Positions 1 through 64,000 of a stretch of 64,000 nucleotides of DNA are shown piece by piece (the stretch's first letter is position 1; each line of letters opens with the position of its first letter). The notes beneath the pieces are model-generated. The model saw only the letters and a program-made list of their open reading frames with translations, ran no database searches and had not been told where the DNA came from. The position numbers and the translations under genes were made by a program. Location of the stretch: IMG/VR virus record IMGVR_UViG_3300025133_009608, positions 1-64,000 of that record; one strand, written 5' to 3'. Source of the stretch: a virus.

Positions 1-496
1 CGGAGAGGAACATGTGAGTTGCGAAATCTGACGTGACTTCGGTATTAAATACTTCATAAAAAGACTTTGCGGTATCAAAGGTTCCGCCGAATGCCTTTTC
101 AAGATCCCACATCCCTCCTTCGAGTTCGCGGATTGGCTTCGAAAACGAGTCTAATGTGTTTATATATCCCTGTGCCGCCTCTGAGGCGATTCTTGTTGCC
201 GAGCCGAGAGCATTAACAACGTTCTTTACAAGACCGAGCGGGGCAGAAGCAGCACCGCCGAGGAGTGGAACCGCATTTATAATCGATTCCATCTGCCCGG
301 TTAAATCTGCTATGCTTTTTGCCGTGCCAGCAAGGCCATCAGTCAGAAGGCCGAGACCATTACCCGTCTCGATACCGGCCCTAGATAGGGATTCCAAGCT
401 CTGCGACAGTGTCTTTACGGCAGTAGTGGTCCTTGTCGCCGAAGCGCCCATGCCATCGATTACTTCGCCTGTAGTGGTCCCGCTTCCATCGGCCAT
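1..496 (-). CDS. Tape measure protein, N-terminal part (runs off window)
   Basis: An open frame of 165 codons begins with ATG at 496 and is still open at the window edge. The product starts MADGSGTTTGEVIDGMG and is rich in Ala, Gly, Ser and Thr with alternating hydrophobic stretches, as expected for the start of a phage tape measure protein. That family sets tail length and occupies the tail lumen. The assignment rests mostly on position: it follows the tail tube and the frameshifted tail-assembly chaperone pair, the conserved order in long-tailed phages. A purine-rich AAGGATG lies upstream. The C-terminal bulk is outside the window, so length and any lytic domain cannot be judged. Confidence 0.7.
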   Translation of the reverse strand, partial: MADGSGTTTGEVIDGMGASATRTTTAVKTLSQSLESLSRAGIETGNGLGLLTDGLAGTAKSIADLTGQMESIINAVPLLGGAASAPLGLVKNVVNALGSATRIASEAAQGYINTLDSFSKPIRELEGGMWDLEKAFGGTFDTAKSFYEVFNTEVTSDFATHMFLS

Positions 497-498
497 AA

Positions 499-1430
499 TT
501 AAATATCATCCTTTATTGCACTTAATAATCCAGAGATATCCCCCGGAAGAGAGGCCCCCCTTCCGGAGCGAACGCTCCTGTCATCATTTGCTTTTAAATT
601 AGTATTTTTATACTTATCCTTTATCGCGGCAATAAGATCACGATCAAATAATTCTCCATCTTCAATTCTTTGCTCGAACTCAGAATCAGAATCAAATCGG
701 CCATCCTCCATTGATTCGCGGCGTTCGCGAATTTCCTTGACTGCCTCACTATTCCAAAATGAGGCCAGATACTCAACCATGCTTAATTCGTCTTTTCTTT
801 TTTCTGAGCGATCTTCATTTAAGCTGGCTGCATACCACAGTCTTTGGGCTCGATTCATATTCCTGAATCTTTCGTCATCAACGGTGCACTGCCATATTTT
901 GCACAAATTCCAGCGGAGCCAACTATCTGACCCCTCTGTTATTTTTTTATTTCATCGATCCCGAAGTCACTATTTGATCTAACGACAATTTTTTCGTATT
1001 CTTGATATAATTTATCAACCAAAATTGACTGCCATCCTGAAATGACCTCATTTCTTATATCGTATACATCCAGATCCTCATCTCCGTCATATAGATCCTC
1101 CAATGGTGCCCCATTTACAGATTGGATCGCCCTTGATAATACTATTGGCTTAATCTCAGTAACACGACTTGTTCCATCTGCGGTAATAATCTCAGCGTAG
1201 ATATCCTTACTCTCCGTAGAGGTAAGGGTCGCCAAAGAAAATGTATATCCAGATATTACAACATCGCTCTGAAGCCTTCCGAGGAAGACGAGATCTTTTA
1301 GATCGCTAATTTTGGAAGAATCGGACTCTTCTGATACCGGCTCTAGAGTTTCTGAGCTGGCTTCTGAATTGTCCTGAGATTTTCTTGACTTAGAGCTTCC
1401 TCGCCCCACGGTCCCTGTTCGTCTTGGCAT
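499..1430 (-). CDS. Tail assembly chaperone, -1 frameshift fusion product (G-GT type)
   Basis: This is the predicted long form made when ribosomes slip back one base at A AAA AAA (942-948), directly before the UAA stop of the short form. After the slip the frame continues I-T-E-G-S-D-S-W-L-R-W-N and then a 135-codon open frame to 499, giving about 310 residues. The second frame has no ATG and no ribosome binding site near its only candidate start (TTG at 906), so independent translation is unlikely. Its RAQRLWYAAS segment resembles the T half of tail chaperones. Lambda gpG/gpGT and many other phages place such a pair between tail tube and tape measure, exactly as here. The fusion is inferred, not demonstrated. 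Confidence 0.7.
939..1430 (-). CDS. Tail assembly chaperone, short form (G-like)
   Basis: The 163-residue product starts at ATG 1430 behind GGAGG. Residues 1-45 are a charged, Ser/Glu-rich and probably disordered region; the rest is a mixed alpha/beta domain with an acidic stretch (DLYDGDEDLDVYD). It ends IDEIKK followed by UAA, and the AAA AAA codons are part of a slippery heptamer. By position (after the tail tube, before the tape measure) and by the frameshift overlap it should be the short tail-assembly chaperone that coats the tape measure protein during tail assembly. I do not recognise the fold from sequence alone. Confidence 0.65.
   Translation of the reverse strand: MPRRTGTVGRGSSKSRKSQDNSEASSETLEPVSEESDSSKISDLKDLVFLGRLQSDVVISGYTFSLATLTSTESKDIYAEIITADGTSRVTEIKPIVLSRAIQSVNGAPLEDLYDGDEDLDVYDIRNEVISGWQSILVDKLYQEYEKIVVRSNSDFGIDEIKK
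942..948 (-). promoter_or_regulatory. Programmed -1 frameshift slippery heptamer A AAA AAA
   Basis: On the coding strand seven A residues sit in the zero frame as A AAA AAA and are followed at once by UAA. Shifting -1 re-pairs AAA AAA perfectly and enters the downstream open frame. No convincing stimulatory hairpin was seen within about 40 nt downstream. Confidence 0.7.
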
Positions 1431-1495
1431 GTTGCCTCCTAATAGGTAAATTCCAATATATATTCTACTGCTTAAGCTTCTTAATTACAAAAAAA

Positions 1496-1517
1496 ATGCC
1501 ACCTTTTTAGGTGGCAT
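1496..1517 (-). terminator. Rho-independent terminator after tail tube gene
   Basis: ATGCCACCT and AGGTGGCAT form a perfect 9-bp stem with a 4-base loop, followed on the coding strand by a run of eight T residues. It lies just after the tail tube stop codon and would limit read-through from the abundant tube message into the chaperone and tape measure genes. Confidence 0.85.
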
Positions 1518-1540
1518 TAATTTGCAGGTTATCTAAGCCC

Positions 1541-2164
1541 TTATGAGTCAGAAAATGCTGCTTCAAAAATTCCGTTATAGTCCAGGGATCCCCTGCGACC
1601 ATCAATTCCTGCATCTGCATTCATCTCTACATCATCCTTATCTGCATTAACCTGTCGGAGTCCCTCAATTGGGCCAGAGCGACCGACGGCATCATCTGCA
1701 CGTGCGGTAGACATGTACTCTGCGGATACCTGGGCATCCTCTGTGATTACATAATCTGTAGCGTTATAGGCCTTTCCAAGTGAAGTAAACCAACAATTAT
1801 GGTATGTAGTTACAATCCAGTCAGAATCATTTGAGCTAGAAAACTTATCTATTACAACGATATCAAATGGAATTCTTTGTGCTGCGATATTTCTAAATCC
1901 TCTAGAAAAGGCCTCAGTAAGAGAAAGTCCATCGAATACGATTCTATTTAGTGTCAAAGAAATCTTTGTCTGTGATTGCGGAACTATTTCAATAAATCCG
2001 TCTGTACCAACCTCTCCAATCTCTTTCGCAGCTCTCGTCTGACTCTCCTTGAATGATTGGACAGCACCAACCGGTGTGCCATTTACAAGAATAGCAATCT
2101 GGGTCGATAAGCCTGTTCTGGTTTTGGAATCTAAAATACTTCCAGTGTTTGGGTAATCTGCCAT
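1541..2164 (-). CDS. Tail tube protein
   Basis: The 207-residue product is read from ATG 2164 with AGGAG upstream, 13 bases after the sheath stop. Its body (VNGTPVGAVQSFKESQTRA, IVPQSQTKISLTLNRIVFDG and the later TYHNCWFTSLGKAY) looks like the beta-sandwich tube fold of contractile tails, in which hexameric rings stack into the DNA conduit. It directly follows the sheath gene and is closed by a strong terminator, typical for a highly expressed tube gene. Residues after about 160 form a charged extension of unknown role. The identification combines fold-like sequence with context. Confidence 0.85.
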   Translation of the reverse strand: MADYPNTGSILDSKTRTGLSTQIAILVNGTPVGAVQSFKESQTRAAKEIGEVGTDGFIEIVPQSQTKISLTLNRIVFDGLSLTEAFSRGFRNIAAQRIPFDIVVIDKFSSSNDSDWIVTTYHNCWFTSLGKAYNATDYVITEDAQVSAEYMSTARADDAVGRSGPIEGLRQVNADKDDVEMNADAGIDGRRGSLDYNGIFEAAFSDS

Positions 2165-2177
2165 TATAATCTCCTAA

Positions 2178-5100
2178 TTATAGAACCCCAACCTCTATGT
2201 CGATAAAGACATAGTTGATTGGATAGGCGGGGGTAAATCTCAAGAATACGTTAATCTGCCTAGGATCAACTTTATCTCTTTCTATTGAGACATCTTGGTA
2301 ACTAGAGACAAGCCCCTGACTGATAAGAGCCGCCATTACTCCTCTAACTCTTGCTCCAACTAGAACATTTGTATTTTCATCCTGAACCTTTCCGAGAAAG
2401 CCCTTTAGGGACTGGCGAAGCGTCTGCTTCACTCTATCTCGAATAAACATTACAGAGATCTCTTCGTCCTCTACAAAGCCCGTTCCGGAGGTTGTACGGC
2501 CAGCGAGAATCTTTCCACCGCCAGTAGCCGGAGTAACAACTGTTGCTCCAACATTTCCTAACGCATTTGCAGTAACCTCTCTGAGCATCTTATCTCTAAG
2601 GATTGAGAATCCAGAAAGAGTCTTATATGTCAGCGGAATAGCAACGTTCTGAGTTGCCGACAGGCGCCCAGCGGCAGCTGCCGCCATGTAAAATCCATGA
2701 ACCATAGTATTGGTTCCATTTATATTACGAACAACCTCGTCGGGCCAAAAATACACTGCGCGATTACTGGTATAATTATCATTAAGCTTATAGTTTACAA
2801 GGTCCTCGGTATTCCCATCGAGAATCTCCTCTGGATCATCCCCCTGTATTCCTTCGATAATTCCAATATCTTCTACTGCAACCTCTTCTTGTCCAATTAG
2901 TGCGGCAGAAGTGACCCCTCTCTGGGCTCCTATCAGTGCCATCCGCTCTTTTCTATTTGCAATAGTGCTCATATTTTCGCAATGATTAACAGTTGCTCGA
3001 AAAATTGAAGACATTGATTGCCTCGGAAGAGGAACTACAATCTGGGCGTCGTGAGCCTCGAGAATCTCAAGTGCATCAAACCAATTTGAATCAAAATAAT
3101 CTGCATCATTTTCATCAATATATGACACCCTAATTCCATCTCCTTTTTGCAGAATTCCGCTTTCTACCAGATCACTGTGCAAAAGAATGGCGGCATCAAC
3201 GTTTGTTGTATCTTCGGGATTTCTCACGAAGAACTGGACATCGACGAACGTCTCCATGCCGAGGTCCATGTCGCCGACACTAACGTATACCTTTCCGTCA
3301 TCTGAGACCGAGCTTATAGTAAGAACGGTAGAGGCGCCTTCATCGGCGATATCATCCTCAGATGAAAATACAGTACCTGCCTCACTTTCCATGCTCGTAA
3401 CTACAATCTCCGAGCCTACATGATCAGCGTCGAAATCAAACTCCAGCGTCTTAAAGTATATCGCAGGAACTCCTGTTGCCGAATCTACACCAAGTTCTCC
3501 GTTAATTCCATCTCCAAGAATGTCGAATCCAGTATTTACAATAGTATATGAAAAAGCATAATCAGAATTTCCTATAAAATCTAACTGCATAACTTCGGAT
3601 TCAAGCTGAGAATTATAGAAACCAACTTTATTTGGAAACAATTGCGTCTCTTTTCCGTCTCTTATAATGAATATATTCACAGAAGAATCTGCATCTGGCT
3701 TTCCAGCCCGAAGCCCCGATACCGGAAGAGGAATGTTCAGCATGAGATCATCAACCTCACAGTCCGCCGCAGCACACCCAGAGAACCCGCCGGTCCCATT
3801 GGCGTCAACTTCTTCGAGAAGAGTTACGGACGTTCTTCTGGGAACAGGTGGCTTGCATTGAATCGCCAAAACTCCAGGAGCTCCATTTTCAAACGCCATC
3901 TGAGCGCCCAGAGCCAAAGTATTGTCTGCGCCAGGAGCGCCATGCTTCGTCTGCAGATCGTTTGCACTAGTAAAAAATTCAGGATCATTAAGATCTGTTT
4001 CTGCAATATATTTTGCAATCAACTGATCGCCGGTACTTAGAACTCTTGAGTCAACATCAACATAGAAGCGGTCGCCGACCTCGAACGGGACGGTTCCTTC
4101 TTGAATTCCCATAACTAAAACACCGTTTGTCTCCAGCATATGAAAATCTTTGCCGCTCTCAGCGAGGCCATCGGCATCGCCCTCAGCCCCTGGAAATCCA
4201 GAATCCTCGTCGTCTATTGCATGGACTCTGAGCCTTCGAGATGAAGTGACTTTCGATACTCGGTATAGGCCGGCAGCATCATCCCCGCAGAGTGCCACGA
4301 TCTTTCCCTCATCCGCGCTAGAAAATGAGCCCTCGCTAACTGGAGCGCCCGTGACATCATCGTGAGATACTGTGGGGTCATCAATTAAAAGGTTTGAAGC
4401 TCTAATTTCCCAGTTGGAAATGGTCTCATCGCCAGCGGAGGCAATCGAAAAGCTATCCGTTTCAAGAGTTATGGTTGTTTCATTATCTTCGGAAGAATAT
4501 TCTATATCTTCAATTTCAACCCCGACGTATCCGTCAACGCAAAATGTATCGCCGACGATGGCCTGGCCGTGAGTTACAAGATCCCCAGAAAGAATAAAGG
4601 TATCCGTTGTTGTCGCAGAGCTATCATCAGCCGCGAGAGTCGCAACTCCCGAACCGTGCATAACCGCAGAAGCAACAATTACACCATCCAAACACGGCTC
4701 TGCGCTTCCGGATATCGCACCAGCACTGCTTGTATAGTAAGAACTATGAAACAAATGTGGGGCACCAGAATCATCTAGAATTTGCCCAGAAACGGCACCA
4801 GACAGTGTGAAAACTGCCATTCCAGGAATTGGATCTCCCGTTGAATCTCTAGTGACACTTACGCACTTTGCAGTCCAACGCTCAGATGGAGTGTTTCCAT
4901 CTTTAATCGCCAGAATGTTATCAACAGTACTGCAGACGCCCTCTACGATTATCCCGTTGCCAGTATTGCCGGCTCCGGCTGAAAATCCAGATCCGCCCTG
5001 GTCGCCTATTGATGCGGTCTGAAGCTCGATAACTCCAGTCTCAGTATCTATTCTGTAGTCAAACTTGGAGTCGAAACTATTAGAATCAATTTCATCCTGC

Positions 5101-5390
5101 TGTCCGAACAGAAGCGAGCCGTTCAAGCGGACCTCTGTTCTTCCGCTTACTATCGGATAATTCCTAAGTCGAAAAAACCTTCCCTCTCCAGAGCCTGTTG
5201 GGCTCGCGGCTTTACTTCCATCATTTCCCTCACCGTTTGCAGATGAAACGAGAACCTCCTCTCGAAGCCCCTCTCCCAGGATTGAGACGAGTCTAAGGCC
5301 ACCCGGAAGGGATACTCCCTTAGAAACGACGCGATCTCTGGCGAAAGTGCCGGGCTGAATGTAACCTGATATTCCTGGTATGTTAGCCAT
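2178..5390 (-). CDS. Contractile tail sheath protein, enlarged
   Basis: The 1070-residue protein starts at ATG 5390 behind CGGAGG. The N-terminus (MANIPGISGYIQPGTFARDR) and especially the C-terminal 300 residues (AAAGRLSATQ, PLTYKTLSGF, RDRVKQTLRQSLKGFLGK, TPAYPINYVFIDIEVGVL) match the conserved sheath core whose C-terminal strand joins neighbouring subunits. T4 gp18 has about 660 residues. The extra roughly 400 residues sit in the N-terminal and middle part, are rich in Asp, Ser and Gly, and probably form surface domains on the tail. Sheath polymers surround the tube and contract on infection. A TACTAATAAT motif lies 47 bases upstream of the start. Confidence 0.93.
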   Translation of the reverse strand: MANIPGISGYIQPGTFARDRVVSKGVSLPGGLRLVSILGEGLREEVLVSSANGEGNDGSKAASPTGSGEGRFFRLRNYPIVSGRTEVRLNGSLLFGQQDEIDSNSFDSKFDYRIDTETGVIELQTASIGDQGGSGFSAGAGNTGNGIIVEGVCSTVDNILAIKDGNTPSERWTAKCVSVTRDSTGDPIPGMAVFTLSGAVSGQILDDSGAPHLFHSSYYTSSAGAISGSAEPCLDGVIVASAVMHGSGVATLAADDSSATTTDTFILSGDLVTHGQAIVGDTFCVDGYVGVEIEDIEYSSEDNETTITLETDSFSIASAGDETISNWEIRASNLLIDDPTVSHDDVTGAPVSEGSFSSADEGKIVALCGDDAAGLYRVSKVTSSRRLRVHAIDDEDSGFPGAEGDADGLAESGKDFHMLETNGVLVMGIQEGTVPFEVGDRFYVDVDSRVLSTGDQLIAKYIAETDLNDPEFFTSANDLQTKHGAPGADNTLALGAQMAFENGAPGVLAIQCKPPVPRRTSVTLLEEVDANGTGGFSGCAAADCEVDDLMLNIPLPVSGLRAGKPDADSSVNIFIIRDGKETQLFPNKVGFYNSQLESEVMQLDFIGNSDYAFSYTIVNTGFDILGDGINGELGVDSATGVPAIYFKTLEFDFDADHVGSEIVVTSMESEAGTVFSSEDDIADEGASTVLTISSVSDDGKVYVSVGDMDLGMETFVDVQFFVRNPEDTTNVDAAILLHSDLVESGILQKGDGIRVSYIDENDADYFDSNWFDALEILEAHDAQIVVPLPRQSMSSIFRATVNHCENMSTIANRKERMALIGAQRGVTSAALIGQEEVAVEDIGIIEGIQGDDPEEILDGNTEDLVNYKLNDNYTSNRAVYFWPDEVVRNINGTNTMVHGFYMAAAAAGRLSATQNVAIPLTYKTLSGFSILRDKMLREVTANALGNVGATVVTPATGGGKILAGRTTSGTGFVEDEEISVMFIRDRVKQTLRQSLKGFLGKVQDENTNVLVGARVRGVMAALISQGLVSSYQDVSIERDKVDPRQINVFLRFTPAYPINYVFIDIEVGVL

Positions 5391-5436
5391 TAAAAATTCC
5401 TCCGAACCTTGCTTTTAATTCCTAAATGAATCACTT

Positions 5437-5446
5437 ATTATTAGTA
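5437..5446 (-). promoter_or_regulatory. TACTAATAAT motif upstream of sheath gene (candidate phage promoter element)
   Basis: The coding-strand 10-mer TACTAATAAT lies in the 68-base gap before the sheath gene and is identical to a 10-mer at 48121-48130 in another intergenic gap. Close variants occur before other genes. Its function as a promoter is inferred from recurrence in gaps only. Confidence 0.35.
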
Positions 5447-5458
5447 GTTTAAAACTTA

Positions 5459-6265
5459 TCACTCTATCTCGGCCATATCTATAATTTCCTTATAGGATTT
5501 GGCCAAAAGATCTGACTCATCTTTAACTCCAGGAATTGGATGCCAAGATGGCTCAAATCTAAATACAATTTTTTCAACAATATTTTCTATGGGGATCTCA
5601 ACTCGCCACTCGGATAAAGTGGAAATTGTTATGTTCTGACTGTATACGTAATCATTAGCATATGGCTCTGCGGATTCTGCACCAATGCTAAGGCCCTTTA
5701 TAAAAAGTCCATTTTCACGAAGCTCATTCCACAAAGAATACTGCAATGCTATGGATGTAATATCTACCAACTCCTCCAACTCACTGTAGCTTTCCGAATG
5801 AATTTGAATGTCAAAAGATAATTCCCACCGACCGTCATAGACCCTATGAGACGGCGTCGATACGGCCCGCCTTGCTCCGTAATCATTTTCAATATAATCT
5901 ACTCTATGTTTGTAGGTCATATTTTGATTAAAAGATATTGGCTTATAAGAACCGCCGCCGGATTTTATTACTATTGCCGGAAAGAACTTTACTTCATAAC
6001 GATACATATCGCTTATAAGTATCTTTGTTGTTTCTTCTGTATCCAAATCCTTCCCGGTCAGGTCTACTGTTAAGGGGAATCCGTACTCATCGTCTCTATA
6101 CGTAAATACAGAATCGGTTCTAAAGATCTTTCTTAGCCCATCAATTACTAGATTCTTTGGGTGTACGATCGCCACCTGCTGGATAACGTCATTGTCGCTA
6201 AAGAAACTAGAATAAACCCTATGATCTGCGTTTGTTCCGCCGGGAAGATTTTGGGCATCAATCAT
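5459..6265 (-). CDS. Tail/neck structural protein, unrecognised family
   Basis: A 268-residue protein from ATG 6265 with AGGAAT upstream. It opens with a disordered stretch (MIDAQNLPGGTNADHRVYSS) and then has a predominantly beta/alpha globular body containing YRYEVKFFPAIVIKSGGGSYK and WRVEIPIENIVEKIVFRFEPSW. Placed immediately before the sheath gene, it is a plausible tail completion or neck protein, comparable in position to tail terminator proteins that cap the tail and join it to the head. No motif proves this, and the role is inferred from location and from its virion-protein-like composition. Confidence 0.5.
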   Translation of the reverse strand: MIDAQNLPGGTNADHRVYSSFFSDNDVIQQVAIVHPKNLVIDGLRKIFRTDSVFTYRDDEYGFPLTVDLTGKDLDTEETTKILISDMYRYEVKFFPAIVIKSGGGSYKPISFNQNMTYKHRVDYIENDYGARRAVSTPSHRVYDGRWELSFDIQIHSESYSELEELVDITSIALQYSLWNELRENGLFIKGLSIGAESAEPYANDYVYSQNITISTLSEWRVEIPIENIVEKIVFRFEPSWHPIPGVKDESDLLAKSYKEIIDMAEIE

Positions 6266-6274
6266 TTTTTATTC

Positions 6275-6574
6275 CTATTTTAACTCTCGAAGATGCGGCG
6301 GCAAATACTTTACATCCTCCACTTTTACGGCTTGTTCGCAAAAGTGTTTTATTTCAGACAAGTATTTGTCCAGGCTGTCTCGATCTCTCAAATCCTCATT
6401 TGAGATAATAATTGTCTTTTTAATTAATAACTCTGCAACTATTGCTCCCGTATTAGCAATATCTTCTTCATTGTGTAATAACGAAGAGGATATTATCTCA
6501 ATCGATGAGTTATCAGAAATAATGTTGACCTCCCTGCTTAGGTCTCTTTTTAGAAAGCTCGTTATCGTCGACAT
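6275..6574 (-). CDS. Small conserved-looking tail-region protein, unknown function
   Basis: I place the start at ATG 6574, which has AGGAGG six bases upstream, rather than at the upstream in-frame TTG at 6634, which lacks a binding site. This gives 99 residues beginning MSTITSFLKRDLSRE. The product is helical and hydrophobic in the middle (ANTGAIVAELLIKKTIIIS) without a clear membrane segment, and ends with KYLPPHLREL. It is nine bases from the next gene and probably cotranscribed with the sheath genes. No family recognised. Confidence 0.55.
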   Translation of the reverse strand: MSTITSFLKRDLSREVNIISDNSSIEIISSSLLHNEEDIANTGAIVAELLIKKTIIISNEDLRDRDSLDKYLSEIKHFCEQAVKVEDVKYLPPHLRELK

Positions 6575-6635
6575 CGACCTCCTAAAAATATCGGACCGGT
6601 TTATTTTTGAGCTTAATATTTTAACTGAAAACAAC

Positions 6636-7124
6636 TTATTTTACCTCGTATTCGACTTGCGAATCCTCAAGAACGATTGTGCGATTTATGGGCTTGAACT
6701 TTTTATGCAAATATTCTACCCCATATCTCCCAGAAGGAAGCCTCGCATTCCAGTGGCCATCAATATTTGTCTTTAATGACCTAATAACTTCACTTCCATC
6801 TCCATATATATTAACCACAACATCGGGGATTGGCTGCTTAGATTTATTTACAATATACCCAAATGCCTTAATTTTTCCGACAATCAATGCTTGTACCTCT
6901 TTGGTATTAATATTCTCTTTCACCGGAGACTTTCCGACGGGTATGCCGGCGCTGGGCCTTGCGGACGATTGAGTGGTTGGCCTTATTTTTGATAGCTTAG
7001 AGACTTTGTTGTTTAATAACTTAATATTAGAATCCATAACATCCATTCTCTTTTCAATTCTGGATAACGTTTCTGTTATCTCGTAAATTGCGTCAATTGC
7101 CGACTGTTCTTTCTTTTTAGTCAT
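6636..7124 (-). CDS. Coiled-coil protein with C-terminal carboxypeptidase-regulatory-like beta domain
   Basis: The 162-residue protein overlaps the stop of the upstream fibre gene (ATGA). Residues 1-50 are a likely trimeric coiled coil (IYEITETLSRIEKRMDVMDS), followed by a Ser/Pro/Lys linker. Residues about 80-162 form a beta-sandwich of the CarboxypepD_reg/Cna-B type, recognised by GKIKAFGYIVNKSKQPIPDV, the NIDGHWNARLPSGRYGV turn and the following strands. Such domains are common surface decorations of phage tails and fibres. Translational coupling to the fibre suggests it is a fibre-associated or baseplate adaptor protein. The function is inferred. Confidence 0.55.
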   Translation of the reverse strand: MTKKKEQSAIDAIYEITETLSRIEKRMDVMDSNIKLLNNKVSKLSKIRPTTQSSARPSAGIPVGKSPVKENINTKEVQALIVGKIKAFGYIVNKSKQPIPDVVVNIYGDGSEVIRSLKTNIDGHWNARLPSGRYGVEYLHKKFKPINRTIVLEDSQVEYEVK

Positions 7125-10100
7125 AATACATACTCGATTACATTTGATGTCTCTTGAATCCCGGTTTCATCGTATCCAGTGCCAAGAGTTGTACTATCGA
7201 TAAGAGAATAATCAGAGTGAATAGAACGCACTGAGCAATTTCCTGATATATTAATATTTCTATAATTATTTCCGTTATCCAAGAATATAACCCCAGTTGG
7301 AAGCCCAATTCCGTCAAAGTGGCACTCCGTTACGTGAATATTTTCAAAGTCACCATTATACTCATCGCCAATTCTTATTGGCATTTCATTGGGAACAGAG
7401 TTACCGGCGCTGGTTGGATGCGCAGAGTCAATTGAATAATTAGCCCCAGCAATAAATCGCACACCCCTTATTAGAAAGGAGGCTTTTGACGACTCCTCAT
7501 TGTGCAGCATCACAATAACTGAATCTGCAAGAGTAATCGTATCATCTCTGCCCAAATAAGTGAGATCGGATATTGTCACTCCCCCCTCGATACTATCCCC
7601 CGAAAATGCCCCTATTTCGAATATACTATTTTCAAAATATTTTGCATTAGCAGCGTCTGGGTGATACGAAGAGTGCCTAACTATCATAGTCCCCGGCCCC
7701 GAACCTGACACCTTTATGTCGAAATCCAAATTAATTGTAGCAGAAACATAAAACGTCCCCTCTTTTATCAAAACACTCGGAGCGCTCATTTCCGGAAACA
7801 TCTTAGAAAACTCACGGGAATAATCAACAGCGGCTTTTATATCTGTAAAATGTCCAAACCTTTGGTCATTTGCCACAACAATATCTCCGATAGCCTTATA
7901 ATCCATGTGGTCAATAAATAATCTAAGATCCAAAATACTAGCAGAACTAAGTTGATATTTGGCGATATGGGCAACCGACTGATTGGAAAACGGAGATAAC
8001 CCATTTGTCGTCTCAACTCCAGAGACAAGGCATCCTTCTGCAGAAAATGCTATATAAAAACTACCGGAATGCTCCAATATTAGGTCTTGAGCTCCAAAGA
8101 ACTCATGCCTGATTCCGTTCACAACAGCAACCCCGGGATTTACTTTTGCAGAAAAGGTTCCATCGCCATTATCAACAATCGATTCTAGATTCATTCCCCT
8201 AATTATCCCGCAGCCTCTGAGTTCATTTCTCGGACCCTGGATGTACCTCTCCAGGACTGACTCGCCTATTATTGTATGGTCTACAGTCCCTGTTGATCTT
8301 TTATCTATTAGCGCTGGGACTCCAATATCTTCCGCCAAACCCCCCAGCAATGCCGACCCCGATCTGTGGCCAAGAACCATCCCGAGGTTTGTAGAATAAG
8401 CTCCGCGACACAAATGCAGGACCGATGAAGCCGGCTCTGCAAATCCGGTGAGCTCTACCGCAACCGGAACAGATAGCTCGCCGCTTGCTCGGGTCCAAAC
8501 ATCTATAACCACAAATGACATGCCATCTGCAGATCTTATCTTATACCTGCCAGAGGCTCCCACGAAAACTGGGTCGCTTGTATTGGAATTTGGGTCTGTC
8601 AATGTGACATAAACTGGACCATCAGTAAAGTTTATTGTCGCAACATCTCCGTCGACAATAAACCCTTTAGATGCATCGATAACAACCGCCTCAAACGTCG
8701 ACTCCGACGCCTGTCCGTTAACCAGCATTCTTTTGTCGTAAAATACATCTCCATCCTCTGTGGTAAAAACATCAAATAAAATTGATCCATTTGAACCAAT
8801 TTCGTCAAACTCCATTTCACCGACCGGAGCCGAAGCTCTCATTATTGCAAATGAGGAGTTCTCGTCTAATGAGTCGGCGAACGTATAGTCAGAATGATCC
8901 AGAGCTATAGAATCCGGAAATACATTTTTTATTCGATACGTCCCATTGTCAGAACTATCGATTGCATCATTAATTATTGCCAAATCTCCTGCACGAACTC
9001 CCATCTTGTAAAAGCTTTCGTCTTCAGAGTTCAAATCAACGTTTGACGTTCCCGTTGATAATGACACTGACTCAGAATTTAACTCTATTATTCCACCAAA
9101 CCCGCTCAAAAGATAGCCGTTGATATGATGAGAGTTTCCTGTAGATCCCTCTATTTCTGTATCGACCAAATATTGCAACCCTATTTGTTCGGAACAATCA
9201 TTTGCCGCAGCTTCTTTTATTGTTATTGTTCGATTTTTACCGCCCGAGCGATTTGGAAGAACGTGGGCAATGGCCAGCTCATAGCACCCAAGAGAACGAA
9301 CCTTATATGCCATGACTCCAAGTCGATCACTTACCGCTGCGGAGTTTATCATGTTCACAATAGAATTTATCGTTTGCTGCCCGGTGGCACCGATTACTGG
9401 ATCATAAACGTCGATTTCAACTTCATTCCCATCGATGTCTATGGCTAACATATTTAATAGTTCAGTTATCTCAGAGGGGCGTATTCCGTACGATATTGCG
9501 GTTGCCGAATCTGGATTCGCAACAAAAATATCTGGAGTATTTGTCTTAAGATACCTGGGCCTAACACAGCAGTTCAATGCGTTTTCATTATACGGTCTAT
9601 AGATGTTTCTAGTTATAACCGCAGAAACTCCCGACTTAGAATCGCCCGTGGGACCACCGAATACGGTTACTGACTCAATTTTATCATCAACGTCCTTTGT
9701 GACGTCCGCGATTATATATTCTTTATCATCCTCAGGAAGCAAAGAGTCAAAAAGCGTTAGGGTGTCATACCTTCTTACTCCGTATAAATCCTCTTGAGGC
9801 GTAATAAACATTATCTCTTCGGTCGACTTTTCGGTCGGTCCAGTATAATTTACACTTGCGGCAGAAACAAGAGTAGAGCCAGCGGATGTCCCCTCGTTTG
9901 CGTCATATACAGACCCCGTCCTAATAATTCCATTTGAATTAAAGTTTAAATTAGCATTTCTAATTCCCTTGCTTTCAATTTCAACTAGATCTTCGATGGC
10001 GCCCTGGACGCTATCTGAAAAAATAACATCAGATGTGCCTGTTTTGTCGTAAAAGACCTGCCCGGCAGTGTGCGAATTATTTGTCTCTGATATATTATCT

Positions 10101-10672
10101 CCGGTATAATTTACATGAGAGTTATATATTTTTTCCAAAACCTCCTGCAGAGTACCTGCCTGGAGCGACACACTGGCTGCGGCGCTAGCAACAGTGGCCG
10201 AATCCTTTACGAATACTGCTTGCGCGTAGTGCCTATTTGTTGCGTCTGGGTGAACGTGGGCAGATAAAATAGCCGATAACTCCTCCAGCGCCTGAATGAA
10301 ATTATCAATTCTAGAATCTATTATTGAAATTTGGTCTTCCAAAACTTGTGTTGGAAAGTCTAATCTTAATTTTGATTCAGAAATTGCCGCGACCTTAGAC
10401 ACATCTGAGTTAGTTACTGGGCCCGAAAGAATATTTGCGATATCTAGGGCGGACTTCTTTATGTTGCCCTCTTCATCTAATGCGTTTCCCAATCTTGTGG
10501 CTACAGTATTTCCCGCAGAACCCTGAGGATTAACTCCGAGAGTTTGCTCAATTTGAAAAATGGCAGAGCGGAAAGAGTTTAAAACATCAGAGCCAATTTC
10601 AGTTATGTTATCTCGAATAACTGGAATCTCTACTGAGGTATCTAATTTATTTGGATATTTTGATTTTGACAT
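7121..10672 (-). CDS. Tail fibre/spike protein, paralogue B with beta-helix
   Basis: An 1183-residue protein from ATG 10672 with GGGAGTAGG upstream. The first roughly 210 residues (MSKSKYPNKLDTSVEIPVIR ... QTLGVNPQGSAGN ... AHVHPDATNRHYAQ ... AGQVFYDKTG) are a close paralogue of the N-terminus of the gene just upstream, and are likely the shared virion-attachment module. The central region is beta-rich. From about residue 950 (SFYIAFSAEG, FSKMFPEMSAPSVLIKEGTF, KVSGSGPGTMIVRHS, LTYLGRDDTITLAD) it reads as a right-handed beta-helix as found in tail spikes. It lacks the conserved C-terminal domain of its paralogue. Substrate unknown. Confidence 0.75.
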   Translation of the reverse strand: MSKSKYPNKLDTSVEIPVIRDNITEIGSDVLNSFRSAIFQIEQTLGVNPQGSAGNTVATRLGNALDEEGNIKKSALDIANILSGPVTNSDVSKVAAISESKLRLDFPTQVLEDQISIIDSRIDNFIQALEELSAILSAHVHPDATNRHYAQAVFVKDSATVASAAASVSLQAGTLQEVLEKIYNSHVNYTGDNISETNNSHTAGQVFYDKTGTSDVIFSDSVQGAIEDLVEIESKGIRNANLNFNSNGIIRTGSVYDANEGTSAGSTLVSAASVNYTGPTEKSTEEIMFITPQEDLYGVRRYDTLTLFDSLLPEDDKEYIIADVTKDVDDKIESVTVFGGPTGDSKSGVSAVITRNIYRPYNENALNCCVRPRYLKTNTPDIFVANPDSATAISYGIRPSEITELLNMLAIDIDGNEVEIDVYDPVIGATGQQTINSIVNMINSAAVSDRLGVMAYKVRSLGCYELAIAHVLPNRSGGKNRTITIKEAAANDCSEQIGLQYLVDTEIEGSTGNSHHINGYLLSGFGGIIELNSESVSLSTGTSNVDLNSEDESFYKMGVRAGDLAIINDAIDSSDNGTYRIKNVFPDSIALDHSDYTFADSLDENSSFAIMRASAPVGEMEFDEIGSNGSILFDVFTTEDGDVFYDKRMLVNGQASESTFEAVVIDASKGFIVDGDVATINFTDGPVYVTLTDPNSNTSDPVFVGASGRYKIRSADGMSFVVIDVWTRASGELSVPVAVELTGFAEPASSVLHLCRGAYSTNLGMVLGHRSGSALLGGLAEDIGVPALIDKRSTGTVDHTIIGESVLERYIQGPRNELRGCGIIRGMNLESIVDNGDGTFSAKVNPGVAVVNGIRHEFFGAQDLILEHSGSFYIAFSAEGCLVSGVETTNGLSPFSNQSVAHIAKYQLSSASILDLRLFIDHMDYKAIGDIVVANDQRFGHFTDIKAAVDYSREFSKMFPEMSAPSVLIKEGTFYVSATINLDFDIKVSGSGPGTMIVRHSSYHPDAANAKYFENSIFEIGAFSGDSIEGGVTISDLTYLGRDDTITLADSVIVMLHNEESSKASFLIRGVRFIAGANYSIDSAHPTSAGNSVPNEMPIRIGDEYNGDFENIHVTECHFDGIGLPTGVIFLDNGNNYRNINISGNCSVRSIHSDYSLIDSTTLGTGYDETGIQETSNVIEYVL

Positions 10673-10675
10673 TAC

Positions 10676-13600
10676 CTACTCCCGACCCTTTTTGCTCTTT
10701 CTGTCTTTTCTTTTTGGCTCCAAGATCGGCTTCCCCCTCTCGTCCGTCCAGCTGGCCGCAATAATGTGCGGGTCCTTTCGATCCCCGATGACCATCCATG
10801 AGATTTCATCAGTGCAATCATCTGATTTTGCCACTATTGTTAAGACTCCCATGTTAACGCTACCGCGAACGGGCGTCCAGCCTGACTCGTTTGATGTAAA
10901 GCACTGGACAAAGTCGCACAGCGAGTTAAACGTACCATTCTCCATTCCAAACTCCGCGTCTATATCTATCGATGCAGATCCCATAACTAAATCAACGACT
11001 CCACGATATATCAAATCTGCCCTTGGGCCCTCGATAAAAGAGTGCACGAGATCATGAGTCTCGCTCATTTCAACAAGTGGATGTCGAATCTTAAAGGTGC
11101 CAGACCCCTTGCTCAACACACCTGCGACTTGGAGGTCGTTATCGATATACACGTCCCAGTCGAAGGAAGATTCGTTACCGCCGTTTGTATGGATATCGGC
11201 GCAGTAAATCTCCCCGTCCGCCCTTACGTCGAGGTCAACTGCGAGGTCAGTTACAACCGCCCCTGTTATAGTCAGGTTTTTAACCTCCATAGATTCAATC
11301 TCAGAGCTATTGGCGTAAAGTGTATCGTCGAGATGAATATTTTCTGCCCAGATAGTGTTCGCCTTGCTGACAGAGTCGCTCACAGGCGAATAATCTCCAA
11401 GGTCTATATACCCATCTCCATTGTGGTCATATCCAATTTTAATATTCTCACCGGCCGGTATTCCTTCGTTATCATCCACAAGACTTACTCTTAAGGCTCC
11501 AGATCGTAGGGTCGGAGTCCAAACGTAGTTGGTTGCAAATATTTCACTAGCGATGACCTCCTCCTCGGCCTTTAAAACATAGCACGTTATATTTCCACTG
11601 AGGAGGGAATCTGGACTTTCGCCCCCCCCGACATCCAGAGCTTTAAGGCCGAGATATGACCCAGCTGGATCATTTATCATTATTGATCCTTCAATTATTG
11701 CCCCCGCAAGACTCAGGTCGCCACCGGCGCTCAGGTCGCCACCGATGCTCAGGTGCCGACTGATGCGATCTCCCCACGCGTATTGATCTTCAGGGTCCAT
11801 GGCGCAAAAATCACTTCCATTATTATCCGCATTTATATTTCCAAATATCTGAACGTTATTTCCGGGAGGACACTCATCAAAGCCGAATATGCTACGGGGT
11901 CCGTCCTGGAATATCGCGATATTTCCGGCCCCAGGATAAGCCCCGTCCCCAGAGCCTCTAAACGTATTATTTAAAATATTAATATTCTGACAAAGAGATG
12001 CGTCTGGATCGATTGAAATATATGAATTTAAAAATTGACAACCCTTAATTGATATGTTCCCAAAACAATCTTCAGACGACATCGAGGGATCGAGGTCAAC
12101 TCCCAAAACCCTAATACCACCGCTCTGAGGAGATAAATAACTAGAGTAATCAAATATTATTCCGCTGAATCTTGCTCCCCAATTTATATTATTATTATCG
12201 GAGTCTTTTATTGCCGGGTCTATGACGAAGACTTTTGACAATTTTAATGTAAAATCCGACAGGCTTACAAAGCCGGCCCCTATACCCTGGTGCGCGGCCG
12301 GTGCCGAATCAGAAACTCCAGGGCCCGCAAGAAAGATTGCACCGTGCCTTTCCTGAGAGATTATCTTGTCGGCCTCGGTATCTGAGTATGAATTTGTTAT
12401 ATCCAATACTGTTGACTCTCCCTCTCCGGTAATATTCAGTGGAAAATTTATATAAATACCGTCCCTTGCCACGGAAGGTATAAGATCTGCCGTATCAGCC
12501 CCGACGGCCGGGAGGCCGGTATCTACGCTTACTATGTGCGTCCCCGATTTCAAATGAACCGTCGGAACTCCGGCAAAAGGAAATAAGTCCGAAAATCTCT
12601 TTGCATATTTTATTGCTTTATTTATACTCGAAAAATGCCCCATTCCAGGCTGAGGGCTGACCGTTATTGAGTTAAGAAGCTTCAAATCTAAATCATTTAT
12701 AAATAGCCGCAAGTCATAAGCCGTAGCATCTGGATCGCTCCACTCTATAGAGCCCAAAGCACAAAACTCTCCGGAGTCAAACGGAGAAGCGCACGTTATG
12801 GCGTCAGCTAGGGCGAAAACAACCTCTCCCCATTCATTTATTGCGACAAATATCTTATCGCCGCCTAAAGCTCCGGAATTCTCAATCTCAGTCTTTAAAC
12901 TTATCTTTTCTAAAATCTCAAATCGGGTGCCCTTTACGTAGCAAACTCCGGATGAGATATCAATAACATACTTCCCGCCCTCTATTGCTCCAGAGGCCGC
13001 AGTTGAAAGCTCCACTCCACGAATCACTCCATTGGATCGCATTTCAGAAATTGGAGCCTCAAGCACCTTCGATATCGCGCTACTCCCAAGATCCTTAGCC
13101 CCCGAGAGCCCGCGCTCGACGCGAGAAAATACCCTGGGAGTTGTGCTTCCTGCTCCGGTTATTCTTCCATTCCCACTTTCAACGAGGAGCCTTCCCAGGA
13201 ATAGGTTTTCCTCCATACTTGCTTCGGGCGCTCCAACTATAGAAACCGACGTTGAATCACTTGTTAGCGAATCAATATAGGAATAAAAATCCGAAACATC
13301 GTCTATATATAATCTAATTTTCAAATTAGATATCCCAGAAAAAATATCCTTATATATCCTTTTCCCAATTGACAACCTCTCTATTCTCCCTCCATCCAGG
13401 GAAAATAAAACCGAAGATGTTATCGGGTCTATAGATATCTCCAATTCGGCGTCTTCGCTTAAGTCGCCAGAAAAGTCCGATATAGCAAATCGGGCTCGAT
13501 CGCCCAAGTCATATGGAGCTTCATACACCATTCTTTTTTTGGAAAATATATTTCTATCTTTATCCATAAAAATATCAACCAAGGCATGGGCAGGGTGGGA

Positions 13601-15442
13601 GGATACTTCATCGAATGAGAGCGAGTCGAATGAAACCGAATTCTTATACACTAAAAACTGAGGAGTATTAAGAGTCGATAATTTTGGCTGCCCAGAATCA
13701 GTGATAATCTTTGTCGAAGATATAGAGTCAATTCTATAAGAGCTAGCGCCTGCTGCACTGATAATGTTTATCAAATCATGCTTTGCTAGCTCATCTTTTG
13801 TAAAATCTGCAGTCCTGGTTTCTATGGAGCTCGTCAGGTCGGTGATTACAGGGACTTCACTATTTATTTTTTCTCCCAACCCAGAATAAGCCGAACCCTG
13901 GATGAAGTACTCATTATCAGGCTGCGAGTCAACTTCAACGCCATCTATGTGAGCAAAGCCAACGGAATCAATCCCGTCATCAGTAACTCTTGAGGCTGTT
14001 AGCGTATATGCCGTTGTGGCGTTACTTGGTATATTGTGTACTATGGCAATCTCAGATGACAACCCTTCAACGTCAAGCCTGTATGCTAACGCCGGATGTG
14101 CGCCCTCGGAAAGCTGTTCATTTATTTCACGAATAATTGTATCTATTGTCTGCGCCGGGTCTACAGAGGAATAAAGATCCAGAGTTAATGCGTCACCACT
14201 TTCAAATGTTAGTTTAAAATAGCGATTAGAGTTACTAATCTCGCTCGGCCTACAGCCGGAGGTTACAATAGCTGCAGCTTCTGGGTTTGAAATCTGAATA
14301 ATCCCCGATGACGTTTTGTCTGCAAACTGCACCACTCCCAGTAGTAATCCAGTCTGAATTGATGGTTGATTCTTATTCTTTAAAATCTTGGCCTGATCTC
14401 CAGAAAAGGAATCTGCAACAAGCCTCCCAAACACCTCTACGGACTCCACCTTTTCATCTACAATGGTGGCGCTAGAGATCTGCATGTCCTTGGTCTCGCC
14501 ATCGCCTACCGTAACTCTAACTATATCTGACGCCTCGACCCCGTAAGAGGACATCTCCTGTGGAGAGTCAAAGCTTACCACGGAAGTGTTCCTTGTATCA
14601 TATGTGCTGTACTTTGAATGTGATGCGTCAGAATCGTCTACAGTTGTTCTTCCGTCGTTAATATCAGAAACACTCGTTGATACTATATTTCTGGCGGCAC
14701 CATTTTGATGAAAAATATTTTGATGATCATCCAGTTGGCGGTTGGCCAGATTGATAGTCTCCTCTATTGCCCCCTGAGTATCGTCCGATTGAATATCTCC
14801 AGAGACATTGGCTCGATCAAAAAACACCTGATTTGCAGAATGAGACTTATTCAGAGAGGATATGTCGGAGCCATCATAATTTATATGGGATCCATAAATA
14901 TCTTCAAATACTTCCTGTGCGGTTGCGGACGGCGTAAAATTGGTTGCAACCGACTGGCTTCCGTTTCCTATCTCGTCTACAGTTATCGCCATCGCCCGGT
15001 GCCTATTTGTTGCGTCCAAATGCACATGGGCCGTCAATATTGCGGCAATCTCATCTAGGCGGCCTATATACCGGTCTATCTCTCCAACTAGGGCGAGAAC
15101 TTCCTGCTGAATAAGTCCAGTTGGAAAGTCCAGATTTAATTTGGACTCGGAAATCGCAGCAGCAGAAGAAACATCAGAATTAGATATTGGGCCAGAAACC
15201 AATCCGGCCATACTTAGTGCCTCTTTGGATATGTTTCCATTTCCATCTAACGCTCGATTCAATCTATCTGCTACCGAGTTCCCAACCGCACCCTGCGGAT
15301 TTACTCCCAGAGTTCTTTCTATTTGAAATATCGCGGACCTAAGGCTATTCAGAACGTCTGAGCCCACCTCCACAATATTATCGCGTACGGCCGGTATTTC
15401 AATAGATGAATCTAGTTCACTTGGATACTTTGATTTTGACAT
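10676..15442 (-). CDS. Long tail fibre/spike protein, paralogue A with conserved C-terminal domain
   Basis: The 1588-residue product starts at ATG 15442 (GGGAAG upstream). Its N-terminal 210 residues match the paralogue downstream. A beta-helix-like region follows (FPFAGVPTVHLKSGTHIV, NITGEGESTVLDITNS, then repeated Asn/Gly turns). The last roughly 125 residues (DLIYRGVVDLVMGSASIDID, SLCDFVQCFTSNESGWTPVR, SWMVIGDRKDPHI) match a C-terminal domain I remember from fibres of many unrelated phages, probably a trimerisation or assembly domain. The basic tail (EPKRKDRKSKKGRE) is unusual. The role is host recognition or a side fibre; the receptor is unknown. The order A then B with a 3-base gap suggests tandem duplication. 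Confidence 0.78.
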   Translation of the reverse strand: MSKSKYPSELDSSIEIPAVRDNIVEVGSDVLNSLRSAIFQIERTLGVNPQGAVGNSVADRLNRALDGNGNISKEALSMAGLVSGPISNSDVSSAAAISESKLNLDFPTGLIQQEVLALVGEIDRYIGRLDEIAAILTAHVHLDATNRHRAMAITVDEIGNGSQSVATNFTPSATAQEVFEDIYGSHINYDGSDISSLNKSHSANQVFFDRANVSGDIQSDDTQGAIEETINLANRQLDDHQNIFHQNGAARNIVSTSVSDINDGRTTVDDSDASHSKYSTYDTRNTSVVSFDSPQEMSSYGVEASDIVRVTVGDGETKDMQISSATIVDEKVESVEVFGRLVADSFSGDQAKILKNKNQPSIQTGLLLGVVQFADKTSSGIIQISNPEAAAIVTSGCRPSEISNSNRYFKLTFESGDALTLDLYSSVDPAQTIDTIIREINEQLSEGAHPALAYRLDVEGLSSEIAIVHNIPSNATTAYTLTASRVTDDGIDSVGFAHIDGVEVDSQPDNEYFIQGSAYSGLGEKINSEVPVITDLTSSIETRTADFTKDELAKHDLINIISAAGASSYRIDSISSTKIITDSGQPKLSTLNTPQFLVYKNSVSFDSLSFDEVSSHPAHALVDIFMDKDRNIFSKKRMVYEAPYDLGDRARFAISDFSGDLSEDAELEISIDPITSSVLFSLDGGRIERLSIGKRIYKDIFSGISNLKIRLYIDDVSDFYSYIDSLTSDSTSVSIVGAPEASMEENLFLGRLLVESGNGRITGAGSTTPRVFSRVERGLSGAKDLGSSAISKVLEAPISEMRSNGVIRGVELSTAASGAIEGGKYVIDISSGVCYVKGTRFEILEKISLKTEIENSGALGGDKIFVAINEWGEVVFALADAITCASPFDSGEFCALGSIEWSDPDATAYDLRLFINDLDLKLLNSITVSPQPGMGHFSSINKAIKYAKRFSDLFPFAGVPTVHLKSGTHIVSVDTGLPAVGADTADLIPSVARDGIYINFPLNITGEGESTVLDITNSYSDTEADKIISQERHGAIFLAGPGVSDSAPAAHQGIGAGFVSLSDFTLKLSKVFVIDPAIKDSDNNNINWGARFSGIIFDYSSYLSPQSGGIRVLGVDLDPSMSSEDCFGNISIKGCQFLNSYISIDPDASLCQNINILNNTFRGSGDGAYPGAGNIAIFQDGPRSIFGFDECPPGNNVQIFGNINADNNGSDFCAMDPEDQYAWGDRISRHLSIGGDLSAGGDLSLAGAIIEGSIMINDPAGSYLGLKALDVGGGESPDSLLSGNITCYVLKAEEEVIASEIFATNYVWTPTLRSGALRVSLVDDNEGIPAGENIKIGYDHNGDGYIDLGDYSPVSDSVSKANTIWAENIHLDDTLYANSSEIESMEVKNLTITGAVVTDLAVDLDVRADGEIYCADIHTNGGNESSFDWDVYIDNDLQVAGVLSKGSGTFKIRHPLVEMSETHDLVHSFIEGPRADLIYRGVVDLVMGSASIDIDAEFGMENGTFNSLCDFVQCFTSNESGWTPVRGSVNMGVLTIVAKSDDCTDEISWMVIGDRKDPHIIAASWTDERGKPILEPKRKDRKSKKGRE

Positions 15443-15500
15443 TTAACTTCCCTAAATAACTACAACCTAGTAGAAAAAATTAGCATTAAAATCAACAATT

Positions 15501-15908
15501 TTAATTAGCAATAGAGTCCGCAATCATAAAAGACCCGTAAGACATACCCATCCCGAGAACGAAGAATCCAGCATTTTCCCATGTGTTAAATCTATTTCGA
15601 CGATTGTACCGATCGATAAGATTCTGGTGCGTATTTGTAAGCTCTATATAATATGAGAGCTGCTCTCTCGTGCTATCCATATTTATTCTATATAGGTCTA
15701 TCTGCTGTGTTCTTATCGCATCCAGGGCGATATATTGCTCCAACTCTTTTTCTTTTATCTCTAACTCTTCGATTCTGCCCAAAAGTCCAGTGGCTTCTTC
15801 TATGGTAAAAACATAAGATTCTACCTCTAGAGTCGTTCCTGCCGGCATAACATCTCCGGCGTTTGCAGCGGAGATAGACAAAATAAATATAAAAATAGCC
15901 CTAAGCAT
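15501..15908 (-). CDS. Exported coiled-coil protein with C-terminal membrane segment (spanin-like)
   Basis: 135 residues from ATG 15908, overlapping the upstream gene by 8 bases. There is an N-terminal signal sequence (MLRAIFIFILSISAANA, cleavage expected after ANA), then a coiled coil over residues about 40-105 (LLGRIEELEIKEKELEQYIA) and a C-terminal hydrophobic segment (NAGFFVLGMGMSYGSFMIAD). Export signal plus periplasmic coiled coil plus a second membrane anchor is the layout of unimolecular spanins, which fuse inner and outer membranes at lysis. No lipobox was found. Context with the membrane proteins just upstream supports a lysis role; this is an inference. Confidence 0.45.
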   Translation of the reverse strand: MLRAIFIFILSISAANAGDVMPAGTTLEVESYVFTIEEATGLLGRIEELEIKEKELEQYIALDAIRTQQIDLYRINMDSTREQLSYYIELTNTHQNLIDRYNRRNRFNTWENAGFFVLGMGMSYGSFMIADSIAN

Positions 15909-16101
15909 CGATTTCTATCCGGTTATCCTCTTCCGTGTATTCTACGAAATCTGGATTTACATGCGCTTTTAAATCATTTATATTTATAAGCAGATACTCA
16001 GTTCTATTTGCGGCGGACTTATCAATTGCAGAATTTAGCAAATCCTCCATTCCCTTTGTCATTCCACTTTCTTCTTTTAGTTTTAATAATTTTTCGTACA
16101 T
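15901..16101 (-). CDS. Small helical protein in lysis-like cluster, unknown function
   Basis: 66 residues starting at ATG 16101, directly after the stop of the upstream gene and overlapping the downstream one. Mostly charged alpha-helix (MYEKLLKLKEESGMTKGMED) with an acidic C-terminus (YTEEDNRIEID). No signal peptide or membrane segment. The tight packing indicates cotranslation with the membrane proteins around it. No family recognised. Confidence 0.5.
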   Translation of the reverse strand: MYEKLLKLKEESGMTKGMEDLLNSAIDKSAANRTEYLLININDLKAHVNPDFVEYTEEDNRIEIDA

Positions 16102-16461
16102 TTAAAATCCCCTATCGTCAAAGAACTCGTCCAGCTCCTCGTTAGAAATATCTTTTTTCGGCTCTATCGCATCTAGAGCTTCGAGTTGCTTTCTGATTTC
16201 AGACTCTCTTTCTTCTAGAGTTCTTATTTTACTCTCATTGAGATTAATATCTTTTTGTTTTTGCTCAATCTTTATTTCGGTCCTTACTTTTTCAAGCTCT
16301 AGTTCTAGTATTTTTCTTGAATTTGAGCTATTCCGAAAAATAAAAACCGCCACAAAGCCTACAACTCCGATTATTGCGGCGACTATAAGCTTTACTTTCG
16401 CAGACAATGAGCAAACAGCCTCCCAAGCGAGCGAAAAAAATCCGCTATCATCCTTGCTCAT
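16102..16461 (-). CDS. Membrane-anchored coiled-coil protein (inner-membrane spanin-like)
   Basis: 119 residues from ATG 16461, overlapping the 3' end of the upstream holin-like gene by 14 bases. One transmembrane helix (VKLIVAAIIGVVGFVAVFIF, residues about 23-42) is followed by a long coiled coil (residues 50-95, rich in Glu, Lys and Leu) and an acidic tail (NEELDEFFDDRGF). This N-in, single-anchor plus coiled-coil layout is that of Rz-type inner-membrane spanins. With the exported coiled-coil protein two genes downstream it could form a spanin pair. Other membrane scaffolding roles are possible. Confidence 0.45.
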   Translation of the reverse strand: MSKDDSGFFSLAWEAVCSLSAKVKLIVAAIIGVVGFVAVFIFRNSSNSRKILELELEKVRTEIKIEQKQKDINLNESKIRTLEERESEIRKQLEALDAIEPKKDISNEELDEFFDDRGF

Positions 16462-16723
16462 CTTGGCCCTCTTTCGCCTTCGGCGGCGCTTCGTCTTCTT
16501 CGTATTTTTTATCTGTCCATCTCCTGGTCACATATGCCGAAAATGTTGCCGCCAAGTAGGCTGTCATCGTCGCGGCCTCCATTGGCTGAAAGCTGATGTC
16601 AAAATCAGAATAAGCAATTCTTCCAAATGTGGCTAATAAAATATTAAACGTAACCACTCCAAATGCTATTAGCGCGAATGTTAGCATTGCATCTTTTTTT
16701 CCACTTGTGTTCTTAACCCACAT
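16448..16723 (-). CDS. Two-helix membrane protein, candidate holin
   Basis: 91 residues from ATG 16723 with AAGGAGG upstream. Two hydrophobic segments are visible, one at residues about 13-33 (MLTFALIAFGVVTFNILLAT) and one around 50-66 (ATMTAYLAATFSAYVTRRW), followed by a charged, hydrophilic C-terminus (KKYEEDEAPPKAKEGQDEQG). Small size, two membrane spans, charged tail and linkage to spanin-like genes suggest a holin that permeabilises the inner membrane. No endolysin is seen next to it, so the assignment is by architecture and context only. Confidence 0.45.
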   Translation of the reverse strand: MWVKNTSGKKDAMLTFALIAFGVVTFNILLATFGRIAYSDFDISFQPMEAATMTAYLAATFSAYVTRRWTDKKYEEDEAPPKAKEGQDEQG

Positions 16724-16734
16724 ATCTTTCCTCC

Positions 16735-18729
16735 TTATGCGTTGAATGAAAACGGAAATTGATACCCAACATCTGTTTTATCCAGTCTTTTTAATTTAAG
16801 CTTTTGCCGCGTAAAGTGACGATAAAATAACTTATCCTTTGTAACGTCCAATACTTCATAGATATATTCTATATCGTCATTAAAATCGAACCTAACGATC
16901 AAATCTCTATCGCGGACTGCTGGGGCCGGAAGCGTCCAGCACTGTGGCTCGTACGACTGCTCTAGATGAGCATGGGCGCCGAGCTTAAGATCTTCGGTTG
17001 TATCTCCGAACATAACCATTAGGCGGCGATCCTCTCTTCTCCTATTCTCAAACTGATCAAACCCTCCTACATATCCGGTCCCATAGCACAACTTGCATCC
17101 CTTTGTTTTTGGATGATTTCTTCTGGAGGTCGAGCAGCTACAGGTCGCCCCCTCCCACATTCTCCGAAGAAGAATTACCGGCTCTCCGGTCTGGTCGAGC
17201 AGCACCTCCTCTCTATTTAGCATTCTATCAAATATGTTCATCCCCCTCATGCCGTTGAACTCTCCGCCCAAGTAGCTTCCGCAGTCTGAATTATTTTTGC
17301 CCTGAAGAATATTCTGAGGAATTGCCTGATGATATCCGCAAAAATCAAATCCTTGAAAGAATTTTTGATCATTATCCGTATAGTCCGTAACAACCAGTCC
17401 AACGTTATCCACCTCTCTTCCGCTGAGAACTCCCTCATAATGTGGAGTTGCCATGACGATAACCGTATTACTGTCCTGACAGGCCAAAAACATCTTTACA
17501 GAGTCCCCGCTCAGGTATATGCCGGGACTCGTCCCGTTCAGCCCCCGACCTCCGGTTGGCACCAAAAATGAAGTAGCAGTTTTGGCTGTATATTTTATGA
17601 CCTCTGAGGAGTTTATAATCAAATTACCACTGGACGGATATCCATCTGTGGAGTCAACATTTATAATTGTATCATCTTCAACAGTTAGCTCTGATATGAC
17701 TACCTGCGCAGGAATCAGATAAAGCCCATCTGCTGCAACCTCCATCTCCTCCAGGAGCAGCGTCCCCCTAAAGGCCTCTAGAGCTCTAACCGCGAAGCTC
17801 TGAGTTAAGCCGGGAGTGAATCCCGCAACAGTTGCGGAGCTAACTGTAGATGCTGCAATATATTTTGGAGCAGAATCAAAAATTTCAAGTCTAGAACTAT
17901 TTTGATATATTAACGCAAAACTATCGCCACGATAGGACCTAGAAATTGGCTTGTACCACTCTAACTCCATCTCTGTCCCCTTTCCTGTGCAAGAAGCCTT
18001 CTTTATTCCCTGATCCCTTCCAACAAAGGAAACCTGCGGAAATACAGATGGCAATATCGCAGATGGTAAGGCAATCGAAAAATCAACCTTTCCTATTTTC
18101 TTATTACCAGAGAGATCCTGAACCGAGTAGCCAAGAACGTAGCTCCCCGACCTAAGCGACTCTTTCGGCTCTATTCGTATTGACACACCATTTGTTATTT
18201 TTCTAATTTCGGAAAGCTCCCCGTCGAATTGGGCCTCGAACTCCCCTCCCTTCATCACGTCTAATTTGTTTAAAAATATGTTTACAGAAGACTCATCTAC
18301 ATCATCGATTGTATCTGAAAATTGCAAAAACAATACCTGATCTGATTTTAAGATATCTCCAGACTTTGGAGATGAAATCTCTAGCATTGGCTCTGCACGT
18401 ACGGTTCTGAATAGATAGGATGTATTAAAAAATTTTCCGTTCAGATCCTGGACCTGAACCTGAACCTTGATCGCCTCTCCTGTTTTAAATTCTTCCTCAG
18501 GGTGGATTACTATTTCTACATTTTCACCATCAAACAGTATATCGGAGTGGCCAGCGTCAAACCCGTCTTTAAATTCGAGCTGATCGACCGCCAGCTTTCC
18601 GGAAATAATCACTGCGATCGAAGATGTGTCAATTCCACTTCCATCGTCAACTATCGTTAACTCTATTAGTGAATCTAAATCTACAAGCTTCTCGCCCTCT
18701 GCTGGCGACTGCCCCGCTATAGACAACAT
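16735..18729 (-). CDS. Virion protein with Ig-like/FN3-like domains and C-terminal Cys-rich connector domain
   Basis: 664 residues from ATG 18729 behind GGGAGG. Residues 1-220 hold two bacterial Ig-like domains (SPAEGEKLVDLDSLIELTIV, then ISSPKSGDILKSDQVLFLQF), followed by an FN3-like stretch (about 240-330) and a beta insert. The C-terminal part has a CSC-x12-CKLCYGTGYVGGF cluster (residues about 530-555) like the zinc-binding C..C.GTGxxGG motif that I know from phage head-tail connector or head-closure proteins, then a beta domain ending KTDVGYQFPFSFN. The likely role is a decorated neck or head-tail joining protein. The Cys motif and domain order are visible; the exact role is inferred. 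Confidence 0.6.
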   Translation of the reverse strand: MLSIAGQSPAEGEKLVDLDSLIELTIVDDGSGIDTSSIAVIISGKLAVDQLEFKDGFDAGHSDILFDGENVEIVIHPEEEFKTGEAIKVQVQVQDLNGKFFNTSYLFRTVRAEPMLEISSPKSGDILKSDQVLFLQFSDTIDDVDESSVNIFLNKLDVMKGGEFEAQFDGELSEIRKITNGVSIRIEPKESLRSGSYVLGYSVQDLSGNKKIGKVDFSIALPSAILPSVFPQVSFVGRDQGIKKASCTGKGTEMELEWYKPISRSYRGDSFALIYQNSSRLEIFDSAPKYIAASTVSSATVAGFTPGLTQSFAVRALEAFRGTLLLEEMEVAADGLYLIPAQVVISELTVEDDTIINVDSTDGYPSSGNLIINSSEVIKYTAKTATSFLVPTGGRGLNGTSPGIYLSGDSVKMFLACQDSNTVIVMATPHYEGVLSGREVDNVGLVVTDYTDNDQKFFQGFDFCGYHQAIPQNILQGKNNSDCGSYLGGEFNGMRGMNIFDRMLNREEVLLDQTGEPVILLRRMWEGATCSCSTSRRNHPKTKGCKLCYGTGYVGGFDQFENRRREDRRLMVMFGDTTEDLKLGAHAHLEQSYEPQCWTLPAPAVRDRDLIVRFDFNDDIEYIYEVLDVTKDKLFYRHFTRQKLKLKRLDKTDVGYQFPFSFNA

Positions 18730-18762
18730 CTTACCTCCCGTTCCTCAAAAAGAGGCTTTCTA

Positions 18763-19224
18763 TTAATAGATATCTTGATCCCAATCTGCCGATAACACTC
18801 CGGATATATTTAGGGCCAAAAGATATCTGTAATCTAAATTGTCTACCGTTCTATACTGACTTATCTGATCTCCAGAAATCGCATATACTTTATCCCCACT
18901 TTCAAAATAGCCAAACCCCTGACACCCTGGGGACTCTCCTGCAATCTGGTGATAATTTATTCTCGGAACAACTATCGAGTCTATGGCTTTGTTTAAAAAC
19001 AAATGCACTGCCTTTTTTATTTTTAATGCATCCTTCCCAAGATAGAATAGATCTGATTCTTCTAGATCATCCACAGATATATCTTCTATATTAAGATTCA
19101 ATTGAGAGTTAATAACCAAAGAATCTTCAACGGAAATCATCGAGATGAGGGTTCGCATTTTTATAATAGACGAAATTGTTACTGAGCCTGGTAGCTCTAC
19201 AATTATATATCTAAAATTTGCCAA
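18763..19224 (-). CDS. Tail/neck region protein, unknown function
   Basis: 153 residues; the best start is TTG 19224 with AGGAG ten bases upstream. The product opens with a beta strand (NFRYIIVELPGSVTISSIIK), has an acidic middle (NIEDISVDDLEESDLFYLGK) and ends with LSADWDQDIY. Placed just before the connector-like gene, it may be a head-tail joining or tail terminator protein, but no family is recognised. A TACTAATAAT-like variant lies about 25 bases upstream. Confidence 0.5.
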   Translation of the reverse strand: MANFRYIIVELPGSVTISSIIKMRTLISMISVEDSLVINSQLNLNIEDISVDDLEESDLFYLGKDALKIKKAVHLFLNKAIDSIVVPRINYHQIAGESPGCQGFGYFESGDKVYAISGDQISQYRTVDNLDYRYLLALNISGVLSADWDQDIY

Positions 19225-19263
19225 CCGTAACCGCTCCTACTATATGGGCGATTATTAGCTGTG

Positions 19264-19755
19264 CTAATCTGTCAATTCTCTAAGTTCTTCCTCTTTTTTC
19301 TCGCGGTCACCTTTGGGATAATCATGATGATCCATCAGATCTTCGATATACTCTGTCATTTCCGCATCTGTTTTTGACACAGAGTCAAACTCTATTTGTC
19401 GCTGGAATGCTGCAACTTCTGATTCTTTGTCTAAGTAATTATCAGCACTATCGTCTATATTCGATCCCTCAGAAATGTGCTGCATTACATGTACCATTTC
19501 ATGGATCACGTACCTCATCATGATGTCAAAATCTTTGTCGATCAAAAGAGGGTTTAGCCTTATTGAGCCGGATACCGTCTTTGCCGTTACGTCCATATCC
19601 TCAAACTCAATCGGGACGGCAGTCAATATGTCAAGACTCTCTTTTGCCTCTTTGCAAATATCTTTTGCTATTTCATCTACCAAGAGAGATGCTCGAATTT
19701 CAATTAGAGCATCCATTTTTCTTTTAAGCGTAAAGTTCTTTCTGTTATTGCTCAT
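19264..19755 (-). CDS. HExxH putative zinc metallopeptidase, cytoplasmic
   Basis: 163 residues from ATG 19755, overlapping the upstream small gene. A zincin-type motif is present at residues 85-89 (H-E-M-V-H) in the context YVIHEMVHVMQHISEG, and a candidate third ligand lies downstream in DKESEVAAFQRQIEF (residues 109-123). N-terminal residues 1-45 are helical and there is no signal peptide. The C-terminus is very acidic and charged. The arrangement resembles minimal MA-clan peptidases. Its substrate could be a virion protein or, if it enters the periplasm with other lysis factors, the cell wall; neither is shown. Confidence 0.5.
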   Translation of the reverse strand: MSNNRKNFTLKRKMDALIEIRASLLVDEIAKDICKEAKESLDILTAVPIEFEDMDVTAKTVSGSIRLNPLLIDKDFDIMMRYVIHEMVHVMQHISEGSNIDDSADNYLDKESEVAAFQRQIEFDSVSKTDAEMTEYIEDLMDHHDYPKGDREKKEEELRELTD

Positions 19756-19972
19756 CTTCCCTGGTCCCCTCTGAGAATAATGTCTCTAAATCCTCGTGTT
19801 CCCTTTTTACTGCTAATTTTGCCAAATATGAGCTCTGATTTAGCATTGAGACTCTTTCTTCTGCTTTTTTAATAAGATTCTCCAATCCCAAAAGCTCAAA
19901 TTGAATCTCATCGAAGTCCCGTGGAGACCTAAATCCGCAATATTCCATGCGACAATCATCCGGCTTTCTCAT
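19745..19972 (-). CDS. Small coiled-coil protein, unknown function
   Basis: 75 residues from ATG 19972 with GGGAGG upstream. Nearly all helix, with a heptad-like region (LLGLENLIKKAEERVSMLNQ) and two Cys in the first 12 residues. It overlaps the metallopeptidase-like gene by 11 bases, suggesting coupled translation. Nothing more can be said from the sequence. Confidence 0.45.
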   Translation of the reverse strand: MRKPDDCRMEYCGFRSPRDFDEIQFELLGLENLIKKAEERVSMLNQSSYLAKLAVKREHEDLETLFSEGTREDEQ

Positions 19973-20029
19973 TCTGCGCCTCCCCTCTTGTGTTGTTATT
20001 TTACTACATTAATGTTAAATTATTTATCT

Positions 20030-21733
20030 TTAAATATTTGGAAGAACCCTATTGATAGCCACGGCCCCATAACTATAGCCGCCGAGATACTGAGACTGCA
20101 CCCATGAAGAGCCATTATCAGATGACCTAAAGATTCTATCGTCAGTAACTGCTATCCATATTCCGTCGTCATAGGCAACAAACGACGGGTCATTAGATAT
20201 ATTTCCTGAGCCAATATTTCCGTTTTGAACCCAAGTTGCCCCATTGTCCGTACTTGTATGATTCCAGCCGTAGCTGCTACCAACGGCAACCCATGTATTA
20301 TTTCCTCCATACTGGAAGTCCGAGGTCCAGGAAAGCTGGTCAACCGGGGCTATGGGCGTCCAATTGTTACTATCCAGATCTCCGGCCTGACACCGGAATC
20401 CGCCGCCAAGGCCAGTGAATACGATCCAGACGTCGTTCCCATACTGAACCTGCTTTCTATATTGCCGGCCCTCATAGCCTATTGGAATTGTATATGACAG
20501 CACCCACGTTGCGCCATCATCTATTGATTTAAAAATAGTATGAGAGTTTCCATCGTGGGAAACTGCAACCCAACTCCCAGCCCCATCAGTTGATAGCGAC
20601 TTATCTCCGATCGTAAGATTCGGCCCCGGAGGGCTGTACCCGGAAGTATCAATGAGAGTGTTTCCGCCATCTATAGATCTATCTATTCCTCCATCTCCAA
20701 TAAATACCCAAACGCCATTCCCATACTTAACGTCATTTGCGCCATTCGGATTTCCTGACCCCAAATATTCAATTTCAGACCAACTATTGATATCAGTGGG
20801 GTCAGAACTTCTAACGACCTCTCTTATGGACGAAGAATTATCGGGCTCTCTTGTGATGATCCATAAGTCATTATCACCCTCATCCTTTCCAAGTGCTATA
20901 CCCGTTATTTTCCCCTGATGCAGGGGACTGGGAATAGTATAGTTCGACCAAGAGGCTCCATCAGTAGCGTAAGAGATTTTGCCATAATGAGCTGCCGCGA
21001 CCCATAGCGGCGAATGAGACGATAAGTCTACCCAATTGCTCAACTCAGTGGTTTCCGCATTCTCACCAGACGCTCTTCCCGCGATCCACCTTCCAGTAGA
21101 TGCGTCAAAGTCGATATTGAATACCTGAGAGCTTCTAAGGCTAGCCGAAATATCTCCATCTTGCTTTGACACTCCCCAAGAAGAGGATGCTGCGGCAAGA
21201 GTTGTTCCTCCGGCTATGTCTCTGATGACAAACATAGTTCCCTGATCGGCTCCCAACGCAATATCTATGACGGCAGAGCCGGCACCAGCATCGAGACGCT
21301 CAGTTTCTGCTCCGCCGGCAGATGGGAAAGTATAGACCTTGCTGCCGGAGCTAACAATTCTATGATCATTCCCATTCCCACGAGAGACTCGGTTTACCTT
21401 ATCTCCATTTGGGTCTGTAAACATTAGAGTGAAGCCTGACGCAACGGCATTTGGAGCAACAAGCACCTCATATACCTTGCCTGCGGAGGTTCCCACAAGA
21501 AGCTTCCCATCTTCTACATAATCTAATGCAGTTGGAACTCCATCAATCCCTGTTGCGACTGAGTCATATGCAATATATGAATTCCAATCTTCCAATGCTG
21601 ATGACATGTATATCTTCGTGGTTTCTCCGTCTTTCTTTAGAAAGCAACACGAATATCCGCCTGCGGAATCTGTTCCGGCCTCAAACTCTGCTATGCTGCT
21701 AAGCTGCCCCTCGAATGTCCAGTCTCTACTCAT
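20030..21733 (-). CDS. Asp-box beta-propeller tail protein, copy 1
   Basis: 567 residues from ATG 21733 (TTTAGGA upstream). Sialidase-type Asp-box repeats (S/T-x-D-x-G-x-x-W) recur: SIDDGATW, STDNGATW, SSDNGSSW, with related repeats elsewhere (SYATDGASW), which indicates a beta-propeller. Residues 1 to about 245 are encoded by DNA that looks identical to the start of the second copy at 23669-25348, while the rest diverges sharply. Such propellers are seen on virion tips and could bind glycans or other receptors. No catalytic triad of sialidases is evident. It lies beside a secreted protease and near glycosyltransferases, in the host-interaction part of the genome. Confidence 0.65.
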   Translation of the reverse strand: MSRDWTFEGQLSSIAEFEAGTDSAGGYSCCFLKKDGETTKIYMSSALEDWNSYIAYDSVATGIDGVPTALDYVEDGKLLVGTSAGKVYEVLVAPNAVASGFTLMFTDPNGDKVNRVSRGNGNDHRIVSSGSKVYTFPSAGGAETERLDAGAGSAVIDIALGADQGTMFVIRDIAGGTTLAAASSSWGVSKQDGDISASLRSSQVFNIDFDASTGRWIAGRASGENAETTELSNWVDLSSHSPLWVAAAHYGKISYATDGASWSNYTIPSPLHQGKITGIALGKDEGDNDLWIITREPDNSSSIREVVRSSDPTDINSWSEIEYLGSGNPNGANDVKYGNGVWVFIGDGGIDRSIDGGNTLIDTSGYSPPGPNLTIGDKSLSTDGAGSWVAVSHDGNSHTIFKSIDDGATWVLSYTIPIGYEGRQYRKQVQYGNDVWIVFTGLGGGFRCQAGDLDSNNWTPIAPVDQLSWTSDFQYGGNNTWVAVGSSYGWNHTSTDNGATWVQNGNIGSGNISNDPSFVAYDDGIWIAVTDDRIFRSSDNGSSWVQSQYLGGYSYGAVAINRVLPNI

Positions 21734-21779
21734 GTTTTTTCCTAAATGAATATAGTATATCGTTATTAATTAGTATTAA
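20995..21779 (-). repeat. Direct repeat, copy 1 (5' part of propeller gene plus leader)
   Basis: About 785 bp that appear identical to 24610-25413 apart from a 19-bp tandem duplication in the other copy and differences near the far end. The block covers the shared N-terminal module, the start codon, the leader and the last codons of the gene upstream: the metalloprotease ends VNTN here and the glycosyltransferase ends INTN at the other copy. Confidence 0.9.
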
Positions 21780-22350
21780 CTTTACGCAATTCTTCTGACC
21801 GCCTAATGTATTCGAAGCTCCCCACCCCAGATGACCCGGAACCCCCACTTTCCCACTCTGCGTTCATAATATGATAACTCGAGGCAGAGTGCAGCCAGCC
21901 AAGTGCATGACCAATTTCGTGCTCCAACACCCTCGGCCTTCTTATGTGCCGGTTCTGCATATATATTTTTGCATAGGCCATGGATCTTGTCCCCGTTGTT
22001 ACCGCGCACATTGTGCCGGCTATCTTTGAGAAGTCAAACCCACTCTCTGGCTCCATGATTAATATCTCTCCATCCTGCGGAACTCCCAGGCATGATGGCG
22101 ATGTATCATCAACTATGATATTCCCGAACCGATAACCAAGCCTCTCCCAATATCCTGTAGCCCGACGAACATCGACAGGCCGAACGGCTGAAGTATTACA
22201 TATTCTTATATCCGGCGGAGCCTCCCAGTAAAACTCCAGCTCCGGCCTGCCGTCAAATACTGTTCTTGAAAACTCAGCGGGGCGAGCGGGGAAGAAAAAT
22301 CCAGAAATAATTGGAATTTGAAGCAATAATATTAAAAACCCGACTCTCAT
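21766..22350 (-). CDS. Secreted matrixin-like zinc metalloprotease
   Basis: 194 residues from ATG 22350. A signal peptide (MRVGFLILLLQIPIISG) is followed by a compact domain holding the full metzincin motif HEIGHALGWLH at residues 144-154 and a downstream Met-turn (YHIMNAEW, Met162). The order and length resemble M10-type matrixins such as bacterial matrixin-like proteases. Four Cys outside the signal peptide (C51, C87, C115 and possibly others) could form disulfides. A matrixin with an export signal is unusual in a phage structural region. It might trim the host surface, aid lysis or release, or modify the propeller proteins beside it. The catalytic motif is visible; the target is unknown. 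Confidence 0.8.
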   Translation of the reverse strand: MRVGFLILLLQIPIISGFFFPARPAEFSRTVFDGRPELEFYWEAPPDIRICNTSAVRPVDVRRATGYWERLGYRFGNIIVDDTSPSCLGVPQDGEILIMEPESGFDFSKIAGTMCAVTTGTRSMAYAKIYMQNRHIRRPRVLEHEIGHALGWLHSASSYHIMNAEWESGGSGSSGVGSFEYIRRSEELRKVNTN

Positions 22351-22377
22351 GCTCTAAGCTGCAATATTAGTCAATAA

Positions 22378-23286
22378 CTAAATAATCTTTCTCTGCCTGA
22401 GGTGCCTCATTCTCAATACAGCGGGACTTCCAGAGGACATATTTGTATATGTTCCAAAACTCTGAGGGCCAGGGCGGATAGAGTTTTTCATAAACTTCAA
22501 CCTCTCCCTGTACGATGTCATCCAATTTTGATACTGAGCCTGCAAAAAATCCCCAAGAGCAGGAGGCTGATACGATAGACCTCCGTCGGATATGGTAAAA
22601 TCTCTCCCCTTTTCAATTAAGGCCTGTGATGCCAGAGATACAACTAGCGCTCCCTCGACTATCGCATGTGAGAATGTTTTATATATAATCTCATCGCCAA
22701 ACGTGTACGATGTAAAAAATGGAGTCATATTAAACTCGGACAGCGCCTGACAGAGAAATGTCGCAAGAATCTCGTCGGAGAATACGTTGCAATCTTCCAT
22801 AATCATATCTCCATAACCATCCGTCATGAAGGACCCATAATCATCTCTTTTCGGCTTCTTGCCTCCGGATCGGGTCCTGGCTTTTAAATATTTGAGCAAA
22901 ACATTCAATCCAACTAATTCGGACTCTGAAAAATCGAACTCAACCTCATCGCCGAGGGTTACCGAGCCGGCAACTGCGGATGAATCATCAGTTACTAAAA
23001 ATTTAAACTCATTAGAAAGAGTGGCCTCATCTACAGTGGCGGTCCACACATCTGTCCAGAGCCCTTTGTCTGCCGCGCTGTCTACATCATAGGAATAAAC
23101 ATAAAGCCCAGTGTCCTCTCTAGAAACGCCGGTCGACGTAGAGGCCACTATTATATTCCCATCCGGATCTACTATCTTTATCTCAGGAGTTGAATCTGCA
23201 TCCATTTCTAAGCCATCTGGGCCGTAATATTGAATGCTTAATTCTACTTCTTCGTCTCGAATTGCTTTATTTCTGTTATTTGCCAT
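22378..23286 (-). CDS. Virion connector-like protein with N-terminal Ig-like domain
   Basis: 302 residues; ATG 23286 overlaps the upstream stop (TAATG). Residues 1-100 form an Ig-like domain (ELSIQYYGPDGLEMDADSTP, LYVYSYDVDSAADKGLWTDV). The rest resembles a phage structural family that I recognise by ALSEFNMTPFFTSYTFGDEI, EGALVVSLASQALIEKGRDF and YQPPALGDFLQAQYQNW, usually encoded near head-tail connector genes. It probably contributes to the neck or tail. The Ig-like part resembles that of the small gene directly upstream, with which it is translationally coupled. Confidence 0.6.
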   Translation of the reverse strand: MANNRNKAIRDEEVELSIQYYGPDGLEMDADSTPEIKIVDPDGNIIVASTSTGVSREDTGLYVYSYDVDSAADKGLWTDVWTATVDEATLSNEFKFLVTDDSSAVAGSVTLGDEVEFDFSESELVGLNVLLKYLKARTRSGGKKPKRDDYGSFMTDGYGDMIMEDCNVFSDEILATFLCQALSEFNMTPFFTSYTFGDEIIYKTFSHAIVEGALVVSLASQALIEKGRDFTISDGGLSYQPPALGDFLQAQYQNWMTSYRERLKFMKNSIRPGPQSFGTYTNMSSGSPAVLRMRHLRQRKII

Positions 23287-23627
23287 TATCTCGACTCCGC
23301 TCTCGGGACGGTCTTTGAGCAGCCAGAAGAGCTATTTGCTGCAGATTTGACCGTAAAGTTTTCAATAGAAACATACGTCTCCCCGTCTAACTCTACTGAA
23401 ATTATAACTATATAATCCCCAACTGCCTTGGGAGAATATCTATACTCATAAGTGCCGAGGCCTGCGTCAACCTCAATCATGGGGTCCGGGAAGCCAGAAT
23501 CCGCCACACCACTTGGGCCAACTACCTTTTCAATCATTGGTGAGGATGTCGATATCGCAACCCCGCCATCTGTTATCTGAAACGGGATTCTTACCGTTGA
23601 GCCGAGATTATAACTTCCTGATGCCAT
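23286..23627 (-). CDS. Ig-like domain protein
   Basis: 113 residues from ATG 23627. A single beta-sandwich domain of bacterial Ig type (LGSTVRIPFQITDGGVAIST, GTYEYRYSPKAVGDYIVIIS) followed by a short Ser/Cys-containing tail. It resembles the N-terminal domain of the next gene, to which it is joined by a TAATG overlap. The arrangement suggests a separately encoded copy of the same surface domain that could decorate the virion. The function is inferred. Confidence 0.55.
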   Translation of the reverse strand: MASGSYNLGSTVRIPFQITDGGVAISTSSPMIEKVVGPSGVADSGFPDPMIEVDAGLGTYEYRYSPKAVGDYIVIISVELDGETYVSIENFTVKSAANSSSGCSKTVPRAESR

Positions 23628-23668
23628 TAGAGCCCCTGCCTCCAGTTAAATAACTAATATTAATATGC

Positions 23669-25348
23669 CTAAAACGGCTTGACTTTGTTGAACTCGACGG
23701 AGTGAAATGCTCTATTTGGATCCGAGTCATGAACGGAGGTCCACGTGGCACCAAGATCCGTTGATTTTGAGATATTGCCTGTCTTAGACACTGCCACAAT
23801 TGTTGAAACACCATCACTAGCTAATGAATATGCGATGTCGGTACCCCCGCCAACAGTTACAATATCTGAAACCTGTGTCCAGGATGAAGCATTGTTCGTT
23901 GACTTGAAAACATCTCGGCCGTCGCCAGATGCAAACCACGTGCTGCCTGTATGATGGCATAAACTATTGCATCGCTGGTTAGGTGTGAAATTGTCCGACC
24001 ATGAGGAGTCGTCTCTGGCGTTGTCGCTTGTAATATTTGATGCTTGTGCGACGTATATGGCATTAGTATAATATGTTGCGACCCAGAAACCATTTGCATA
24101 CTCTATTCCATGAACTTCATCACTGAATGGTATTGTTTTCTTCCAAGTAATTCCATCGTCCCAAGATTTCCATATACCGTCTGATCGCGTGCCCTGCATC
24201 CAGAAGCCGGCGCCATCTGTGGCGATGCATGTTGCTTCTGTCCCTGCATTCATTGTATGCTGCGTCCAGGTTGCTCCGTAATCGGTCGACCTCATAACTC
24301 CATTACCCGGATAGTTTCCTATGATGGCTGTTCCGTTCGCGCCATACTCAATGGCCTTTGATCTATGATCACCGGACATATTTATCATTGTCCACGAGTT
24401 TATGCCGGCAGTGGGGTCTGCGGAATACATAAATTCGCTTGGGGTTGTGTTGCTAGTCGAAGTCCACCTTGAAGCATACCACCGATCTCCGCCATTGGCA
24501 TCTTTTCCATATGACAAATCATAATAATCGTTAGTAGTGCCGGCAGGAGTTTGGTAGTTTGTCCAGGTCGACGCGTCAGTAGACGTCGCGACTGTCCCGT
24601 TAGTCCCTACCGCGACCCATAGCGGCGAATGAGACGATAAGTCTACCCAATTGCTCAACTCAGTGGTTTCCGCATTCTCACCAGACGCTCTTCCCGCGAT
24701 CCACCTTCCAGTAGATGCGTCAAAGTCGATATTGAATACCTGAGAGCTTCTAAGGCTAGCCGAAATATCTCCATCTTGCTTTGACACTCCCCAAGAAGAG
24801 GATGCTGCGGCAAGAGTTGTTCCTCCGGCTATGTCTCTGATGACAAACATAGTTCCCTGATCGGCTCCCAACGCAATATCTATGACGGCAGAGCCGGCAC
24901 CAGCATCGAGACGCTCAGTTTCTGCTCCGCCGGCAGATGGGAAAGTATAGACCTTGCTGCCGGAGCTAACAATTCTATGATCATTCCCATTCCCACGAGA
25001 GACTCGGTTTACCTTATCTCCATTTGGGTCTGTAAACATTAGAGTGAAGCCTGACGCAACGGCATTTGGAGCAACAAGCACCTCATATACCTTGCCTGCG
25101 GAGGTTCCCACAAGAAGCTTCCCATCTTCTACATAATCTAATGCAGTTGGAACTCCATCAATCCCTGTTGCGACTGAGTCATATGCAATATATGAATTCC
25201 AATCTTCCAATGCTGATGACATGTATATCTTCGTGGTTTCTCCGTCTTTCTTTAGAAAGCAACACGAATATCCGCCTGCGGAATCTGTTCCGGCCTCAAA
25301 CTCTGCTATGCTGCTAAGCTGCCCCTCGAATGTCCAGTCTCTACTCAT
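23669..25348 (-). CDS. Asp-box beta-propeller tail protein, copy 2
   Basis: 559 residues from ATG 25348. Its first roughly 245 residues look identical to copy 1, then it switches to an unrelated propeller sequence. Asp-box motifs STDYGATW, SWDDGITW, STNNASSW and STDLGATW are visible, with STDASTW as a looser example. The shared half probably holds the virion anchor and the first blades; the variable half would carry binding specificity. It sits directly after two glycosyltransferase genes. The near-identity of the shared DNA indicates recent duplication or ongoing gene conversion. Confidence 0.65.
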   Translation of the reverse strand: MSRDWTFEGQLSSIAEFEAGTDSAGGYSCCFLKKDGETTKIYMSSALEDWNSYIAYDSVATGIDGVPTALDYVEDGKLLVGTSAGKVYEVLVAPNAVASGFTLMFTDPNGDKVNRVSRGNGNDHRIVSSGSKVYTFPSAGGAETERLDAGAGSAVIDIALGADQGTMFVIRDIAGGTTLAAASSSWGVSKQDGDISASLRSSQVFNIDFDASTGRWIAGRASGENAETTELSNWVDLSSHSPLWVAVGTNGTVATSTDASTWTNYQTPAGTTNDYYDLSYGKDANGGDRWYASRWTSTSNTTPSEFMYSADPTAGINSWTMINMSGDHRSKAIEYGANGTAIIGNYPGNGVMRSTDYGATWTQHTMNAGTEATCIATDGAGFWMQGTRSDGIWKSWDDGITWKKTIPFSDEVHGIEYANGFWVATYYTNAIYVAQASNITSDNARDDSSWSDNFTPNQRCNSLCHHTGSTWFASGDGRDVFKSTNNASSWTQVSDIVTVGGGTDIAYSLASDGVSTIVAVSKTGNISKSTDLGATWTSVHDSDPNRAFHSVEFNKVKPF

Positions 25349-25413
25349 GTTTTTTCCTAAATGAATATAGTATATCTAAATGAATATAGTATATCGTTAT
25401 TAATTAGTATTAA
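24610..25413 (-). repeat. Direct repeat, copy 2, with 19-bp internal tandem duplication
   Basis: Counterpart of 20995-21779, offset by 3615 bases in the shared coding part. In the leader, CTAAATGAATATAGTATAT (plus strand) occurs twice in tandem at about 25357-25394, but once in copy 1. Confidence 0.9.
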
Positions 25414-26542
25414 TTTTACTGATTATTGCCAATGCACTATAAACTTCGGCCTCATAGGCTGTATAATTATTTGGATTATCAACACTATGTTTCCAAATAA
25501 ACTTTTTTGATTTTTCCTCGTATTCTTCTATATTTGCATCATGCTCTTTGACCGCCCTGAGCAGCGCATTAGCTCCGGCATCAGCATCAAAATCTGGATA
25601 AAAGTATCCAACGCCCTCGTCCCTCAGGAATTCTGAATTATGTACGAATGGATGTCCAAGATATAATGCATCAAGATATAAATAATTCAATCCATTCTCC
25701 CACTGGTGCGACAAAACAATATCAGTATACTTGCTAGAAAACATTGGGAACGAAAACCTGCCCTCAAATGAGACTATCCCGGCCCTCGTCGGTGACATTT
25801 TATTTGCCAATATTTTAAACTTCTTTAGCTCCCTAACGCTTGATGTATTTGTTATATATATTTCTTTTATTTGATCTTTCGCTCTAGGATATGCATTGTG
25901 CAATATTATCATTGGAATAATAGACATTTTTACAATATTTAAATTTGGCTCAAATACAGAAATTCTCTTATCTTTTCCGGGAGCATACCTTTTGATCGGC
26001 CTATTTTGGGAGCCAAAATATGAATCCACAAATAACGAGCTCCAAATATGAGGCATAACTATAAAGTTATTACAATTATAATCATACTTTAAAAAGCTCT
26101 TGCAAGTCTTAACGTGCTGTGGTGTGGTCCAGATGGCGTCGAAAAAAATCCCAGCGGCATTGCTCGTATACAACTCTCGCTTTACCATGGCTTCGATATT
26201 AAATACATATTTATTGCCCATTTCATACTTTACCAGCGCGCCGCCATTCGCCCGGACCTTTGTTGCAAATGATATTGATATTTGAACCAAAACCTCAATC
26301 AATACGTCGATCTTCCCTTCATATTTTTTTGCTTGCCGAACTCTATCCGCAGGAACACCATATTTTTCCCAATTACCCCTTATCGGCTCGGAGTTTTCTT
26401 CGGAAATAAAAAATACGTCGAATTCTGGAATTTTGCTTAATGTATTATATAAAAATATAGCATTTTGCCCTGCACCATTTGAAAACAGCGATTCATTAAG
26501 AGATATTTCATTTATAGTTAAAGCTATTTTAATTTTTTTCAC
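25400..26542 (-). CDS. DUF2827-type glycosyltransferase-like protein, copy 2
   Basis: 380 residues with GTG start at 26542, one base after the upstream stop. The N-terminus (KIKIALTINEISLNESLFSN, GAGQNAIFLYNTLSKIP) and the C-terminal acceptor-like block (HQWENGLNYLYLDALYLGHP, FVHNSEFLRDEGVGYFYP) match the DUF2827 family, a GT-B-like group predicted to transfer sugars. It is a diverged paralogue of the gene just upstream. In phages such enzymes may glycosylate virion proteins or alter host surface sugars. Its place directly before the propeller gene suggests a link to that protein. Donor and acceptor are unknown. Confidence 0.6.
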   Translation of the reverse strand: MKKIKIALTINEISLNESLFSNGAGQNAIFLYNTLSKIPEFDVFFISEENSEPIRGNWEKYGVPADRVRQAKKYEGKIDVLIEVLVQISISFATKVRANGGALVKYEMGNKYVFNIEAMVKRELYTSNAAGIFFDAIWTTPQHVKTCKSFLKYDYNCNNFIVMPHIWSSLFVDSYFGSQNRPIKRYAPGKDKRISVFEPNLNIVKMSIIPMIILHNAYPRAKDQIKEIYITNTSSVRELKKFKILANKMSPTRAGIVSFEGRFSFPMFSSKYTDIVLSHQWENGLNYLYLDALYLGHPFVHNSEFLRDEGVGYFYPDFDADAGANALLRAVKEHDANIEEYEEKSKKFIWKHSVDNPNNYTAYEAEVYSALAIISKINTN

Positions 26543-26543
26543 T

Positions 26544-27623
26544 TTAGAAGTGCCTTTGAATAAATGACTCTAATAATTGGGCATACCCATCTATATTCTT
26601 TTTATTATCTGGGCTAAAATCATATATTTTTTCAGCGTCCCTTTCCATCATTTCTTTGTAATTATCCGGATGGCTGCTGACAGCCTCTTTTAGCTTTTCC
26701 GCTCCCATTCCAATATTTATATCATTATAATAATATCCATGATCTTCAAAAGATTTACTATTGTGAATGAATGGAATGCCGAGATACATGGCCTCTAATT
26801 GGAGGTAATTTAATTCATTATAAAATTGATGGGATATAATAGAGCCAAACATGCGCTTTCGAAGCATGTGTGCAAGGGTCCACCTTCCCTCGAATGACAT
26901 CTCGCCTGCCGTCACTATATTTAGCATTTTCGCAAATTCTGCAAACCCATTATTATCCTTTAGCTTTTCTCCGCCGAGGACGTATGCCGAGATACCCTTG
27001 GAGTACTTATTGTAATAATCTTCACAAATTAGCATTGGAGCATGGCACATCTTAACAAAGTAGAGGTTGCTCTCCAAGATCCCCACGTGCTCGATGTTCC
27101 AGGATGGATCATATTTCAAATCTTTCTGCATTAGTGACTCCGGCGGCTGCCATACATATGGAGCTATCTCTATATTTGTCTTCCTCATTGTCCGCAGCGC
27201 TTCTCGCGAGTGCTCAAAATGTGGGCTTATCCAGGTCTCATGATGGCGCGCCCGAAAAAACGCAGGAGCTTCTGGCTTGTATATTGTTAAGGCAGAATTT
27301 ATAAGGAAATTATTTCCATATTCTATAACTATAATTTTCCCGCCCGATTTCTCAAATATATTACTTCCATTTACCGACAATGAGTGAGCGACTTCGATTA
27401 TGATATCAAAATCACCTATTGTCTCAGTAGTTAGAAGTTCGATCTCATTTTCTCCTAATTTTTTTCCACCAATCTTTGTCGACTCAGAAACTAAGATTAT
27501 ATCAAATCCAGCTTTTTTTAATATATCAAATAATGTTAAAACATTCTGAGATATTCCACTTGCAAATAGTCTCCCATTATCTTTTGTTGTTATTCCTATT
27601 TTAGTATTTTTTGATATATTCAT
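26544..27623 (-). CDS. DUF2827-type glycosyltransferase-like protein, copy 1
   Basis: 359 residues; ATG 27623 overlaps the upstream stop (ATGA). The Rossmann-like N-terminus (TKIGITTKDNGRLFASGISQ, NVLTLFDILKKAGFDIILVS) and the C-terminal part (SHQFYNELNYLQLEAMYLGI, PFIHNSKSFEDHGYYYND) match the DUF2827 GT-B-like family. It shares the SFEGR and N-x-L-NYL motifs with the next gene. The pair, the small tail protein upstream and the propeller downstream form one tightly packed unit, so a virion-modifying role is likely. Specificity cannot be read from sequence. Confidence 0.62.
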   Translation of the reverse strand: MNISKNTKIGITTKDNGRLFASGISQNVLTLFDILKKAGFDIILVSESTKIGGKKLGENEIELLTTETIGDFDIIIEVAHSLSVNGSNIFEKSGGKIIVIEYGNNFLINSALTIYKPEAPAFFRARHHETWISPHFEHSREALRTMRKTNIEIAPYVWQPPESLMQKDLKYDPSWNIEHVGILESNLYFVKMCHAPMLICEDYYNKYSKGISAYVLGGEKLKDNNGFAEFAKMLNIVTAGEMSFEGRWTLAHMLRKRMFGSIISHQFYNELNYLQLEAMYLGIPFIHNSKSFEDHGYYYNDINIGMGAEKLKEAVSSHPDNYKEMMERDAEKIYDFSPDNKKNIDGYAQLLESFIQRHF

Positions 27624-27952
27624 TTTGCTACATACTCTATTGATATAATTGTGTGTGCCTCTGTAAATGTAGAGAATGGGTCGGCAGCGTAATCTCCCAG
27701 AAACACAACATTATTTGTTCCAAGCTCATCGTAATCTATTCCGATCGTCATATATAGGCCATTTAGAAAAAGGCTTGTAGTCTTTGGCTTAAAATCCACA
27801 GAGGTTCTGTACAAGTATTTTCCGTCCTCCACTTGCTCTGTTAAATTTTCAGACACAATAGTTGACCCAGCGCCTTGATATGATCTAACATCATCCCCAT
27901 ACTCTGAATCGGATGGTATCGTCTTTTTTCTGAATAGAGTGAGTGATGACAT
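27620..27952 (-). CDS. Small tail/fibre-associated beta protein
   Basis: 110 residues from ATG 27952, which overlaps the preceding stop (TGATG); an in-frame TTG one codon earlier is less likely. The C-terminal half (FKPKTTSLFLNGLYMTIGID, YDELGTNNVVFLGDYAADPF) is the strand-turn-strand pattern found at the tips or joints of many phage fibres (LNGL...G.DY...). It is encoded between the repeat fibre and the glycosyltransferases and may be a fibre tip or adaptor. The function is inferred. Confidence 0.5.
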   Translation of the reverse strand: MSSLTLFRKKTIPSDSEYGDDVRSYQGAGSTIVSENLTEQVEDGKYLYRTSVDFKPKTTSLFLNGLYMTIGIDYDELGTNNVVFLGDYAADPFSTFTEAHTIISIEYVAK

Positions 27953-28263
27953 CAAATATCCTTTAGCGCAGACAACAATATGTCTGTTGCGCTTCTGAGG
28001 TTTTTACCGTATTTCTTTCTTTGATCTTTTTGGGCAAACTTGTCGTCGCCGTCTATATAATTTTCCATAAAAAATTTAAACATTTTATGTGTATATTTTT
28101 TCTTTCTTTTTATCTCTAGTGTTTTCTCAGAATAAGCTTTAGACTTCTTTGTTCTTCGGAACTCTTCCGCCAGGCTTTCAATGGTTGAGTCATACCTTAT
28201 GCTGGCGGCCTCGACCGCTCGCTCCATACAGATGTCTCGCTTATCTTTAATGTAAATAGCCAC
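27952..28263 (-). CDS. Small basic helical protein, unknown function
   Basis: 103 residues with GTG start at 28263 behind GGGAGAG. Strongly basic and helical (RRTKKSKAYSEKTLEIKRKK), with Cys12 near the N-terminus. It overlaps both neighbours or nearly so, so it is part of the fibre-glycosyltransferase operon. No family recognised. Confidence 0.45.
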   Translation of the reverse strand: MAIYIKDKRDICMERAVEAASIRYDSTIESLAEEFRRTKKSKAYSEKTLEIKRKKKYTHKMFKFFMENYIDGDDKFAQKDQRKKYGKNLRSATDILLSALKDI

Positions 28264-28265
28264 GA

Positions 28266-28538
28266 CTACTCTCCCTGGGACTTGTATGCCTCAAGAAGAT
28301 GATCTAGGCCTTCCATTATCTCATCTATAACATCTCCGCGATATCTCATATCGCTTCTTTTCTCAATAGTCTCGAGCCACCCGGAAAACTCTCCGGAGAT
28401 GGATGTTTCGATTACCTCTTTCATGCAGTCGAGATACCCTCTAGTATATTCATCTTCCTCTCGAACTGATTCTCTAACTTCTTTTATGCTCTTAACGAAC
28501 GCTTCGAAGTGTTCGTTTACCTTGTCTATAGAACTCAT
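28266..28538 (-). CDS. Small acidic helical protein, unknown function
   Basis: I choose the internal ATG at 28538 because GGAGGGG lies five bases before it; the upstream in-frame ATG at 28550 has no site. This gives 90 residues beginning MSSIDKVNEHFEAFVKSIKE, nearly all helix with an acidic bias and a Cys in the middle. It is the first gene after the fibre terminator. No family recognised. Confidence 0.45.
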   Translation of the reverse strand: MSSIDKVNEHFEAFVKSIKEVRESVREEDEYTRGYLDCMKEVIETSISGEFSGWLETIEKRSDMRYRGDVIDEIMEGLDHLLEAYKSQGE

Positions 28539-28576
28539 AAGCCCCTCCATATTCGATGACTAAAAAATAATATAAA

Positions 28577-28602
28577 GGAGGGGGAGGAAACCCTCCCCCT
28601 CC
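28577..28602 (-). terminator. Strong rho-independent terminator after repeat fibre gene
   Basis: GGAGGGGGAGG and CCTCCCCCTCC form a perfect 11-bp GC-rich stem with a 4-base loop, followed on the coding strand by TTTATATTATTTTTT. It sits about 40 bases after the fibre stop codon. Confidence 0.9.
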
Positions 28603-28642
28603 AGGTTGGCCTGACTATAAAATAGCCCTACCTATGGAAGAA

Positions 28643-30721
28643 TTAACCCCACATTACAACGTAGTTCTCAACTGAATCTTCTAACTCTTCATCAAAGCGG
28701 ACGCGTCCAGTCGCGGCAACAACGTAGTCACCAGGATTCGCCACAAAGTTGAAGGCAGCAGCGGCTGCGTTATCGGCAAGCATACCTGCATTGGCATCTG
28801 TTTGGAGAATACCATTTCGGAATACACGAAGTTTTCCATAGAAATAGTTTCCATTAGCACCACCGAGATCAGTTCCAAGTCCTGCAATGTCGAACTCATC
28901 TTCGTCGGCACCATTTGGCCCTCCGTACACTGGAGCTCTCATCTCGTTCTTGGCGACCAAAGCGTCCATGTCACCCATGCGAATGTTCATAGAACTCTCA
29001 TCGTCATTGTGAACCTGAACAATGGATGCATCAGCAGAATCTCTAACTGACTCTTCAAGACTCAGACGAGTAGTGATAGAAAGATCACCAGAAGCGCGAT
29101 CGGTCTCTTCATTACCCAGACGAGTAGTAAGAGAAAGATCACCAGAGACTCTATTTGAAATCTCAGCGGTATCAACTGCAGCTAGAGAAACATCAGCAGA
29201 AGACCTGACTGACTCTTCCATACTCAGACGAGTAGTAAGAGAAAGATCACCAGAGACTCTATTTGAAATCTCAGCGGTATCAACTGCAGCTAGAGAAACA
29301 TCAGCAGAATCTCTAATTGACTCTTCGATACTCAGACGAGTAGTAAGAGAAAGATCACCAGAGACTCTATTTGAAACCTCATCGGTAAGGCCGCTCCCGG
29401 CGGCTGCAGCTAGAGAAGCATCAGCAGAAGACCTGACTGACTCTTCCATGCTCAGACGAGTAGTAAGAGAAAGATCACCAGAGACTCTATTTGAAATCTC
29501 AGCGGTATCAACTGCAGCTAGAGAAACATCAGCAGAAGACCTGACTGACTCTTCCATACTCAGACGAGTGGTAAGAGAAAGATCACCAGAGGTTCTCTCT
29601 GAAGCCTCGACGCTAACAAGTCCAGTGATTTCAGCGAGGTCTGCAATAATAACAAATCCCTTATCCTGGCCGGCCCAGCCGTTATAGTCATAGTTTCCAA
29701 CTCCAAGCCCAGTCATATATACGTACTGGTCCTTCTCCGCCTGAACGAAGTAGGCATCGCCTATGGACGCAGTCAAGTCAGCATTAACAGCCGCAATAGC
29801 AGCAGCTTGGTCGGCGACTGACGCCTTCCATTGGATACCAGAAGTAGTAGCGGTTTCCAGAGCAACAACACGTACCTGTAATGAGGCGTCCCCAGAGGAT
29901 CTATTCGACTCCTCACCGGAGATGCGAGTGCTCATAGAAATCTCATCGGCATTGTGAATCTGAACAATGGATGCATCAGCAGAATCTCTAACTGACTCTT
30001 CAAGACTCAGACGAGTAGTAAGAGAAAGATCACCAGAGGCTCTATTTGAAATCTCAGCGGTATCAACTGCAGCTAGAGAAACATCAGCAGAAGACCTGAC
30101 TGACTCTTCCATACTCAGACGAGTAGTAAGAGAAAGATCACCAGAGACTCTATTTGAAATCTCAGCGGTATCAACTGCAGCTAGAGAAACATCAGCAGAA
30201 TCTCTAATTGACTCTTCGATACTCAGACGAGTAGTAAGAGAAAGATCACCAGAGACTCTATTTGAAACCTCATCGGTAAGGCCGCTCCCGGCGGCTGCAG
30301 CTAGAGAGGCATCAGCAGAAGACCTGACTGACTCTTCCATGCTCAGACGAGTAGTAAGAGAAAGATCACCAGAGACTCTATTTGAAATCTCAGCGGTATC
30401 AACTGCAGCTAGAGAAACATCAGCAGAAGCGCTAACTGACTCTTCCATACTCAGACGAGCAGTAAGAGAAAGATCACCAGAGACTCTATTTGAAATCTCA
30501 GCGGTATCAACTGCAGCTAGAGAAACATCAGCAGAAGACCTGACTGACTCTTCCATACTCAGACGAGTAGTAAGAGAGCCATCGCCAGAATCAGCGTGTA
30601 GAATAGCGATGTCGATAGCCGGCTGAGCGGAAATCGCACCAGTGGATCCATCCTCTTGGAAGTGAGCGACTTTAAGCAAGGCTTGCTTAAAGACTATTTT
30701 TGTTTGTTTTGATATAGCCAT
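28643..30721 (-). CDS. Repeat-built tail fibre protein
   Basis: I choose ATG 30721 (AAGGAT upstream) over the upstream in-frame start at 30760, giving 692 residues beginning MAISKQTKIVFKQALLKV. Two arrays of a roughly 36-residue repeat (EISNRVSGDLSLTTRLSMEE then SVRSSADVSLAAVDTA) flank a unique beta domain (GIQWKASVADQAAAIAAVNA ... VYMTGLGVGNYDYNGWAGQD). About 11 repeats are present. A beta domain closes the C-terminus (GKLRVFRNGILQTDANAGML). The repeats have the look of a trimeric, coiled-coil or beta-spiral shaft. It is bounded by hairpins on both sides and likely forms a long side or whisker fibre. Confidence 0.75.
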   Translation of the reverse strand: MAISKQTKIVFKQALLKVAHFQEDGSTGAISAQPAIDIAILHADSGDGSLTTRLSMEESVRSSADVSLAAVDTAEISNRVSGDLSLTARLSMEESVSASADVSLAAVDTAEISNRVSGDLSLTTRLSMEESVRSSADASLAAAAGSGLTDEVSNRVSGDLSLTTRLSIEESIRDSADVSLAAVDTAEISNRVSGDLSLTTRLSMEESVRSSADVSLAAVDTAEISNRASGDLSLTTRLSLEESVRDSADASIVQIHNADEISMSTRISGEESNRSSGDASLQVRVVALETATTSGIQWKASVADQAAAIAAVNADLTASIGDAYFVQAEKDQYVYMTGLGVGNYDYNGWAGQDKGFVIIADLAEITGLVSVEASERTSGDLSLTTRLSMEESVRSSADVSLAAVDTAEISNRVSGDLSLTTRLSMEESVRSSADASLAAAAGSGLTDEVSNRVSGDLSLTTRLSIEESIRDSADVSLAAVDTAEISNRVSGDLSLTTRLSMEESVRSSADVSLAAVDTAEISNRVSGDLSLTTRLGNEETDRASGDLSITTRLSLEESVRDSADASIVQVHNDDESSMNIRMGDMDALVAKNEMRAPVYGGPNGADEDEFDIAGLGTDLGGANGNYFYGKLRVFRNGILQTDANAGMLADNAAAAAFNFVANPGDYVVAATGRVRFDEELEDSVENYVVMWG
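29025..29620 (-). repeat. Fibre repeat array, C-terminal set
   Basis: Five to six near-identical tandem units of about 108 bp, each encoding the SNRVSGDLSLTTRLS unit. Parts are nearly identical to the other array at 29960-30600, including the unique AAAAGSGLTD variant, which shows block duplication and not only unit expansion. Confidence 0.85.
29960..30600 (-). repeat. Fibre repeat array, N-terminal set
   Basis: About six tandem units of roughly 108 bp. The unit order, including the variant AAAAGSGLTD unit followed by an SIEESIRDSAD unit, is the same as in the C-terminal array, so one array was copied from the other. Confidence 0.85.
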
Positions 30722-30753
30722 AATATTTTTATCCTTTTTTATTATGTTTAAAA

Positions 30754-30780
30754 CCCACAAAGCCGTCTCGGCCTTATGGG
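30754..30780 (-). terminator. Hairpin before repeat fibre gene (terminator or leader hairpin)
   Basis: CCCATAAGGCCG and CGGCTTTGTGGG pair over 12 bp (two G-U pairs) around a 3-base loop and are followed on the coding strand by TTTTAAAC. It lies 33 bases upstream of the fibre ATG and about 160 bases after the previous gene. It may end upstream transcripts or shape the fibre mRNA leader. Confidence 0.6.
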
Positions 30781-30939
30781 TACTTAATTTAAACGGAACT
30801 TACTTTAAATATAAAATCTACAAATTTAAATTTGCAGCATATTATGTCTTTTCATTTTATTAATTAATATATAAAATGACTTATTAAATTTTATTTTGCA
30901 TCATCCTATTGATTATTATTATTTTAATCATCCTTGTGA

Positions 30940-31569
30940 TTACAACACATTTTCAACATAGTAATTAAACACGATTTCTTTCTCGGCATCCCCGGCAAGG
31001 GCCCAGGTCCATGGGTATGAGTTCTTCATAGCAGAAACCTCTTTAAGCACCTTATTACAGGACTCTTCCATCCCGGCAATCTGCTGGTCTGAAACCTCTC
31101 CCATATCTATATTTAGCTCGATTGCTATCTTGGCCATGTCATACCAATTTAAATCATTTGCCGCATCATTGGCAATAGATGCCAGATGCATATATCTTTC
31201 TTTCTTTTTTGCATCCTCCATAAACTCTAGTTTATCTGGATGAACTATTGTCATTATCTTCTTATAGACCCTCTTAAAGTCGGCGGGGAGCTCCGGCCTT
31301 GGGGGAAGCTCCTCTTCGCAGGACTCGGCAGCCTCCTGGGCGGCCGCTTCGGCGGCTGCCTCTTGAGCCTCTAGCTCCAAGAAGGCTCCTATCTCTGCGG
31401 AGCAATCTGTTATTGGATTGCTTTTTCTTTTCTTTTTTAAGCTATTTAATTCTTTTGAGAACTCGGCGCTATAGGCGCCAAAGAGATCCTGAGTCTCCTC
31501 CAGCTCCGCGGCCAAATATTCTGCCTTCAAGAATAGCTTCTTAAGTCTCTTGGAGTTATCTACTGACAC
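30940..31569 (-). CDS. J-domain (DnaJ-like) protein
   Basis: I prefer the GTG start at 31569, which has GAGG six bases upstream, over TTG 31581. The product has about 209 residues. An N-terminal helical/coiled-coil part (KRLKKLFLKAEYLAAELEET) and an Ala/Glu-rich linker (LELEAQEAAAEAAAQEAAES) precede a J-domain core with the diagnostic H-P-D (residues about 110-112) in KKIMTIVHPDKLEF. J-domains stimulate Hsp70 ATPase, so this protein could recruit host DnaK for capsid or fibre folding. It lies just upstream of the large fibre gene. No zinc or C-terminal DnaJ domains are present. Confidence 0.75.
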   Translation of the reverse strand: MSVDNSKRLKKLFLKAEYLAAELEETQDLFGAYSAEFSKELNSLKKKRKSNPITDCSAEIGAFLELEAQEAAAEAAAQEAAESCEEELPPRPELPADFKRVYKKIMTIVHPDKLEFMEDAKKKERYMHLASIANDAANDLNWYDMAKIAIELNIDMGEVSDQQIAGMEESCNKVLKEVSAMKNSYPWTWALAGDAEKEIVFNYYVENVL

Positions 31570-31643
31570 TTTGTTCCTCAATAATAGTTTAGATGCACTA
31601 ATTTATATTAACGCATGAAGTTTAACAAAACTTTATAACTATA

Positions 31644-31865
31644 TTATCGTGAATAAAGTAACTTTTTTAACGCTCGGACCTGATTGTCGTACTGAGAAAA
31701 CTCACTACTGAAAAAGTTTAAAGATAATTCTTTTGCTTTTCCCTCTGGGTCTTTCATTACGAACTCAAAGCGGCCCGAGTCCTCTCTCTTCGCAGATACA
31801 AGCTCAAGGCCCTTCATTGTGAGAAAGGCTGCTAGCGCAAGATCTGATGTTATATAATTTTCCAT
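31644..31865 (-). CDS. DUF5659-like small protein
   Basis: 73 residues from ATG 31865. The pattern YITSDLALAAFLTMKGLELV, then a beta hairpin with FVMKDPEG and a C-terminal RALKKLLYSR helix, fits the DUF5659 family of small phage and bacterial proteins as I remember it (T.DL.LAA.L...G.....ALR.LK..L). The function of that family is unknown. It is encoded alone between two hypothetical genes in a stretch with longer gaps. Confidence 0.55.
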   Translation of the reverse strand: MENYITSDLALAAFLTMKGLELVSAKREDSGRFEFVMKDPEGKAKELSLNFFSSEFSQYDNQVRALKKLLYSR

Positions 31866-31946
31866 TTTAATTCCTAATTATAGCCTTGAATGAGTTCTTA
31901 ATGTGTCTCACAAGTAATAGAGAACGCCTTACGGCACAGATCCTCT

Positions 31947-32423
31947 CTACTCCTTCGGCCGATGCGATGAGCACAGGGTTCCACTCTTTGGAGCCTGACG
32001 CTTACACTGAATGCCGTCATTTTTTATATGATGACATCTAACAAAACTTGTAGCCTTTCTCTCCAATGCCTTATCCGCATCTTCCATTTCAATCATTCCG
32101 ACTGGAATGATCGCCCGATAGTCTTCTTCCATTTCGATAAATGATTCCAACATATTAGGCTCTTCTAGGTCCATAATAATAAATGGCTCGCTGGCCGATG
32201 AATCTCCCAGTCCAGCGGCAGCAAACTGCTCGCCGGCCGGCTTTAGTTCAGATAACTCATCTTCATAATCAAAAAATGATTCAAACTTTTCGAAATGATC
32301 GTCTTCTTCTTGGACTATAGACTTATTAGTTTCTCGCCGAGAAAGATTTACGGCAGAAACTCTATCGGTTAAATCTGTGGCTTCCACAAATTTTAATCTC
32401 AATTTTAGTTGGTCTGGGGTCAA
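31947..32423 (-). CDS. Acidic protein with C-terminal CxxH-type zinc motif, unknown function
   Basis: No ATG is available at the 5' end; the best start is TTG 32423, seven bases after GGAGG (TTG 32429 is too close to it). The product has about 158 residues. Residues 30-125 are very acidic. The C-terminal 30 residues hold RCHHIKNDGIQCKRQAPKSG and then LCSSHRPKE, a C-x9-C-x9-C-x3-H cluster that looks like a small zinc knuckle. Non-ATG start and a palindrome about 50 bases upstream suggest controlled expression. No known family; DNA or RNA binding is possible. Confidence 0.5.
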   Translation of the reverse strand: MTPDQLKLRLKFVEATDLTDRVSAVNLSRRETNKSIVQEEDDHFEKFESFFDYEDELSELKPAGEQFAAAGLGDSSASEPFIIMDLEEPNMLESFIEMEEDYRAIIPVGMIEMEDADKALERKATSFVRCHHIKNDGIQCKRQAPKSGTLCSSHRPKE

Positions 32424-32473
32424 AAGCAACCCTCCTTGCTATTATATCTTTTTATTAGCAACAAAAGATTGCA

Positions 32474-32489
32474 TACAATCATGATTGTA
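32474..32489. promoter_or_regulatory. Perfect 16-bp palindrome, possible operator
   Basis: TACAATCATGATTGTA is a perfect inverted repeat in the 127-bp gap between the seryl-tRNA synthetase stop and the next start. A TATAAT box lies about 35 bases further along on the coding strand, so a repressor or activator site is possible. No U-tract follows, so it is not a good terminator. Confidence 0.35.
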
Positions 32490-32550
32490 CCATGCGAGCA
32501 TTGAGAATCAATAAATTAAATTTAGTAATGTTTTTAACACATATTCAAAA

Positions 32551-33873
32551 TTAAGCGTTCTTTCTAATGCGGTCAAGCCCTCCCATGTAGGGTTGTAGAA
32601 CTTTTGGTACTAACACACTGCCGTCCGCCTGTTGATAGTTCTCCAAGATAGCGACTAATGTTCGACCTACGGCTAAACCTGAGCCGTTGATGGTATGACA
32701 GAACTGTAGTTTTTTCTTAGAACCATCATCTGATTCTGGGCGATACCTTATATTCATGCGCCTAGCCTGAAAGTCTCCGAACATTGAGCAGCTCGAAATC
32801 TCACGGTAGGCGTTCTGCCCAGGTAGCCAGACCTCTAAATCGTAGCAAAGGCTCGCGCTAAATCCGACATCTCCGCCACACAGCCTAACTACTCGGTAGT
32901 GTAGGCCGAGGGCCTGTAACAGCCCCTCTGCGTGGGAGGTGAGCAGCTCATGCTCATCCTTTGCTCGCTCAGGTGTAGTTACTCGTACCATCTCTACCTT
33001 ATGAAATTGGTGCTGGCGAATAAGACCACGGGCGTCCTTTCCGTAGGCGCCGGCCTCCGACCTAAAACATGGAGTAAAACAGGCCCATGCCTTTGGTAGC
33101 TCCTCTTCTTTAACGATTTCCCCTCGGAGAAGGTTGGTAACGGGTACCTCTGCGGTGGGAATTAAGAAAGCATCTTGTCCATTCATCTGGCCCGCGAGCT
33201 TGAAGGCTTCATCTTCAAATTTTGGCAACTGTCCCGTGCCTTCCATTGTCGTGCGCCAAACAACATAGGGAACCATCACCTCGTTGTAGCCATTCTTATC
33301 TGTATGGGTGTCCATAAAGAAGTTTATAAGGGCGCGCTCCATTCGAGCAGCAGCTCGGTGAAGAACAGCAAATCTAGCCCCCGAAATCTTGGCCGAGGCT
33401 TCTTGGTCCAATATTCCTAGCTTTGTAGCCAAGACGTCGTGAGCCATTGGCTCGAAATCCATCTCCGGCTTTGAGCCCCATTGTCGTACCTCTACATTGT
33501 CGTCTTCTGCGGCGCCTGCCGGGACGTCTTCGTGAAGTAGGTTTGGTAGCTTCATTAATAACATTAGCCGCTCTGCTTCGACTATGCTTAGCTCGTTTTC
33601 TGCAGCTACTGTACGGTCAGATTCCAGCTTAACCTTGTCTCTTAGCCTCTTTGCTCCGTCGGCATTGCTTGCTTTTATCATTTCTCCTATTTGAGACGAT
33701 AACCTATTCTTTGCAGCCCTAGAAGCTTCAACTATTAAAATAAGATCTCTTCGCCTGTTAGAGAGAGAATTTATTTTCCCCGGAATATTGAGAGCTTCCC
33801 TGTCCGCGTTTCGACGGGACAGGGTTTCTATTATGAAATCTTCATTCTCAGCTATAAACTTTGCGTCTAACAT
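32551..33873 (-). CDS. serS: Seryl-tRNA synthetase, full length
   Basis: 440 residues from ATG 33873, the normal size for bacterial SerRS. It charges tRNA-Ser with serine. The N-terminal tRNA-binding coiled coil (residues about 30-105) is complete. The class II core shows motif 1 around VMVPYVV, the TAE serine-binding element (240-242), motif 2 with FRSEAGAYGKDARGLIRQHQ (270-289), and motif 3 with SGLAVGRTLVAILENY (398-413). All expected catalytic positions are visible, with no frameshift. It lies alone between capsid and fibre genes, after a strong terminator and behind its own promoter-like sequence. Leu CTA and Val GTA codons seem frequent in its 3' half, which may signal acquisition from a cell. 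Confidence 0.96.
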   Translation of the reverse strand: MLDAKFIAENEDFIIETLSRRNADREALNIPGKINSLSNRRRDLILIVEASRAAKNRLSSQIGEMIKASNADGAKRLRDKVKLESDRTVAAENELSIVEAERLMLLMKLPNLLHEDVPAGAAEDDNVEVRQWGSKPEMDFEPMAHDVLATKLGILDQEASAKISGARFAVLHRAAARMERALINFFMDTHTDKNGYNEVMVPYVVWRTTMEGTGQLPKFEDEAFKLAGQMNGQDAFLIPTAEVPVTNLLRGEIVKEEELPKAWACFTPCFRSEAGAYGKDARGLIRQHQFHKVEMVRVTTPERAKDEHELLTSHAEGLLQALGLHYRVVRLCGGDVGFSASLCYDLEVWLPGQNAYREISSCSMFGDFQARRMNIRYRPESDDGSKKKLQFCHTINGSGLAVGRTLVAILENYQQADGSVLVPKVLQPYMGGLDRIRKNA

Positions 33874-33893
33874 TTTTACCTTTTATATAAAAT

Positions 33894-33925
33894 ATTATAA
33901 TATAATTAAATTATTACTATGGCAA
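33894..33925 (-). promoter_or_regulatory. Promoter-like sequence before seryl-tRNA synthetase
   Basis: On the coding strand TTGCCA (33920-33925) is followed after 17 bases by TATTAT, with an overlapping TATAAT slightly downstream. It lies between the capsid-gene terminator and the synthetase ATG, in a very AT-rich stretch where chance matches are likely. Confidence 0.35.
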
Positions 33926-33944
33926 TATCAACGATTTGCAAAAA

Positions 33945-33972
33945 GAGCCCCAGAAGTTTCCCTCTGGGGCTC
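33945..33972 (-). terminator. Rho-independent terminator after major capsid gene
   Basis: GAGCCCCAGA and TCTGGGGCTC form a 10-bp perfect stem with an 8-base loop and are followed on the coding strand by TTTTT. It would insulate the seryl-tRNA synthetase from capsid transcription. Confidence 0.9.
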
Positions 33973-34005
33973 AAAGTGCTATAAATAGCTATTGTTACTG
34001 ACTAA

Positions 34006-35028
34006 TTATGCAGAAACAAGGCCGGTAGCAACACCACGTGGGTTGACGATACCGCAACCAACGATCTCAGAGATAACCCAACCAAGCTTAAGCTGCTTGG
34101 GCTCATCGGCGGGAAGCACCTCAATGTCCTGACGGACAGGCATCACGCCAACAAACTCTGGATCGGCGCAAGCAAATGCGCGACCAGCAGGAACAACCTT
34201 CGAAACAACAATGTCAGCACCGAAGATGTGACCGTAAAGGCCAGTCTGAAGAAGCTCACGCTGAGTTACAGGATCGACCTGAGAAGCACCAGCGCCACCA
34301 GCAGACTCCCAATTGAGCATATCAGTGAATTCGTTAATGTTCATGAAGTACTTGCTAGTAACAAGGTCCCAGCGATCGATTTGACGCTTAAGATTCAGCA
34401 TTCCCTGCTTGGAAAGCTCATCGGTAGTGGTTCCGTTATCAAGGGTTTGAGAAGCATTCTCGCCACCGAGGTTCGAATCACCAGCAAACTCAAGAGCAGA
34501 AAATACGTTAGCATCCTCTTGCGCCTGAATCTCTTGGCGGGCCTTTTGCTGAGCACGATCGATTACATTGAATCGACGACGCTTAACTTCGGCAATACGT
34601 ACCGTTGGGTTTGAAACAATTTCAAACTCAGGGATAGTTACTCTGTCGCCAAATACGCGTGACTCAGGAGCAGAGCCGTTGCTAGAAACAACAACAGCTG
34701 CTACGTCGATATCACGATCGTATACGGGAAGAGCGCCCTGTGGAAGAGGATCGACAACGAGCGCCTTGCGGGAAACTCCTTGATAATCCAGGTTGCGACG
34801 AATTGGGTTAGCCATAGCTTGGCCCAAAGCGATTTTGCCTTCCTGAGTCATAAGCGCCTGCTTAATCATCTCGTCCTTCTGGCCGTCATTCAGGCTCGCA
34901 GCAGTTGCGTGAGCCGAGCTTGATGGCTGAAGGTCTTCAATGATAGAAGCATACTTTACGATTTCAGAGAGAGCCTCTTGGACTCCGGAGGCGTTAATTT
35001 CACCATTTGTATTAAATAAGTTTGACAT
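34006..35028 (-). CDS. Major capsid protein, HK97 fold
   Basis: 340 residues from ATG 35028 with AAGGAGG upstream. An N-terminal helical segment (residues 1-80, EALSEIVKYASIIEDLQPSS) precedes the capsid core, with VVDPLPQGALPVYDRDIDVA, then a basic helix (IDRAQQKARQEIQAQEDANV) and the P/A-domain-like C-terminal part (TGLYGHIFGADIVVSKVVPA, GWVISEIVGCGIVNPRGVAT). Size and pattern fit compact HK97-fold capsid proteins. It follows a decoration-like gene and the protease-scaffold gene and is closed by a strong terminator, as expected for the most abundant virion protein. Whether the N-terminal segment is cleaved by the protease upstream is unknown. Confidence 0.9.
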   Translation of the reverse strand: MSNLFNTNGEINASGVQEALSEIVKYASIIEDLQPSSSAHATAASLNDGQKDEMIKQALMTQEGKIALGQAMANPIRRNLDYQGVSRKALVVDPLPQGALPVYDRDIDVAAVVVSSNGSAPESRVFGDRVTIPEFEIVSNPTVRIAEVKRRRFNVIDRAQQKARQEIQAQEDANVFSALEFAGDSNLGGENASQTLDNGTTTDELSKQGMLNLKRQIDRWDLVTSKYFMNINEFTDMLNWESAGGAGASQVDPVTQRELLQTGLYGHIFGADIVVSKVVPAGRAFACADPEFVGVMPVRQDIEVLPADEPKQLKLGWVISEIVGCGIVNPRGVATGLVSA

Positions 35029-35038
35029 TTTTTCCTCC

Positions 35039-35692
35039 TTATGCCTGTGCGTTGCCAGTGTAGAATACCGCTTGGTACTCCGTCACTGCCGCGCCGCCAA
35101 CGGCGACCGATGAAGTTGAAACAAGTGACGTATCTGCCATTGCCCCGATGTAAATACCAAGAACAGCGGATGTTCCGGCGGAGTCTGTAGTCAATAGACC
35201 GATGCCTGTTACTGTTACGCCATCTGCCTCAACGTGGGCAGCACCATCAGCAGACTCCAGTGGATCATTGACGCCCGCAGCGGCCAGCGTATCAGACTGA
35301 CTAGTTACGCCGTAAAGACCAGCCTGAGCCCAGACAGTTACCTTGCCTGAAGCACGATCAGTCTCGGGACCGAGAACAACAGCGCCACTAACAGTAGTTG
35401 CGCGACCAGCATTTGAGCCAATAAGTTGACCAAAAAGCGTGCCATAGTCACCAGCATCACCTTCATCGGCGAGGCCGCCAAGGCTTGCGGCAGTTCGGCC
35501 TGCGCGAGCAAAGTTTACGAGTCCAGCAGAATCAGTTAGTGCTTCGACATCGGCAGCATAACCTTCTGCACCGACAGCAGCTTCCGCCTTTAATTCGACA
35601 TACTCGCCACCCACAAGGGCACCGGCATCGCCGTCGTCAAGGTCAAACATCCCGAGAGGACGAAGACCTGGATTTAATAGTTTAAGAGCCAT
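35039..35692 (-). CDS. Capsid decoration/stabilisation-like protein
   Basis: I choose ATG 35692, nine bases after AAGGAG; the in-frame ATG at 35701 abuts that site. The product has 217 residues, starts MALKLLNPGLRPLGMFDLDD and is rich in Ala, Gly, Thr and Val with predicted beta strands (KVTVWAQAGLYGVTSQSD, TSAVLGIYIGAMADTSLVST). Immediately upstream of the major capsid gene it is probably a head decoration protein. Its N-terminus (LKLLNPG...) resembles that of the gene at 38714-39406 (LKLIHAG...), suggesting a shared binding element. The function is inferred from place and composition. Confidence 0.6.
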   Translation of the reverse strand: MALKLLNPGLRPLGMFDLDDGDAGALVGGEYVELKAEAAVGAEGYAADVEALTDSAGLVNFARAGRTAASLGGLADEGDAGDYGTLFGQLIGSNAGRATTVSGAVVLGPETDRASGKVTVWAQAGLYGVTSQSDTLAAAGVNDPLESADGAAHVEADGVTVTGIGLLTTDSAGTSAVLGIYIGAMADTSLVSTSSVAVGGAAVTEYQAVFYTGNAQA

Positions 35693-35796
35693 TTTTACCA
35701 TCTCCTTATAATATTGATAGTATATAATTTTCTTTTATTTTATTAAGAGAAATCCAACCATTGGATTGCCTTAATTAACTTAACATTTCCGGCTGA

Positions 35797-38235
35797 CTAC
35801 TTTTTGATTAATGACTTGTTTTGCAACCAAGCATAATTCGCTCTGTAGTTTCCAGTAGGAGTACTCATTGCCACTCCATGAGATTGACGCTTCTGTTCTA
35901 ATCCATTCTCCACAAGTCCGCCGCGACCAATTGCGTCAGAAACAACAATTGCCTTTGGATGTGCATCATGAATTAAATCTTCTCCGGTCTCATCGTGAAG
36001 CATGTAGTGCTCCTTATAGTCAGCCTTTCTTTTTTCTAGGCCCTCATCACACAAGCTGCTAAGCCCTGCATAATAAGCTTTCATATACTTATCATCACTA
36101 TTCTGACCCAATAAGGCGTCCTTATAATAAGATTTTGTACAATCGTCAGCAATTTTACTTAAATTGCCTTCATTATCCACATTATTTATGGAATTCTTTT
36201 TTGTCTCTTCAGTTGCGATTAGCGCAAACTTCTTGAGCTCATTAATTCTTTTGTTCATTCCAAACACTCCTCCTATGGAACCGTCACTCTGTGAGTCCGG
36301 AGAGGGGCCGCGTGGAGCCGCGCCATCTGAGGGTGCAGATGGTGGTGCTATCATTTGGTTTCTCATCCTTCTCTCTGCGGCTTGCTCTCGAGTATTGCTT
36401 CGTCTTCCTCCGAATCCGTGAAAAAGTCCAGATCCTGGAGCTCCACCTTCACGAGCCGCGTCATAAAAGCTACGCAACCCTCTATCTTCAATTAATTGAT
36501 TTCCAATTGACCGACTTCTAAATGCGCCCGTCGTCAAGAGGGCGTGTGCTGCGCGATTTGCCGCATACTGAATAAGGTGCGAGTCTGGAACTTCCTGAAG
36601 CCTTGCATCCGCTCGAAGCCTTGCAAGTTCAGATGTATATATCGCTCGACCGACCGCCTCATCTAAAGATAGTGCCAGCTCTGGCCCTGCAAGCCTGATG
36701 TCTCCGGCATTTCTTATGTGCTCTGTCCTTATCTCGGTTGGAATATTTACGAAACGAACCCCATATCCATCGAATACTACCGGCTCCTGAAACTCCACCT
36801 TTACCGGCGGAGTTCTCGTTTCAAAGCCTGGAGAAAATACTCTATTTGGATCATAATTCCTAGTAGTCCTGGCTCCGGAGCCGGCCTGTCCGGACATCAT
36901 TCTGCTCAACCAGCCTTCGAGCTCATTGCCCGCGCCCTCAAGGCAATCACGGAGAGATAAAATCGCCGCCGATGCGTGGAGCCAAGTATTCATATCAGTG
37001 GTGCTTGCCTCCAAATCATTTCCGTTAGTTTCGATATATGAAGCTAGCTGATTTACTGTACCATTCAGAGCGAGCGCCGTAGCAACGGCAGACTCCGAGT
37101 TAGCACCAGTTATGGCCTCGGGATTCATGGATCCAAGTCCTATAATCTCATCCAAACCCTCTCTATTTCCAATAATATCAGATACCATTCTATCAAATTC
37201 CGTCTGATATGCAGGATCGGCAAACCCCACCGAAGATATCTTATCTATAGTATCATCTACGCTACTAGCGCAGCTAGAATATCTTGATCCTATTGATGAC
37301 CACATCCCTGGGGGCCATGTTGGACGCTCTTGTGCTCCGGGGCCATCGGGGGCGAAAAACCCCTTGACCCAGCGGACAAGGCTGCTTCCTAAATATATAT
37401 AAGCTCCTGCCAGTATCGCGGTGTAAAGCGCTCCTCGCATAACAATGCCTCCGACCGACGCCCCTATGCCCCTTCTTGCTGCACCTCCGGCTCGACCGGC
37501 GCTCTGCAGTCCTTCCAGGCGCCCAGTTAAGCGGGCTATCTCTGCAGCATCCTCTGCTCTATCGGCAGCCCTGAGCTCGTCCAATCTGCGCGTTACATCC
37601 GCCAATTCATCGCTATGCCTTGCTCCAAGTTCAGCCAATTCATCGCCGTGCCGAAGCGCAGCCTCAGCCTCAGCCGCTGCGGCCCTGGGACCCCTAAGCA
37701 GCCCATCCATAACCTCGTCTGCATTTCCTGTGACCCCGGCGTCTTGAAGCGCGGCCCGAATCATCCTGGGGTCTATATCCCCTCCAGTATGAGCCTGTCT
37801 CGCTAACAAGTTTAGTGTGAAATTTTCTGCTTGACCTGGGGATCGAAATGAACGCACCAAATCCAGTCTACCTATCCCCGAACGCTCCAGGAGAACCAAG
37901 GCCTCGGCCGGAGAGCTAAAATTCAGCGCCGTGGACAACTTTCTTGATGCAGCAGCGCCATGCCTTACTATTCCGGCACCGGCCGGAGAAAAATAATCCG
38001 TCAAAAAGCCAGAGCCAGAAGTCCAAGTGCGGGCCTGAGCTGTACCGGGGCGCCCCACAGTAATTGTAGCCCTAGGAGATGGAGTTACGCGATCAGTACC
38101 CCTTAGGACCTCGGCAAGCTCATCGATTGTGGTTAATCTCCCGGCTTCTTTTTTTATTTCACGGCGAGATGCAAACTTCTCCATGGAGGCAATGAAATTA
38201 TTAAATACATCAGATTTTTCAGAACTATTTATCAT
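35797..38235 (-). CDS. Large virion protein with coiled coil and one membrane segment, unknown function
   Basis: 812 residues from ATG 38235 behind GGAGGG. Residues 185-245 are an Ala/Glu/Arg-rich coiled coil; residues about 262-283 are a clear membrane helix (GGIVMRGALYTAILAGAYIY). The rest is a helical domain (290-450), a Pro/Arg-rich part with VEFQEPVVFDGYGVRFVNIP, and a charged C-terminus. It lies inside the head gene cluster. Phage head genes with a membrane segment may encode internal or ejected proteins that enter the host envelope. No enzymatic motif is seen, and this role is only a suggestion. Confidence 0.5.
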   Translation of the reverse strand: MINSSEKSDVFNNFIASMEKFASRREIKKEAGRLTTIDELAEVLRGTDRVTPSPRATITVGRPGTAQARTWTSGSGFLTDYFSPAGAGIVRHGAAASRKLSTALNFSSPAEALVLLERSGIGRLDLVRSFRSPGQAENFTLNLLARQAHTGGDIDPRMIRAALQDAGVTGNADEVMDGLLRGPRAAAAEAEAALRHGDELAELGARHSDELADVTRRLDELRAADRAEDAAEIARLTGRLEGLQSAGRAGGAARRGIGASVGGIVMRGALYTAILAGAYIYLGSSLVRWVKGFFAPDGPGAQERPTWPPGMWSSIGSRYSSCASSVDDTIDKISSVGFADPAYQTEFDRMVSDIIGNREGLDEIIGLGSMNPEAITGANSESAVATALALNGTVNQLASYIETNGNDLEASTTDMNTWLHASAAILSLRDCLEGAGNELEGWLSRMMSGQAGSGARTTRNYDPNRVFSPGFETRTPPVKVEFQEPVVFDGYGVRFVNIPTEIRTEHIRNAGDIRLAGPELALSLDEAVGRAIYTSELARLRADARLQEVPDSHLIQYAANRAAHALLTTGAFRSRSIGNQLIEDRGLRSFYDAAREGGAPGSGLFHGFGGRRSNTREQAAERRMRNQMIAPPSAPSDGAAPRGPSPDSQSDGSIGGVFGMNKRINELKKFALIATEETKKNSINNVDNEGNLSKIADDCTKSYYKDALLGQNSDDKYMKAYYAGLSSLCDEGLEKRKADYKEHYMLHDETGEDLIHDAHPKAIVVSDAIGRGGLVENGLEQKRQSHGVAMSTPTGNYRANYAWLQNKSLIKK

Positions 38236-38237
38236 TA

Positions 38238-38645
38238 CTATCCCTCCAGGATTTCATCAATTGTTCTTTCAATCTTGTAAGCCAGAATGACGTCTCCGCT
38301 ATCTATAGCTTTCTTGATCATTCCGCGAAGATCTTTTATTACAGCCTCTTTGGTATCTTCTGATTCTTCTTCAGAGATCTCTTCGAAGTCCTCTTCGGCA
38401 TCTTCTGCCAAATTAAGCTTGCCAATTTCATTCCCAAGCTCAGAAACAGACTTGGCAGCCAAGTCTGCAGACTTGGCAGCCTCATCGGCTCCAGACTTAA
38501 TATCTGAAAGCTCTTTATTTTCCGCCATCTTTTTCTGTAGGATCTCTAGCCTATGAATATTGGAGATTACCGCCTTCTCCATCTCTCGCATTACCTCACT
38601 ATCGTTATAGTGAGCGCGATCTTCTTTGCTCCATGTCCTAGACAT
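38238..38645 (-). CDS. Acidic coiled-coil protein in head cluster
   Basis: Start placed at ATG 38645, nine bases after CGGAG, giving 135 residues beginning MSRTWSKEDRAHYNDSE. Mostly helix with heptads (RLEILQKKMAENKELSDIKS), a run of Ala/Ser/Asp, and a very acidic segment (EDAEEDFEEISEEESEDTKE). Such acidic coiled coils occur as scaffolding or core proteins in prohead assembly. It is coupled to the large membrane-segment protein (3-base gap). No family recognised. Confidence 0.5.
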   Translation of the reverse strand: MSRTWSKEDRAHYNDSEVMREMEKAVISNIHRLEILQKKMAENKELSDIKSGADEAAKSADLAAKSVSELGNEIGKLNLAEDAEEDFEEISEEESEDTKEAVIKDLRGMIKKAIDSGDVILAYKIERTIDEILEG

Positions 38646-38713
38646 ATTCAAATCTCCGTTAAATATCATAATATTAGAATAAATTAGTAGTTTTAATAAC
38701 TAACTTTATTTGC

Positions 38714-39406
38714 TTATAAAAGCATAAACTCCAAAGTGCCAATAGCTGCACTTGGGGGCCCGGTACACAATGCGACTCCTGGGTGATTCGCAGTTGGCTG
38801 TTTTGATGTTAATTTCCCATCCAATCCAACATATAGTGTTGCATTCAATGGATACATTTGAGTGGTGTCAAATTGGTCTGTGGCATAAATTCCACGTTGA
38901 TAATGAATCGTTATTCTTCCGGTTCCAATCGTAGTGTCGTCGCCAGGGCGTCCTGCGACTCGATAAATATAATTGGTTATCATCCTAAAGCTATCATTCT
39001 GTCCGTCGCCGCTTGAATCATAATTTAATTCAGTACCGGCGGGCACGGTAACTACGCCATTTACATTATTTAAAATAACTGACAATGTTGAAGTAAAGCT
39101 GCTCTCGATTAAGTTTGGGAACTCCAGCACCCCAGTCAGGTCTTCTGTTGACACTCTTTTCCCATCTGAGTTTATTTCAGACGAAGCCACACTTACAATT
39201 ACTATTTCATCAATTTGGGTTTTTGTAAATGCCGTAGTTCTAACGTCATCTATAATTCCAAGAGGGGCCGTACCATCACTAACACTAGCAACAGAATCGT
39301 TCCCTATTAGCCCGAGCTGAGCAAACATTCCCGGCTCAAATTCAGCGGTTGGATCAACTGCCAAACTCATCGGCATTGCATTACCTGCATGAATAAGCTT
39401 TAACAA
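38714..39406 (-). CDS. Virion structural protein, head decoration-like
   Basis: About 230 residues. The 5' end offers TTG 39406 (GGAG nine bases upstream) or ATG 39376; I favour TTG because LKLIHAGNAM parallels the N-terminus of the gene at 35039. The sequence EPGMFAQLGLIGNDS, then DGTAPLGIIDDVRTTAFTKT and PGVALCTGPPSAAIGTLEFM, resembles small beta-rich phage head proteins of the decoration type. It lies between the protease-scaffold and capsid genes and is preceded by a terminator. The exact role is uncertain. Confidence 0.55.
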   Translation of the reverse strand: MLKLIHAGNAMPMSLAVDPTAEFEPGMFAQLGLIGNDSVASVSDGTAPLGIIDDVRTTAFTKTQIDEIVIVSVASSEINSDGKRVSTEDLTGVLEFPNLIESSFTSTLSVILNNVNGVVTVPAGTELNYDSSGDGQNDSFRMITNYIYRVAGRPGDDTTIGTGRITIHYQRGIYATDQFDTTQMYPLNATLYVGLDGKLTSKQPTANHPGVALCTGPPSAAIGTLEFMLL

Positions 39407-39433
39407 ACCATTTACTCCATAAAATAATAAACA

Positions 39434-39461
39434 AAAAGAGGAGGGATTTTTACCTCCCTCC
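39434..39461 (-). terminator. Rho-independent terminator in head cluster
   Basis: GGAGGGA and TCCCTCC form a 7-bp stem with an A-rich loop, followed on the coding strand by TCTTTTTG. It separates the protease-scaffold pair from the decoration and capsid genes. Confidence 0.7.
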
Positions 39462-39487
39462 CCTTATCTTACTATTAGTAAAAACTT

Positions 39488-39991
39488 TTAGTTGCTAACA
39501 ATGTTAGAAATTGTAGCCCTTACCATGTCTCCTGCGAAAGTATCTCCGTCTCTATCAAAATCTCCTGCGAGTTTTTCCAGATTACCGACCAACGAGCCTC
39601 TCTCTGCTGCTTCCTTCTTAATATCATCGCTAATACTAATTGCGGTTGCCTCAACCATATCTGCAGCAAACCCCTCGCCCTTAAGGCGAAGACTTGCGGC
39701 AATCTTCCCAAGGCCCGTCATAATCTGCATGTCTCTACTTGCAAAGGCTTCGACTTCCTTGTCAATTGCCGCTGCCACCGGGTCGGCGGCTGGGGCGTTC
39801 TGGTCTACGAGAAAGTCTTCGGCCTTTTCTTCTACTTCTGCTGCGAGATTGTCTAATACAGATTCGGAATCAGAGTCAGAAGCGAAATCACTTTCTGCCT
39901 TTGCAATTGCCTCTTTCCGGAGTCCAGGAGCCTCGGTGAGCCTTATAAACTCACCGAGGATGGAATTTCCATTTCTTTTCAGACTGATCAT
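39488..39991 (-). CDS. Head-cluster protein with two copies of an LxKLA..LD..G..AD motif
   Basis: 167 residues from ATG 39991 with GGAG upstream, two bases after the protease-scaffold stop. After a charged acidic N-terminal half, two related helical hairpins occur: GLGKIAASLRLKGEGFAADM followed by VEATAISI, and NLEKLAGDFDRDGDTFAGDM followed by VRATISNI. The same helical hairpin is seen at the N-termini of the products at 58531-59244 and 52907-53389. It may be a scaffold-related or internal head protein. The function is unknown. Confidence 0.55.
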   Translation of the reverse strand: MISLKRNGNSILGEFIRLTEAPGLRKEAIAKAESDFASDSDSESVLDNLAAEVEEKAEDFLVDQNAPAADPVAAAIDKEVEAFASRDMQIMTGLGKIAASLRLKGEGFAADMVEATAISISDDIKKEAAERGSLVGNLEKLAGDFDRDGDTFAGDMVRATISNIVSN

Positions 39992-39994
39992 GGG

Positions 39995-42900
39995 TTACTC
40001 CCAGAGCGAAGAAAGGGAGGTTGCGGTCATTCGACCCTCGGATGGGGCGGCATCAGTTTCAACTCCAACATTTACACCACCAAGATCTGAAGCAATCTTT
40101 GTAGTGTGAACTGCTCGTGCATTAGCAATGCTTCGCTTAAAGGCTTCAAATGCCTTTCCGTCAAATGACATAATCTCATCCACTTGATTGTCCAAGGCAA
40201 CCTTTGACATGGGAAGAAGGCCCTTGCGCTGCATTTCCATGCCTACATCATAGGCCCTTCTAAGCATTACTCGGTATTCCTCTCTGCCTTCATCTGCCTT
40301 CTTCTCGGCAAAGCTTTCGCTTAGTTTTGCTTTAATTACTGACGCAGAATCCGACCCAGAAGCTTCTTTAGTAGCATCGGCAGCAGAAGCAGAGACCTCT
40401 ACTGAAGCCTCTATTGCTTCCGTGGCAACCGTCGAGACGGGAGCCTCGGCAGTGGCCGACCTGAGAAGGTCCGCTCTACGTGCGGCACGAGCCTCTAGCA
40501 CTTTACGATCGGCATTTCTAAGAATGCCCTCACGACGCTGACGACGAAGACTCATTGCATCCTTTACCAGAGCATCAACCTCGCTAGAGGCTTCGGTCTC
40601 GATAGGTACCGGAAGATCTGACTCAAGAACGTCATTAACCATGGACTCATCCAGTGGGTCTTCTACGCAATTAAGGGGATCTTCTGCGCAATTAAGGGGA
40701 TCTTCTACATATCCGATTTCTTCTCCTGCGCATGGTTCTGCGGTCTTTGTCATTGCTCTCGCAACTCTGATAAGAGCCTTGGCCTCACCGGTTACCTCGT
40801 CGCAATCTTTTACGGCCGCGGATGCGAGCTTAGTAAAGTGACCGCGCTGTTCAGCAGACAACTTAGACAGGTTGTCATAAGTCTCGGCGACCATCGATAT
40901 TTCATCAGCAGACTCGTCGAGCTGACTATGCGCCGTCTTGAGTTGGCGCACAATTTCAGCAGCCAAAGAAAGCGTCTCCTCTGCGTCTCCGCCGGCGTCT
41001 CCTCCGGGCATGATGTTTACGTCAACATCGGCAACACGATCGTCGGCCAGTTGGTCTGCAAGGTCACGAACCTCTGAGATTAGGCCTTCCATTTCGGCAA
41101 GCCTATTATCAATAGCCTCACCTGGAGGGACCTCTTCTTCTGCGAGTGACTCTTCCATAGGGGCCTCGTCCATAGGTGGAAGCTCCGGCATTCCGCCGGC
41201 CTCCATCGATGGAGCTTCAGCAAGCTCTGCGCCCATCGGCGGAAGCTCTGGCATCGGAGCCGCACCAACATCCTGCGCACCCTTAAGGAGGCCGCGCACA
41301 TGCTCGAGGCCGCTGGCGCGAATTTGCTTACAGACTTCTTGACCATACTCTCTACTTGCAAGCCACTTCCACTGGCCATCAAGCTCTTCGCCAAATATCT
41401 CTCCAGCAGTTGCTGTAATTACATTATCATCGCCAGAAAATACGCTAAACTCAGAATTCTCGCGATCAACGCTTCCATCCGAAGCCTTTTTCACGGAAAG
41501 CTTTGTCTTTAGTCCTGGGCCAGTATATGCCGCACGACTAAGCTTGCCCTTAACCTCTGCGTCACCGGGGTGCATACCATCTGCCCCACCCATGCTGCCA
41601 GTCTGCTGCATTTGCTTGTCCTGGTTGTCTCTAATGCTTTTCTGTGCCGCACCCTCATCCTTGTAGGTTCCGGTTGGCTCTACGCCTTCCGATCCGCCCT
41701 GATGATAGGCCGTGCGACGAATTCTGCGCTCTTCGAGCTCTGCACGACTAAGCTTGCCCTTAACCTCTGCGTCACCGGGGTGCATACCATCTGCCCCACC
41801 CATGCTGCCAGTCTGCTGCATTTGCTTGTCCTGGTTGTCTCTAATGCTTTTCTGTGCCGCACCCTCATCCTTGTAGGTTCCGGTTGGCTCTACACCGTCC
41901 GCGCCGCCTTGGTGATAAGCAACACGACGACGCATCTCTGCTCTCTTGCGTAATCTTGACTCGTTCATAATTTCCTCCATTATTGAATTTATTGAAATGT
42001 CATCTACATAATCTCCAAGCCCGTTATTATCACTCGCGAATGCGACTGACGGTTCACTCAACCCAGGAGGTGGGACTGGAATAACCCCTCCTGCGTCGTT
42101 TTCAAAATCTGGCGCCTCTCCAGTGTCGCTGCCAAACATGGTTGGCGTCGGAAGATCTGGAGTTGGCAATGCGGCCGGCTCACCGGACACAGTTGTATTC
42201 TCTGCCAGAGAAGTCTCTGGAAGGTTTGTGTTTAAAATATTTTTTAGCTTATCGATTGCAGCTTTAACCTCTGGGGAGTCGGAATTTCCATACTCCTCTA
42301 TGGTCCTTACAATTGCTGATATCTTTGAGGCATCTGCAATCTCGGATGATGACAGATTAGAAGTCTGCTCTGCAACTTCAAGAGCAACCGCAGAAGGCTC
42401 TTCCGCCTCCTTCACTAGGCCATTATTCCCAAGAAAGCTTTTTACAATGCTCTCTCTTCTGGTTAGCGAGCATCCGTCAGGACCACACGCAGTCTTCATT
42501 ATTCCATTCAAATGCTCGGCCTGTTGGACAGATAGCCTCCCAAGCATCGCGTCAACATCTTCAACGCCATGGGATATAAACTCATTTCTATAGTCTCTTA
42601 GTGAGGCAACCACCTTTAGCAGTACTGCTCCCGGCTCGGCCGGAGTTACTACAAGGCTATATTCAATCGGCTTTAATCCGACATTCACCTCTCCGTAGGC
42701 AGTGTGATTCGTAACGTGCGGGCAGTAATCACTCTGAACTTGTGCTCGATTCCCACAGTCAGTGCATATCGACGTCTCGACGGCGGTGCCCATGGACCCG
42801 TACCGAACCATGCCAGTCTCTACCTTTCTTGCCAGGTCTGGGTAATTGACCTTGTCTAAGGCACACAGGCCAACAACTTGCTTGAACTTTTCGTCGTAGT

Positions 42901-43321
42901 GAGTATCCAAAATAATTCCACGAATTCCGTCCACAGAGCTTGATTCGTGATCACGACATAGCGGCATTCCAACCCACTTAGTGGTTGCCTTCTTTAGTTC
43001 GCTCTCTGGAAATAGATCGCCATTATTATTTTTATGCGGATCCACGTTTCCATGCCACTTCCAATCTTCATCATAAAAGCCCCAAGCATCCTCTCCGCTT
43101 GCGAGCTTCTTTGGAAGCCCGTTCTCTCCGAGAATCGCCGACTCAGCAGCCTTTAAGAATATAATTGAAAAGTATAGAAAATCGTCCGACTTGGGAGCAA
43201 TAGATCTTATATCATTTGCAAGCTTTGTCATGCGGTCTACCAAAACTTTATTTGCCAAAATTTCTTTGGTAGAAACGGACTTAATCACAGTCCCGGACGA
43301 ATAGCTAACTTTCTTAATCAT
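39995..43321 (-). CDS. Prohead protease fused to long scaffold-like region
   Basis: 1108 residues from ATG 43321. Residues 85-185 match the S78/U35 prohead-protease pattern: PLCRDHESSSVDGIRG with His125, the strand-rich middle (FKQVVGLCALDKVNYPDLAR) and GMVRYGSMGTAVE with Ser176 as likely catalytic residues. A zinc-ribbon-like insert follows (C186, C189, C200, H202/H206). Residues about 290-1108 are low-complexity, acidic, helical and Ala/Glu-rich, with two copies of a 70-residue repeat (AYHQGG ... EVKGKLSRA) and a Pro/Met/Glu-rich stretch. Protease and scaffold are known to be fused in some HK97-type phages; the combination would cut itself out during head maturation. Catalytic residues are assigned by eye. 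Confidence 0.75.
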   Translation of the reverse strand: MIKKVSYSSGTVIKSVSTKEILANKVLVDRMTKLANDIRSIAPKSDDFLYFSIIFLKAAESAILGENGLPKKLASGEDAWGFYDEDWKWHGNVDPHKNNNGDLFPESELKKATTKWVGMPLCRDHESSSVDGIRGIILDTHYDEKFKQVVGLCALDKVNYPDLARKVETGMVRYGSMGTAVETSICTDCGNRAQVQSDYCPHVTNHTAYGEVNVGLKPIEYSLVVTPAEPGAVLLKVVASLRDYRNEFISHGVEDVDAMLGRLSVQQAEHLNGIMKTACGPDGCSLTRRESIVKSFLGNNGLVKEAEEPSAVALEVAEQTSNLSSSEIADASKISAIVRTIEEYGNSDSPEVKAAIDKLKNILNTNLPETSLAENTTVSGEPAALPTPDLPTPTMFGSDTGEAPDFENDAGGVIPVPPPGLSEPSVAFASDNNGLGDYVDDISINSIMEEIMNESRLRKRAEMRRRVAYHQGGADGVEPTGTYKDEGAAQKSIRDNQDKQMQQTGSMGGADGMHPGDAEVKGKLSRAELEERRIRRTAYHQGGSEGVEPTGTYKDEGAAQKSIRDNQDKQMQQTGSMGGADGMHPGDAEVKGKLSRAAYTGPGLKTKLSVKKASDGSVDRENSEFSVFSGDDNVITATAGEIFGEELDGQWKWLASREYGQEVCKQIRASGLEHVRGLLKGAQDVGAAPMPELPPMGAELAEAPSMEAGGMPELPPMDEAPMEESLAEEEVPPGEAIDNRLAEMEGLISEVRDLADQLADDRVADVDVNIMPGGDAGGDAEETLSLAAEIVRQLKTAHSQLDESADEISMVAETYDNLSKLSAEQRGHFTKLASAAVKDCDEVTGEAKALIRVARAMTKTAEPCAGEEIGYVEDPLNCAEDPLNCVEDPLDESMVNDVLESDLPVPIETEASSEVDALVKDAMSLRRQRREGILRNADRKVLEARAARRADLLRSATAEAPVSTVATEAIEASVEVSASAADATKEASGSDSASVIKAKLSESFAEKKADEGREEYRVMLRRAYDVGMEMQRKGLLPMSKVALDNQVDEIMSFDGKAFEAFKRSIANARAVHTTKIASDLGGVNVGVETDAAPSEGRMTATSLSSLWE
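41529..41930 (-). repeat. Two-copy tandem repeat of 210 bp within protease-scaffold gene
   Basis: Two near-identical 210-bp units encode YHQGG(A/S)(D/E)GVEPTGTYK ... KGKLSRA. They differ at few bases, which suggests a recent in-frame duplication or homogenisation. Confidence 0.88.
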
Positions 43322-43360
43322 TTAATAAATCCAAACCATTACAGACTCTACGGTCAAAAA

Positions 43361-43374
43361 CCTCAATATTGAGG
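43361..43374 (-). terminator. Possible terminator before protease-scaffold gene
   Basis: The palindrome CCTCAATATTGAGG is followed by TTTTTG on the coding strand. The stem is short (5 bp with a 4-base loop), so termination may be weak. A further CACAAA/TTTGTG hairpin lies about 45 bases upstream. Confidence 0.4.
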
Positions 43375-43446
43375 CTCGCAGTATATTTTAGTAATGAATA
43401 TTAGTCACAAAATCAATTTGTGTAGTTTTTTTATACATTACTTCTG

Positions 43447-43629
43447 CTATTTTTCATCTTCAGTCTTTTTTGTTTCAGATTCATCAGAAATCTGATCTTT
43501 GAGCGCCTTGATTCGGCGATCATCGGAGTCGGCGTCCATATATACAACCCCGTCCTCTCTTTTTTCTTCTTTCTTCTTGCTATTTTTTACAAAAAGCTTC
43601 TTTGTTTTGTCGCCAAACTTAATAAACAT
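43447..43629 (-). CDS. Small highly charged protein, unknown function
   Basis: 60 residues from ATG 43629. Basic N-terminal half (KKLFVKNSKKKEEKREDG) and acidic C-terminal half (ISDESETKKTEDEK); probably disordered. It lies in the head cluster between a large unknown protein and the protease-scaffold gene. Could be a small head-internal or scaffolding helper; no evidence beyond context. Confidence 0.4.
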   Translation of the reverse strand: MFIKFGDKTKKLFVKNSKKKEEKREDGVVYMDADSDDRRIKALKDQISDESETKKTEDEK

Positions 43630-43638
43630 TTGCCTATT

Positions 43639-45843
43639 TTACTCCGAAAGAATCAAAACACCCAAAATATTTGAGTTTATATATTTTCTCATTCTTTCAA
43701 TTGTCATTTTCAAATCTTCTCCGATTTTTTCAGACGAAGCGGTTGCATCAGAAAGCTCAGGAATAAATGTGGGTGTGCTTATTTTGTCGATTAGAGAAAA
43801 TACATTCTTTACGCTATCGGAAAATAATTTTGATGATCCGGCTAGGTTATGTACAATTTCAGAAGTAGTAGAAATATCCTTGATCTCATTCATAACCTTT
43901 ATTCCATCTCTAAGATCGATTAGCATCTTTTTTACTTTCCTAGAAACCCTCTTCGTAGACTGATTATATTGGCCCTTGCTATTTGCAATCAACGAATCAT
44001 TCCCCTGAACCTTTTCATATTCAGAAAGATTTTTACCTAGATTTTCTGATATCTCTACACATAGTTTTTCTGCTTTTTCAAAAAACTTATCCGCGTCTCT
44101 AGCCCGGGCCTTGGTTGTATTTGGAACCGGAACTCCAGCCCTCTTGGATAATGAATTAAATTTTATATTTTTTGTTAAATACTTCTGACTTGCAGCTGAA
44201 ACTATATGATCATCAGTGAACCCAGAAGGAATCATCATTACCTCCACTATGCTCTTTTGACTCAAAGTGGGTAGTTCTGTTTTTACCTTTGCGTGAATCA
44301 TTGAAGATAAAGCATTTTTATCTACATCCAAAACAGATGTTGCGATAACAACTCGCTCGCCGCGATCCAATGCCTTGCCGATCTTATTTATAATTGGGGA
44401 TGAGCTTAAAAAGTTATCTAAACTCTTTCCTCTGCCGACCGCTATGGCCATGTTTTTTCCGGACAGCTCCCAGAATCCTTGTCGTATTGCCGCTGACGTG
44501 GAAATTCGATACCCGTAACCTTCCCCCTTGCTTCCAGCGAAAGCATTATTATCTATATCTAAAAATACAGATTCATCGTCTATTCCTACCGGATTTCTTG
44601 GAAACATTCTTACTGTAGAGCTAGGCGACGACAACTCCTTATCTATATCAAATATAGCCACCGCAACCTTTGGGGCAGATGCTGGGGTCATTAGCTTATA
44701 TATGTCCATGTTGTTTGATTTTTTATTTATAGAAACAAGGTTGCCAGACCCCATCTTTACTATAGACCCAGCTGATTCGGATTCTTTAACCATAATAGTC
44801 CCAAGCCCCTGACGCTCAGCAACCCTGTATGCAATCGTCTCGGGCGCAGACAGCGCAGAGTTAAGAAATACAGAGTCACCTGGAGAGAACCCAGCCTCAG
44901 ATGATACTCCGCCATTTATCTCAAGAACAGTCTTTACTCTTGGGCATGAAAACAAATCCAAAGATCCTGGTTGAATATTTTTTGAAATCTTTACTACCCG
45001 GTCGTCCTCGTCGATAAATAGGATGTCTATCGGAAATCCGACCGTTCCCATGTGGTATGTTACATCCGATGGATTATCATACTTAAATAACAATCCAGAA
45101 TTACTTCCCAGCGCTCTATACGACTGAAGCCCGACGGCCTGCTCCTTGGCAGAAACAAGGGTTTTGCACAAAAAGCCAACGCTTGTCCCGTTGCTAGTAA
45201 TTACTCGAGCAATAGTTTGCGGATCTCTATCTTCTTTTTTCACCAAGGATCGGGTTCCTGCGCTCTTTATTATTTTGAATCCAACCGAATCTAAAAGTGA
45301 TGCATTCTTGCTATTAACAACCCCGAACGATCCGCTGGACAATTGGGAGTGTACATTTCTCAGGGCTGACTTGAGATCCTTTTCGCTCTTGAACTTGTTC
45401 GCTATAAGAAATCCATCAAATTTGGTATTAAAATTTATAAATCTAATATCACCGCGATAAGCTTTTGCCTCTTTTGTGCTCACTGCCGTATTAGAAAGGA
45501 TTGTAATTCCAAATTTTTTCGATGCAAGCTTCTTGCTCTTGCTTACTTGCTCTCCAACGGAGAGTACCGACCCCTCCTCGATTATATCGGCCATATCATC
45601 ACTTAAACTTATAAACTCCTCTAAATCTTCTGTATTTTCGTCTACACGCATAGACATTCCTCCGGAATAAGTCTGAGGAGTGCTTGGGTTGAGCTCGTCG
45701 CCACCTGACACTCCGGCTGATTCATGCCTTCCTCCCGTCATAGACAACGAGTCATACCCGCTTGTTCCTTGTGCTATTCCAGTGACCTCATCGTCAAATG
45801 ATTGATCATGAAAGTCTATAACTGGGTATGCTACTTTTCTCAC
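43639..45843 (-). CDS. Large head-cluster protein, unknown function
   Basis: 734 residues with GTG start at 45843, five bases after GGAGGG. The N-terminus MRKVAYPVIDFHDQSFDDEV is followed by a Gly/Ser-rich disordered part. The middle has mixed alpha/beta sequence with VKISKNIQPGSLDLFSCPRV and VFLDIDNNAFAGSKGEGYGY; the C-terminal 200 residues are helical and charged. No motif of a known enzyme was found. Its position between portal/terminase and protease genes suggests a virion or head-assembly protein. Its first residues resemble those of the two neighbouring head genes (MRKISY, MIKKVSY). Confidence 0.5.
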   Translation of the reverse strand: MRKVAYPVIDFHDQSFDDEVTGIAQGTSGYDSLSMTGGRHESAGVSGGDELNPSTPQTYSGGMSMRVDENTEDLEEFISLSDDMADIIEEGSVLSVGEQVSKSKKLASKKFGITILSNTAVSTKEAKAYRGDIRFINFNTKFDGFLIANKFKSEKDLKSALRNVHSQLSSGSFGVVNSKNASLLDSVGFKIIKSAGTRSLVKKEDRDPQTIARVITSNGTSVGFLCKTLVSAKEQAVGLQSYRALGSNSGLLFKYDNPSDVTYHMGTVGFPIDILFIDEDDRVVKISKNIQPGSLDLFSCPRVKTVLEINGGVSSEAGFSPGDSVFLNSALSAPETIAYRVAERQGLGTIMVKESESAGSIVKMGSGNLVSINKKSNNMDIYKLMTPASAPKVAVAIFDIDKELSSPSSTVRMFPRNPVGIDDESVFLDIDNNAFAGSKGEGYGYRISTSAAIRQGFWELSGKNMAIAVGRGKSLDNFLSSSPIINKIGKALDRGERVVIATSVLDVDKNALSSMIHAKVKTELPTLSQKSIVEVMMIPSGFTDDHIVSAASQKYLTKNIKFNSLSKRAGVPVPNTTKARARDADKFFEKAEKLCVEISENLGKNLSEYEKVQGNDSLIANSKGQYNQSTKRVSRKVKKMLIDLRDGIKVMNEIKDISTTSEIVHNLAGSSKLFSDSVKNVFSLIDKISTPTFIPELSDATASSEKIGEDLKMTIERMRKYINSNILGVLILSE

Positions 45844-45860
45844 TTTGCCCTCCAGGCATT

Positions 45861-46727
45861 CTAAAGTCTTTTTATTAATTCTCTTAAAACTATATTTATA
45901 AAATATGGATCTCTTCCATTTAAAACATTCTTCACCAACCCGAGAGCTGCGCCGATCGCCGCACCCCCTGGCGTATTTTTATTTGAAATCTCGAGTGTAT
46001 TAAACTCCTCCAAGTGCTTTGACAGGCTCGAATATGAGCCCTGTCTCTTTGCAAAAGAGATCCTACTGATCATTATTTTCATTATCTTGTAGAGCTCTTC
46101 GGAGACATACACGGGGTCTGATTCTAATAATTGAGCACTTTTTTCTATCGGGCCAACTTCGAGCGCCTCATTTATTTTCCCAATCGCCCTTTGATATGCG
46201 ACCCTCTCTGCGGCCTTCTGGTCTCCGCTTGCGCGATACTCTATAACCATAGAGCGACTATAAGTTCTGACTGCCGCTAGAATAACCTGATTAGCCCCAA
46301 TTATATCTGACTTCGCGAGCCTCACTAGTGCATCTTTAAATAAATTTGAATAATCTAAATTACTCTGTTCTGAAACCTTTCTTATTACAAGCTCCGCAAA
46401 GTCAACTAATCTTGAGTCTTTTTTGAAAAAGCTATCGTCTAAATCATCTGCCATATCCGTCAGTATGCCAATTAGATCTTCATAATTCATCCTGCTTCTT
46501 CTGGTCGGCTTCATATCAAAGAGTGGAAACTCTAGCTCATCCGCCTTAAACGTCGGAGGCAGGGTACTCTCTCCCGGAGATACAAACCCTCTTCCGACAC
46601 CTACGCCTCCGTCGCCATCCATATCTCCTGACATCCCCTCTTCTGCTCGATGAGGCGTAATTAGGCATCCCTTTTCTTTTTTTACAACCTTGATTGCAGG
46701 AGAAGATCTGTAAGATATTTTTCTCAT
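45861..46727 (-). CDS. Head-cluster protein, unknown function
   Basis: 288 residues; ATG 46727 overlaps the upstream stop (ATGA). It begins MRKISYRSSPAIKVVKKEKG, then a Gly-rich linker (GDMDGDGGVGVGRGF), and residues 75-288 form a helical domain (NYEDLIGILTDMADDLDDSF, GANQVILAAVRTYSRSMVIE). No known family. Coupling to the next upstream gene and to the portal suggests head assembly. Confidence 0.5.
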   Translation of the reverse strand: MRKISYRSSPAIKVVKKEKGCLITPHRAEEGMSGDMDGDGGVGVGRGFVSPGESTLPPTFKADELEFPLFDMKPTRRSRMNYEDLIGILTDMADDLDDSFFKKDSRLVDFAELVIRKVSEQSNLDYSNLFKDALVRLAKSDIIGANQVILAAVRTYSRSMVIEYRASGDQKAAERVAYQRAIGKINEALEVGPIEKSAQLLESDPVYVSEELYKIMKIMISRISFAKRQGSYSSLSKHLEEFNTLEISNKNTPGGAAIGAALGLVKNVLNGRDPYFINIVLRELIKRL

Positions 46728-48097
46728 TTCTTTCGCCCAAACCCTTTCGACATAACTCTATCTGCCAGGCTTCTTCCTTTCCACTTTTTTGGCCGAAAAG
46801 GCTTTCCACCTGCTCCTCTAATCTTGCCGCCGCCAGCGACAAGCTGTGCGGCAGTAAACGTTACGGCCTTCCCGTCACTTCCAATTGTCTCATATAACGG
46901 AGTGGTTGCAGACCCAGAAGATAGTTTTATTAATTTTTCATATAAAAGGTTTTTCGCCAAAACATTTCTCTGTCCGCCTTCTGTTCTTACCTTTAATAGG
47001 GCAGTCCCTCCGGCCGGCGGCATCGTATCCTTTAGCGACATAACATCAATCGCAATCCTAAGCAAAAGTGTTTCGTCCGGGGATATGCTGGTGGACGCAG
47101 TAAATAATCTCTCAATATTTGTGGAAGTAGACCTTAATACTGTCTCATTTATCGTAACCGTATTACTTCGAATGAATTCATAAAAAACATCTTGAGCCTC
47201 AAGGGCGTTTCCCGCAACAACATCAGAAACTCTAATTTCAATAACCACAGCCAGCGGGTCCCCCGCGGAAAGAGCATCAGTATCAATATCCACTCCTCCG
47301 GACATTAATAATGCCGCATATGAACTCACCGGATCGGGGTAAATTTTAATAATTACAGCCCCAGCGAGTGCGGACGTGTCTCCGGCGACTGGCGCGGAAG
47401 CATCATTACCTATCTGGCGTGGTTTTTCAATCTCGCCGGGGGAGATCGAAGATGGGGCTGAGCTCCCCATTTTCGCCATTGCCTCTCCGAGCGTTGCCCA
47501 TCCGATTATTGCAGAATACAACTCTCGGCTCATACCGTCGCCTGAAACGCCAGTAACAGTGGACCATTTTTGATTAAATATAGGAATGACTCTACTCTTG
47601 AAAAAGGCGATCCTATCGCTACTCGCATAATATTCATCTTCAAGAATTTTTGTTTCATTATCTCCCGGCTCAAGCTCTTCTATGCTTCCAAACCCAGGAA
47701 GAAGACGGTTTAGAATTTTAGTTTTTTCATCTGCATTTTTTATTTTACTTATCTCCGAAACAACCCGTGTAAATGGCAGAAGCTTGGACTTAACCTTTGA
47801 AATTGACGCGTTAAGCCTTCCGAATGATAGCCGAAAAGCACCCTCTATATTGTCCTGCTTATCTATCCCGTGCGCTAACATATCAAAAAGGCCTCGGAAT
47901 CTAAACCCAATCCCAGAAGAAAACTCAGAATTTCCATCTGAAATTCCATCCGCAATGCTCCTTGACGCAATTGCAAGCCGCTCGTCCAGAGCGCTGATGG
48001 CACTCTCGCTAAACTCCGCCTCTACATCCGAAGTCTCTACATCCGAAGTGGGCGTTGGCGGGTCTGTTTGCGCCTCTTTTTTTATGTAACTCAACAT
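46724..48097 (-). CDS. Head-cluster protein, unknown function
   Basis: 457 residues from ATG 48097 with AGGAG upstream. It starts MLSYIKKEAQTDPPTPTSDV with a repeated TSDVE and an acidic stretch, followed by helical and beta segments (VIIKIYPDPVSSYAALLMSG, DVVAGNALEAQDVFYEFIRS), and ends with a basic tail (KKWKGRSLADRVMSKGFGRK). It directly follows the portal gene. It might be an internal head or portal-associated protein. No family recognised. Confidence 0.5.
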   Translation of the reverse strand: MLSYIKKEAQTDPPTPTSDVETSDVEAEFSESAISALDERLAIASRSIADGISDGNSEFSSGIGFRFRGLFDMLAHGIDKQDNIEGAFRLSFGRLNASISKVKSKLLPFTRVVSEISKIKNADEKTKILNRLLPGFGSIEELEPGDNETKILEDEYYASSDRIAFFKSRVIPIFNQKWSTVTGVSGDGMSRELYSAIIGWATLGEAMAKMGSSAPSSISPGEIEKPRQIGNDASAPVAGDTSALAGAVIIKIYPDPVSSYAALLMSGGVDIDTDALSAGDPLAVVIEIRVSDVVAGNALEAQDVFYEFIRSNTVTINETVLRSTSTNIERLFTASTSISPDETLLLRIAIDVMSLKDTMPPAGGTALLKVRTEGGQRNVLAKNLLYEKLIKLSSGSATTPLYETIGSDGKAVTFTAAQLVAGGGKIRGAGGKPFRPKKWKGRSLADRVMSKGFGRKK

Positions 48098-48120
48098 GGT
48101 TTCTCCTCGATGTAACTCGC

Positions 48121-48130
48121 ATTATTAGTA
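48121..48130 (-). promoter_or_regulatory. TACTAATAAT motif upstream of head gene (candidate phage promoter element)
   Basis: The coding-strand 10-mer TACTAATAAT lies 24 bases upstream of ATG 48097 in a 41-base gap after the portal gene. It is identical to the motif before the sheath gene. Confidence 0.35.
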
Positions 48131-48138
48131 TGTCAGGC

Positions 48139-49836
48139 CTACATCTCAGGAAGGCCACCGCCCATGTCTGGTGGGCCGCCCATATCTGGCACTGGGCCGC
48201 CGCCAGGAGGCACCCCGGGAAGATCACCGCCGGCGCCGCCGGCGGACTCCATGTCAGTCGGCTCTGGGATGCTTTTTTCTGGATCAATATTTAACAACTC
48301 AGAAAGCCTCATTCCGCCAAGAATCTGCTGCTCCTTTGTAAACACCGCCTCGTCTATTACTTCTTCTCTTAATCTTTTTCTCTCTTCCTCATACGAGAGG
48401 CCGAGGCTTCTATGTAGCGTTTGCAGCGAAACCTGCTTGTTTCCAACGAATTGTCCAATTTGTTGTATATAATCAGCCATATCATATAAATTCATATGAT
48501 TAAAATCAATTGACGGAACTTGAAGCTTCTTTTCTCCATCTTCATATTCAAAAAAATCTTGAATTTCACAGATTGGAGCAAAAACCTTTCTCTCCAGCCA
48601 TTTCTTCATCATGTTTCTAAATATATCATATCTCTGACGCAAAACCTCCAATCCAACGGATGAGCTTGCATACGATGCAGATTCCTGATCTATCAAAGCC
48701 TTCGGCGTCATAAGTCCTGCATATAGATTATTTGTAATAAGCTCTATATCTCCGGCAATATCAAGAGTTTGCCCTGAAAACCCCACGCGCTCAATGGTTA
48801 CGCCGCCGTGGGTTACAATTTTAAAATCCTTATCGTACTGGGCTTCTTCTAGGACATTTTTGAACGCCTCTATGTCCGCCTGCGTGGGCCTGTACTCTCC
48901 CTCCCCTCCGAGCTTTACAAGTGTTAGTGGATTCACCATGCCGTCAGCCTGAGCGAACTTACACTCCCTTAGTTTGTCGTAATGCATAAGGTCTTTATAT
49001 ACAGACACTATTATGGACGTACCGCGCACATCATACGGAGAGCTAAGCAGCTTTAGGTGAGATACATTGAAATCATCTAATGGAATATTCTGCCCACGGC
49101 GGACATGTTGCATGATATGCTTTGGAATGTACTTTCTCATGGCAACATCTGACGGGGCAGTTGAGTTTACAATCCTCTGCAGTGTTGCATCCGGACGGAG
49201 AGAGATCATAGTCTGATCCCCAATCACGGATTTCTTCACGTGAATATAATCGGGATTAAGAATCGAAATCCTATTCCAAGTGCCCGTGCCATCATCTAGC
49301 TCGGCATACGGGAATACCTCTCCGTTCTTCCAGAATTCTAGTGCCGCACCATAAACTACGGAATATAAATCAATCTTTTCTGCCATTTCCATGAAGAATT
49401 GCTGAACTCGCTTATTCTTGCATGTGATATTTATCTTGCTAATTGGATACGATGCATGAAGATTTATTGCGTTTCTAACGATTGGATGAGTGTCATAAAA
49501 CACTCGATTCCAAGCGTTCATAGTTACCCGATCGCGGGGCAAGTTTAGGTTCGCAAGCTGAAACAATGGAGAATAAATCTCAGGAGCCATCCTGTCGGAA
49601 GAGCTTGTTGTGCCTGGACCTGCCATTGGAGATGCAATAGAGCCGGTTTTCAAAATATCCAAGCTCTTCTTTTTAAAAGAAGGACTATTCACAACTGCGC
49701 TAAACGATGCGCTAGTCTCACGCTCATTCGCCTCAACGTTATCTATTGCACTAGATATTTGAGCACGACGTACTCCAGAAACGGACTCTGCAGCTGTCTT
49801 TGAAATTGGACCCGGGGGCCTAGATGTTCTTCTCAT
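48139..49836 (-). CDS. Portal protein
   Basis: 565 residues from ATG 49836 with AGGAAG upstream. The portal forms the dodecameric vertex through which DNA is packaged and ejected. The sequence shows the typical core: NAWNRVFYDTHPIVRNAINL, EFWKNGEVFPYAELDDGTGT, ISILNPDYIHVKKS, then the helical stem/crown region (NLYAGLMTPKALIDQESASY, SVGLEVLRQRYDIFRNMMKK) and the C-terminal EEERKRLREEVIDEAV. The C-terminus is Gly/Pro/Met-rich. It is encoded ten bases after the large terminase, the standard order. Confidence 0.88.
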   Translation of the reverse strand: MRRTSRPPGPISKTAAESVSGVRRAQISSAIDNVEANERETSASFSAVVNSPSFKKKSLDILKTGSIASPMAGPGTTSSSDRMAPEIYSPLFQLANLNLPRDRVTMNAWNRVFYDTHPIVRNAINLHASYPISKINITCKNKRVQQFFMEMAEKIDLYSVVYGAALEFWKNGEVFPYAELDDGTGTWNRISILNPDYIHVKKSVIGDQTMISLRPDATLQRIVNSTAPSDVAMRKYIPKHIMQHVRRGQNIPLDDFNVSHLKLLSSPYDVRGTSIIVSVYKDLMHYDKLRECKFAQADGMVNPLTLVKLGGEGEYRPTQADIEAFKNVLEEAQYDKDFKIVTHGGVTIERVGFSGQTLDIAGDIELITNNLYAGLMTPKALIDQESASYASSSVGLEVLRQRYDIFRNMMKKWLERKVFAPICEIQDFFEYEDGEKKLQVPSIDFNHMNLYDMADYIQQIGQFVGNKQVSLQTLHRSLGLSYEEERKRLREEVIDEAVFTKEQQILGGMRLSELLNIDPEKSIPEPTDMESAGGAGGDLPGVPPGGGPVPDMGGPPDMGGGLPEM

Positions 49837-49845
49837 TTTTGCTTC

Positions 49846-51627
49846 CTAAAATCTTTTAGTAACCCTTGCCAGGGTTGGCATGGGCATCGAAATTTGTTTT
49901 TCCGTTCCAGGCTTAACAGAAAAGCCTTTTGTCGTATCAAATTTATACGCAATGTATGCGTAAATAAGCGCCATCAATCCGTCATTTGGGGTAGTTCCTT
50001 TTTTAAATGTCTTTATCGGCTGGCCGCCGGTCGTCCTAATCCCAGACTCCATAGACGTACAGTGGTCTATTAGCCACTCTAGATATTCATAGCTCTTCCA
50101 TGGAAATCTAATCTTCCCCTTTCGAAACAGGTCAAACACTTCCTCGATTAATAAGTCTTTATTATAAGATATAATTAGCTCATCCGGCCTATATTTTATT
50201 GGTTTTATTAGACTTCCGCTTCCCTGCGCTCCTATAAATTTATCTCCGTACTTCATCTGCAGATCCCCAACAACATCTTGGCCAAAAAACCAATCCGATA
50301 CTCCACGTTGAACTCCAAATCTGCGATACATTTCATTTATAGTTTCTTTTTTATAATTAAAGTCTGTTCTTTTTAATTTATGAGCATGCTCAACCAGCAA
50401 GGTTCCATCTGGCTGTGCCGACAGCACTACCACGCACGAGTACGACTGGCCGCCCAGAGAGTCCTTGGAGTCGGCCTTGCCGCCCCAGTCTACACCCAAA
50501 TAAGTTGACTTTGCCCTTCCGTCAATCTTCTTTGAAAAATACCTATCCGGGTCGCGGCACTTCTCATAAATTTCCGCCTTTGTTAATGGCATTCCGGCAC
50601 CGGAATAAAACTCTCCAATTACTTCATTATTCCAAATCCTTTCTGTTTGAGTTGGGTTATTTTCAGGCATTAAATTTTCAATATTCTCTTTTGTAAAATA
50701 AGGAATATAAAGCTGATTAATATGAAATCCGACAAACTTGCTTTCAGACTCCGGCTTCGACGCCACCCACTTGCCGCGATCTAACGCTTCAATTTTCTTC
50801 TGCTCGGTTCCGCATAGCGGGCACTTTATCGTATAACCATGCAGCCAAATTTTCTTCCATCTATCATCATTCGGAAGATAAAATGGGTATGTTTCATTAC
50901 AATTTTTACACCCAAGGTGGTAATACCTCTGATCTGAAATGTCCCACATCGCTGCAAAGTGAGAATTTCGAGACTTTGGGGTTCCAAAGTAAACCTGAAC
51001 ACCTTGAGCGGTTTGTCCATATTTAGCAGCAGTTAAAATCTTTGTCGCATTGCTTACGGCGTGGCCGACGGCATCCTGAACCTCATCGATAAACATTACG
51101 TCGGCCGTCATACCACGAATCCTATCGCCATCGGCGCCGAGAGAGTCGACCCACAGGGTTCCGGTATTAAACTGCTTCATTGTCAAGTTATCAACAGCAT
51201 TGGTACTATCTAACTTATTTTGATTTATAAAATCATCTTTTGCCGTTCGAATTAGAGTCTCCAGCTTATCTTGAGTAAACTTCTTTACCTGAGCCAGGGC
51301 CGGGAACAAGTGTACGACCCTAATTGGCGGTGTCGTAAATAGTCCGCTATTTGTAAAGTAAAGATCAAGAGCTCCAGCCATCATTGTAGCGCCAACCTGC
51401 CGGCCCTTCTTTATAACTACTGGCTTGCCCGTCTTCTGCGTGGCCTGAAGCGCAATATATCTATATATATCGCTCATAAATCTCCAGCCGTTGTCGGAGA
51501 TTGAAAACTCCATTCCGTCCAGAGTTAGCTTATCTTTAACGAAGCATGTCGGATCAAGATCTAAAAAGCTAGATCTTAACTGCTGAAATATCTCTTCTTC
51601 TTTCTTTTTTCTCTTTTCTTGGGACAT
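49846..51627 (-). CDS. Terminase large subunit
   Basis: 593 residues from ATG 51627. The ATPase part has a Walker-A-like GRQVGAT (75-81), Walker B MFIDEVQD (178-185) and a coupling motif FGTPKS (214-219). A four-Cys zinc cluster follows (C240, C243, C269, C272), as in GpA-type terminases. The nuclease half begins with YLGVDWGGKAD (Asp380) and continues through VEHAHKLKRT and FFGQDVVGDL. The enzyme packages DNA into proheads through the portal, using ATP, and cuts the genome at the end of packaging. No obvious ribosome binding site precedes the ATG. Confidence 0.93.
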   Translation of the reverse strand: MSQEKRKKKEEEIFQQLRSSFLDLDPTCFVKDKLTLDGMEFSISDNGWRFMSDIYRYIALQATQKTGKPVVIKKGRQVGATMMAGALDLYFTNSGLFTTPPIRVVHLFPALAQVKKFTQDKLETLIRTAKDDFINQNKLDSTNAVDNLTMKQFNTGTLWVDSLGADGDRIRGMTADVMFIDEVQDAVGHAVSNATKILTAAKYGQTAQGVQVYFGTPKSRNSHFAAMWDISDQRYYHLGCKNCNETYPFYLPNDDRWKKIWLHGYTIKCPLCGTEQKKIEALDRGKWVASKPESESKFVGFHINQLYIPYFTKENIENLMPENNPTQTERIWNNEVIGEFYSGAGMPLTKAEIYEKCRDPDRYFSKKIDGRAKSTYLGVDWGGKADSKDSLGGQSYSCVVVLSAQPDGTLLVEHAHKLKRTDFNYKKETINEMYRRFGVQRGVSDWFFGQDVVGDLQMKYGDKFIGAQGSGSLIKPIKYRPDELIISYNKDLLIEEVFDLFRKGKIRFPWKSYEYLEWLIDHCTSMESGIRTTGGQPIKTFKKGTTPNDGLMALIYAYIAYKFDTTKGFSVKPGTEKQISMPMPTLARVTKRF

Positions 51628-51648
51628 GCATTATTCTAAAATCTAAAT

Positions 51649-52266
51649 TTAACGAGCGCCGTCGTGGCTCATGAATTCGGGAACAGTATCAGTTGGAGAT
51701 TCATTTAAATCCAAACCACTTGTTGGAGTATACATTACTGACTCTGGAGCTCCAGAGTGCTTTGCAACCTCCTTCTCGATGAATCCGAGAATTTTATCTG
51801 GATCTATCTTTGATTCTACTATATTCCACTCTAATCCTGGGGCTAATCTGCAATTTCTTAAGATTGCGGCAGGAGAAAGCTCCTGCCTGTCCTTGGCAAT
51901 CGCTCGAATGTAATCGAGAATCTGGTCTATCAGCCTTAGGGTTTCTTCATCTCCGGCTCTGGGATTCGACGAATCACAGGATTTGCACTTGCCGCCACCG
52001 GCGGATTCATTACAACAGGTCGCCCCACATGCCGCCTCTTTTATATTATTTGAATCTTTATCAACTCCTTTAATCAGGTCATATCCAACTCGAGTTCGAA
52101 TATCTGCCATCTTCTCTTCAATTGTTTTCGGCTCGTTTCTCTGCTTAAACACAGATTTGAGACTAGAAAGAAAATCGGCATTCTTCTCGAAGGAGCCTGC
52201 AAAATCATTCAACCAATCGACTGTGGTTGAATATTCTTCTGTAATGTTTTGTCTTTTTATTTTCAT
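51649..52266 (-). CDS. Cys-containing protein next to terminase, unknown function
   Basis: 205 residues from ATG 52266. A helical N-terminal half (STTVDWLNDFAGSFEKNADF) is followed by a Cys cluster (ACGATCCNESAGGGKCKSCD) that could bind metal, then a helical domain (TLRLIDQILDYIRAIAKDRQ) and a disordered tail ending EFMSHDGAR. The place directly before the large terminase is typical for the small terminase, but no HTH or recognisable small-terminase pattern is visible, and the gene at 57792-58475 fits that better. The role is unknown. Confidence 0.5.
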   Translation of the reverse strand: MKIKRQNITEEYSTTVDWLNDFAGSFEKNADFLSSLKSVFKQRNEPKTIEEKMADIRTRVGYDLIKGVDKDSNNIKEAACGATCCNESAGGGKCKSCDSSNPRAGDEETLRLIDQILDYIRAIAKDRQELSPAAILRNCRLAPGLEWNIVESKIDPDKILGFIEKEVAKHSGAPESVMYTPTSGLDLNESPTDTVPEFMSHDGAR

Positions 52267-52367
52267 AATATCTTATCCATCTCGCTATTAACGTTGTTAA
52301 TTTGTATCACTTTCAAACTGTTCCTTATAGCGCCTTTGGCCGCATTATTATCGGACTCATCCGTAAC
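52263..52367 (-). other. Short open frame ending in an ATGA overlap, possible gene fragment
   Basis: A 34-codon open stretch (VTDESDNNAAKGAIRNSLKV ...) ends with TGA overlapping the next ATG. It has no ATG; only an internal TTG after AAGGA could start a 17-residue peptide. Because it adjoins the decayed VOC gene it may be the 3' end of another deleted gene. Weak evidence. Confidence 0.25.
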
Positions 52368-52389
52368 TTATATGATAATTATTACTAGA

Positions 52390-52588
52390 TTATCTTACGG
52401 TACTTTCCATCAAGTCCCTGACGGAGTCGACATTAAACCCCTTCTTTGTCCTTGAGATTAGCTCATATATTATACCAGAAAGTATATGCTCTTTTGTAAA
52501 ACACTGAGTTAAGCCGTCCGCTATGATCGGCTCATCGGTCGTGAGCGTTGCTCGCTTATTATCTATATGCGATGTGATCTAATCTCAT
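52390..52588 (-). pseudogene. Internally deleted VOC/glyoxalase-fold gene remnant
   Basis: At 52588 an ATG with GGAG seven bases upstream starts M-R-L-D-H-I-A-Y-R and hits a stop after nine codons. In another frame, 52390-52561 reads RATLTTDEPIIADGLTQCFT followed by KEHILSGIIYELISRTKKGF, NVDSVRDLMEST and a stop. In a phage/bacterial VOC-superfamily group that I remember, LDHIAYRV is the N-terminus and TTDEP...LTQ.FTK...G.IYE.I.R...GF....V..LMEST the C-terminus, about 100 residues apart. The two ends are therefore in the correct order with the middle lost. The product cannot be functional. Confidence 0.65.
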
Positions 52589-52663
52589 TATATGCTCCAA
52601 ACACCAAGGTCCGCCGAGGCTGTACTTGTCGAGCCTGATTGCTTTTCCCGAATCTATTACTCT

Positions 52664-52906
52664 CTATTTTATTTCATCAACAGACTTGTCCATCTCGTCG
52701 TCGAAATCCACTCTTAACCTTATCATCGGGTTAAACTTTGCCTTACGCCGATCGAGAAGGAGGGCCCCCTGAGGCCTAACGAGCTCTCCCTGTATATCGA
52801 TTGCTTCAAAGTCAATTTCAGTTTTATCTTTATATATCACCTTTGGCTCGGGCACCGGATCGTCGGCTAATGCAGGAAGAGATAGCGCTAAGAGCAAATA
52901 AATCAC
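52664..52906 (-). CDS. Small exported protein, unknown function
   Basis: 80 residues with a GTG start at 52906 directly after the upstream stop, behind AAGGGGA. A short hydrophobic signal-like sequence (MIYLLLALSLPALA, cleavage likely before DDP) precedes KVIYKDKTEIDFEAIDIQGE, LVRPQGALLLDRRKAKFNPM and a charged end DEMDKSVDEIK. The mature part reminds me of short periplasmic proteins encoded near envelope or motility clusters of Myxococcota and relatives; this is recollection, not a search. The frame stays open for 33 codons past its TAG, into the VOC remnant. Confidence 0.5.
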   Translation of the reverse strand: MIYLLLALSLPALADDPVPEPKVIYKDKTEIDFEAIDIQGELVRPQGALLLDRRKAKFNPMIRLRVDFDDEMDKSVDEIK

Positions 52907-53389
52907 TTATTCCCCTTTCGTAAGATCTGGAACTATACGAATATACGTAGCCCTGTGATTCAGCGCTCCGCCGGGAGGCGGAGCGGTATCATGTAATACG
53001 CTTAGCGGCAGTGAGTTTAGCTCGTGAATTTTCCATCCAGTCGGCAAGCTATCAGTCACGATCCTTCTCGTAAATGAATCCTTATCCTCCCCTCCCAAGG
53101 CCGAGATTCCCTCTGCGTGATATCCAAATATAATCACTGGCGCACGACCAACATTGGACTTTCTATATCCCAACCTGGCCCTATAGTGACGAGCCTGCTC
53201 GTCGCTCGTATGCGGGGCGGATAAATTAATTTTGCTAGATACCGATCCTATCGCGGCGAGTACTTCGCTTCTTCTTTGCTCGAGAAGGTTTGGATTCATA
53301 GATGCTATAACCGCATCCAAAGCATCAGCCTCTTTTACAAAGCCCCTGCCATCTAACGAGTTTGCAATTTTAATCAGATCCCTAATCAC
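52907..53389 (-). CDS. Protein with N-terminal LIKIAN..LD..G..AD motif, unknown function
   Basis: 160 residues; GTG start at 53389 with GGAG six bases upstream and an 8-base overlap with the previous gene. Residues 1-32 (MIRDLIKIANSLDGRGFVKE, ADALDAVIASM) form the helical hairpin shared with other proteins of this phage. The rest is a globular alpha/beta part (RAPVIIFGYHAEGISALGGE ... YIRIVPDLTKGE). No enzyme motif recognised. It is coupled to the exported small protein downstream. Confidence 0.5.
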   Translation of the reverse strand: MIRDLIKIANSLDGRGFVKEADALDAVIASMNPNLLEQRRSEVLAAIGSVSSKINLSAPHTSDEQARHYRARLGYRKSNVGRAPVIIFGYHAEGISALGGEDKDSFTRRIVTDSLPTGWKIHELNSLPLSVLHDTAPPPGGALNHRATYIRIVPDLTKGE

Positions 53390-53663
53390 CCGCTTCTCCG
53401 CGAAACAATGGGGATGTTGATGTGAACCCCTGAATTCCCCTAAGAGATGGATTCAAATCCGCCCCAGACTCTATCGCTGCTACGGCCCTGGCCACATATT
53501 CTAAGAGAGTGTGAACTGACTTTATTTGCCCAGAAGTAGGTCGACCCTCTTCTAGCGCCTGCGCCGCAAGCAGGCCAACTGACCGAGCTAGAGCTACAGC
53601 GTCTGAGCTTACAGTGGCATTTTTTATTAAATTATAATTTCTTTTTGATGCTATCTTTTTCAT
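53382..53663 (-). CDS. Small helical protein, unknown function
   Basis: Start at ATG 53663 with AAGGA eight bases upstream (the upstream in-frame ATG lacks a site), giving 93 residues: a basic N-terminus (MKKIASKRNYNLIKNATVSS), a helical middle (AVALARSVGLLAAQALEEGR, VHTLLEYVARAVAAIESGAD) and a short polar tail. No membrane segment is certain. Overlaps the next gene. Confidence 0.5.
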   Translation of the reverse strand: MKKIASKRNYNLIKNATVSSDAVALARSVGLLAAQALEEGRPTSGQIKSVHTLLEYVARAVAAIESGADLNPSLRGIQGFTSTSPLFRGEAGD

Positions 53664-53673
53664 TTTAAAATCC

Positions 53674-54672
53674 TTATGCAAAGTAATTCTTTATAAAGTC
53701 AACGCCGCGATTATTGGTATCTTTTTCTTTTGAATCACCAGGCCCGTATGTTCCTCGATCTTTAAATATATGATATCCGCTGTCTGCAACAACTTGCATG
53801 ATCGACAGCTCTTCGCGAGGTGTGATGTCATATTTCTTATTAAGAAATCCATAAACCTCTTCCATATCATTCCCTGCTGAAACATGAGCATTTATCATAA
53901 TTCCAGAAATTGCACGCTCAAAAGCGGTCACTGCAATCACCATATTGTTTGGAGTAGATGCCTCTTTTGTTAGCTCGGAGTATTCAACTTCGGCACCGGA
54001 ACGGGAAATCCACGCTGGTACAACATTTTCCTCTGCATCTTTTGAAATAACGATATCTTCGGTTGCATTTTTCTTATGAGAGTCTTTAAATTTCTTTTTT
54101 AACTTTCCTAGGTGATTTTTTAAAACCATTATATCTTTCATTACATTAAGCCTAACATCTTCGAGAACCGACAGGTCAATGGAGTTATCCGAGTCATCCC
54201 TTACTGCTCTCGACATCTCCGAATTCAGCTTGTCCAAGAAGCTTACTGCTCTTTCGCAACCACTTATGGATTCGCCATCATGCTGCGGGATGTTTGCAGG
54301 ATATATCTGATAAACATAATCCATAAACTTTGACAAATCTCCGTCATTTGCATAATCAGTTTCTACTTCCTCTTCAGAATCTGCGTCTGACTTGGACACA
54401 AAGCTTCCAGGAAGAAGCTCCTCTCCGTGGTCTTCATCCATACCCTCCAGATCCTCTTCTATGTATTCTAGAGTTTCCTGCATATCATCGATTCCACCTT
54501 CACCCTCGATAAACTCTTCGACGTACTCGTGAACGCTTACATCTGACTCTGGTGACTCAAGCTCTTCCTCGAAGAAAACACCTTCATCGTCAACAAATGA
54601 TTCAATATATGAGTCGCTGGAGTTATCCATGAAGCTGGGTGAAGCCTTTCGGCTGATTTTTTTATTAGACAT
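53674..54672 (-). CDS. Acidic protein, unknown function
   Basis: Start at ATG 54672, eight bases after GGAG; the in-frame ATG at 54690 would lie within the binding site region. About 332 residues. A basic N-terminus (MSNKKISRKASPSF) is followed by about 85 very acidic residues (EEELESPESDVSVHEYVEEF), a helical middle part with Lys-rich KKKFKDSHKKN, and a C-terminal domain (NNMVIAVTAFERAISGIMIN ... VVADSGYHIFKDRGTYGPG). The acidic/basic layout resembles scaffolding or DNA-mimic proteins, but no family is recognised. Confidence 0.5.
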   Translation of the reverse strand: MSNKKISRKASPSFMDNSSDSYIESFVDDEGVFFEEELESPESDVSVHEYVEEFIEGEGGIDDMQETLEYIEEDLEGMDEDHGEELLPGSFVSKSDADSEEEVETDYANDGDLSKFMDYVYQIYPANIPQHDGESISGCERAVSFLDKLNSEMSRAVRDDSDNSIDLSVLEDVRLNVMKDIMVLKNHLGKLKKKFKDSHKKNATEDIVISKDAEENVVPAWISRSGAEVEYSELTKEASTPNNMVIAVTAFERAISGIMINAHVSAGNDMEEVYGFLNKKYDITPREELSIMQVVADSGYHIFKDRGTYGPGDSKEKDTNNRGVDFIKNYFA

Positions 54673-54682
54673 TATAATTCTC

Positions 54683-55093
54683 CTATCCAATTAGACTGTA
54701 TAGTCCATAGTATACGTTTCTACTCTCATTATTATCAGAATAATATTCCATTGGGTACCCATATCCGGCCTCTGGTTGATTCCCAACAAATGTGTGAGGA
54801 TATAGTGGGCTGCCCTGAAGCCCAACATTCCCTGCCGGACGGCTTCCTTTTGCTCTATCAAACTTACAATCTACGGTGCCGGAATCAGGAAGTATCATAT
54901 CTGCAAATGGGCATCTCTCTTCGGACCCGCAGGATATAAGCACGTCAAGATTGTCACTCATTGCACTATCTCTTTCTTCTTTTGACATTTCGTCATCCAA
55001 AACTATTAACATCGAAGCGGCAGAACCAATAGATTCACACCCAGAGCAAACTGGAAGTCCGAATGGACACAATTTTGTCTTACCCCTAATCAT
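54683..55093 (-). CDS. Cys-rich small protein, unknown function
   Basis: 136 residues from ATG 55093. The N-terminus holds CPFGLPVCSGCES (three Cys) and further Cys in SCGSEERCPFADM and VDCKF, so a metal or Fe-S site is possible. The C-terminal half is Gly/Tyr/Pro-rich (GSPLYPHTFVGNQPEAGYGY). A TACTAATAAT-like motif (one mismatch) lies about 33 bases upstream. No family recognised. Confidence 0.5.
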   Translation of the reverse strand: MIRGKTKLCPFGLPVCSGCESIGSAASMLIVLDDEMSKEERDSAMSDNLDVLISCGSEERCPFADMILPDSGTVDCKFDRAKGSRPAGNVGLQGSPLYPHTFVGNQPEAGYGYPMEYYSDNNESRNVYYGLYSLIG

Positions 55094-55165
55094 TATTTAG
55101 CACATTCTCCGTAACTATTTGTTGAATTAATAGTAGATTGATTTTCAAAGATTCAGCCGCCGTGG

Positions 55166-55948
55166 TTATGCGAGTCCGGATACCCGATCAATCTCTTTAA
55201 AATATTTATCCAGCATTCTTCCTTTTATCAAGTACTCCTTAAACGCTCCCGTGAGAGGAACAGTGGATGTTAGCCCTAGTTTGTCCAAAATATATAATGT
55301 TTTTTCAGAGTCTATATTCATAGACTCTCCTATTGCCGATGTTATATAAGACTGCTTTATTCCAATCATCTTCGGGCGGCCGAACAGGGCGAGGTTATCT
55401 AATACGAAAGATATTATTTTTTCATCGATCTCAAATCCATATCTCACCGCCAAATTTACTGCGCGATAAACTCTTCTTGGGTCATCCATAAGGGTTACCT
55501 CTGGTGGCATTACCGTCCTTACTACTTTGTTTTCAATATCTTTTTTGCCCATTTCGGTTGGGTCCTCGATATCATCACTATCGAGCGGCTTATGAAGCGT
55601 ATTCATTGTAAAATCTCTGCTATAAACCTCAAGCAAATCTTCACCCCTTGAAAACTCAGCGGCATCTTTGGAAATAAAATTTGATGAAAAATCTAATATA
55701 TATTTATCCATATATATTGACGAATGCCCGTCGGAAAACACTTTGAATCCAACGCCAAGGGAGTCAGCCATTAGCACTGCTAGCCTAATTATGTCTGGAC
55801 TATTCGTAGTTAAGTCGACATCTTTTGTTATAATCGGATCTACGCCGAGATAAATATCTCTTGGGATGCCTCCAACTATCTTTGGCGTACTTATCATATA
55901 TCTTTTCGATATATCCAAAATTTCCGCCAGGGCGTTATCTAGAAGCAT
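55166..55948 (-). CDS. tRNA nucleotidyltransferase (CCA-adding type)
   Basis: 260 residues from ATG 55948. The class II nucleotidyltransferase head is clear: GG motif IVGGIPRDIYLG (24-35), catalytic KDVDLTT (Asp43, Asp45), third carboxylate in YILDF (Asp86), RDFTMNTL (111-118) and the nucleotide-recognition helix DDPRRVYRAVNLAVRYGFEI (155-174). These residues add CCA to tRNA 3' ends; poly(A) polymerase or A-adding variants share the fold. It is shorter than bacterial enzymes (about 400 residues), with a reduced C-terminal body. Together with the seryl-tRNA synthetase it points to tRNA upkeep during infection. Confidence 0.85.
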   Translation of the reverse strand: MLLDNALAEILDISKRYMISTPKIVGGIPRDIYLGVDPIITKDVDLTTNSPDIIRLAVLMADSLGVGFKVFSDGHSSIYMDKYILDFSSNFISKDAAEFSRGEDLLEVYSRDFTMNTLHKPLDSDDIEDPTEMGKKDIENKVVRTVMPPEVTLMDDPRRVYRAVNLAVRYGFEIDEKIISFVLDNLALFGRPKMIGIKQSYITSAIGESMNIDSEKTLYILDKLGLTSTVPLTGAFKEYLIKGRMLDKYFKEIDRVSGLA

Positions 55949-55958
55949 GGCCTAAATC

Positions 55959-57554
55959 CTAGATTTCTTCTGTCTGTACTGGGGCAGCCTCGCCAGCTGG
56001 GAGGTCGGGAGCTGCAGGCTCCAGCTCCGGCGAAGCCTCTTCTTGTGAAGGCTCCCCTTGCGGAGTCGTATCACCGCTTTTTGCGCCCGGCAGTCCCGCC
56101 TGGGCATCTATGAGTCCCTTGGCGGTGGCCAGTTGTCCCATCATCTTTGTGACTCGAGTTAGAGCATAAGAATACCCATCAATTAATTTACTCTGAGACT
56201 CTGCTAGTTCCGGAAACATTGCGGCGATTCCAAGTCGATCTAACATTATATCAAACTCTGCCAATAATCTAATAATTCTTCTATCTGCAAGCATTCCCGC
56301 AACATCGTCGAGCTTTGAAGCTGCATCTGTAAGGCCTATCTCTCCAACCAGGCCTTCATACTCTCCCTCTTTCGCCCCGGGAATGGGGGTTATCTTCTCC
56401 AGGCCGACCGGCTCCACCTCGTTTGGACCAGGCAGCCCAAGTTCTTTTGCTTTAATTTCAGCATCTGAATCTGGAGAATCTGGCAACGAAGCTGGGCCGT
56501 CTGGCTCCGATTGTGCCGGAACCGGCGGAGGCACTGGCTGCGGAGTCGGGGAGGTTTGAGCGGGAGGATCAGCATCTGGAACTTCTTGTGCAATTTTCAC
56601 AAGAACATCAGAACCGGCCTTGTGTCCGTTCTTTCTTAGAATATTTGCAGTCTGATATGCCAAATCTGACGCGGTACGGGGAGATAGCCCAACAACCTTG
56701 ACGCTCATGTTCATTAGGGCCTCAGATAGGTGCTTGTAGGCATCTGGGTCAATTTCCTCTGATCTTATTAATTTATCAATTCTTCTGATCGCTGAGTGCA
56801 AGCGAAGCTTCCAGTTTCTAAAATTCCTGCCCTTCTCTTCGTCGGCCTCAGCACTGCGAACTGCGCCCGAGAAGTCACGACCCGCGAGGTGTGATGCTCC
56901 GACGTCATCATAATTTCCCGCCCCGAGAACTCCGGACATGTATACTGATTTTTTCTCTATTTTGTTGCTTTCTGATGCCATTTTATACCTCTCGTGATCT
57001 CCATCATTATAATACTTAAACCATCTTTTAAACTTGATATCTTCCTCTTTCTCTTTATTTAAAAAATTACTATAATAATCAACGGCAGCAGTTCTCGTCA
57101 TGTTCCCCGAAGATGTTGACTTCTGAATTTCATAAACAAGATCGATCCATTTATTTACATCAAACTGCGCCTCATAAACATCCGGGTTAACGGAAGACAT
57201 ATTTGGATATGCAAGTTTCTTTATCTTAGAGAGACTGGCCTTTGCCTTTACTATATTAAAATAAACATCATTTTCAGTTTTCATAGGGATTCCTCCAGAA
57301 ATTGCACGAGAAATAACAGATAAATCGATTTCACCAACTAGTTTTTTCATATGCCGCCTAAGCACTATATACTTTCTCGCTCGCTCCTCAGAATTTACTC
57401 CAGCCGTTGTCATCATCTTTGCGCTTTCAAGGGCATAAGATGCAAATCCATCTTTGCGGTCTGCTGATATATTTTTAATCTTATTATAAAAAAACTGATT
57501 AATATCCCCAGAAATGAAGGCCCTTTTTATAACGTAATCCATTGAATCTTTCAT
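55959..57554 (-). CDS. Large protein with Pro-rich linker, unknown function
   Basis: I choose ATG 57554, which overlaps the upstream stop (ATGA), giving about 531 residues that begin MKDSMDYVIKRAFISGDINQ. The N-terminal 360 residues are helical and charged. A Pro/Ser/Ala-rich linker (VPDADPPAQTSPTPQPVPPP) leads to a helical C-terminal domain (KLDDVAGMLADRRIIRLLAE, ELAESQSKLIDGYSYALTRV) and an Ala/Pro/Glu-rich tail. Large helical proteins with such linkers occur as internal or ejected virion proteins, but nothing proves it. No enzymatic motif seen. Confidence 0.5.
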   Translation of the reverse strand: MKDSMDYVIKRAFISGDINQFFYNKIKNISADRKDGFASYALESAKMMTTAGVNSEERARKYIVLRRHMKKLVGEIDLSVISRAISGGIPMKTENDVYFNIVKAKASLSKIKKLAYPNMSSVNPDVYEAQFDVNKWIDLVYEIQKSTSSGNMTRTAAVDYYSNFLNKEKEEDIKFKRWFKYYNDGDHERYKMASESNKIEKKSVYMSGVLGAGNYDDVGASHLAGRDFSGAVRSAEADEEKGRNFRNWKLRLHSAIRRIDKLIRSEEIDPDAYKHLSEALMNMSVKVVGLSPRTASDLAYQTANILRKNGHKAGSDVLVKIAQEVPDADPPAQTSPTPQPVPPPVPAQSEPDGPASLPDSPDSDAEIKAKELGLPGPNEVEPVGLEKITPIPGAKEGEYEGLVGEIGLTDAASKLDDVAGMLADRRIIRLLAEFDIMLDRLGIAAMFPELAESQSKLIDGYSYALTRVTKMMGQLATAKGLIDAQAGLPGAKSGDTTPQGEPSQEEASPELEPAAPDLPAGEAAPVQTEEI

Positions 57555-57802
57555 TTCTTTCTCATATCTCTTATCTTTGAAATTGCAGAAATCCACTCTG
57601 ACTTATCATTTAGTGTTCTTCCCATTATTCTTGTTTTTATCTTCTCTTCTATAAAATCAAGGTAGGCCAATGCATTTGCATCAGATATTTCCTGCTCGCC
57701 CTCGACACCGTGGTCTTTTAGCCACTTTTTAAAAGATATGATGCTATTTAGATTCTTAATCCTTAATATTGAATACCCTTTTTCTTCAAAATCAAGTGAC
57801 AT
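57551..57802 (-). CDS. Small helical protein, unknown function
   Basis: 83 residues from ATG 57802, overlapping the upstream gene by 11 bases and the downstream gene by ATGA. Residues 18-70 form helices (LNSIISFKKWLKDHGVEGEQ, ANALAYLDFIEEKIKTRIMG). Basic C-terminus. The double overlap implies coupled translation with the candidate small terminase. No family recognised. Confidence 0.5.
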   Translation of the reverse strand: MSLDFEEKGYSILRIKNLNSIISFKKWLKDHGVEGEQEISDANALAYLDFIEEKIKTRIMGRTLNDKSEWISAISKIRDMRKK

Positions 57803-58475
57803 CTATTACTCTCAAGTCTGAATTGTTATCAGAAATCATATTCATTCTTCGAGTTCTCTCTCCAACCCTCTCTATGAAAACTGGGATTAATTCTGGGCTC
57901 ATTTCTGACAAAACGTCTAACACAGAGTCTTTTAATATAGATGCATGATCATTTATAACACTAATATTAACATTATGTTCGATCTTTGTATCAGCAACTC
58001 CTTCGATATACTTCTTCCAGTCTTGCATAATTCCCTTCATCGTATTTATATACTCCAAAAAGATCTTATCGTCTCGGAATCCGCCTCCGTTGCTTAAAAT
58101 ATTATAGTAATATTCAATTCTAGAATTTATTAGCTTGTCCATCTCTAAGAGGCGGCGAGTAACATCCAACTCTGCCGAGGCTATCTCTGTTATTTTTTCC
58201 TGATATGCCGATGAATTTTCAATTATCATTCTTGCTTCGGCATCTGTCGCCTCTCGATCGACCTCTGATCTTCTGTTCTTTATTTCCTCCAGTACTTCGC
58301 CTTTTATATCAAGATGTCCAGAGCGAAACTTCTGAAGGGTCATATAAGAAACGTGCAGGCGCTTGGTTCTAGGATATTTCTTTTTCAGCCATCTCTCAAT
58401 CTCTTTTACGGAGTCTCCCGCCAAGAGTCTAGAGATAATCTCCTCTTTGTTTGGGTGTCTTAATACTTTGCTCAT
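57792..58475 (-). CDS. HTH protein, candidate terminase small subunit
   Basis: Start at ATG 58475 with GGGAGAGG five bases upstream (ATG 58493 has a weaker site), giving 227 residues. The N-terminus has an HTH-like region (IISRLLAGDSVKEIERWLKK ... HVSYMTLQKFR, residues about 10-55), followed by long helices (MIIENSSAYQEKITEIASAE, EYINTMKGIMQDWKKYIEGV) that could oligomerise, and a C-terminal domain. DNA-binding HTH plus coiled oligomerisation region is the plan of small terminases, which recognise the packaging site. It lies 6 kb from the large subunit, so another DNA-binding role is possible. Confidence 0.45.
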   Translation of the reverse strand: MSKVLRHPNKEEIISRLLAGDSVKEIERWLKKKYPRTKRLHVSYMTLQKFRSGHLDIKGEVLEEIKNRRSEVDREATDAEARMIIENSSAYQEKITEIASAELDVTRRLLEMDKLINSRIEYYYNILSNGGGFRDDKIFLEYINTMKGIMQDWKKYIEGVADTKIEHNVNISVINDHASILKDSVLDVLSEMSPELIPVFIERVGERTRRMNMISDNNSDLRVIDVT

Positions 58476-58530
58476 TTGCCTCTCCCAAACCATGCCACTC
58501 GAAGGAACACGCTATTATTGGTCCGTACGG

Positions 58531-59244
58531 TTACGGCATAACCTCTGAGGAGTAGGAGTCCTCTGCGGTCTCAAGTGCGGCCTCGTCATCGGATAAAACA
58601 ATAAGACCCGCAGGACTGCCGTCCCTAGTCCATAAGAAAGCTTTTGCGGCAAAGCTTTCTTTATCAATCTTAATTGTTACACTATGAATTCCGTCGGCAG
58701 GCCGCGGCTCTGATGCTGAAAATATATTACCAGGACTATGCCCAGCCTCTTCCATTTTTAACTCTGCGGACCCATGAAGATAATGAATTGGCCATATGTA
58801 TTCGAGGCCCACATCATCGCTCCTGGGCCCGATGATGATATCATCGCTAACTGATACCTCATCGCTCTCGCCTATACTATGTAGATCCGCCTCCTCTAAC
58901 TGTGGACCATCCTCTAGAACTCTTACTATCTCAGAGATGAGCATTGGCGATTCTCTTAAGATATCTGAGACATCTTTTATCATCCCACCCCTTCCCTGCT
59001 CGTCTCGTGCAAGAAATGGGGCTCCAGCCACAATATAGCCAGCAAGTTGCTCGGAAAGCTCCGCCGTCACGTCGTCTTCGCTCTCTGCGTTTTCCGCCCC
59101 ACGGCTCTCATCCGACTGCTCGTCGGCCTCTCCGAATGGATCAAACTTCATGGCGGCCTTTATCATGGTGTCGACATCATCGGATAAATCGGTACGACCC
59201 AATCTATCTAGCTTATCCGCAAGCCTTATCAAGTCGTTGACCAT
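58531..59244 (-). CDS. Protein with N-terminal LIRLAD..LD..G..D motif, unknown function
   Basis: 237 residues; ATG 59244 overlaps the upstream stop (TAATG) and has AGGAG upstream. Residues 2-32 (VNDLIRLADKLDRLGRTDLS, DDVDTMIKAAM) form the helical hairpin seen in other proteins here. A long acidic part follows, then a C-terminal mixed domain (VSVSDDIIIGPRSDDVGLEY, HSVTIKIDKESFAAKAFLWT). No known family. It is translationally coupled to the next gene upstream. Confidence 0.5.
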   Translation of the reverse strand: MVNDLIRLADKLDRLGRTDLSDDVDTMIKAAMKFDPFGEADEQSDESRGAENAESEDDVTAELSEQLAGYIVAGAPFLARDEQGRGGMIKDVSDILRESPMLISEIVRVLEDGPQLEEADLHSIGESDEVSVSDDIIIGPRSDDVGLEYIWPIHYLHGSAELKMEEAGHSPGNIFSASEPRPADGIHSVTIKIDKESFAAKAFLWTRDGSPAGLIVLSDDEAALETAEDSYSSEVMP

Positions 59245-59792
59245 TATTTGGCTCCTATGATCTCAATCAGCCTTGAGACGTCTGAACCCGAAACCCTCTT
59301 TAAGGCTCTCTTTACAATAGCGGCATCATATGATGCCATTGTCATCATCTGAGACTGCAGAGAGGCGCTTCCGGCGGGGAAGTCTACTCCGCTATCTGTC
59401 TTAAACCCCTCATTGTAATCATAAATCTTATTTGTATAAGGATCCTTATATACTCCGTCAGAAACTCTTTGAGCCTGAACCCCAACGTGATCAGGAGAAT
59501 ATCTCGTCGACAAGTGTGGGGCTACATGCTCCGTTGGGACATAAGAGTCCTCATGCTCTGGGCCTACGTTGTATAGCGGTCGCTCGGCAGTCTCTCCTCC
59601 GCGCTGCGAAAGATACCTCTCTCTAGTCGCATACTCTGTTACTCCAGACTGAAAGTGCTGAAAGATGCCATGCTGGTCCGCTGCAGATTCCTTTTTGAGT
59701 TCCGGCATAATTGCGGACAACTTTAGCATTCTATTTTTTCTGCTAGAATCCGACATAGAAAACAAAATCTTGCTTAAATTATCATTAATCAT
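59244..59792 (-). CDS. Tyr/Ser-rich protein, unknown function
   Basis: 182 residues from ATG 59792 with AGGGG upstream. A short helical N-terminus (NDNLSKILFSMSDSSRKNRM) precedes a long polar, probably disordered region rich in Tyr, Gly, His and Asp (ERPLYNVGPEHEDSYVPTEH), and a short C-terminal helix (DAAIVKRALKRVSGSDVSRL). Possibly an internal head or linker protein. No family recognised. Confidence 0.45.
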   Translation of the reverse strand: MINDNLSKILFSMSDSSRKNRMLKLSAIMPELKKESAADQHGIFQHFQSGVTEYATRERYLSQRGGETAERPLYNVGPEHEDSYVPTEHVAPHLSTRYSPDHVGVQAQRVSDGVYKDPYTNKIYDYNEGFKTDSGVDFPAGSASLQSQMMTMASYDAAIVKRALKRVSGSDVSRLIEIIGAK

Positions 59793-59800
59793 TTTAACCC

Positions 59801-61357
59801 CTACGTTATGGATATTTTTGAAGAAGAGATTAAAGCACCCGGCCCGAATGCATCGTCTGAGGCCACGGTTCTATGGGTTGGGATCATTCTTCCTTTCTCA
59901 TCAAAGCTTATTTTGCTCATGGGGAGCCCAAGCCTGGGAGAGTAAAGCTCAACAGATGTTGGAAGGACGATTAGCTCGCCATTATCTTTTGCCCTGCTAA
60001 TTAGCTGGTCTCTTTCGGTGTTCTTTGAGGCGTGCTTTAGTAGCTTCGTAAAGCGATCTAACGCAGCAAGATACTGTCCTCCCTCAAATCTTGAGCCAAT
60101 AGACGCAAGGGCATCTTCCGCGGCCCGATAGTCCCCATTAGATGCTCCAGATGCCATAATTCCCATTAGCTCGTCGTAGGATGCCTTTGACATCTCATTG
60201 GTCTGACGAGAAATTCGATCAATCTGGTCTGAAGTGGCGGTTCCGACTATCTCGCCTATTGAGGCGCTGGTCATCGGGTACGTTTCGTCTCCCATGGCGA
60301 ACTTGCTCGGAATTACCGGTCGGCCATTTGGCATATCAACGGGAACGAGGATGGATTTTCTCCCCAGCGAGGTGGGGATGCTCGCCTTTAGGACTAGCGT
60401 TTTTGAATTTGACGATGCAACGTTTATCTGCGGATTCGTCACGCCAAGGCCGCGAAGCTCTCCGGCTAACACTCCGGTTGCGAGCCGGACCTGGCTAACA
60501 GTGAAGCTAGATGCCGCCGCCACCAGATCACTCTCAAGATCAGCATACTTCTCGAGCGATGCGGGGACTACTACCATTTCTGCAGAAAAATCATCAACGC
60601 GGCGCTCTGCGGCATACCGCCCCTGAGATGCTGCCTTTTTAATTGTTTGATTTTCCTTCATATGAACATAAAGAGATTCTTTTGTCATCTCTACAACGTC
60701 CGTCCCCTGAATGAAGTGCTTTGGAATAGAGGGAATTCCATTAGAGATCTGTACTGGCACAGAAAGTGATACTTGGGTATGATCCGATGTATCAAATGAT
60801 GCATTACAAAGTATAAAGTGTTCATTTGTTCTTACTGTCGAAACAGACGCGGGGATGTGACCCATTGAAGTCAGTTGAATCTTCACGAACTTCTCAGCCT
60901 TCTTCATCAGGCTGTTTCCGTGAGCCGATACTGGCCCCGAAGCCTCAAGGGAAAACACGCCGGACAGCTCTTTTGACAGAGCGGAATCTTCAAATATTGG
61001 ATCGGCTGAGTTTTCGTCCATCGCCCGTGAGGCCGATGCGCCGGTAGTGCCGCCGCTATCAATGACAGAATTAACGGGCAGAAGATCATTTAGATTCTGG
61101 CGAAAAGCAGTCTTTCCTCCGGAGAATCCATATAAGTGATTGTAAAAATCACCAATCTGAGCCTGAGTTATGAATCGGTCTTTTGCTCCATGTGAGCGAA
61201 CAACATCTTTCATTGAGCCAATTAGTACGTCTCTTGGATTTAAAGATGCCGCCTTTTCTAGGCGGTCGAGGACATACTCTGTCGTATACCTTTTTCCATT
61301 AGTCATCTTATCCAAGGCTTTTCTTGCCTCTAAAATAATTTTTGTAATCTCTTTCAT
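59801..61357 (-). CDS. Large protein with internal domain duplication, unknown function
   Basis: 518 residues from ATG 61357 (AGGAAAT upstream). An N-terminal helical part is followed by two related beta domains: SLSVPVQISNGIPSIPKHFI with QGTDVVEMT (about residues 198-226), and SILVPVDMPNGRPVIPSKFA with MGDETYPMT (about 350-380). Between and after them lie helical stretches. The duplicated PV.(I/M).NG.P.IP..F pattern shows an internal repeat. The repeat unit is not one I can name. The protein lies upstream of the packaging genes and could be virion or DNA-metabolism related. Confidence 0.5.
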   Translation of the reverse strand: MKEITKIILEARKALDKMTNGKRYTTEYVLDRLEKAASLNPRDVLIGSMKDVVRSHGAKDRFITQAQIGDFYNHLYGFSGGKTAFRQNLNDLLPVNSVIDSGGTTGASASRAMDENSADPIFEDSALSKELSGVFSLEASGPVSAHGNSLMKKAEKFVKIQLTSMGHIPASVSTVRTNEHFILCNASFDTSDHTQVSLSVPVQISNGIPSIPKHFIQGTDVVEMTKESLYVHMKENQTIKKAASQGRYAAERRVDDFSAEMVVVPASLEKYADLESDLVAAASSFTVSQVRLATGVLAGELRGLGVTNPQINVASSNSKTLVLKASIPTSLGRKSILVPVDMPNGRPVIPSKFAMGDETYPMTSASIGEIVGTATSDQIDRISRQTNEMSKASYDELMGIMASGASNGDYRAAEDALASIGSRFEGGQYLAALDRFTKLLKHASKNTERDQLISRAKDNGELIVLPTSVELYSPRLGLPMSKISFDEKGRMIPTHRTVASDDAFGPGALISSSKISIT

Positions 61358-61370
61358 AATGATTTATTTC

Positions 61371-61850
61371 CTATTTAATAAAGCTTTTAACTTCTGGAAA
61401 GACAGAGCTCAAAGCCTCAATCTTAGCCGATGGTTGACTTGAAATAACTTCTCTAACAAAATCGGAGTCCGACGTCATCCTGCCCAGAAGCGCCGACTTG
61501 AACGTCATAATATCATCCGAAGAGAACCCGAACTCATCGGATGCAAATCTACAAATTGGAACCTGCTTATAAGAGAGGGTCACATTCGACCCCTCATAAT
61601 CTCCAATTGCGGTCCAATCTCCGCTGCCCCTTTCTGAGGACTGAGGGATAGACGCTCTTACTAAGTACTGGTCGTCTCCGGACGACTCGACCTTCCACAG
61701 TCCGTCATAATGGTCGCCATATACTTTCACCATATCAAAGGCTACTTTTCTAAATTTAACGTCATCTGTGACTAATATTTTATTTTTATCGGAAACATCT
61801 TTACTTGTTGTTTTAAAGAAATCTACCAAAGTTTCGTCCAGTGTTGGCAT
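61371..61850 (-). CDS. Unknown protein upstream of the internal-duplication gene
   Basis: I choose ATG 61850, preceded by GGGAGAG, over the in-frame GTG at 61877, which has no binding site. 159 residues beginning MPTLDETLVDFFKTTSKDVS. Mixed alpha/beta, with RKVAFDMVKVYGDHYDGLWK and a Ser-rich C-terminal half. No motif recognised. A variant of the TACTAATAAT motif lies about 30 bases upstream. Confidence 0.5.
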   Translation of the reverse strand: MPTLDETLVDFFKTTSKDVSDKNKILVTDDVKFRKVAFDMVKVYGDHYDGLWKVESSGDDQYLVRASIPQSSERGSGDWTAIGDYEGSNVTLSYKQVPICRFASDEFGFSSDDIMTFKSALLGRMTSDSDFVREVISSQPSAKIEALSSVFPEVKSFIK

Positions 61851-61947
61851 GCCTAGCTCTCCCTGCTTCAAAATCACTAATTATTAATAGAAACATTCCT
61901 CCAAGAATAACAAGGACATTTCCAACTAATCGGAAAAATTAATATAT

Positions 61948-62382
61948 CTAATCTTCTTCTTTTTTTATTTGATCAATTTTATTTAATATTTCAGAGACAC
62001 GCGGCTCGGTAGCGCAAATCTTTTTTAATTTCTTTACGATGCCGCCGTATCTCTTTTTATTATTCTTATAATCAATATTACCATGCATTGCCTTGTGAAC
62101 CGCAGATTGTGTTATTCCAAGATGCTTTGCAATTTCATTTTGAGTCTTTCCCATTAGCCTCATAAATAATATCTTCTTCTGATGCTCGGTTAGCATGTCT
62201 CCGTTAACAATTTCATAAATAATCTCTAGAAGCTCATCTCTTAGCTCCGAAATTCTCCCGTCGAAAGAGTTTCCAGTTAGGACGCTAGATATTCCTCGCT
62301 CTTGGGAGAAATTATTTAACTTCCCTTGATCAAAGGATATTTCTACAATTTTATATTGATATGAGCTACTTTTTGAGGCCAT
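61948..62382 (-). CDS. Sigma-region-4-like HTH transcription factor
   Basis: 144 residues from ATG 62382. Residues 64-100 (LTEHQKKILFMRLMGKTQNE, IAKHLGITQSAVHKAMHG) form an HTH of the sigma-70 region 4 / LuxR type: a leading L-T-x-x-Q-K helix, then a recognition helix with SAVHKAMHG. There is no region 2, so it is not a full sigma factor. Phage late-gene activators often carry this fold. It is encoded between the primase and the late genes and could control phage promoters such as the TACTAATAAT-associated ones. The HTH is visible; the regulatory target is inferred. Confidence 0.7.
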   Translation of the reverse strand: MASKSSSYQYKIVEISFDQGKLNNFSQERGISSVLTGNSFDGRISELRDELLEIIYEIVNGDMLTEHQKKILFMRLMGKTQNEIAKHLGITQSAVHKAMHGNIDYKNNKKRYGGIVKKLKKICATEPRVSEILNKIDQIKKEED

Positions 62383-62386
62383 CTAG

Positions 62387-63130
62387 TTACCACTCATCCG
62401 GCATAATTTGATTGAAGTTTTCGAAAAAATCTTCTTTTCCATTTTTTCTAAAAAATTCATCTACGTCCTTATAGGGCTTTGGAGTCTCAAGAGATCTCAG
62501 CTTTATACCGCGATTAATAAATTTCTTATAAATTCTTTTTACAGATTCCTTCCCCGCATCATCTGAGTCAAGCAGGAATGTCATTTTATCAGTATACCTT
62601 GCAAGTCTTAAAAAATGCTTTTTAGAAAATGCAGTACCACAAATTGCAACAGAATTATAAATTCCAACTTTAGTCAAACTTATTTGGTCAAAATAACCTT
62701 CTACAATATATACGTTTTTTCTTTTTAAAATATGATTTTTTGATTGCCCTAATCCATAAAGTATATTTGCCTTCTTGTAAGACGAGTTTTTATACTTTGG
62801 AATTCCGATTCCCCTTCTGGAGTATTCATCCAAAAGAGTCCTTCCACTAATTCCTACGACCTCGCCGTATTCATTCTCAATTGGAAACGTTAAATAAAAG
62901 TAATCCGAGAACTGGCTGCGGCCCAGTCCATCTAGGATATTCGCTCGCAATAATGATTCCTCCGAAACAAATTGCTTTAGTTTGGAGGGGTTTTGTGGAA
63001 AAAATCCGATACCATATCTATCTATAATCTCATCCGATAAAAGCCTGTCCTCTCTTAGGTAGGACAGGCACTCTTTTGAGTTTTTAAGATTGGATTTACA
63101 AATATCAGATAAAATTTGCATATCGGTCAT
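62387..63130 (-). CDS. DnaG-type primase catalytic core without zinc domain
   Basis: 247 residues from ATG 63130. The DnaG core starts at once with YGIGFFPQNP and SGRTLLDEYSRRGIGIPKYK (in bacterial DnaG a zinc domain precedes this). TOPRIM motifs are intact: VYIVEGYFDQISL with Glu144, LLDSDDAGKES (Asp188, Asp190, Asp191) and DVDEFF (222-227). It should make RNA primers at the replication fork. No C-terminal helicase-binding domain is present. The Cys-rich protein encoded just upstream may supply the missing zinc function. Confidence 0.85.
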   Translation of the reverse strand: MTDMQILSDICKSNLKNSKECLSYLREDRLLSDEIIDRYGIGFFPQNPSKLKQFVSEESLLRANILDGLGRSQFSDYFYLTFPIENEYGEVVGISGRTLLDEYSRRGIGIPKYKNSSYKKANILYGLGQSKNHILKRKNVYIVEGYFDQISLTKVGIYNSVAICGTAFSKKHFLRLARYTDKMTFLLDSDDAGKESVKRIYKKFINRGIKLRSLETPKPYKDVDEFFRKNGKEDFFENFNQIMPDEW

Positions 63131-63133
63131 AAC

Positions 63134-63487
63134 TTAATTCTGCTCTATCTTTAGTTGACTCGTACTCTCTATTGCGCAAACCATATGCTTTGTAATATTT
63201 ATCTTGCACCCCTTTCCCGAGTTCGGACACTGAGCCCCAACCACCATTCCCGATACAACTGATGCTTCAACATCTTTATGGCAGGTTTCGCATGGAAACA
63301 TAAAGGCTTTTCTATTCTTGGAGCGAAGCACATCCCCATTCTTCTTCATAGAAAGCTTCGAATAGGACGATACGTTCACAACCTCCTCTCCGCACTCGTT
63401 GCACATCGCCTTGTTTTCATCAACATCCAACGACACGTCTGTTGTTCCTCCATTTAACTTACATCCTATATTGCATCTTACAATCAT
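63134..63487 (-). CDS. Two-site Cys-rich zinc protein between recombinase and primase
   Basis: 117 residues; ATG 63487 follows the recombinase stop directly. Eight Cys form two sets: C5, C9, C29, C32 and C66, C69, C87, C94, as in paired zinc ribbons. There is no recognisable CHC2 primase zinc pattern, but position directly before a zinc-less primase makes a helper role attractive. Alternatively it is an ssDNA- or nucleic-acid-binding accessory protein. Metal binding is inferred from spacing. Confidence 0.55.
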   Translation of the reverse strand: MIVRCNIGCKLNGGTTDVSLDVDENKAMCNECGEEVVNVSSYSKLSMKKNGDVLRSKNRKAFMFPCETCHKDVEASVVSGMVVGAQCPNSGKGCKINITKHMVCAIESTSQLKIEQN

Positions 63488-64000
63488 TTATTGCCCCATA
63501 GCCATAATTAGCGGATTTTCTTCTATCTCAGCATCATCGGGGGTGTTATCAGCCGCTGGCGCCGGGCCTCCTCCGAGGTATATTTCTCTTATTTTCTCTT
63601 GGGTTGAATTCATAAAAGGTTTATTTTTAGAAAACGACTCCAAGGCGGCGTCTCTTCCTCTGATTTTTTCTCCATCTATCATATAGTTTTGCGTATTTGG
63701 CCTTTCAATCAAGTCATACTTTAGGGCCAATCCAAATATCTCCTCCTCTATATTAACCACTCCCTTTAGGTACTCAACGAAATATTCTGCTTTTTGGAAT
63801 GGCTTTCCGACTTTATTTTTCTCAACCTTTGCTCGAACTCTGTGCCCAATTCTTGCATCATTCTTATCTTTAATAAGATTATCGGCACCAAACATTGGAG
63901 CCATATTGATCATAAGACTACAGGCATGCTTGAGCGCCTTGCCTCCCGGGCTAGTTGCCGGGTCTCCAAAGTGCTGTCCGAGATTTACTCTTACCTGGTT
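63488..64000 (-). CDS. RecA/UvsX-type recombinase, C-terminal part (truncated by window edge)
   Basis: The frame is open from the window edge to TAA at 63488, giving 170 residues. It begins NQVRVNLGQHFGDPATSPGG KALKHACSLM, which matches the RecA sequence just before and through loop L2 (N-Q-x-R...FG-P...T-GG-x-ALK). The C-terminal core follows (HRVRAKVEKNKVGKPFQKAE, DLIERPNTQNYMIDGEKIRG). The recombinase would coat ssDNA for homologous recombination and repair. A Pro/Ala-rich acidic tail (GGGPAPAADNTPDDAEIEEN) closes it. The ATPase N-terminus lies outside the window, so catalytic motifs cannot be checked. Confidence 0.88.
   Translation of the reverse strand, partial: NQVRVNLGQHFGDPATSPGGKALKHACSLMINMAPMFGADNLIKDKNDARIGHRVRAKVEKNKVGKPFQKAEYFVEYLKGVVNIEEEIFGLALKYDLIERPNTQNYMIDGEKIRGRDAALESFSKNKPFMNSTQEKIREIYLGGGPAPAADNTPDDAEIEENPLIMAMGQ

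Follow-up and report, generated by a model that had tools for sequence, protein, structure and literature searches.

The window analysed here is 64,000 nucleotides long and comprises positions 1 to 64,000 of a 316.7-kb (316,664-base) viral record, IMGVR_UViG_3300025133_009608, from a jumbo myovirus. It carries two genes, A and B, which begin with the same half (the head) and continue into different second halves (the tips). They occupy two variable positions, slots 2 and 1 respectively, on either side of a conserved gene pair. The features of the locus, with the evidence for each, are as follows.

20030..21733, minus strand: gene A, the head followed by Asp-box propeller tip A, 567 aa (ORF list; full-length homologues in L141 and L142 at 39% identity)
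20995..21733, minus strand: head module of gene A, 739 nt the same as in gene B (direct comparison)
20030..20994, minus strand: tip A, an Asp-box/BNR beta-propeller of the L141/L143 clade (tree, 100/99; AlphaFold2; Foldseek, Ycf48/GH74)
23669..25348, minus strand: gene B, the head of gene A followed by propeller tip B, 559 aa, a putative chimera (ORF list; tree)
24610..25348, minus strand: head module of gene B, identical to that of gene A (direct comparison)
23669..24609, minus strand: tip B, an Asp-box/BNR beta-propeller of the clade of L103-L107 and G008 (tree, 99/97; tblastn, about 37-42% identity; AlphaFold2)
21734..21785, minus strand: shared leader with the last five codons of the metalloprotease gene, KVNTN-stop (direct comparison)
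25349..25419, minus strand: shared leader with the last five codons of the DUF2827a gene, KINTN-stop, with one substitution and an extra 19-bp unit (direct comparison)
25357..25395, minus strand: 19-bp tandem duplication in the gene B leader, 2.1 copies, single in gene A (TRF score 78)
21766..22350, minus strand: slot 2 gene for a matrixin-like metalloprotease, located upstream of gene A (Pfam M10, E 6e-4, under its cut-off)
22378..23627, minus strand: g302 (22378-23286) and g113 (23286-23627), the conserved pair that separates the two copies (g302 homologue 50-77% identical in relatives)
25400..27623, minus strand: slot 1 pair of DUF2827 genes, located upstream of gene B (Pfam PF10933, E 4e-93 and 2e-62)

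Base-by-base comparison of genes A and B revealed that the first 739 coding nucleotides from the ATG, encoding 246 amino acids that end in ...SSHSPLWVA, were identical, and that past this point the ungapped DNA identity fell immediately to about 50% and then to 10-35%. The identity of the heads is far above chance. It also extended upstream, across the leader and into the last five codons of two unrelated genes, one for the metalloprotease (RKVNTN-stop) and one for a DUF2827 protein (SKINTN-stop). Over the full tract (20995-21785 against 24610-25419, about 791 bp by its length in copy A) the copies differed by one substitution, at position 21780, and by a further 19-bp tandem unit present in copy B. 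The original prediction of about 785 identical bp, including leader, start codon and the last codons of each upstream gene, was thus nearly exact. When the whole 316.7-kb record was searched with the head DNA, only two matches were found, each 100% over 734 bp. A leader 20-mer had no further occurrence in the record even with 3 mismatches allowed, which ruled out the leader as a repeated phage promoter. A promoter scan of the leader gave a site count not above that of shuffled sequences, and an Rfam search gave no match.

The second halves had been described as unrelated. We found instead that the two tips are homologous Asp-box propellers (about 27-32% identity), which aligned from end to end at 26.7% identity with an E value of about 1e-14. 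Both contained the Asp-box-like motifs (S-x-D-x-G-x-x-W) of Asp-box/BNR propellers, and AlphaFold2 modelled both as all-beta propellers with a pLDDT of about 75-90 across most of the tip. The confidence of the models was high only from about residue 241, with blocks at about 83-88 after the junction and at 27-50 before it; the low confidence of the head model is due to the head having almost no relatives. Foldseek matches of the tip B model were Ycf48, GH74 and BNR proteins, and the family profile together with the tip models resembled Asp-box/BNR propellers such as Ycf48 and GH74; the joint therefore coincides with the first strand of a propeller that is complete in itself. In predicted fold and profile the tips are alike to Ycf48 (PF14870), to the GH74 xyloglucanases and to sortilin, whereas genes A and B themselves lay below Pfam detection, a Pfam search giving no match for either. 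The description of both genes as beta-propeller genes therefore holds for the second half and does not extend to the poorly modelled head, which had no sequence match to any known fold.

Scans of viral contigs and genome contigs with the head protein found no relatives. The head relatives in L141-L143 (27% identical) were reached solely through the tip A profile and, together with about 50 aa in G013/L102, were the only ones found by sequence. A match to A3 was trivial, since A3 includes the head itself. We also considered that the head might itself be made of Asp-box blades, and a profile comparison of the head with the tips showed no similarity and left this idea unsupported. In L141 and L143 the first approximately 110 aa were the most variable stretch of the head, a pattern that, as far as these sequences indicate, is at odds with a simple 'constant anchor'. 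The two gene A relatives (L141:4287-5954 and L143:4305-5549) were mosaic within the head, where nt 60-340 were 58-77% identical and the flanks and tip mostly 85-100%, an exchange that is the reverse of the one in A and B. In G013 (L102:1-1152) the first approximately 50 aa of the head came after a 330-aa domain without a family match; the gene with this fragment is truncated by the contig end and lies at a place equivalent to slot 1.

In a maximum-likelihood tree of the tips, tip A grouped with L141 and L143 (100/99) and tip B with L103-L107 and G008 (99/97). A search with tip A retrieved L141, L142 and L143, its only outside relatives, which were 46% identical in the tip and in which the head was also present; these three records, two of which (L141 and L142) are nearly one record, constitute the evidence for the A-type architecture. 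B-type tips were retrieved by a tip-profile search from L103-L107 as well as from G008, a relative of 222 kb whose major capsid protein is 86% identical. All of these outside relatives of tip B were without the 246-aa head. Most began with a short unrelated N-terminus of about 40 aa, several of these with KINGI-type repeats, while L106 had almost none, and the same (H)SPLWVAVG-type motif marks where they join the tip. When the phage collection was searched by tblastn, one weak match was obtained, in a Vibrio phage, to a B-type tip.

Because tips A and B fall in different clades, they are not products of a recent duplication, and the head alone is shared. Furthermore, the head accompanied A-type tips in other phages while the B clade was headless, indicating that a fusion of head and tip occurred. 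The simplest account of the sequences is that gene B would be a lineage-specific chimera, in which the leader and head of gene A were placed on the tip of another adhesin family. The tip tree and the distribution of the head both point to a chimera with its joint at about 21000 (24610 in copy B), as had been proposed. The proposal that the 5' half was recently duplicated or underwent gene conversion is supported by the 739 identical nucleotides and the single substitution in 791 bp. The direction of copying, from A to B, we infer from the architecture and not from the identical sequence, on the basis of three records of which two are almost the same. Taken as a pair, the genes show domain mosaicism, with 246 aa at 100% identity and the remaining 313-321 aa at 27-32% identity and in different clades.

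Two observations concern such propeller genes in other phages. At L101:11600-11630, and in the same place in L108/L109, the B-type propeller gene of G008 and of a second contig shifts frame at a GGGG immediately after WVAVG; since this frame change exactly at the joint between N-terminus and tip was seen in two separately assembled contigs, it is perhaps a real break or a frameshift site rather than a random error. In addition, a phrog_36119 gene came after propeller genes of both types, A in L141/L142 and B in L104 and L105 (L142:5976-6809 and L105:6929-8131, as well as L104 and L107). The A- and B-type genes look as if they might be alternatives at a single locus of a donor phage group.

The slots were compared among about two dozen records related by their major capsid protein. 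The conserved order was MCP ... (g103, g111), slot 1, g113, g302, slot 2, gene75/g163 and g664; in the present record gene B stands behind the DUF2827 pair in slot 1 and gene A behind the metalloprotease in slot 2. A propeller in either slot was not found in any of the about two dozen related records. The joint between metalloprotease and gene75 was present without gene A in G008 and L030, the DUF2827 pair was present without a propeller in L124, L126, L127, L128 and L130, and the propeller of G008 sits elsewhere, on the opposite strand. As the slots of the relatives were propeller-free, both genes are gains of this lineage. The g302 homologue was present in nearly every related record with a readable slot region, and the DUF2827 relatives examined showed no connection to propellers. 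Judged by their length and by where the terminase lies, the contigs that are near-identical by terminase (L094, L095) apparently stop short of the A/B locus, and a search of them for A and B gave no match.

Other variation was seen in this part of the genomes. Two hypervariable cargo slots surround g113-g302 (22378-27623 in the window, and L121-L138), and the DUF2827 pair of slot 1 lies on the opposite strand in several relatives. At 28643-30760 the window encodes a fibre-like protein of 54/108-bp repeats, in about 13 copies that are up to 95% alike, and at 7121-10672 and 10676-15442 there are adjoining genes that are apparent paralogues, whose counterparts in L121 are 56% identical over the first 252 aa. 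Adjoining structural genes of 288 and 622 aa at L049:8828-11708 have N- and C-terminal parts in common, and the 622-aa gene contains an inserted domain of LamG-like appearance, a further example of fibres that diversify by modules.

The two tracts are set apart by one substitution and one indel over 791 bp, so their last common sequence must be recent. Both differences fell within the 52 bases that lie outside the coding sequence of gene A, which has a chance of about 0.4% if both were random. This hints, weakly, that the coding part may have been homogenised later than the leader; the hint is weak because tandem duplications of short units are unstable and constraint on the leader is perhaps lower. 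Homogenisation would be expected if A and B were old paralogues that arose by an ancient duplication of the whole gene, with tips that diverged under selection and heads that were repeatedly homogenised by concerted evolution. The confinement of the identity to head and leader, and the placement of both differences, as would result from homogenisation that reached the coding part last, are consistent with such a history, and within-gene recombination was seen also between L141 and L143. However, the tips are not sisters, each grouping with tips of other phages, no other member of the B clade has the head, and both genes are missing from the relatives of this phage, so that nothing supports a pair of long standing in this lineage. 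We consider such an ancient origin unlikely. It is very unlikely that the second head was created by the assembly, either by bringing together heads of two strains or by reuse of one copy by the assembler. The 767-base identical run is longer than common short-read k-mers and inserts, and the contig sequence alone does not allow the 5' flanks to be phased with the tips, both of which would permit such an error. Yet the copies have two different upstream flanks, two different tips and distinct leaders (one substitution and the 19-bp duplication), the reading frames are intact on both sides and there is no N in the window. Within one genome, a head present once cannot have two neighbours upstream and another two downstream, and a mixture of two strains would still require each head to exist.

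The original prediction also held that the arrangement exchanges tips on a common base and may thereby create receptor-binding diversity by recombination. In such a mechanism the identical heads would act as recombination handles for changing tips and thereby host range. About 3.6 kb separates the two heads, which are repeated in direct orientation. At such a distance, long perfect direct repeats are recombinogenic in phages, and genes with shared N-termini have recombined inside one phage in the Ackermannviridae (PMC11414711). Nevertheless, the homology lies only 5' of the tips and the far flanks are unrelated (gene75 versus g113). Moving a tip from one locus to the other needs homology on the far side, and its absence makes routine tip swapping unlikely. 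A crossover between the heads would join DUF2827a, head and tip A, and would remove tip B, g113, the conserved g302 and the metalloprotease. This product is probably unfit, because g302 is kept in nearly all relatives with readable slots. No recombinants were seen: among 2.9 million viral contigs, no other record was found to combine this head with a third tip. A DGR target was ruled out by the absence of the reverse transcriptase PF00078 from the 316.7-kb record (controls were positive; the record may be incomplete), and an invertible switch of the Mu/Gin type by the absence of inverted repeats flanking the genes in 15000-30000 and of the serine recombinase PF00239 from the record. Tip exchange as a working generator of diversity was thus not borne out, and we regard it as highly improbable; the arrangement looks like the outcome of one domain-shuffling event and not like a switch. 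It also seems quite unlikely that the locus maintains a stable display of two tips, in which ongoing gene conversion would keep the bases identical, g113-g302 would select against collapse by deletion, and either locus could take up new tips while the old specificity is retained.

Genes A and B have the major capsid/fibre genes on one side and further structural genes on the other, and the structural neighbourhood in the window includes the MCP, portal, terminase and sheath. In L103, L105 and G008 the B-type tip starts where a tail-fibre gene (phrog_9942, phrog_18345) ends or overlaps that gene's end, and this adjacency favours a role as adhesins. The nearest named match is in a T4-like Vibrio phage, where the gene two positions before it carries an annotation of similarity to the long tail fibre distal subunit. 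That match is itself annotated as similar to an outer capsid protein, the A-type gene of L142 lies among DNA-metabolism genes (SSB, UvsX, exonuclease) and not in a structural block, and the closest fold, Ycf48, is an assembly factor; these points would suit propeller proteins that act inside the cell or decorate the capsid. The position of B-type tips right after tail-fibre genes in three phages, and of genes A and B amid capsid/fibre and further structural genes, speaks against such a role, to which we attach a low probability. The best reading, in which we have reasonable but not strong confidence, is that A and B are two virion adhesins that came to be on one base by domain shuffling, gene B being the later hybrid. 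Both proteins would be located on the virion and expressed simultaneously, and the binding function would reside in the tips, which probably bind a surface glycan or protein.

In this domain-shuffling account, gene A (base and tip A) would be the older architecture, known from another phage group. Its leader and base, with the last five codons of the preceding gene, would have been copied into the second cargo slot 3.6 kb away, and the copied base would have been fused in frame to a tip of a different family at the conserved SPLWVA motif that starts the propeller. The identity of the bases may reflect very recent copying, or gene conversion may have kept them identical since. If both proteins are made, they would have one attachment or assembly interface in common and would provide two binding specificities per particle.

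In invertible tail fibres such as those of the phage Mu G segment, a constant head is combined with alternative tips. Unlike in that system, the repeats of A and B are direct, both genes are complete, and neither inverted repeats around the genes nor the invertase family in the record was found. Ackermannviridae TSP1-4 (CBA120, S117) are alike in that one phage has several RBPs with related 5' ends and different receptor-binding parts, and in this family a fifth tail-spike gene has been added, giving a tsp4-tsp5 chimera through shared 5' ends in one phage (PMC11414711). Those TSPs carry XD/TD N-terminal domains and branch on each other, whereas genes A and B, which have no sequence match to these domains, have 100% identical bases, Asp-box propellers as tips and two separate loci. 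They are not tail spikes of the Ackermannviridae type: no Pfam or PHROG match to XD/TD was obtained, and the tip is a propeller, not a beta-helical depolymerase. Smug et al. 2023 described mosaics in which a shared fragment of at least 90% identity is combined with a different partner domain, most typically in tail fibres and spikes (PMC10684548). The A/B pair shows the same shared-fragment pattern, with the difference that a single genome holds both partners, which makes it possible to name the donor of the shared half. The remainder of A and B is homologous, whereas the domain-based definition in that study asks for different domains (PMC10684548).

Domain mosaicism of RBPs is already well known, and A and B are a clean new case of it, with donor and hybrid in one genome. 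It is rare for a hybrid and its probable donor to be found together in one genome with outside relatives of both tips known. The order of events can consequently be read: which half moved, that the joint lies at the SPLWVA start of the propeller, and which slots were used. The case shows a way in which a jumbo phage may gain a second specificity without rebuilding the part by which its adhesin is attached.
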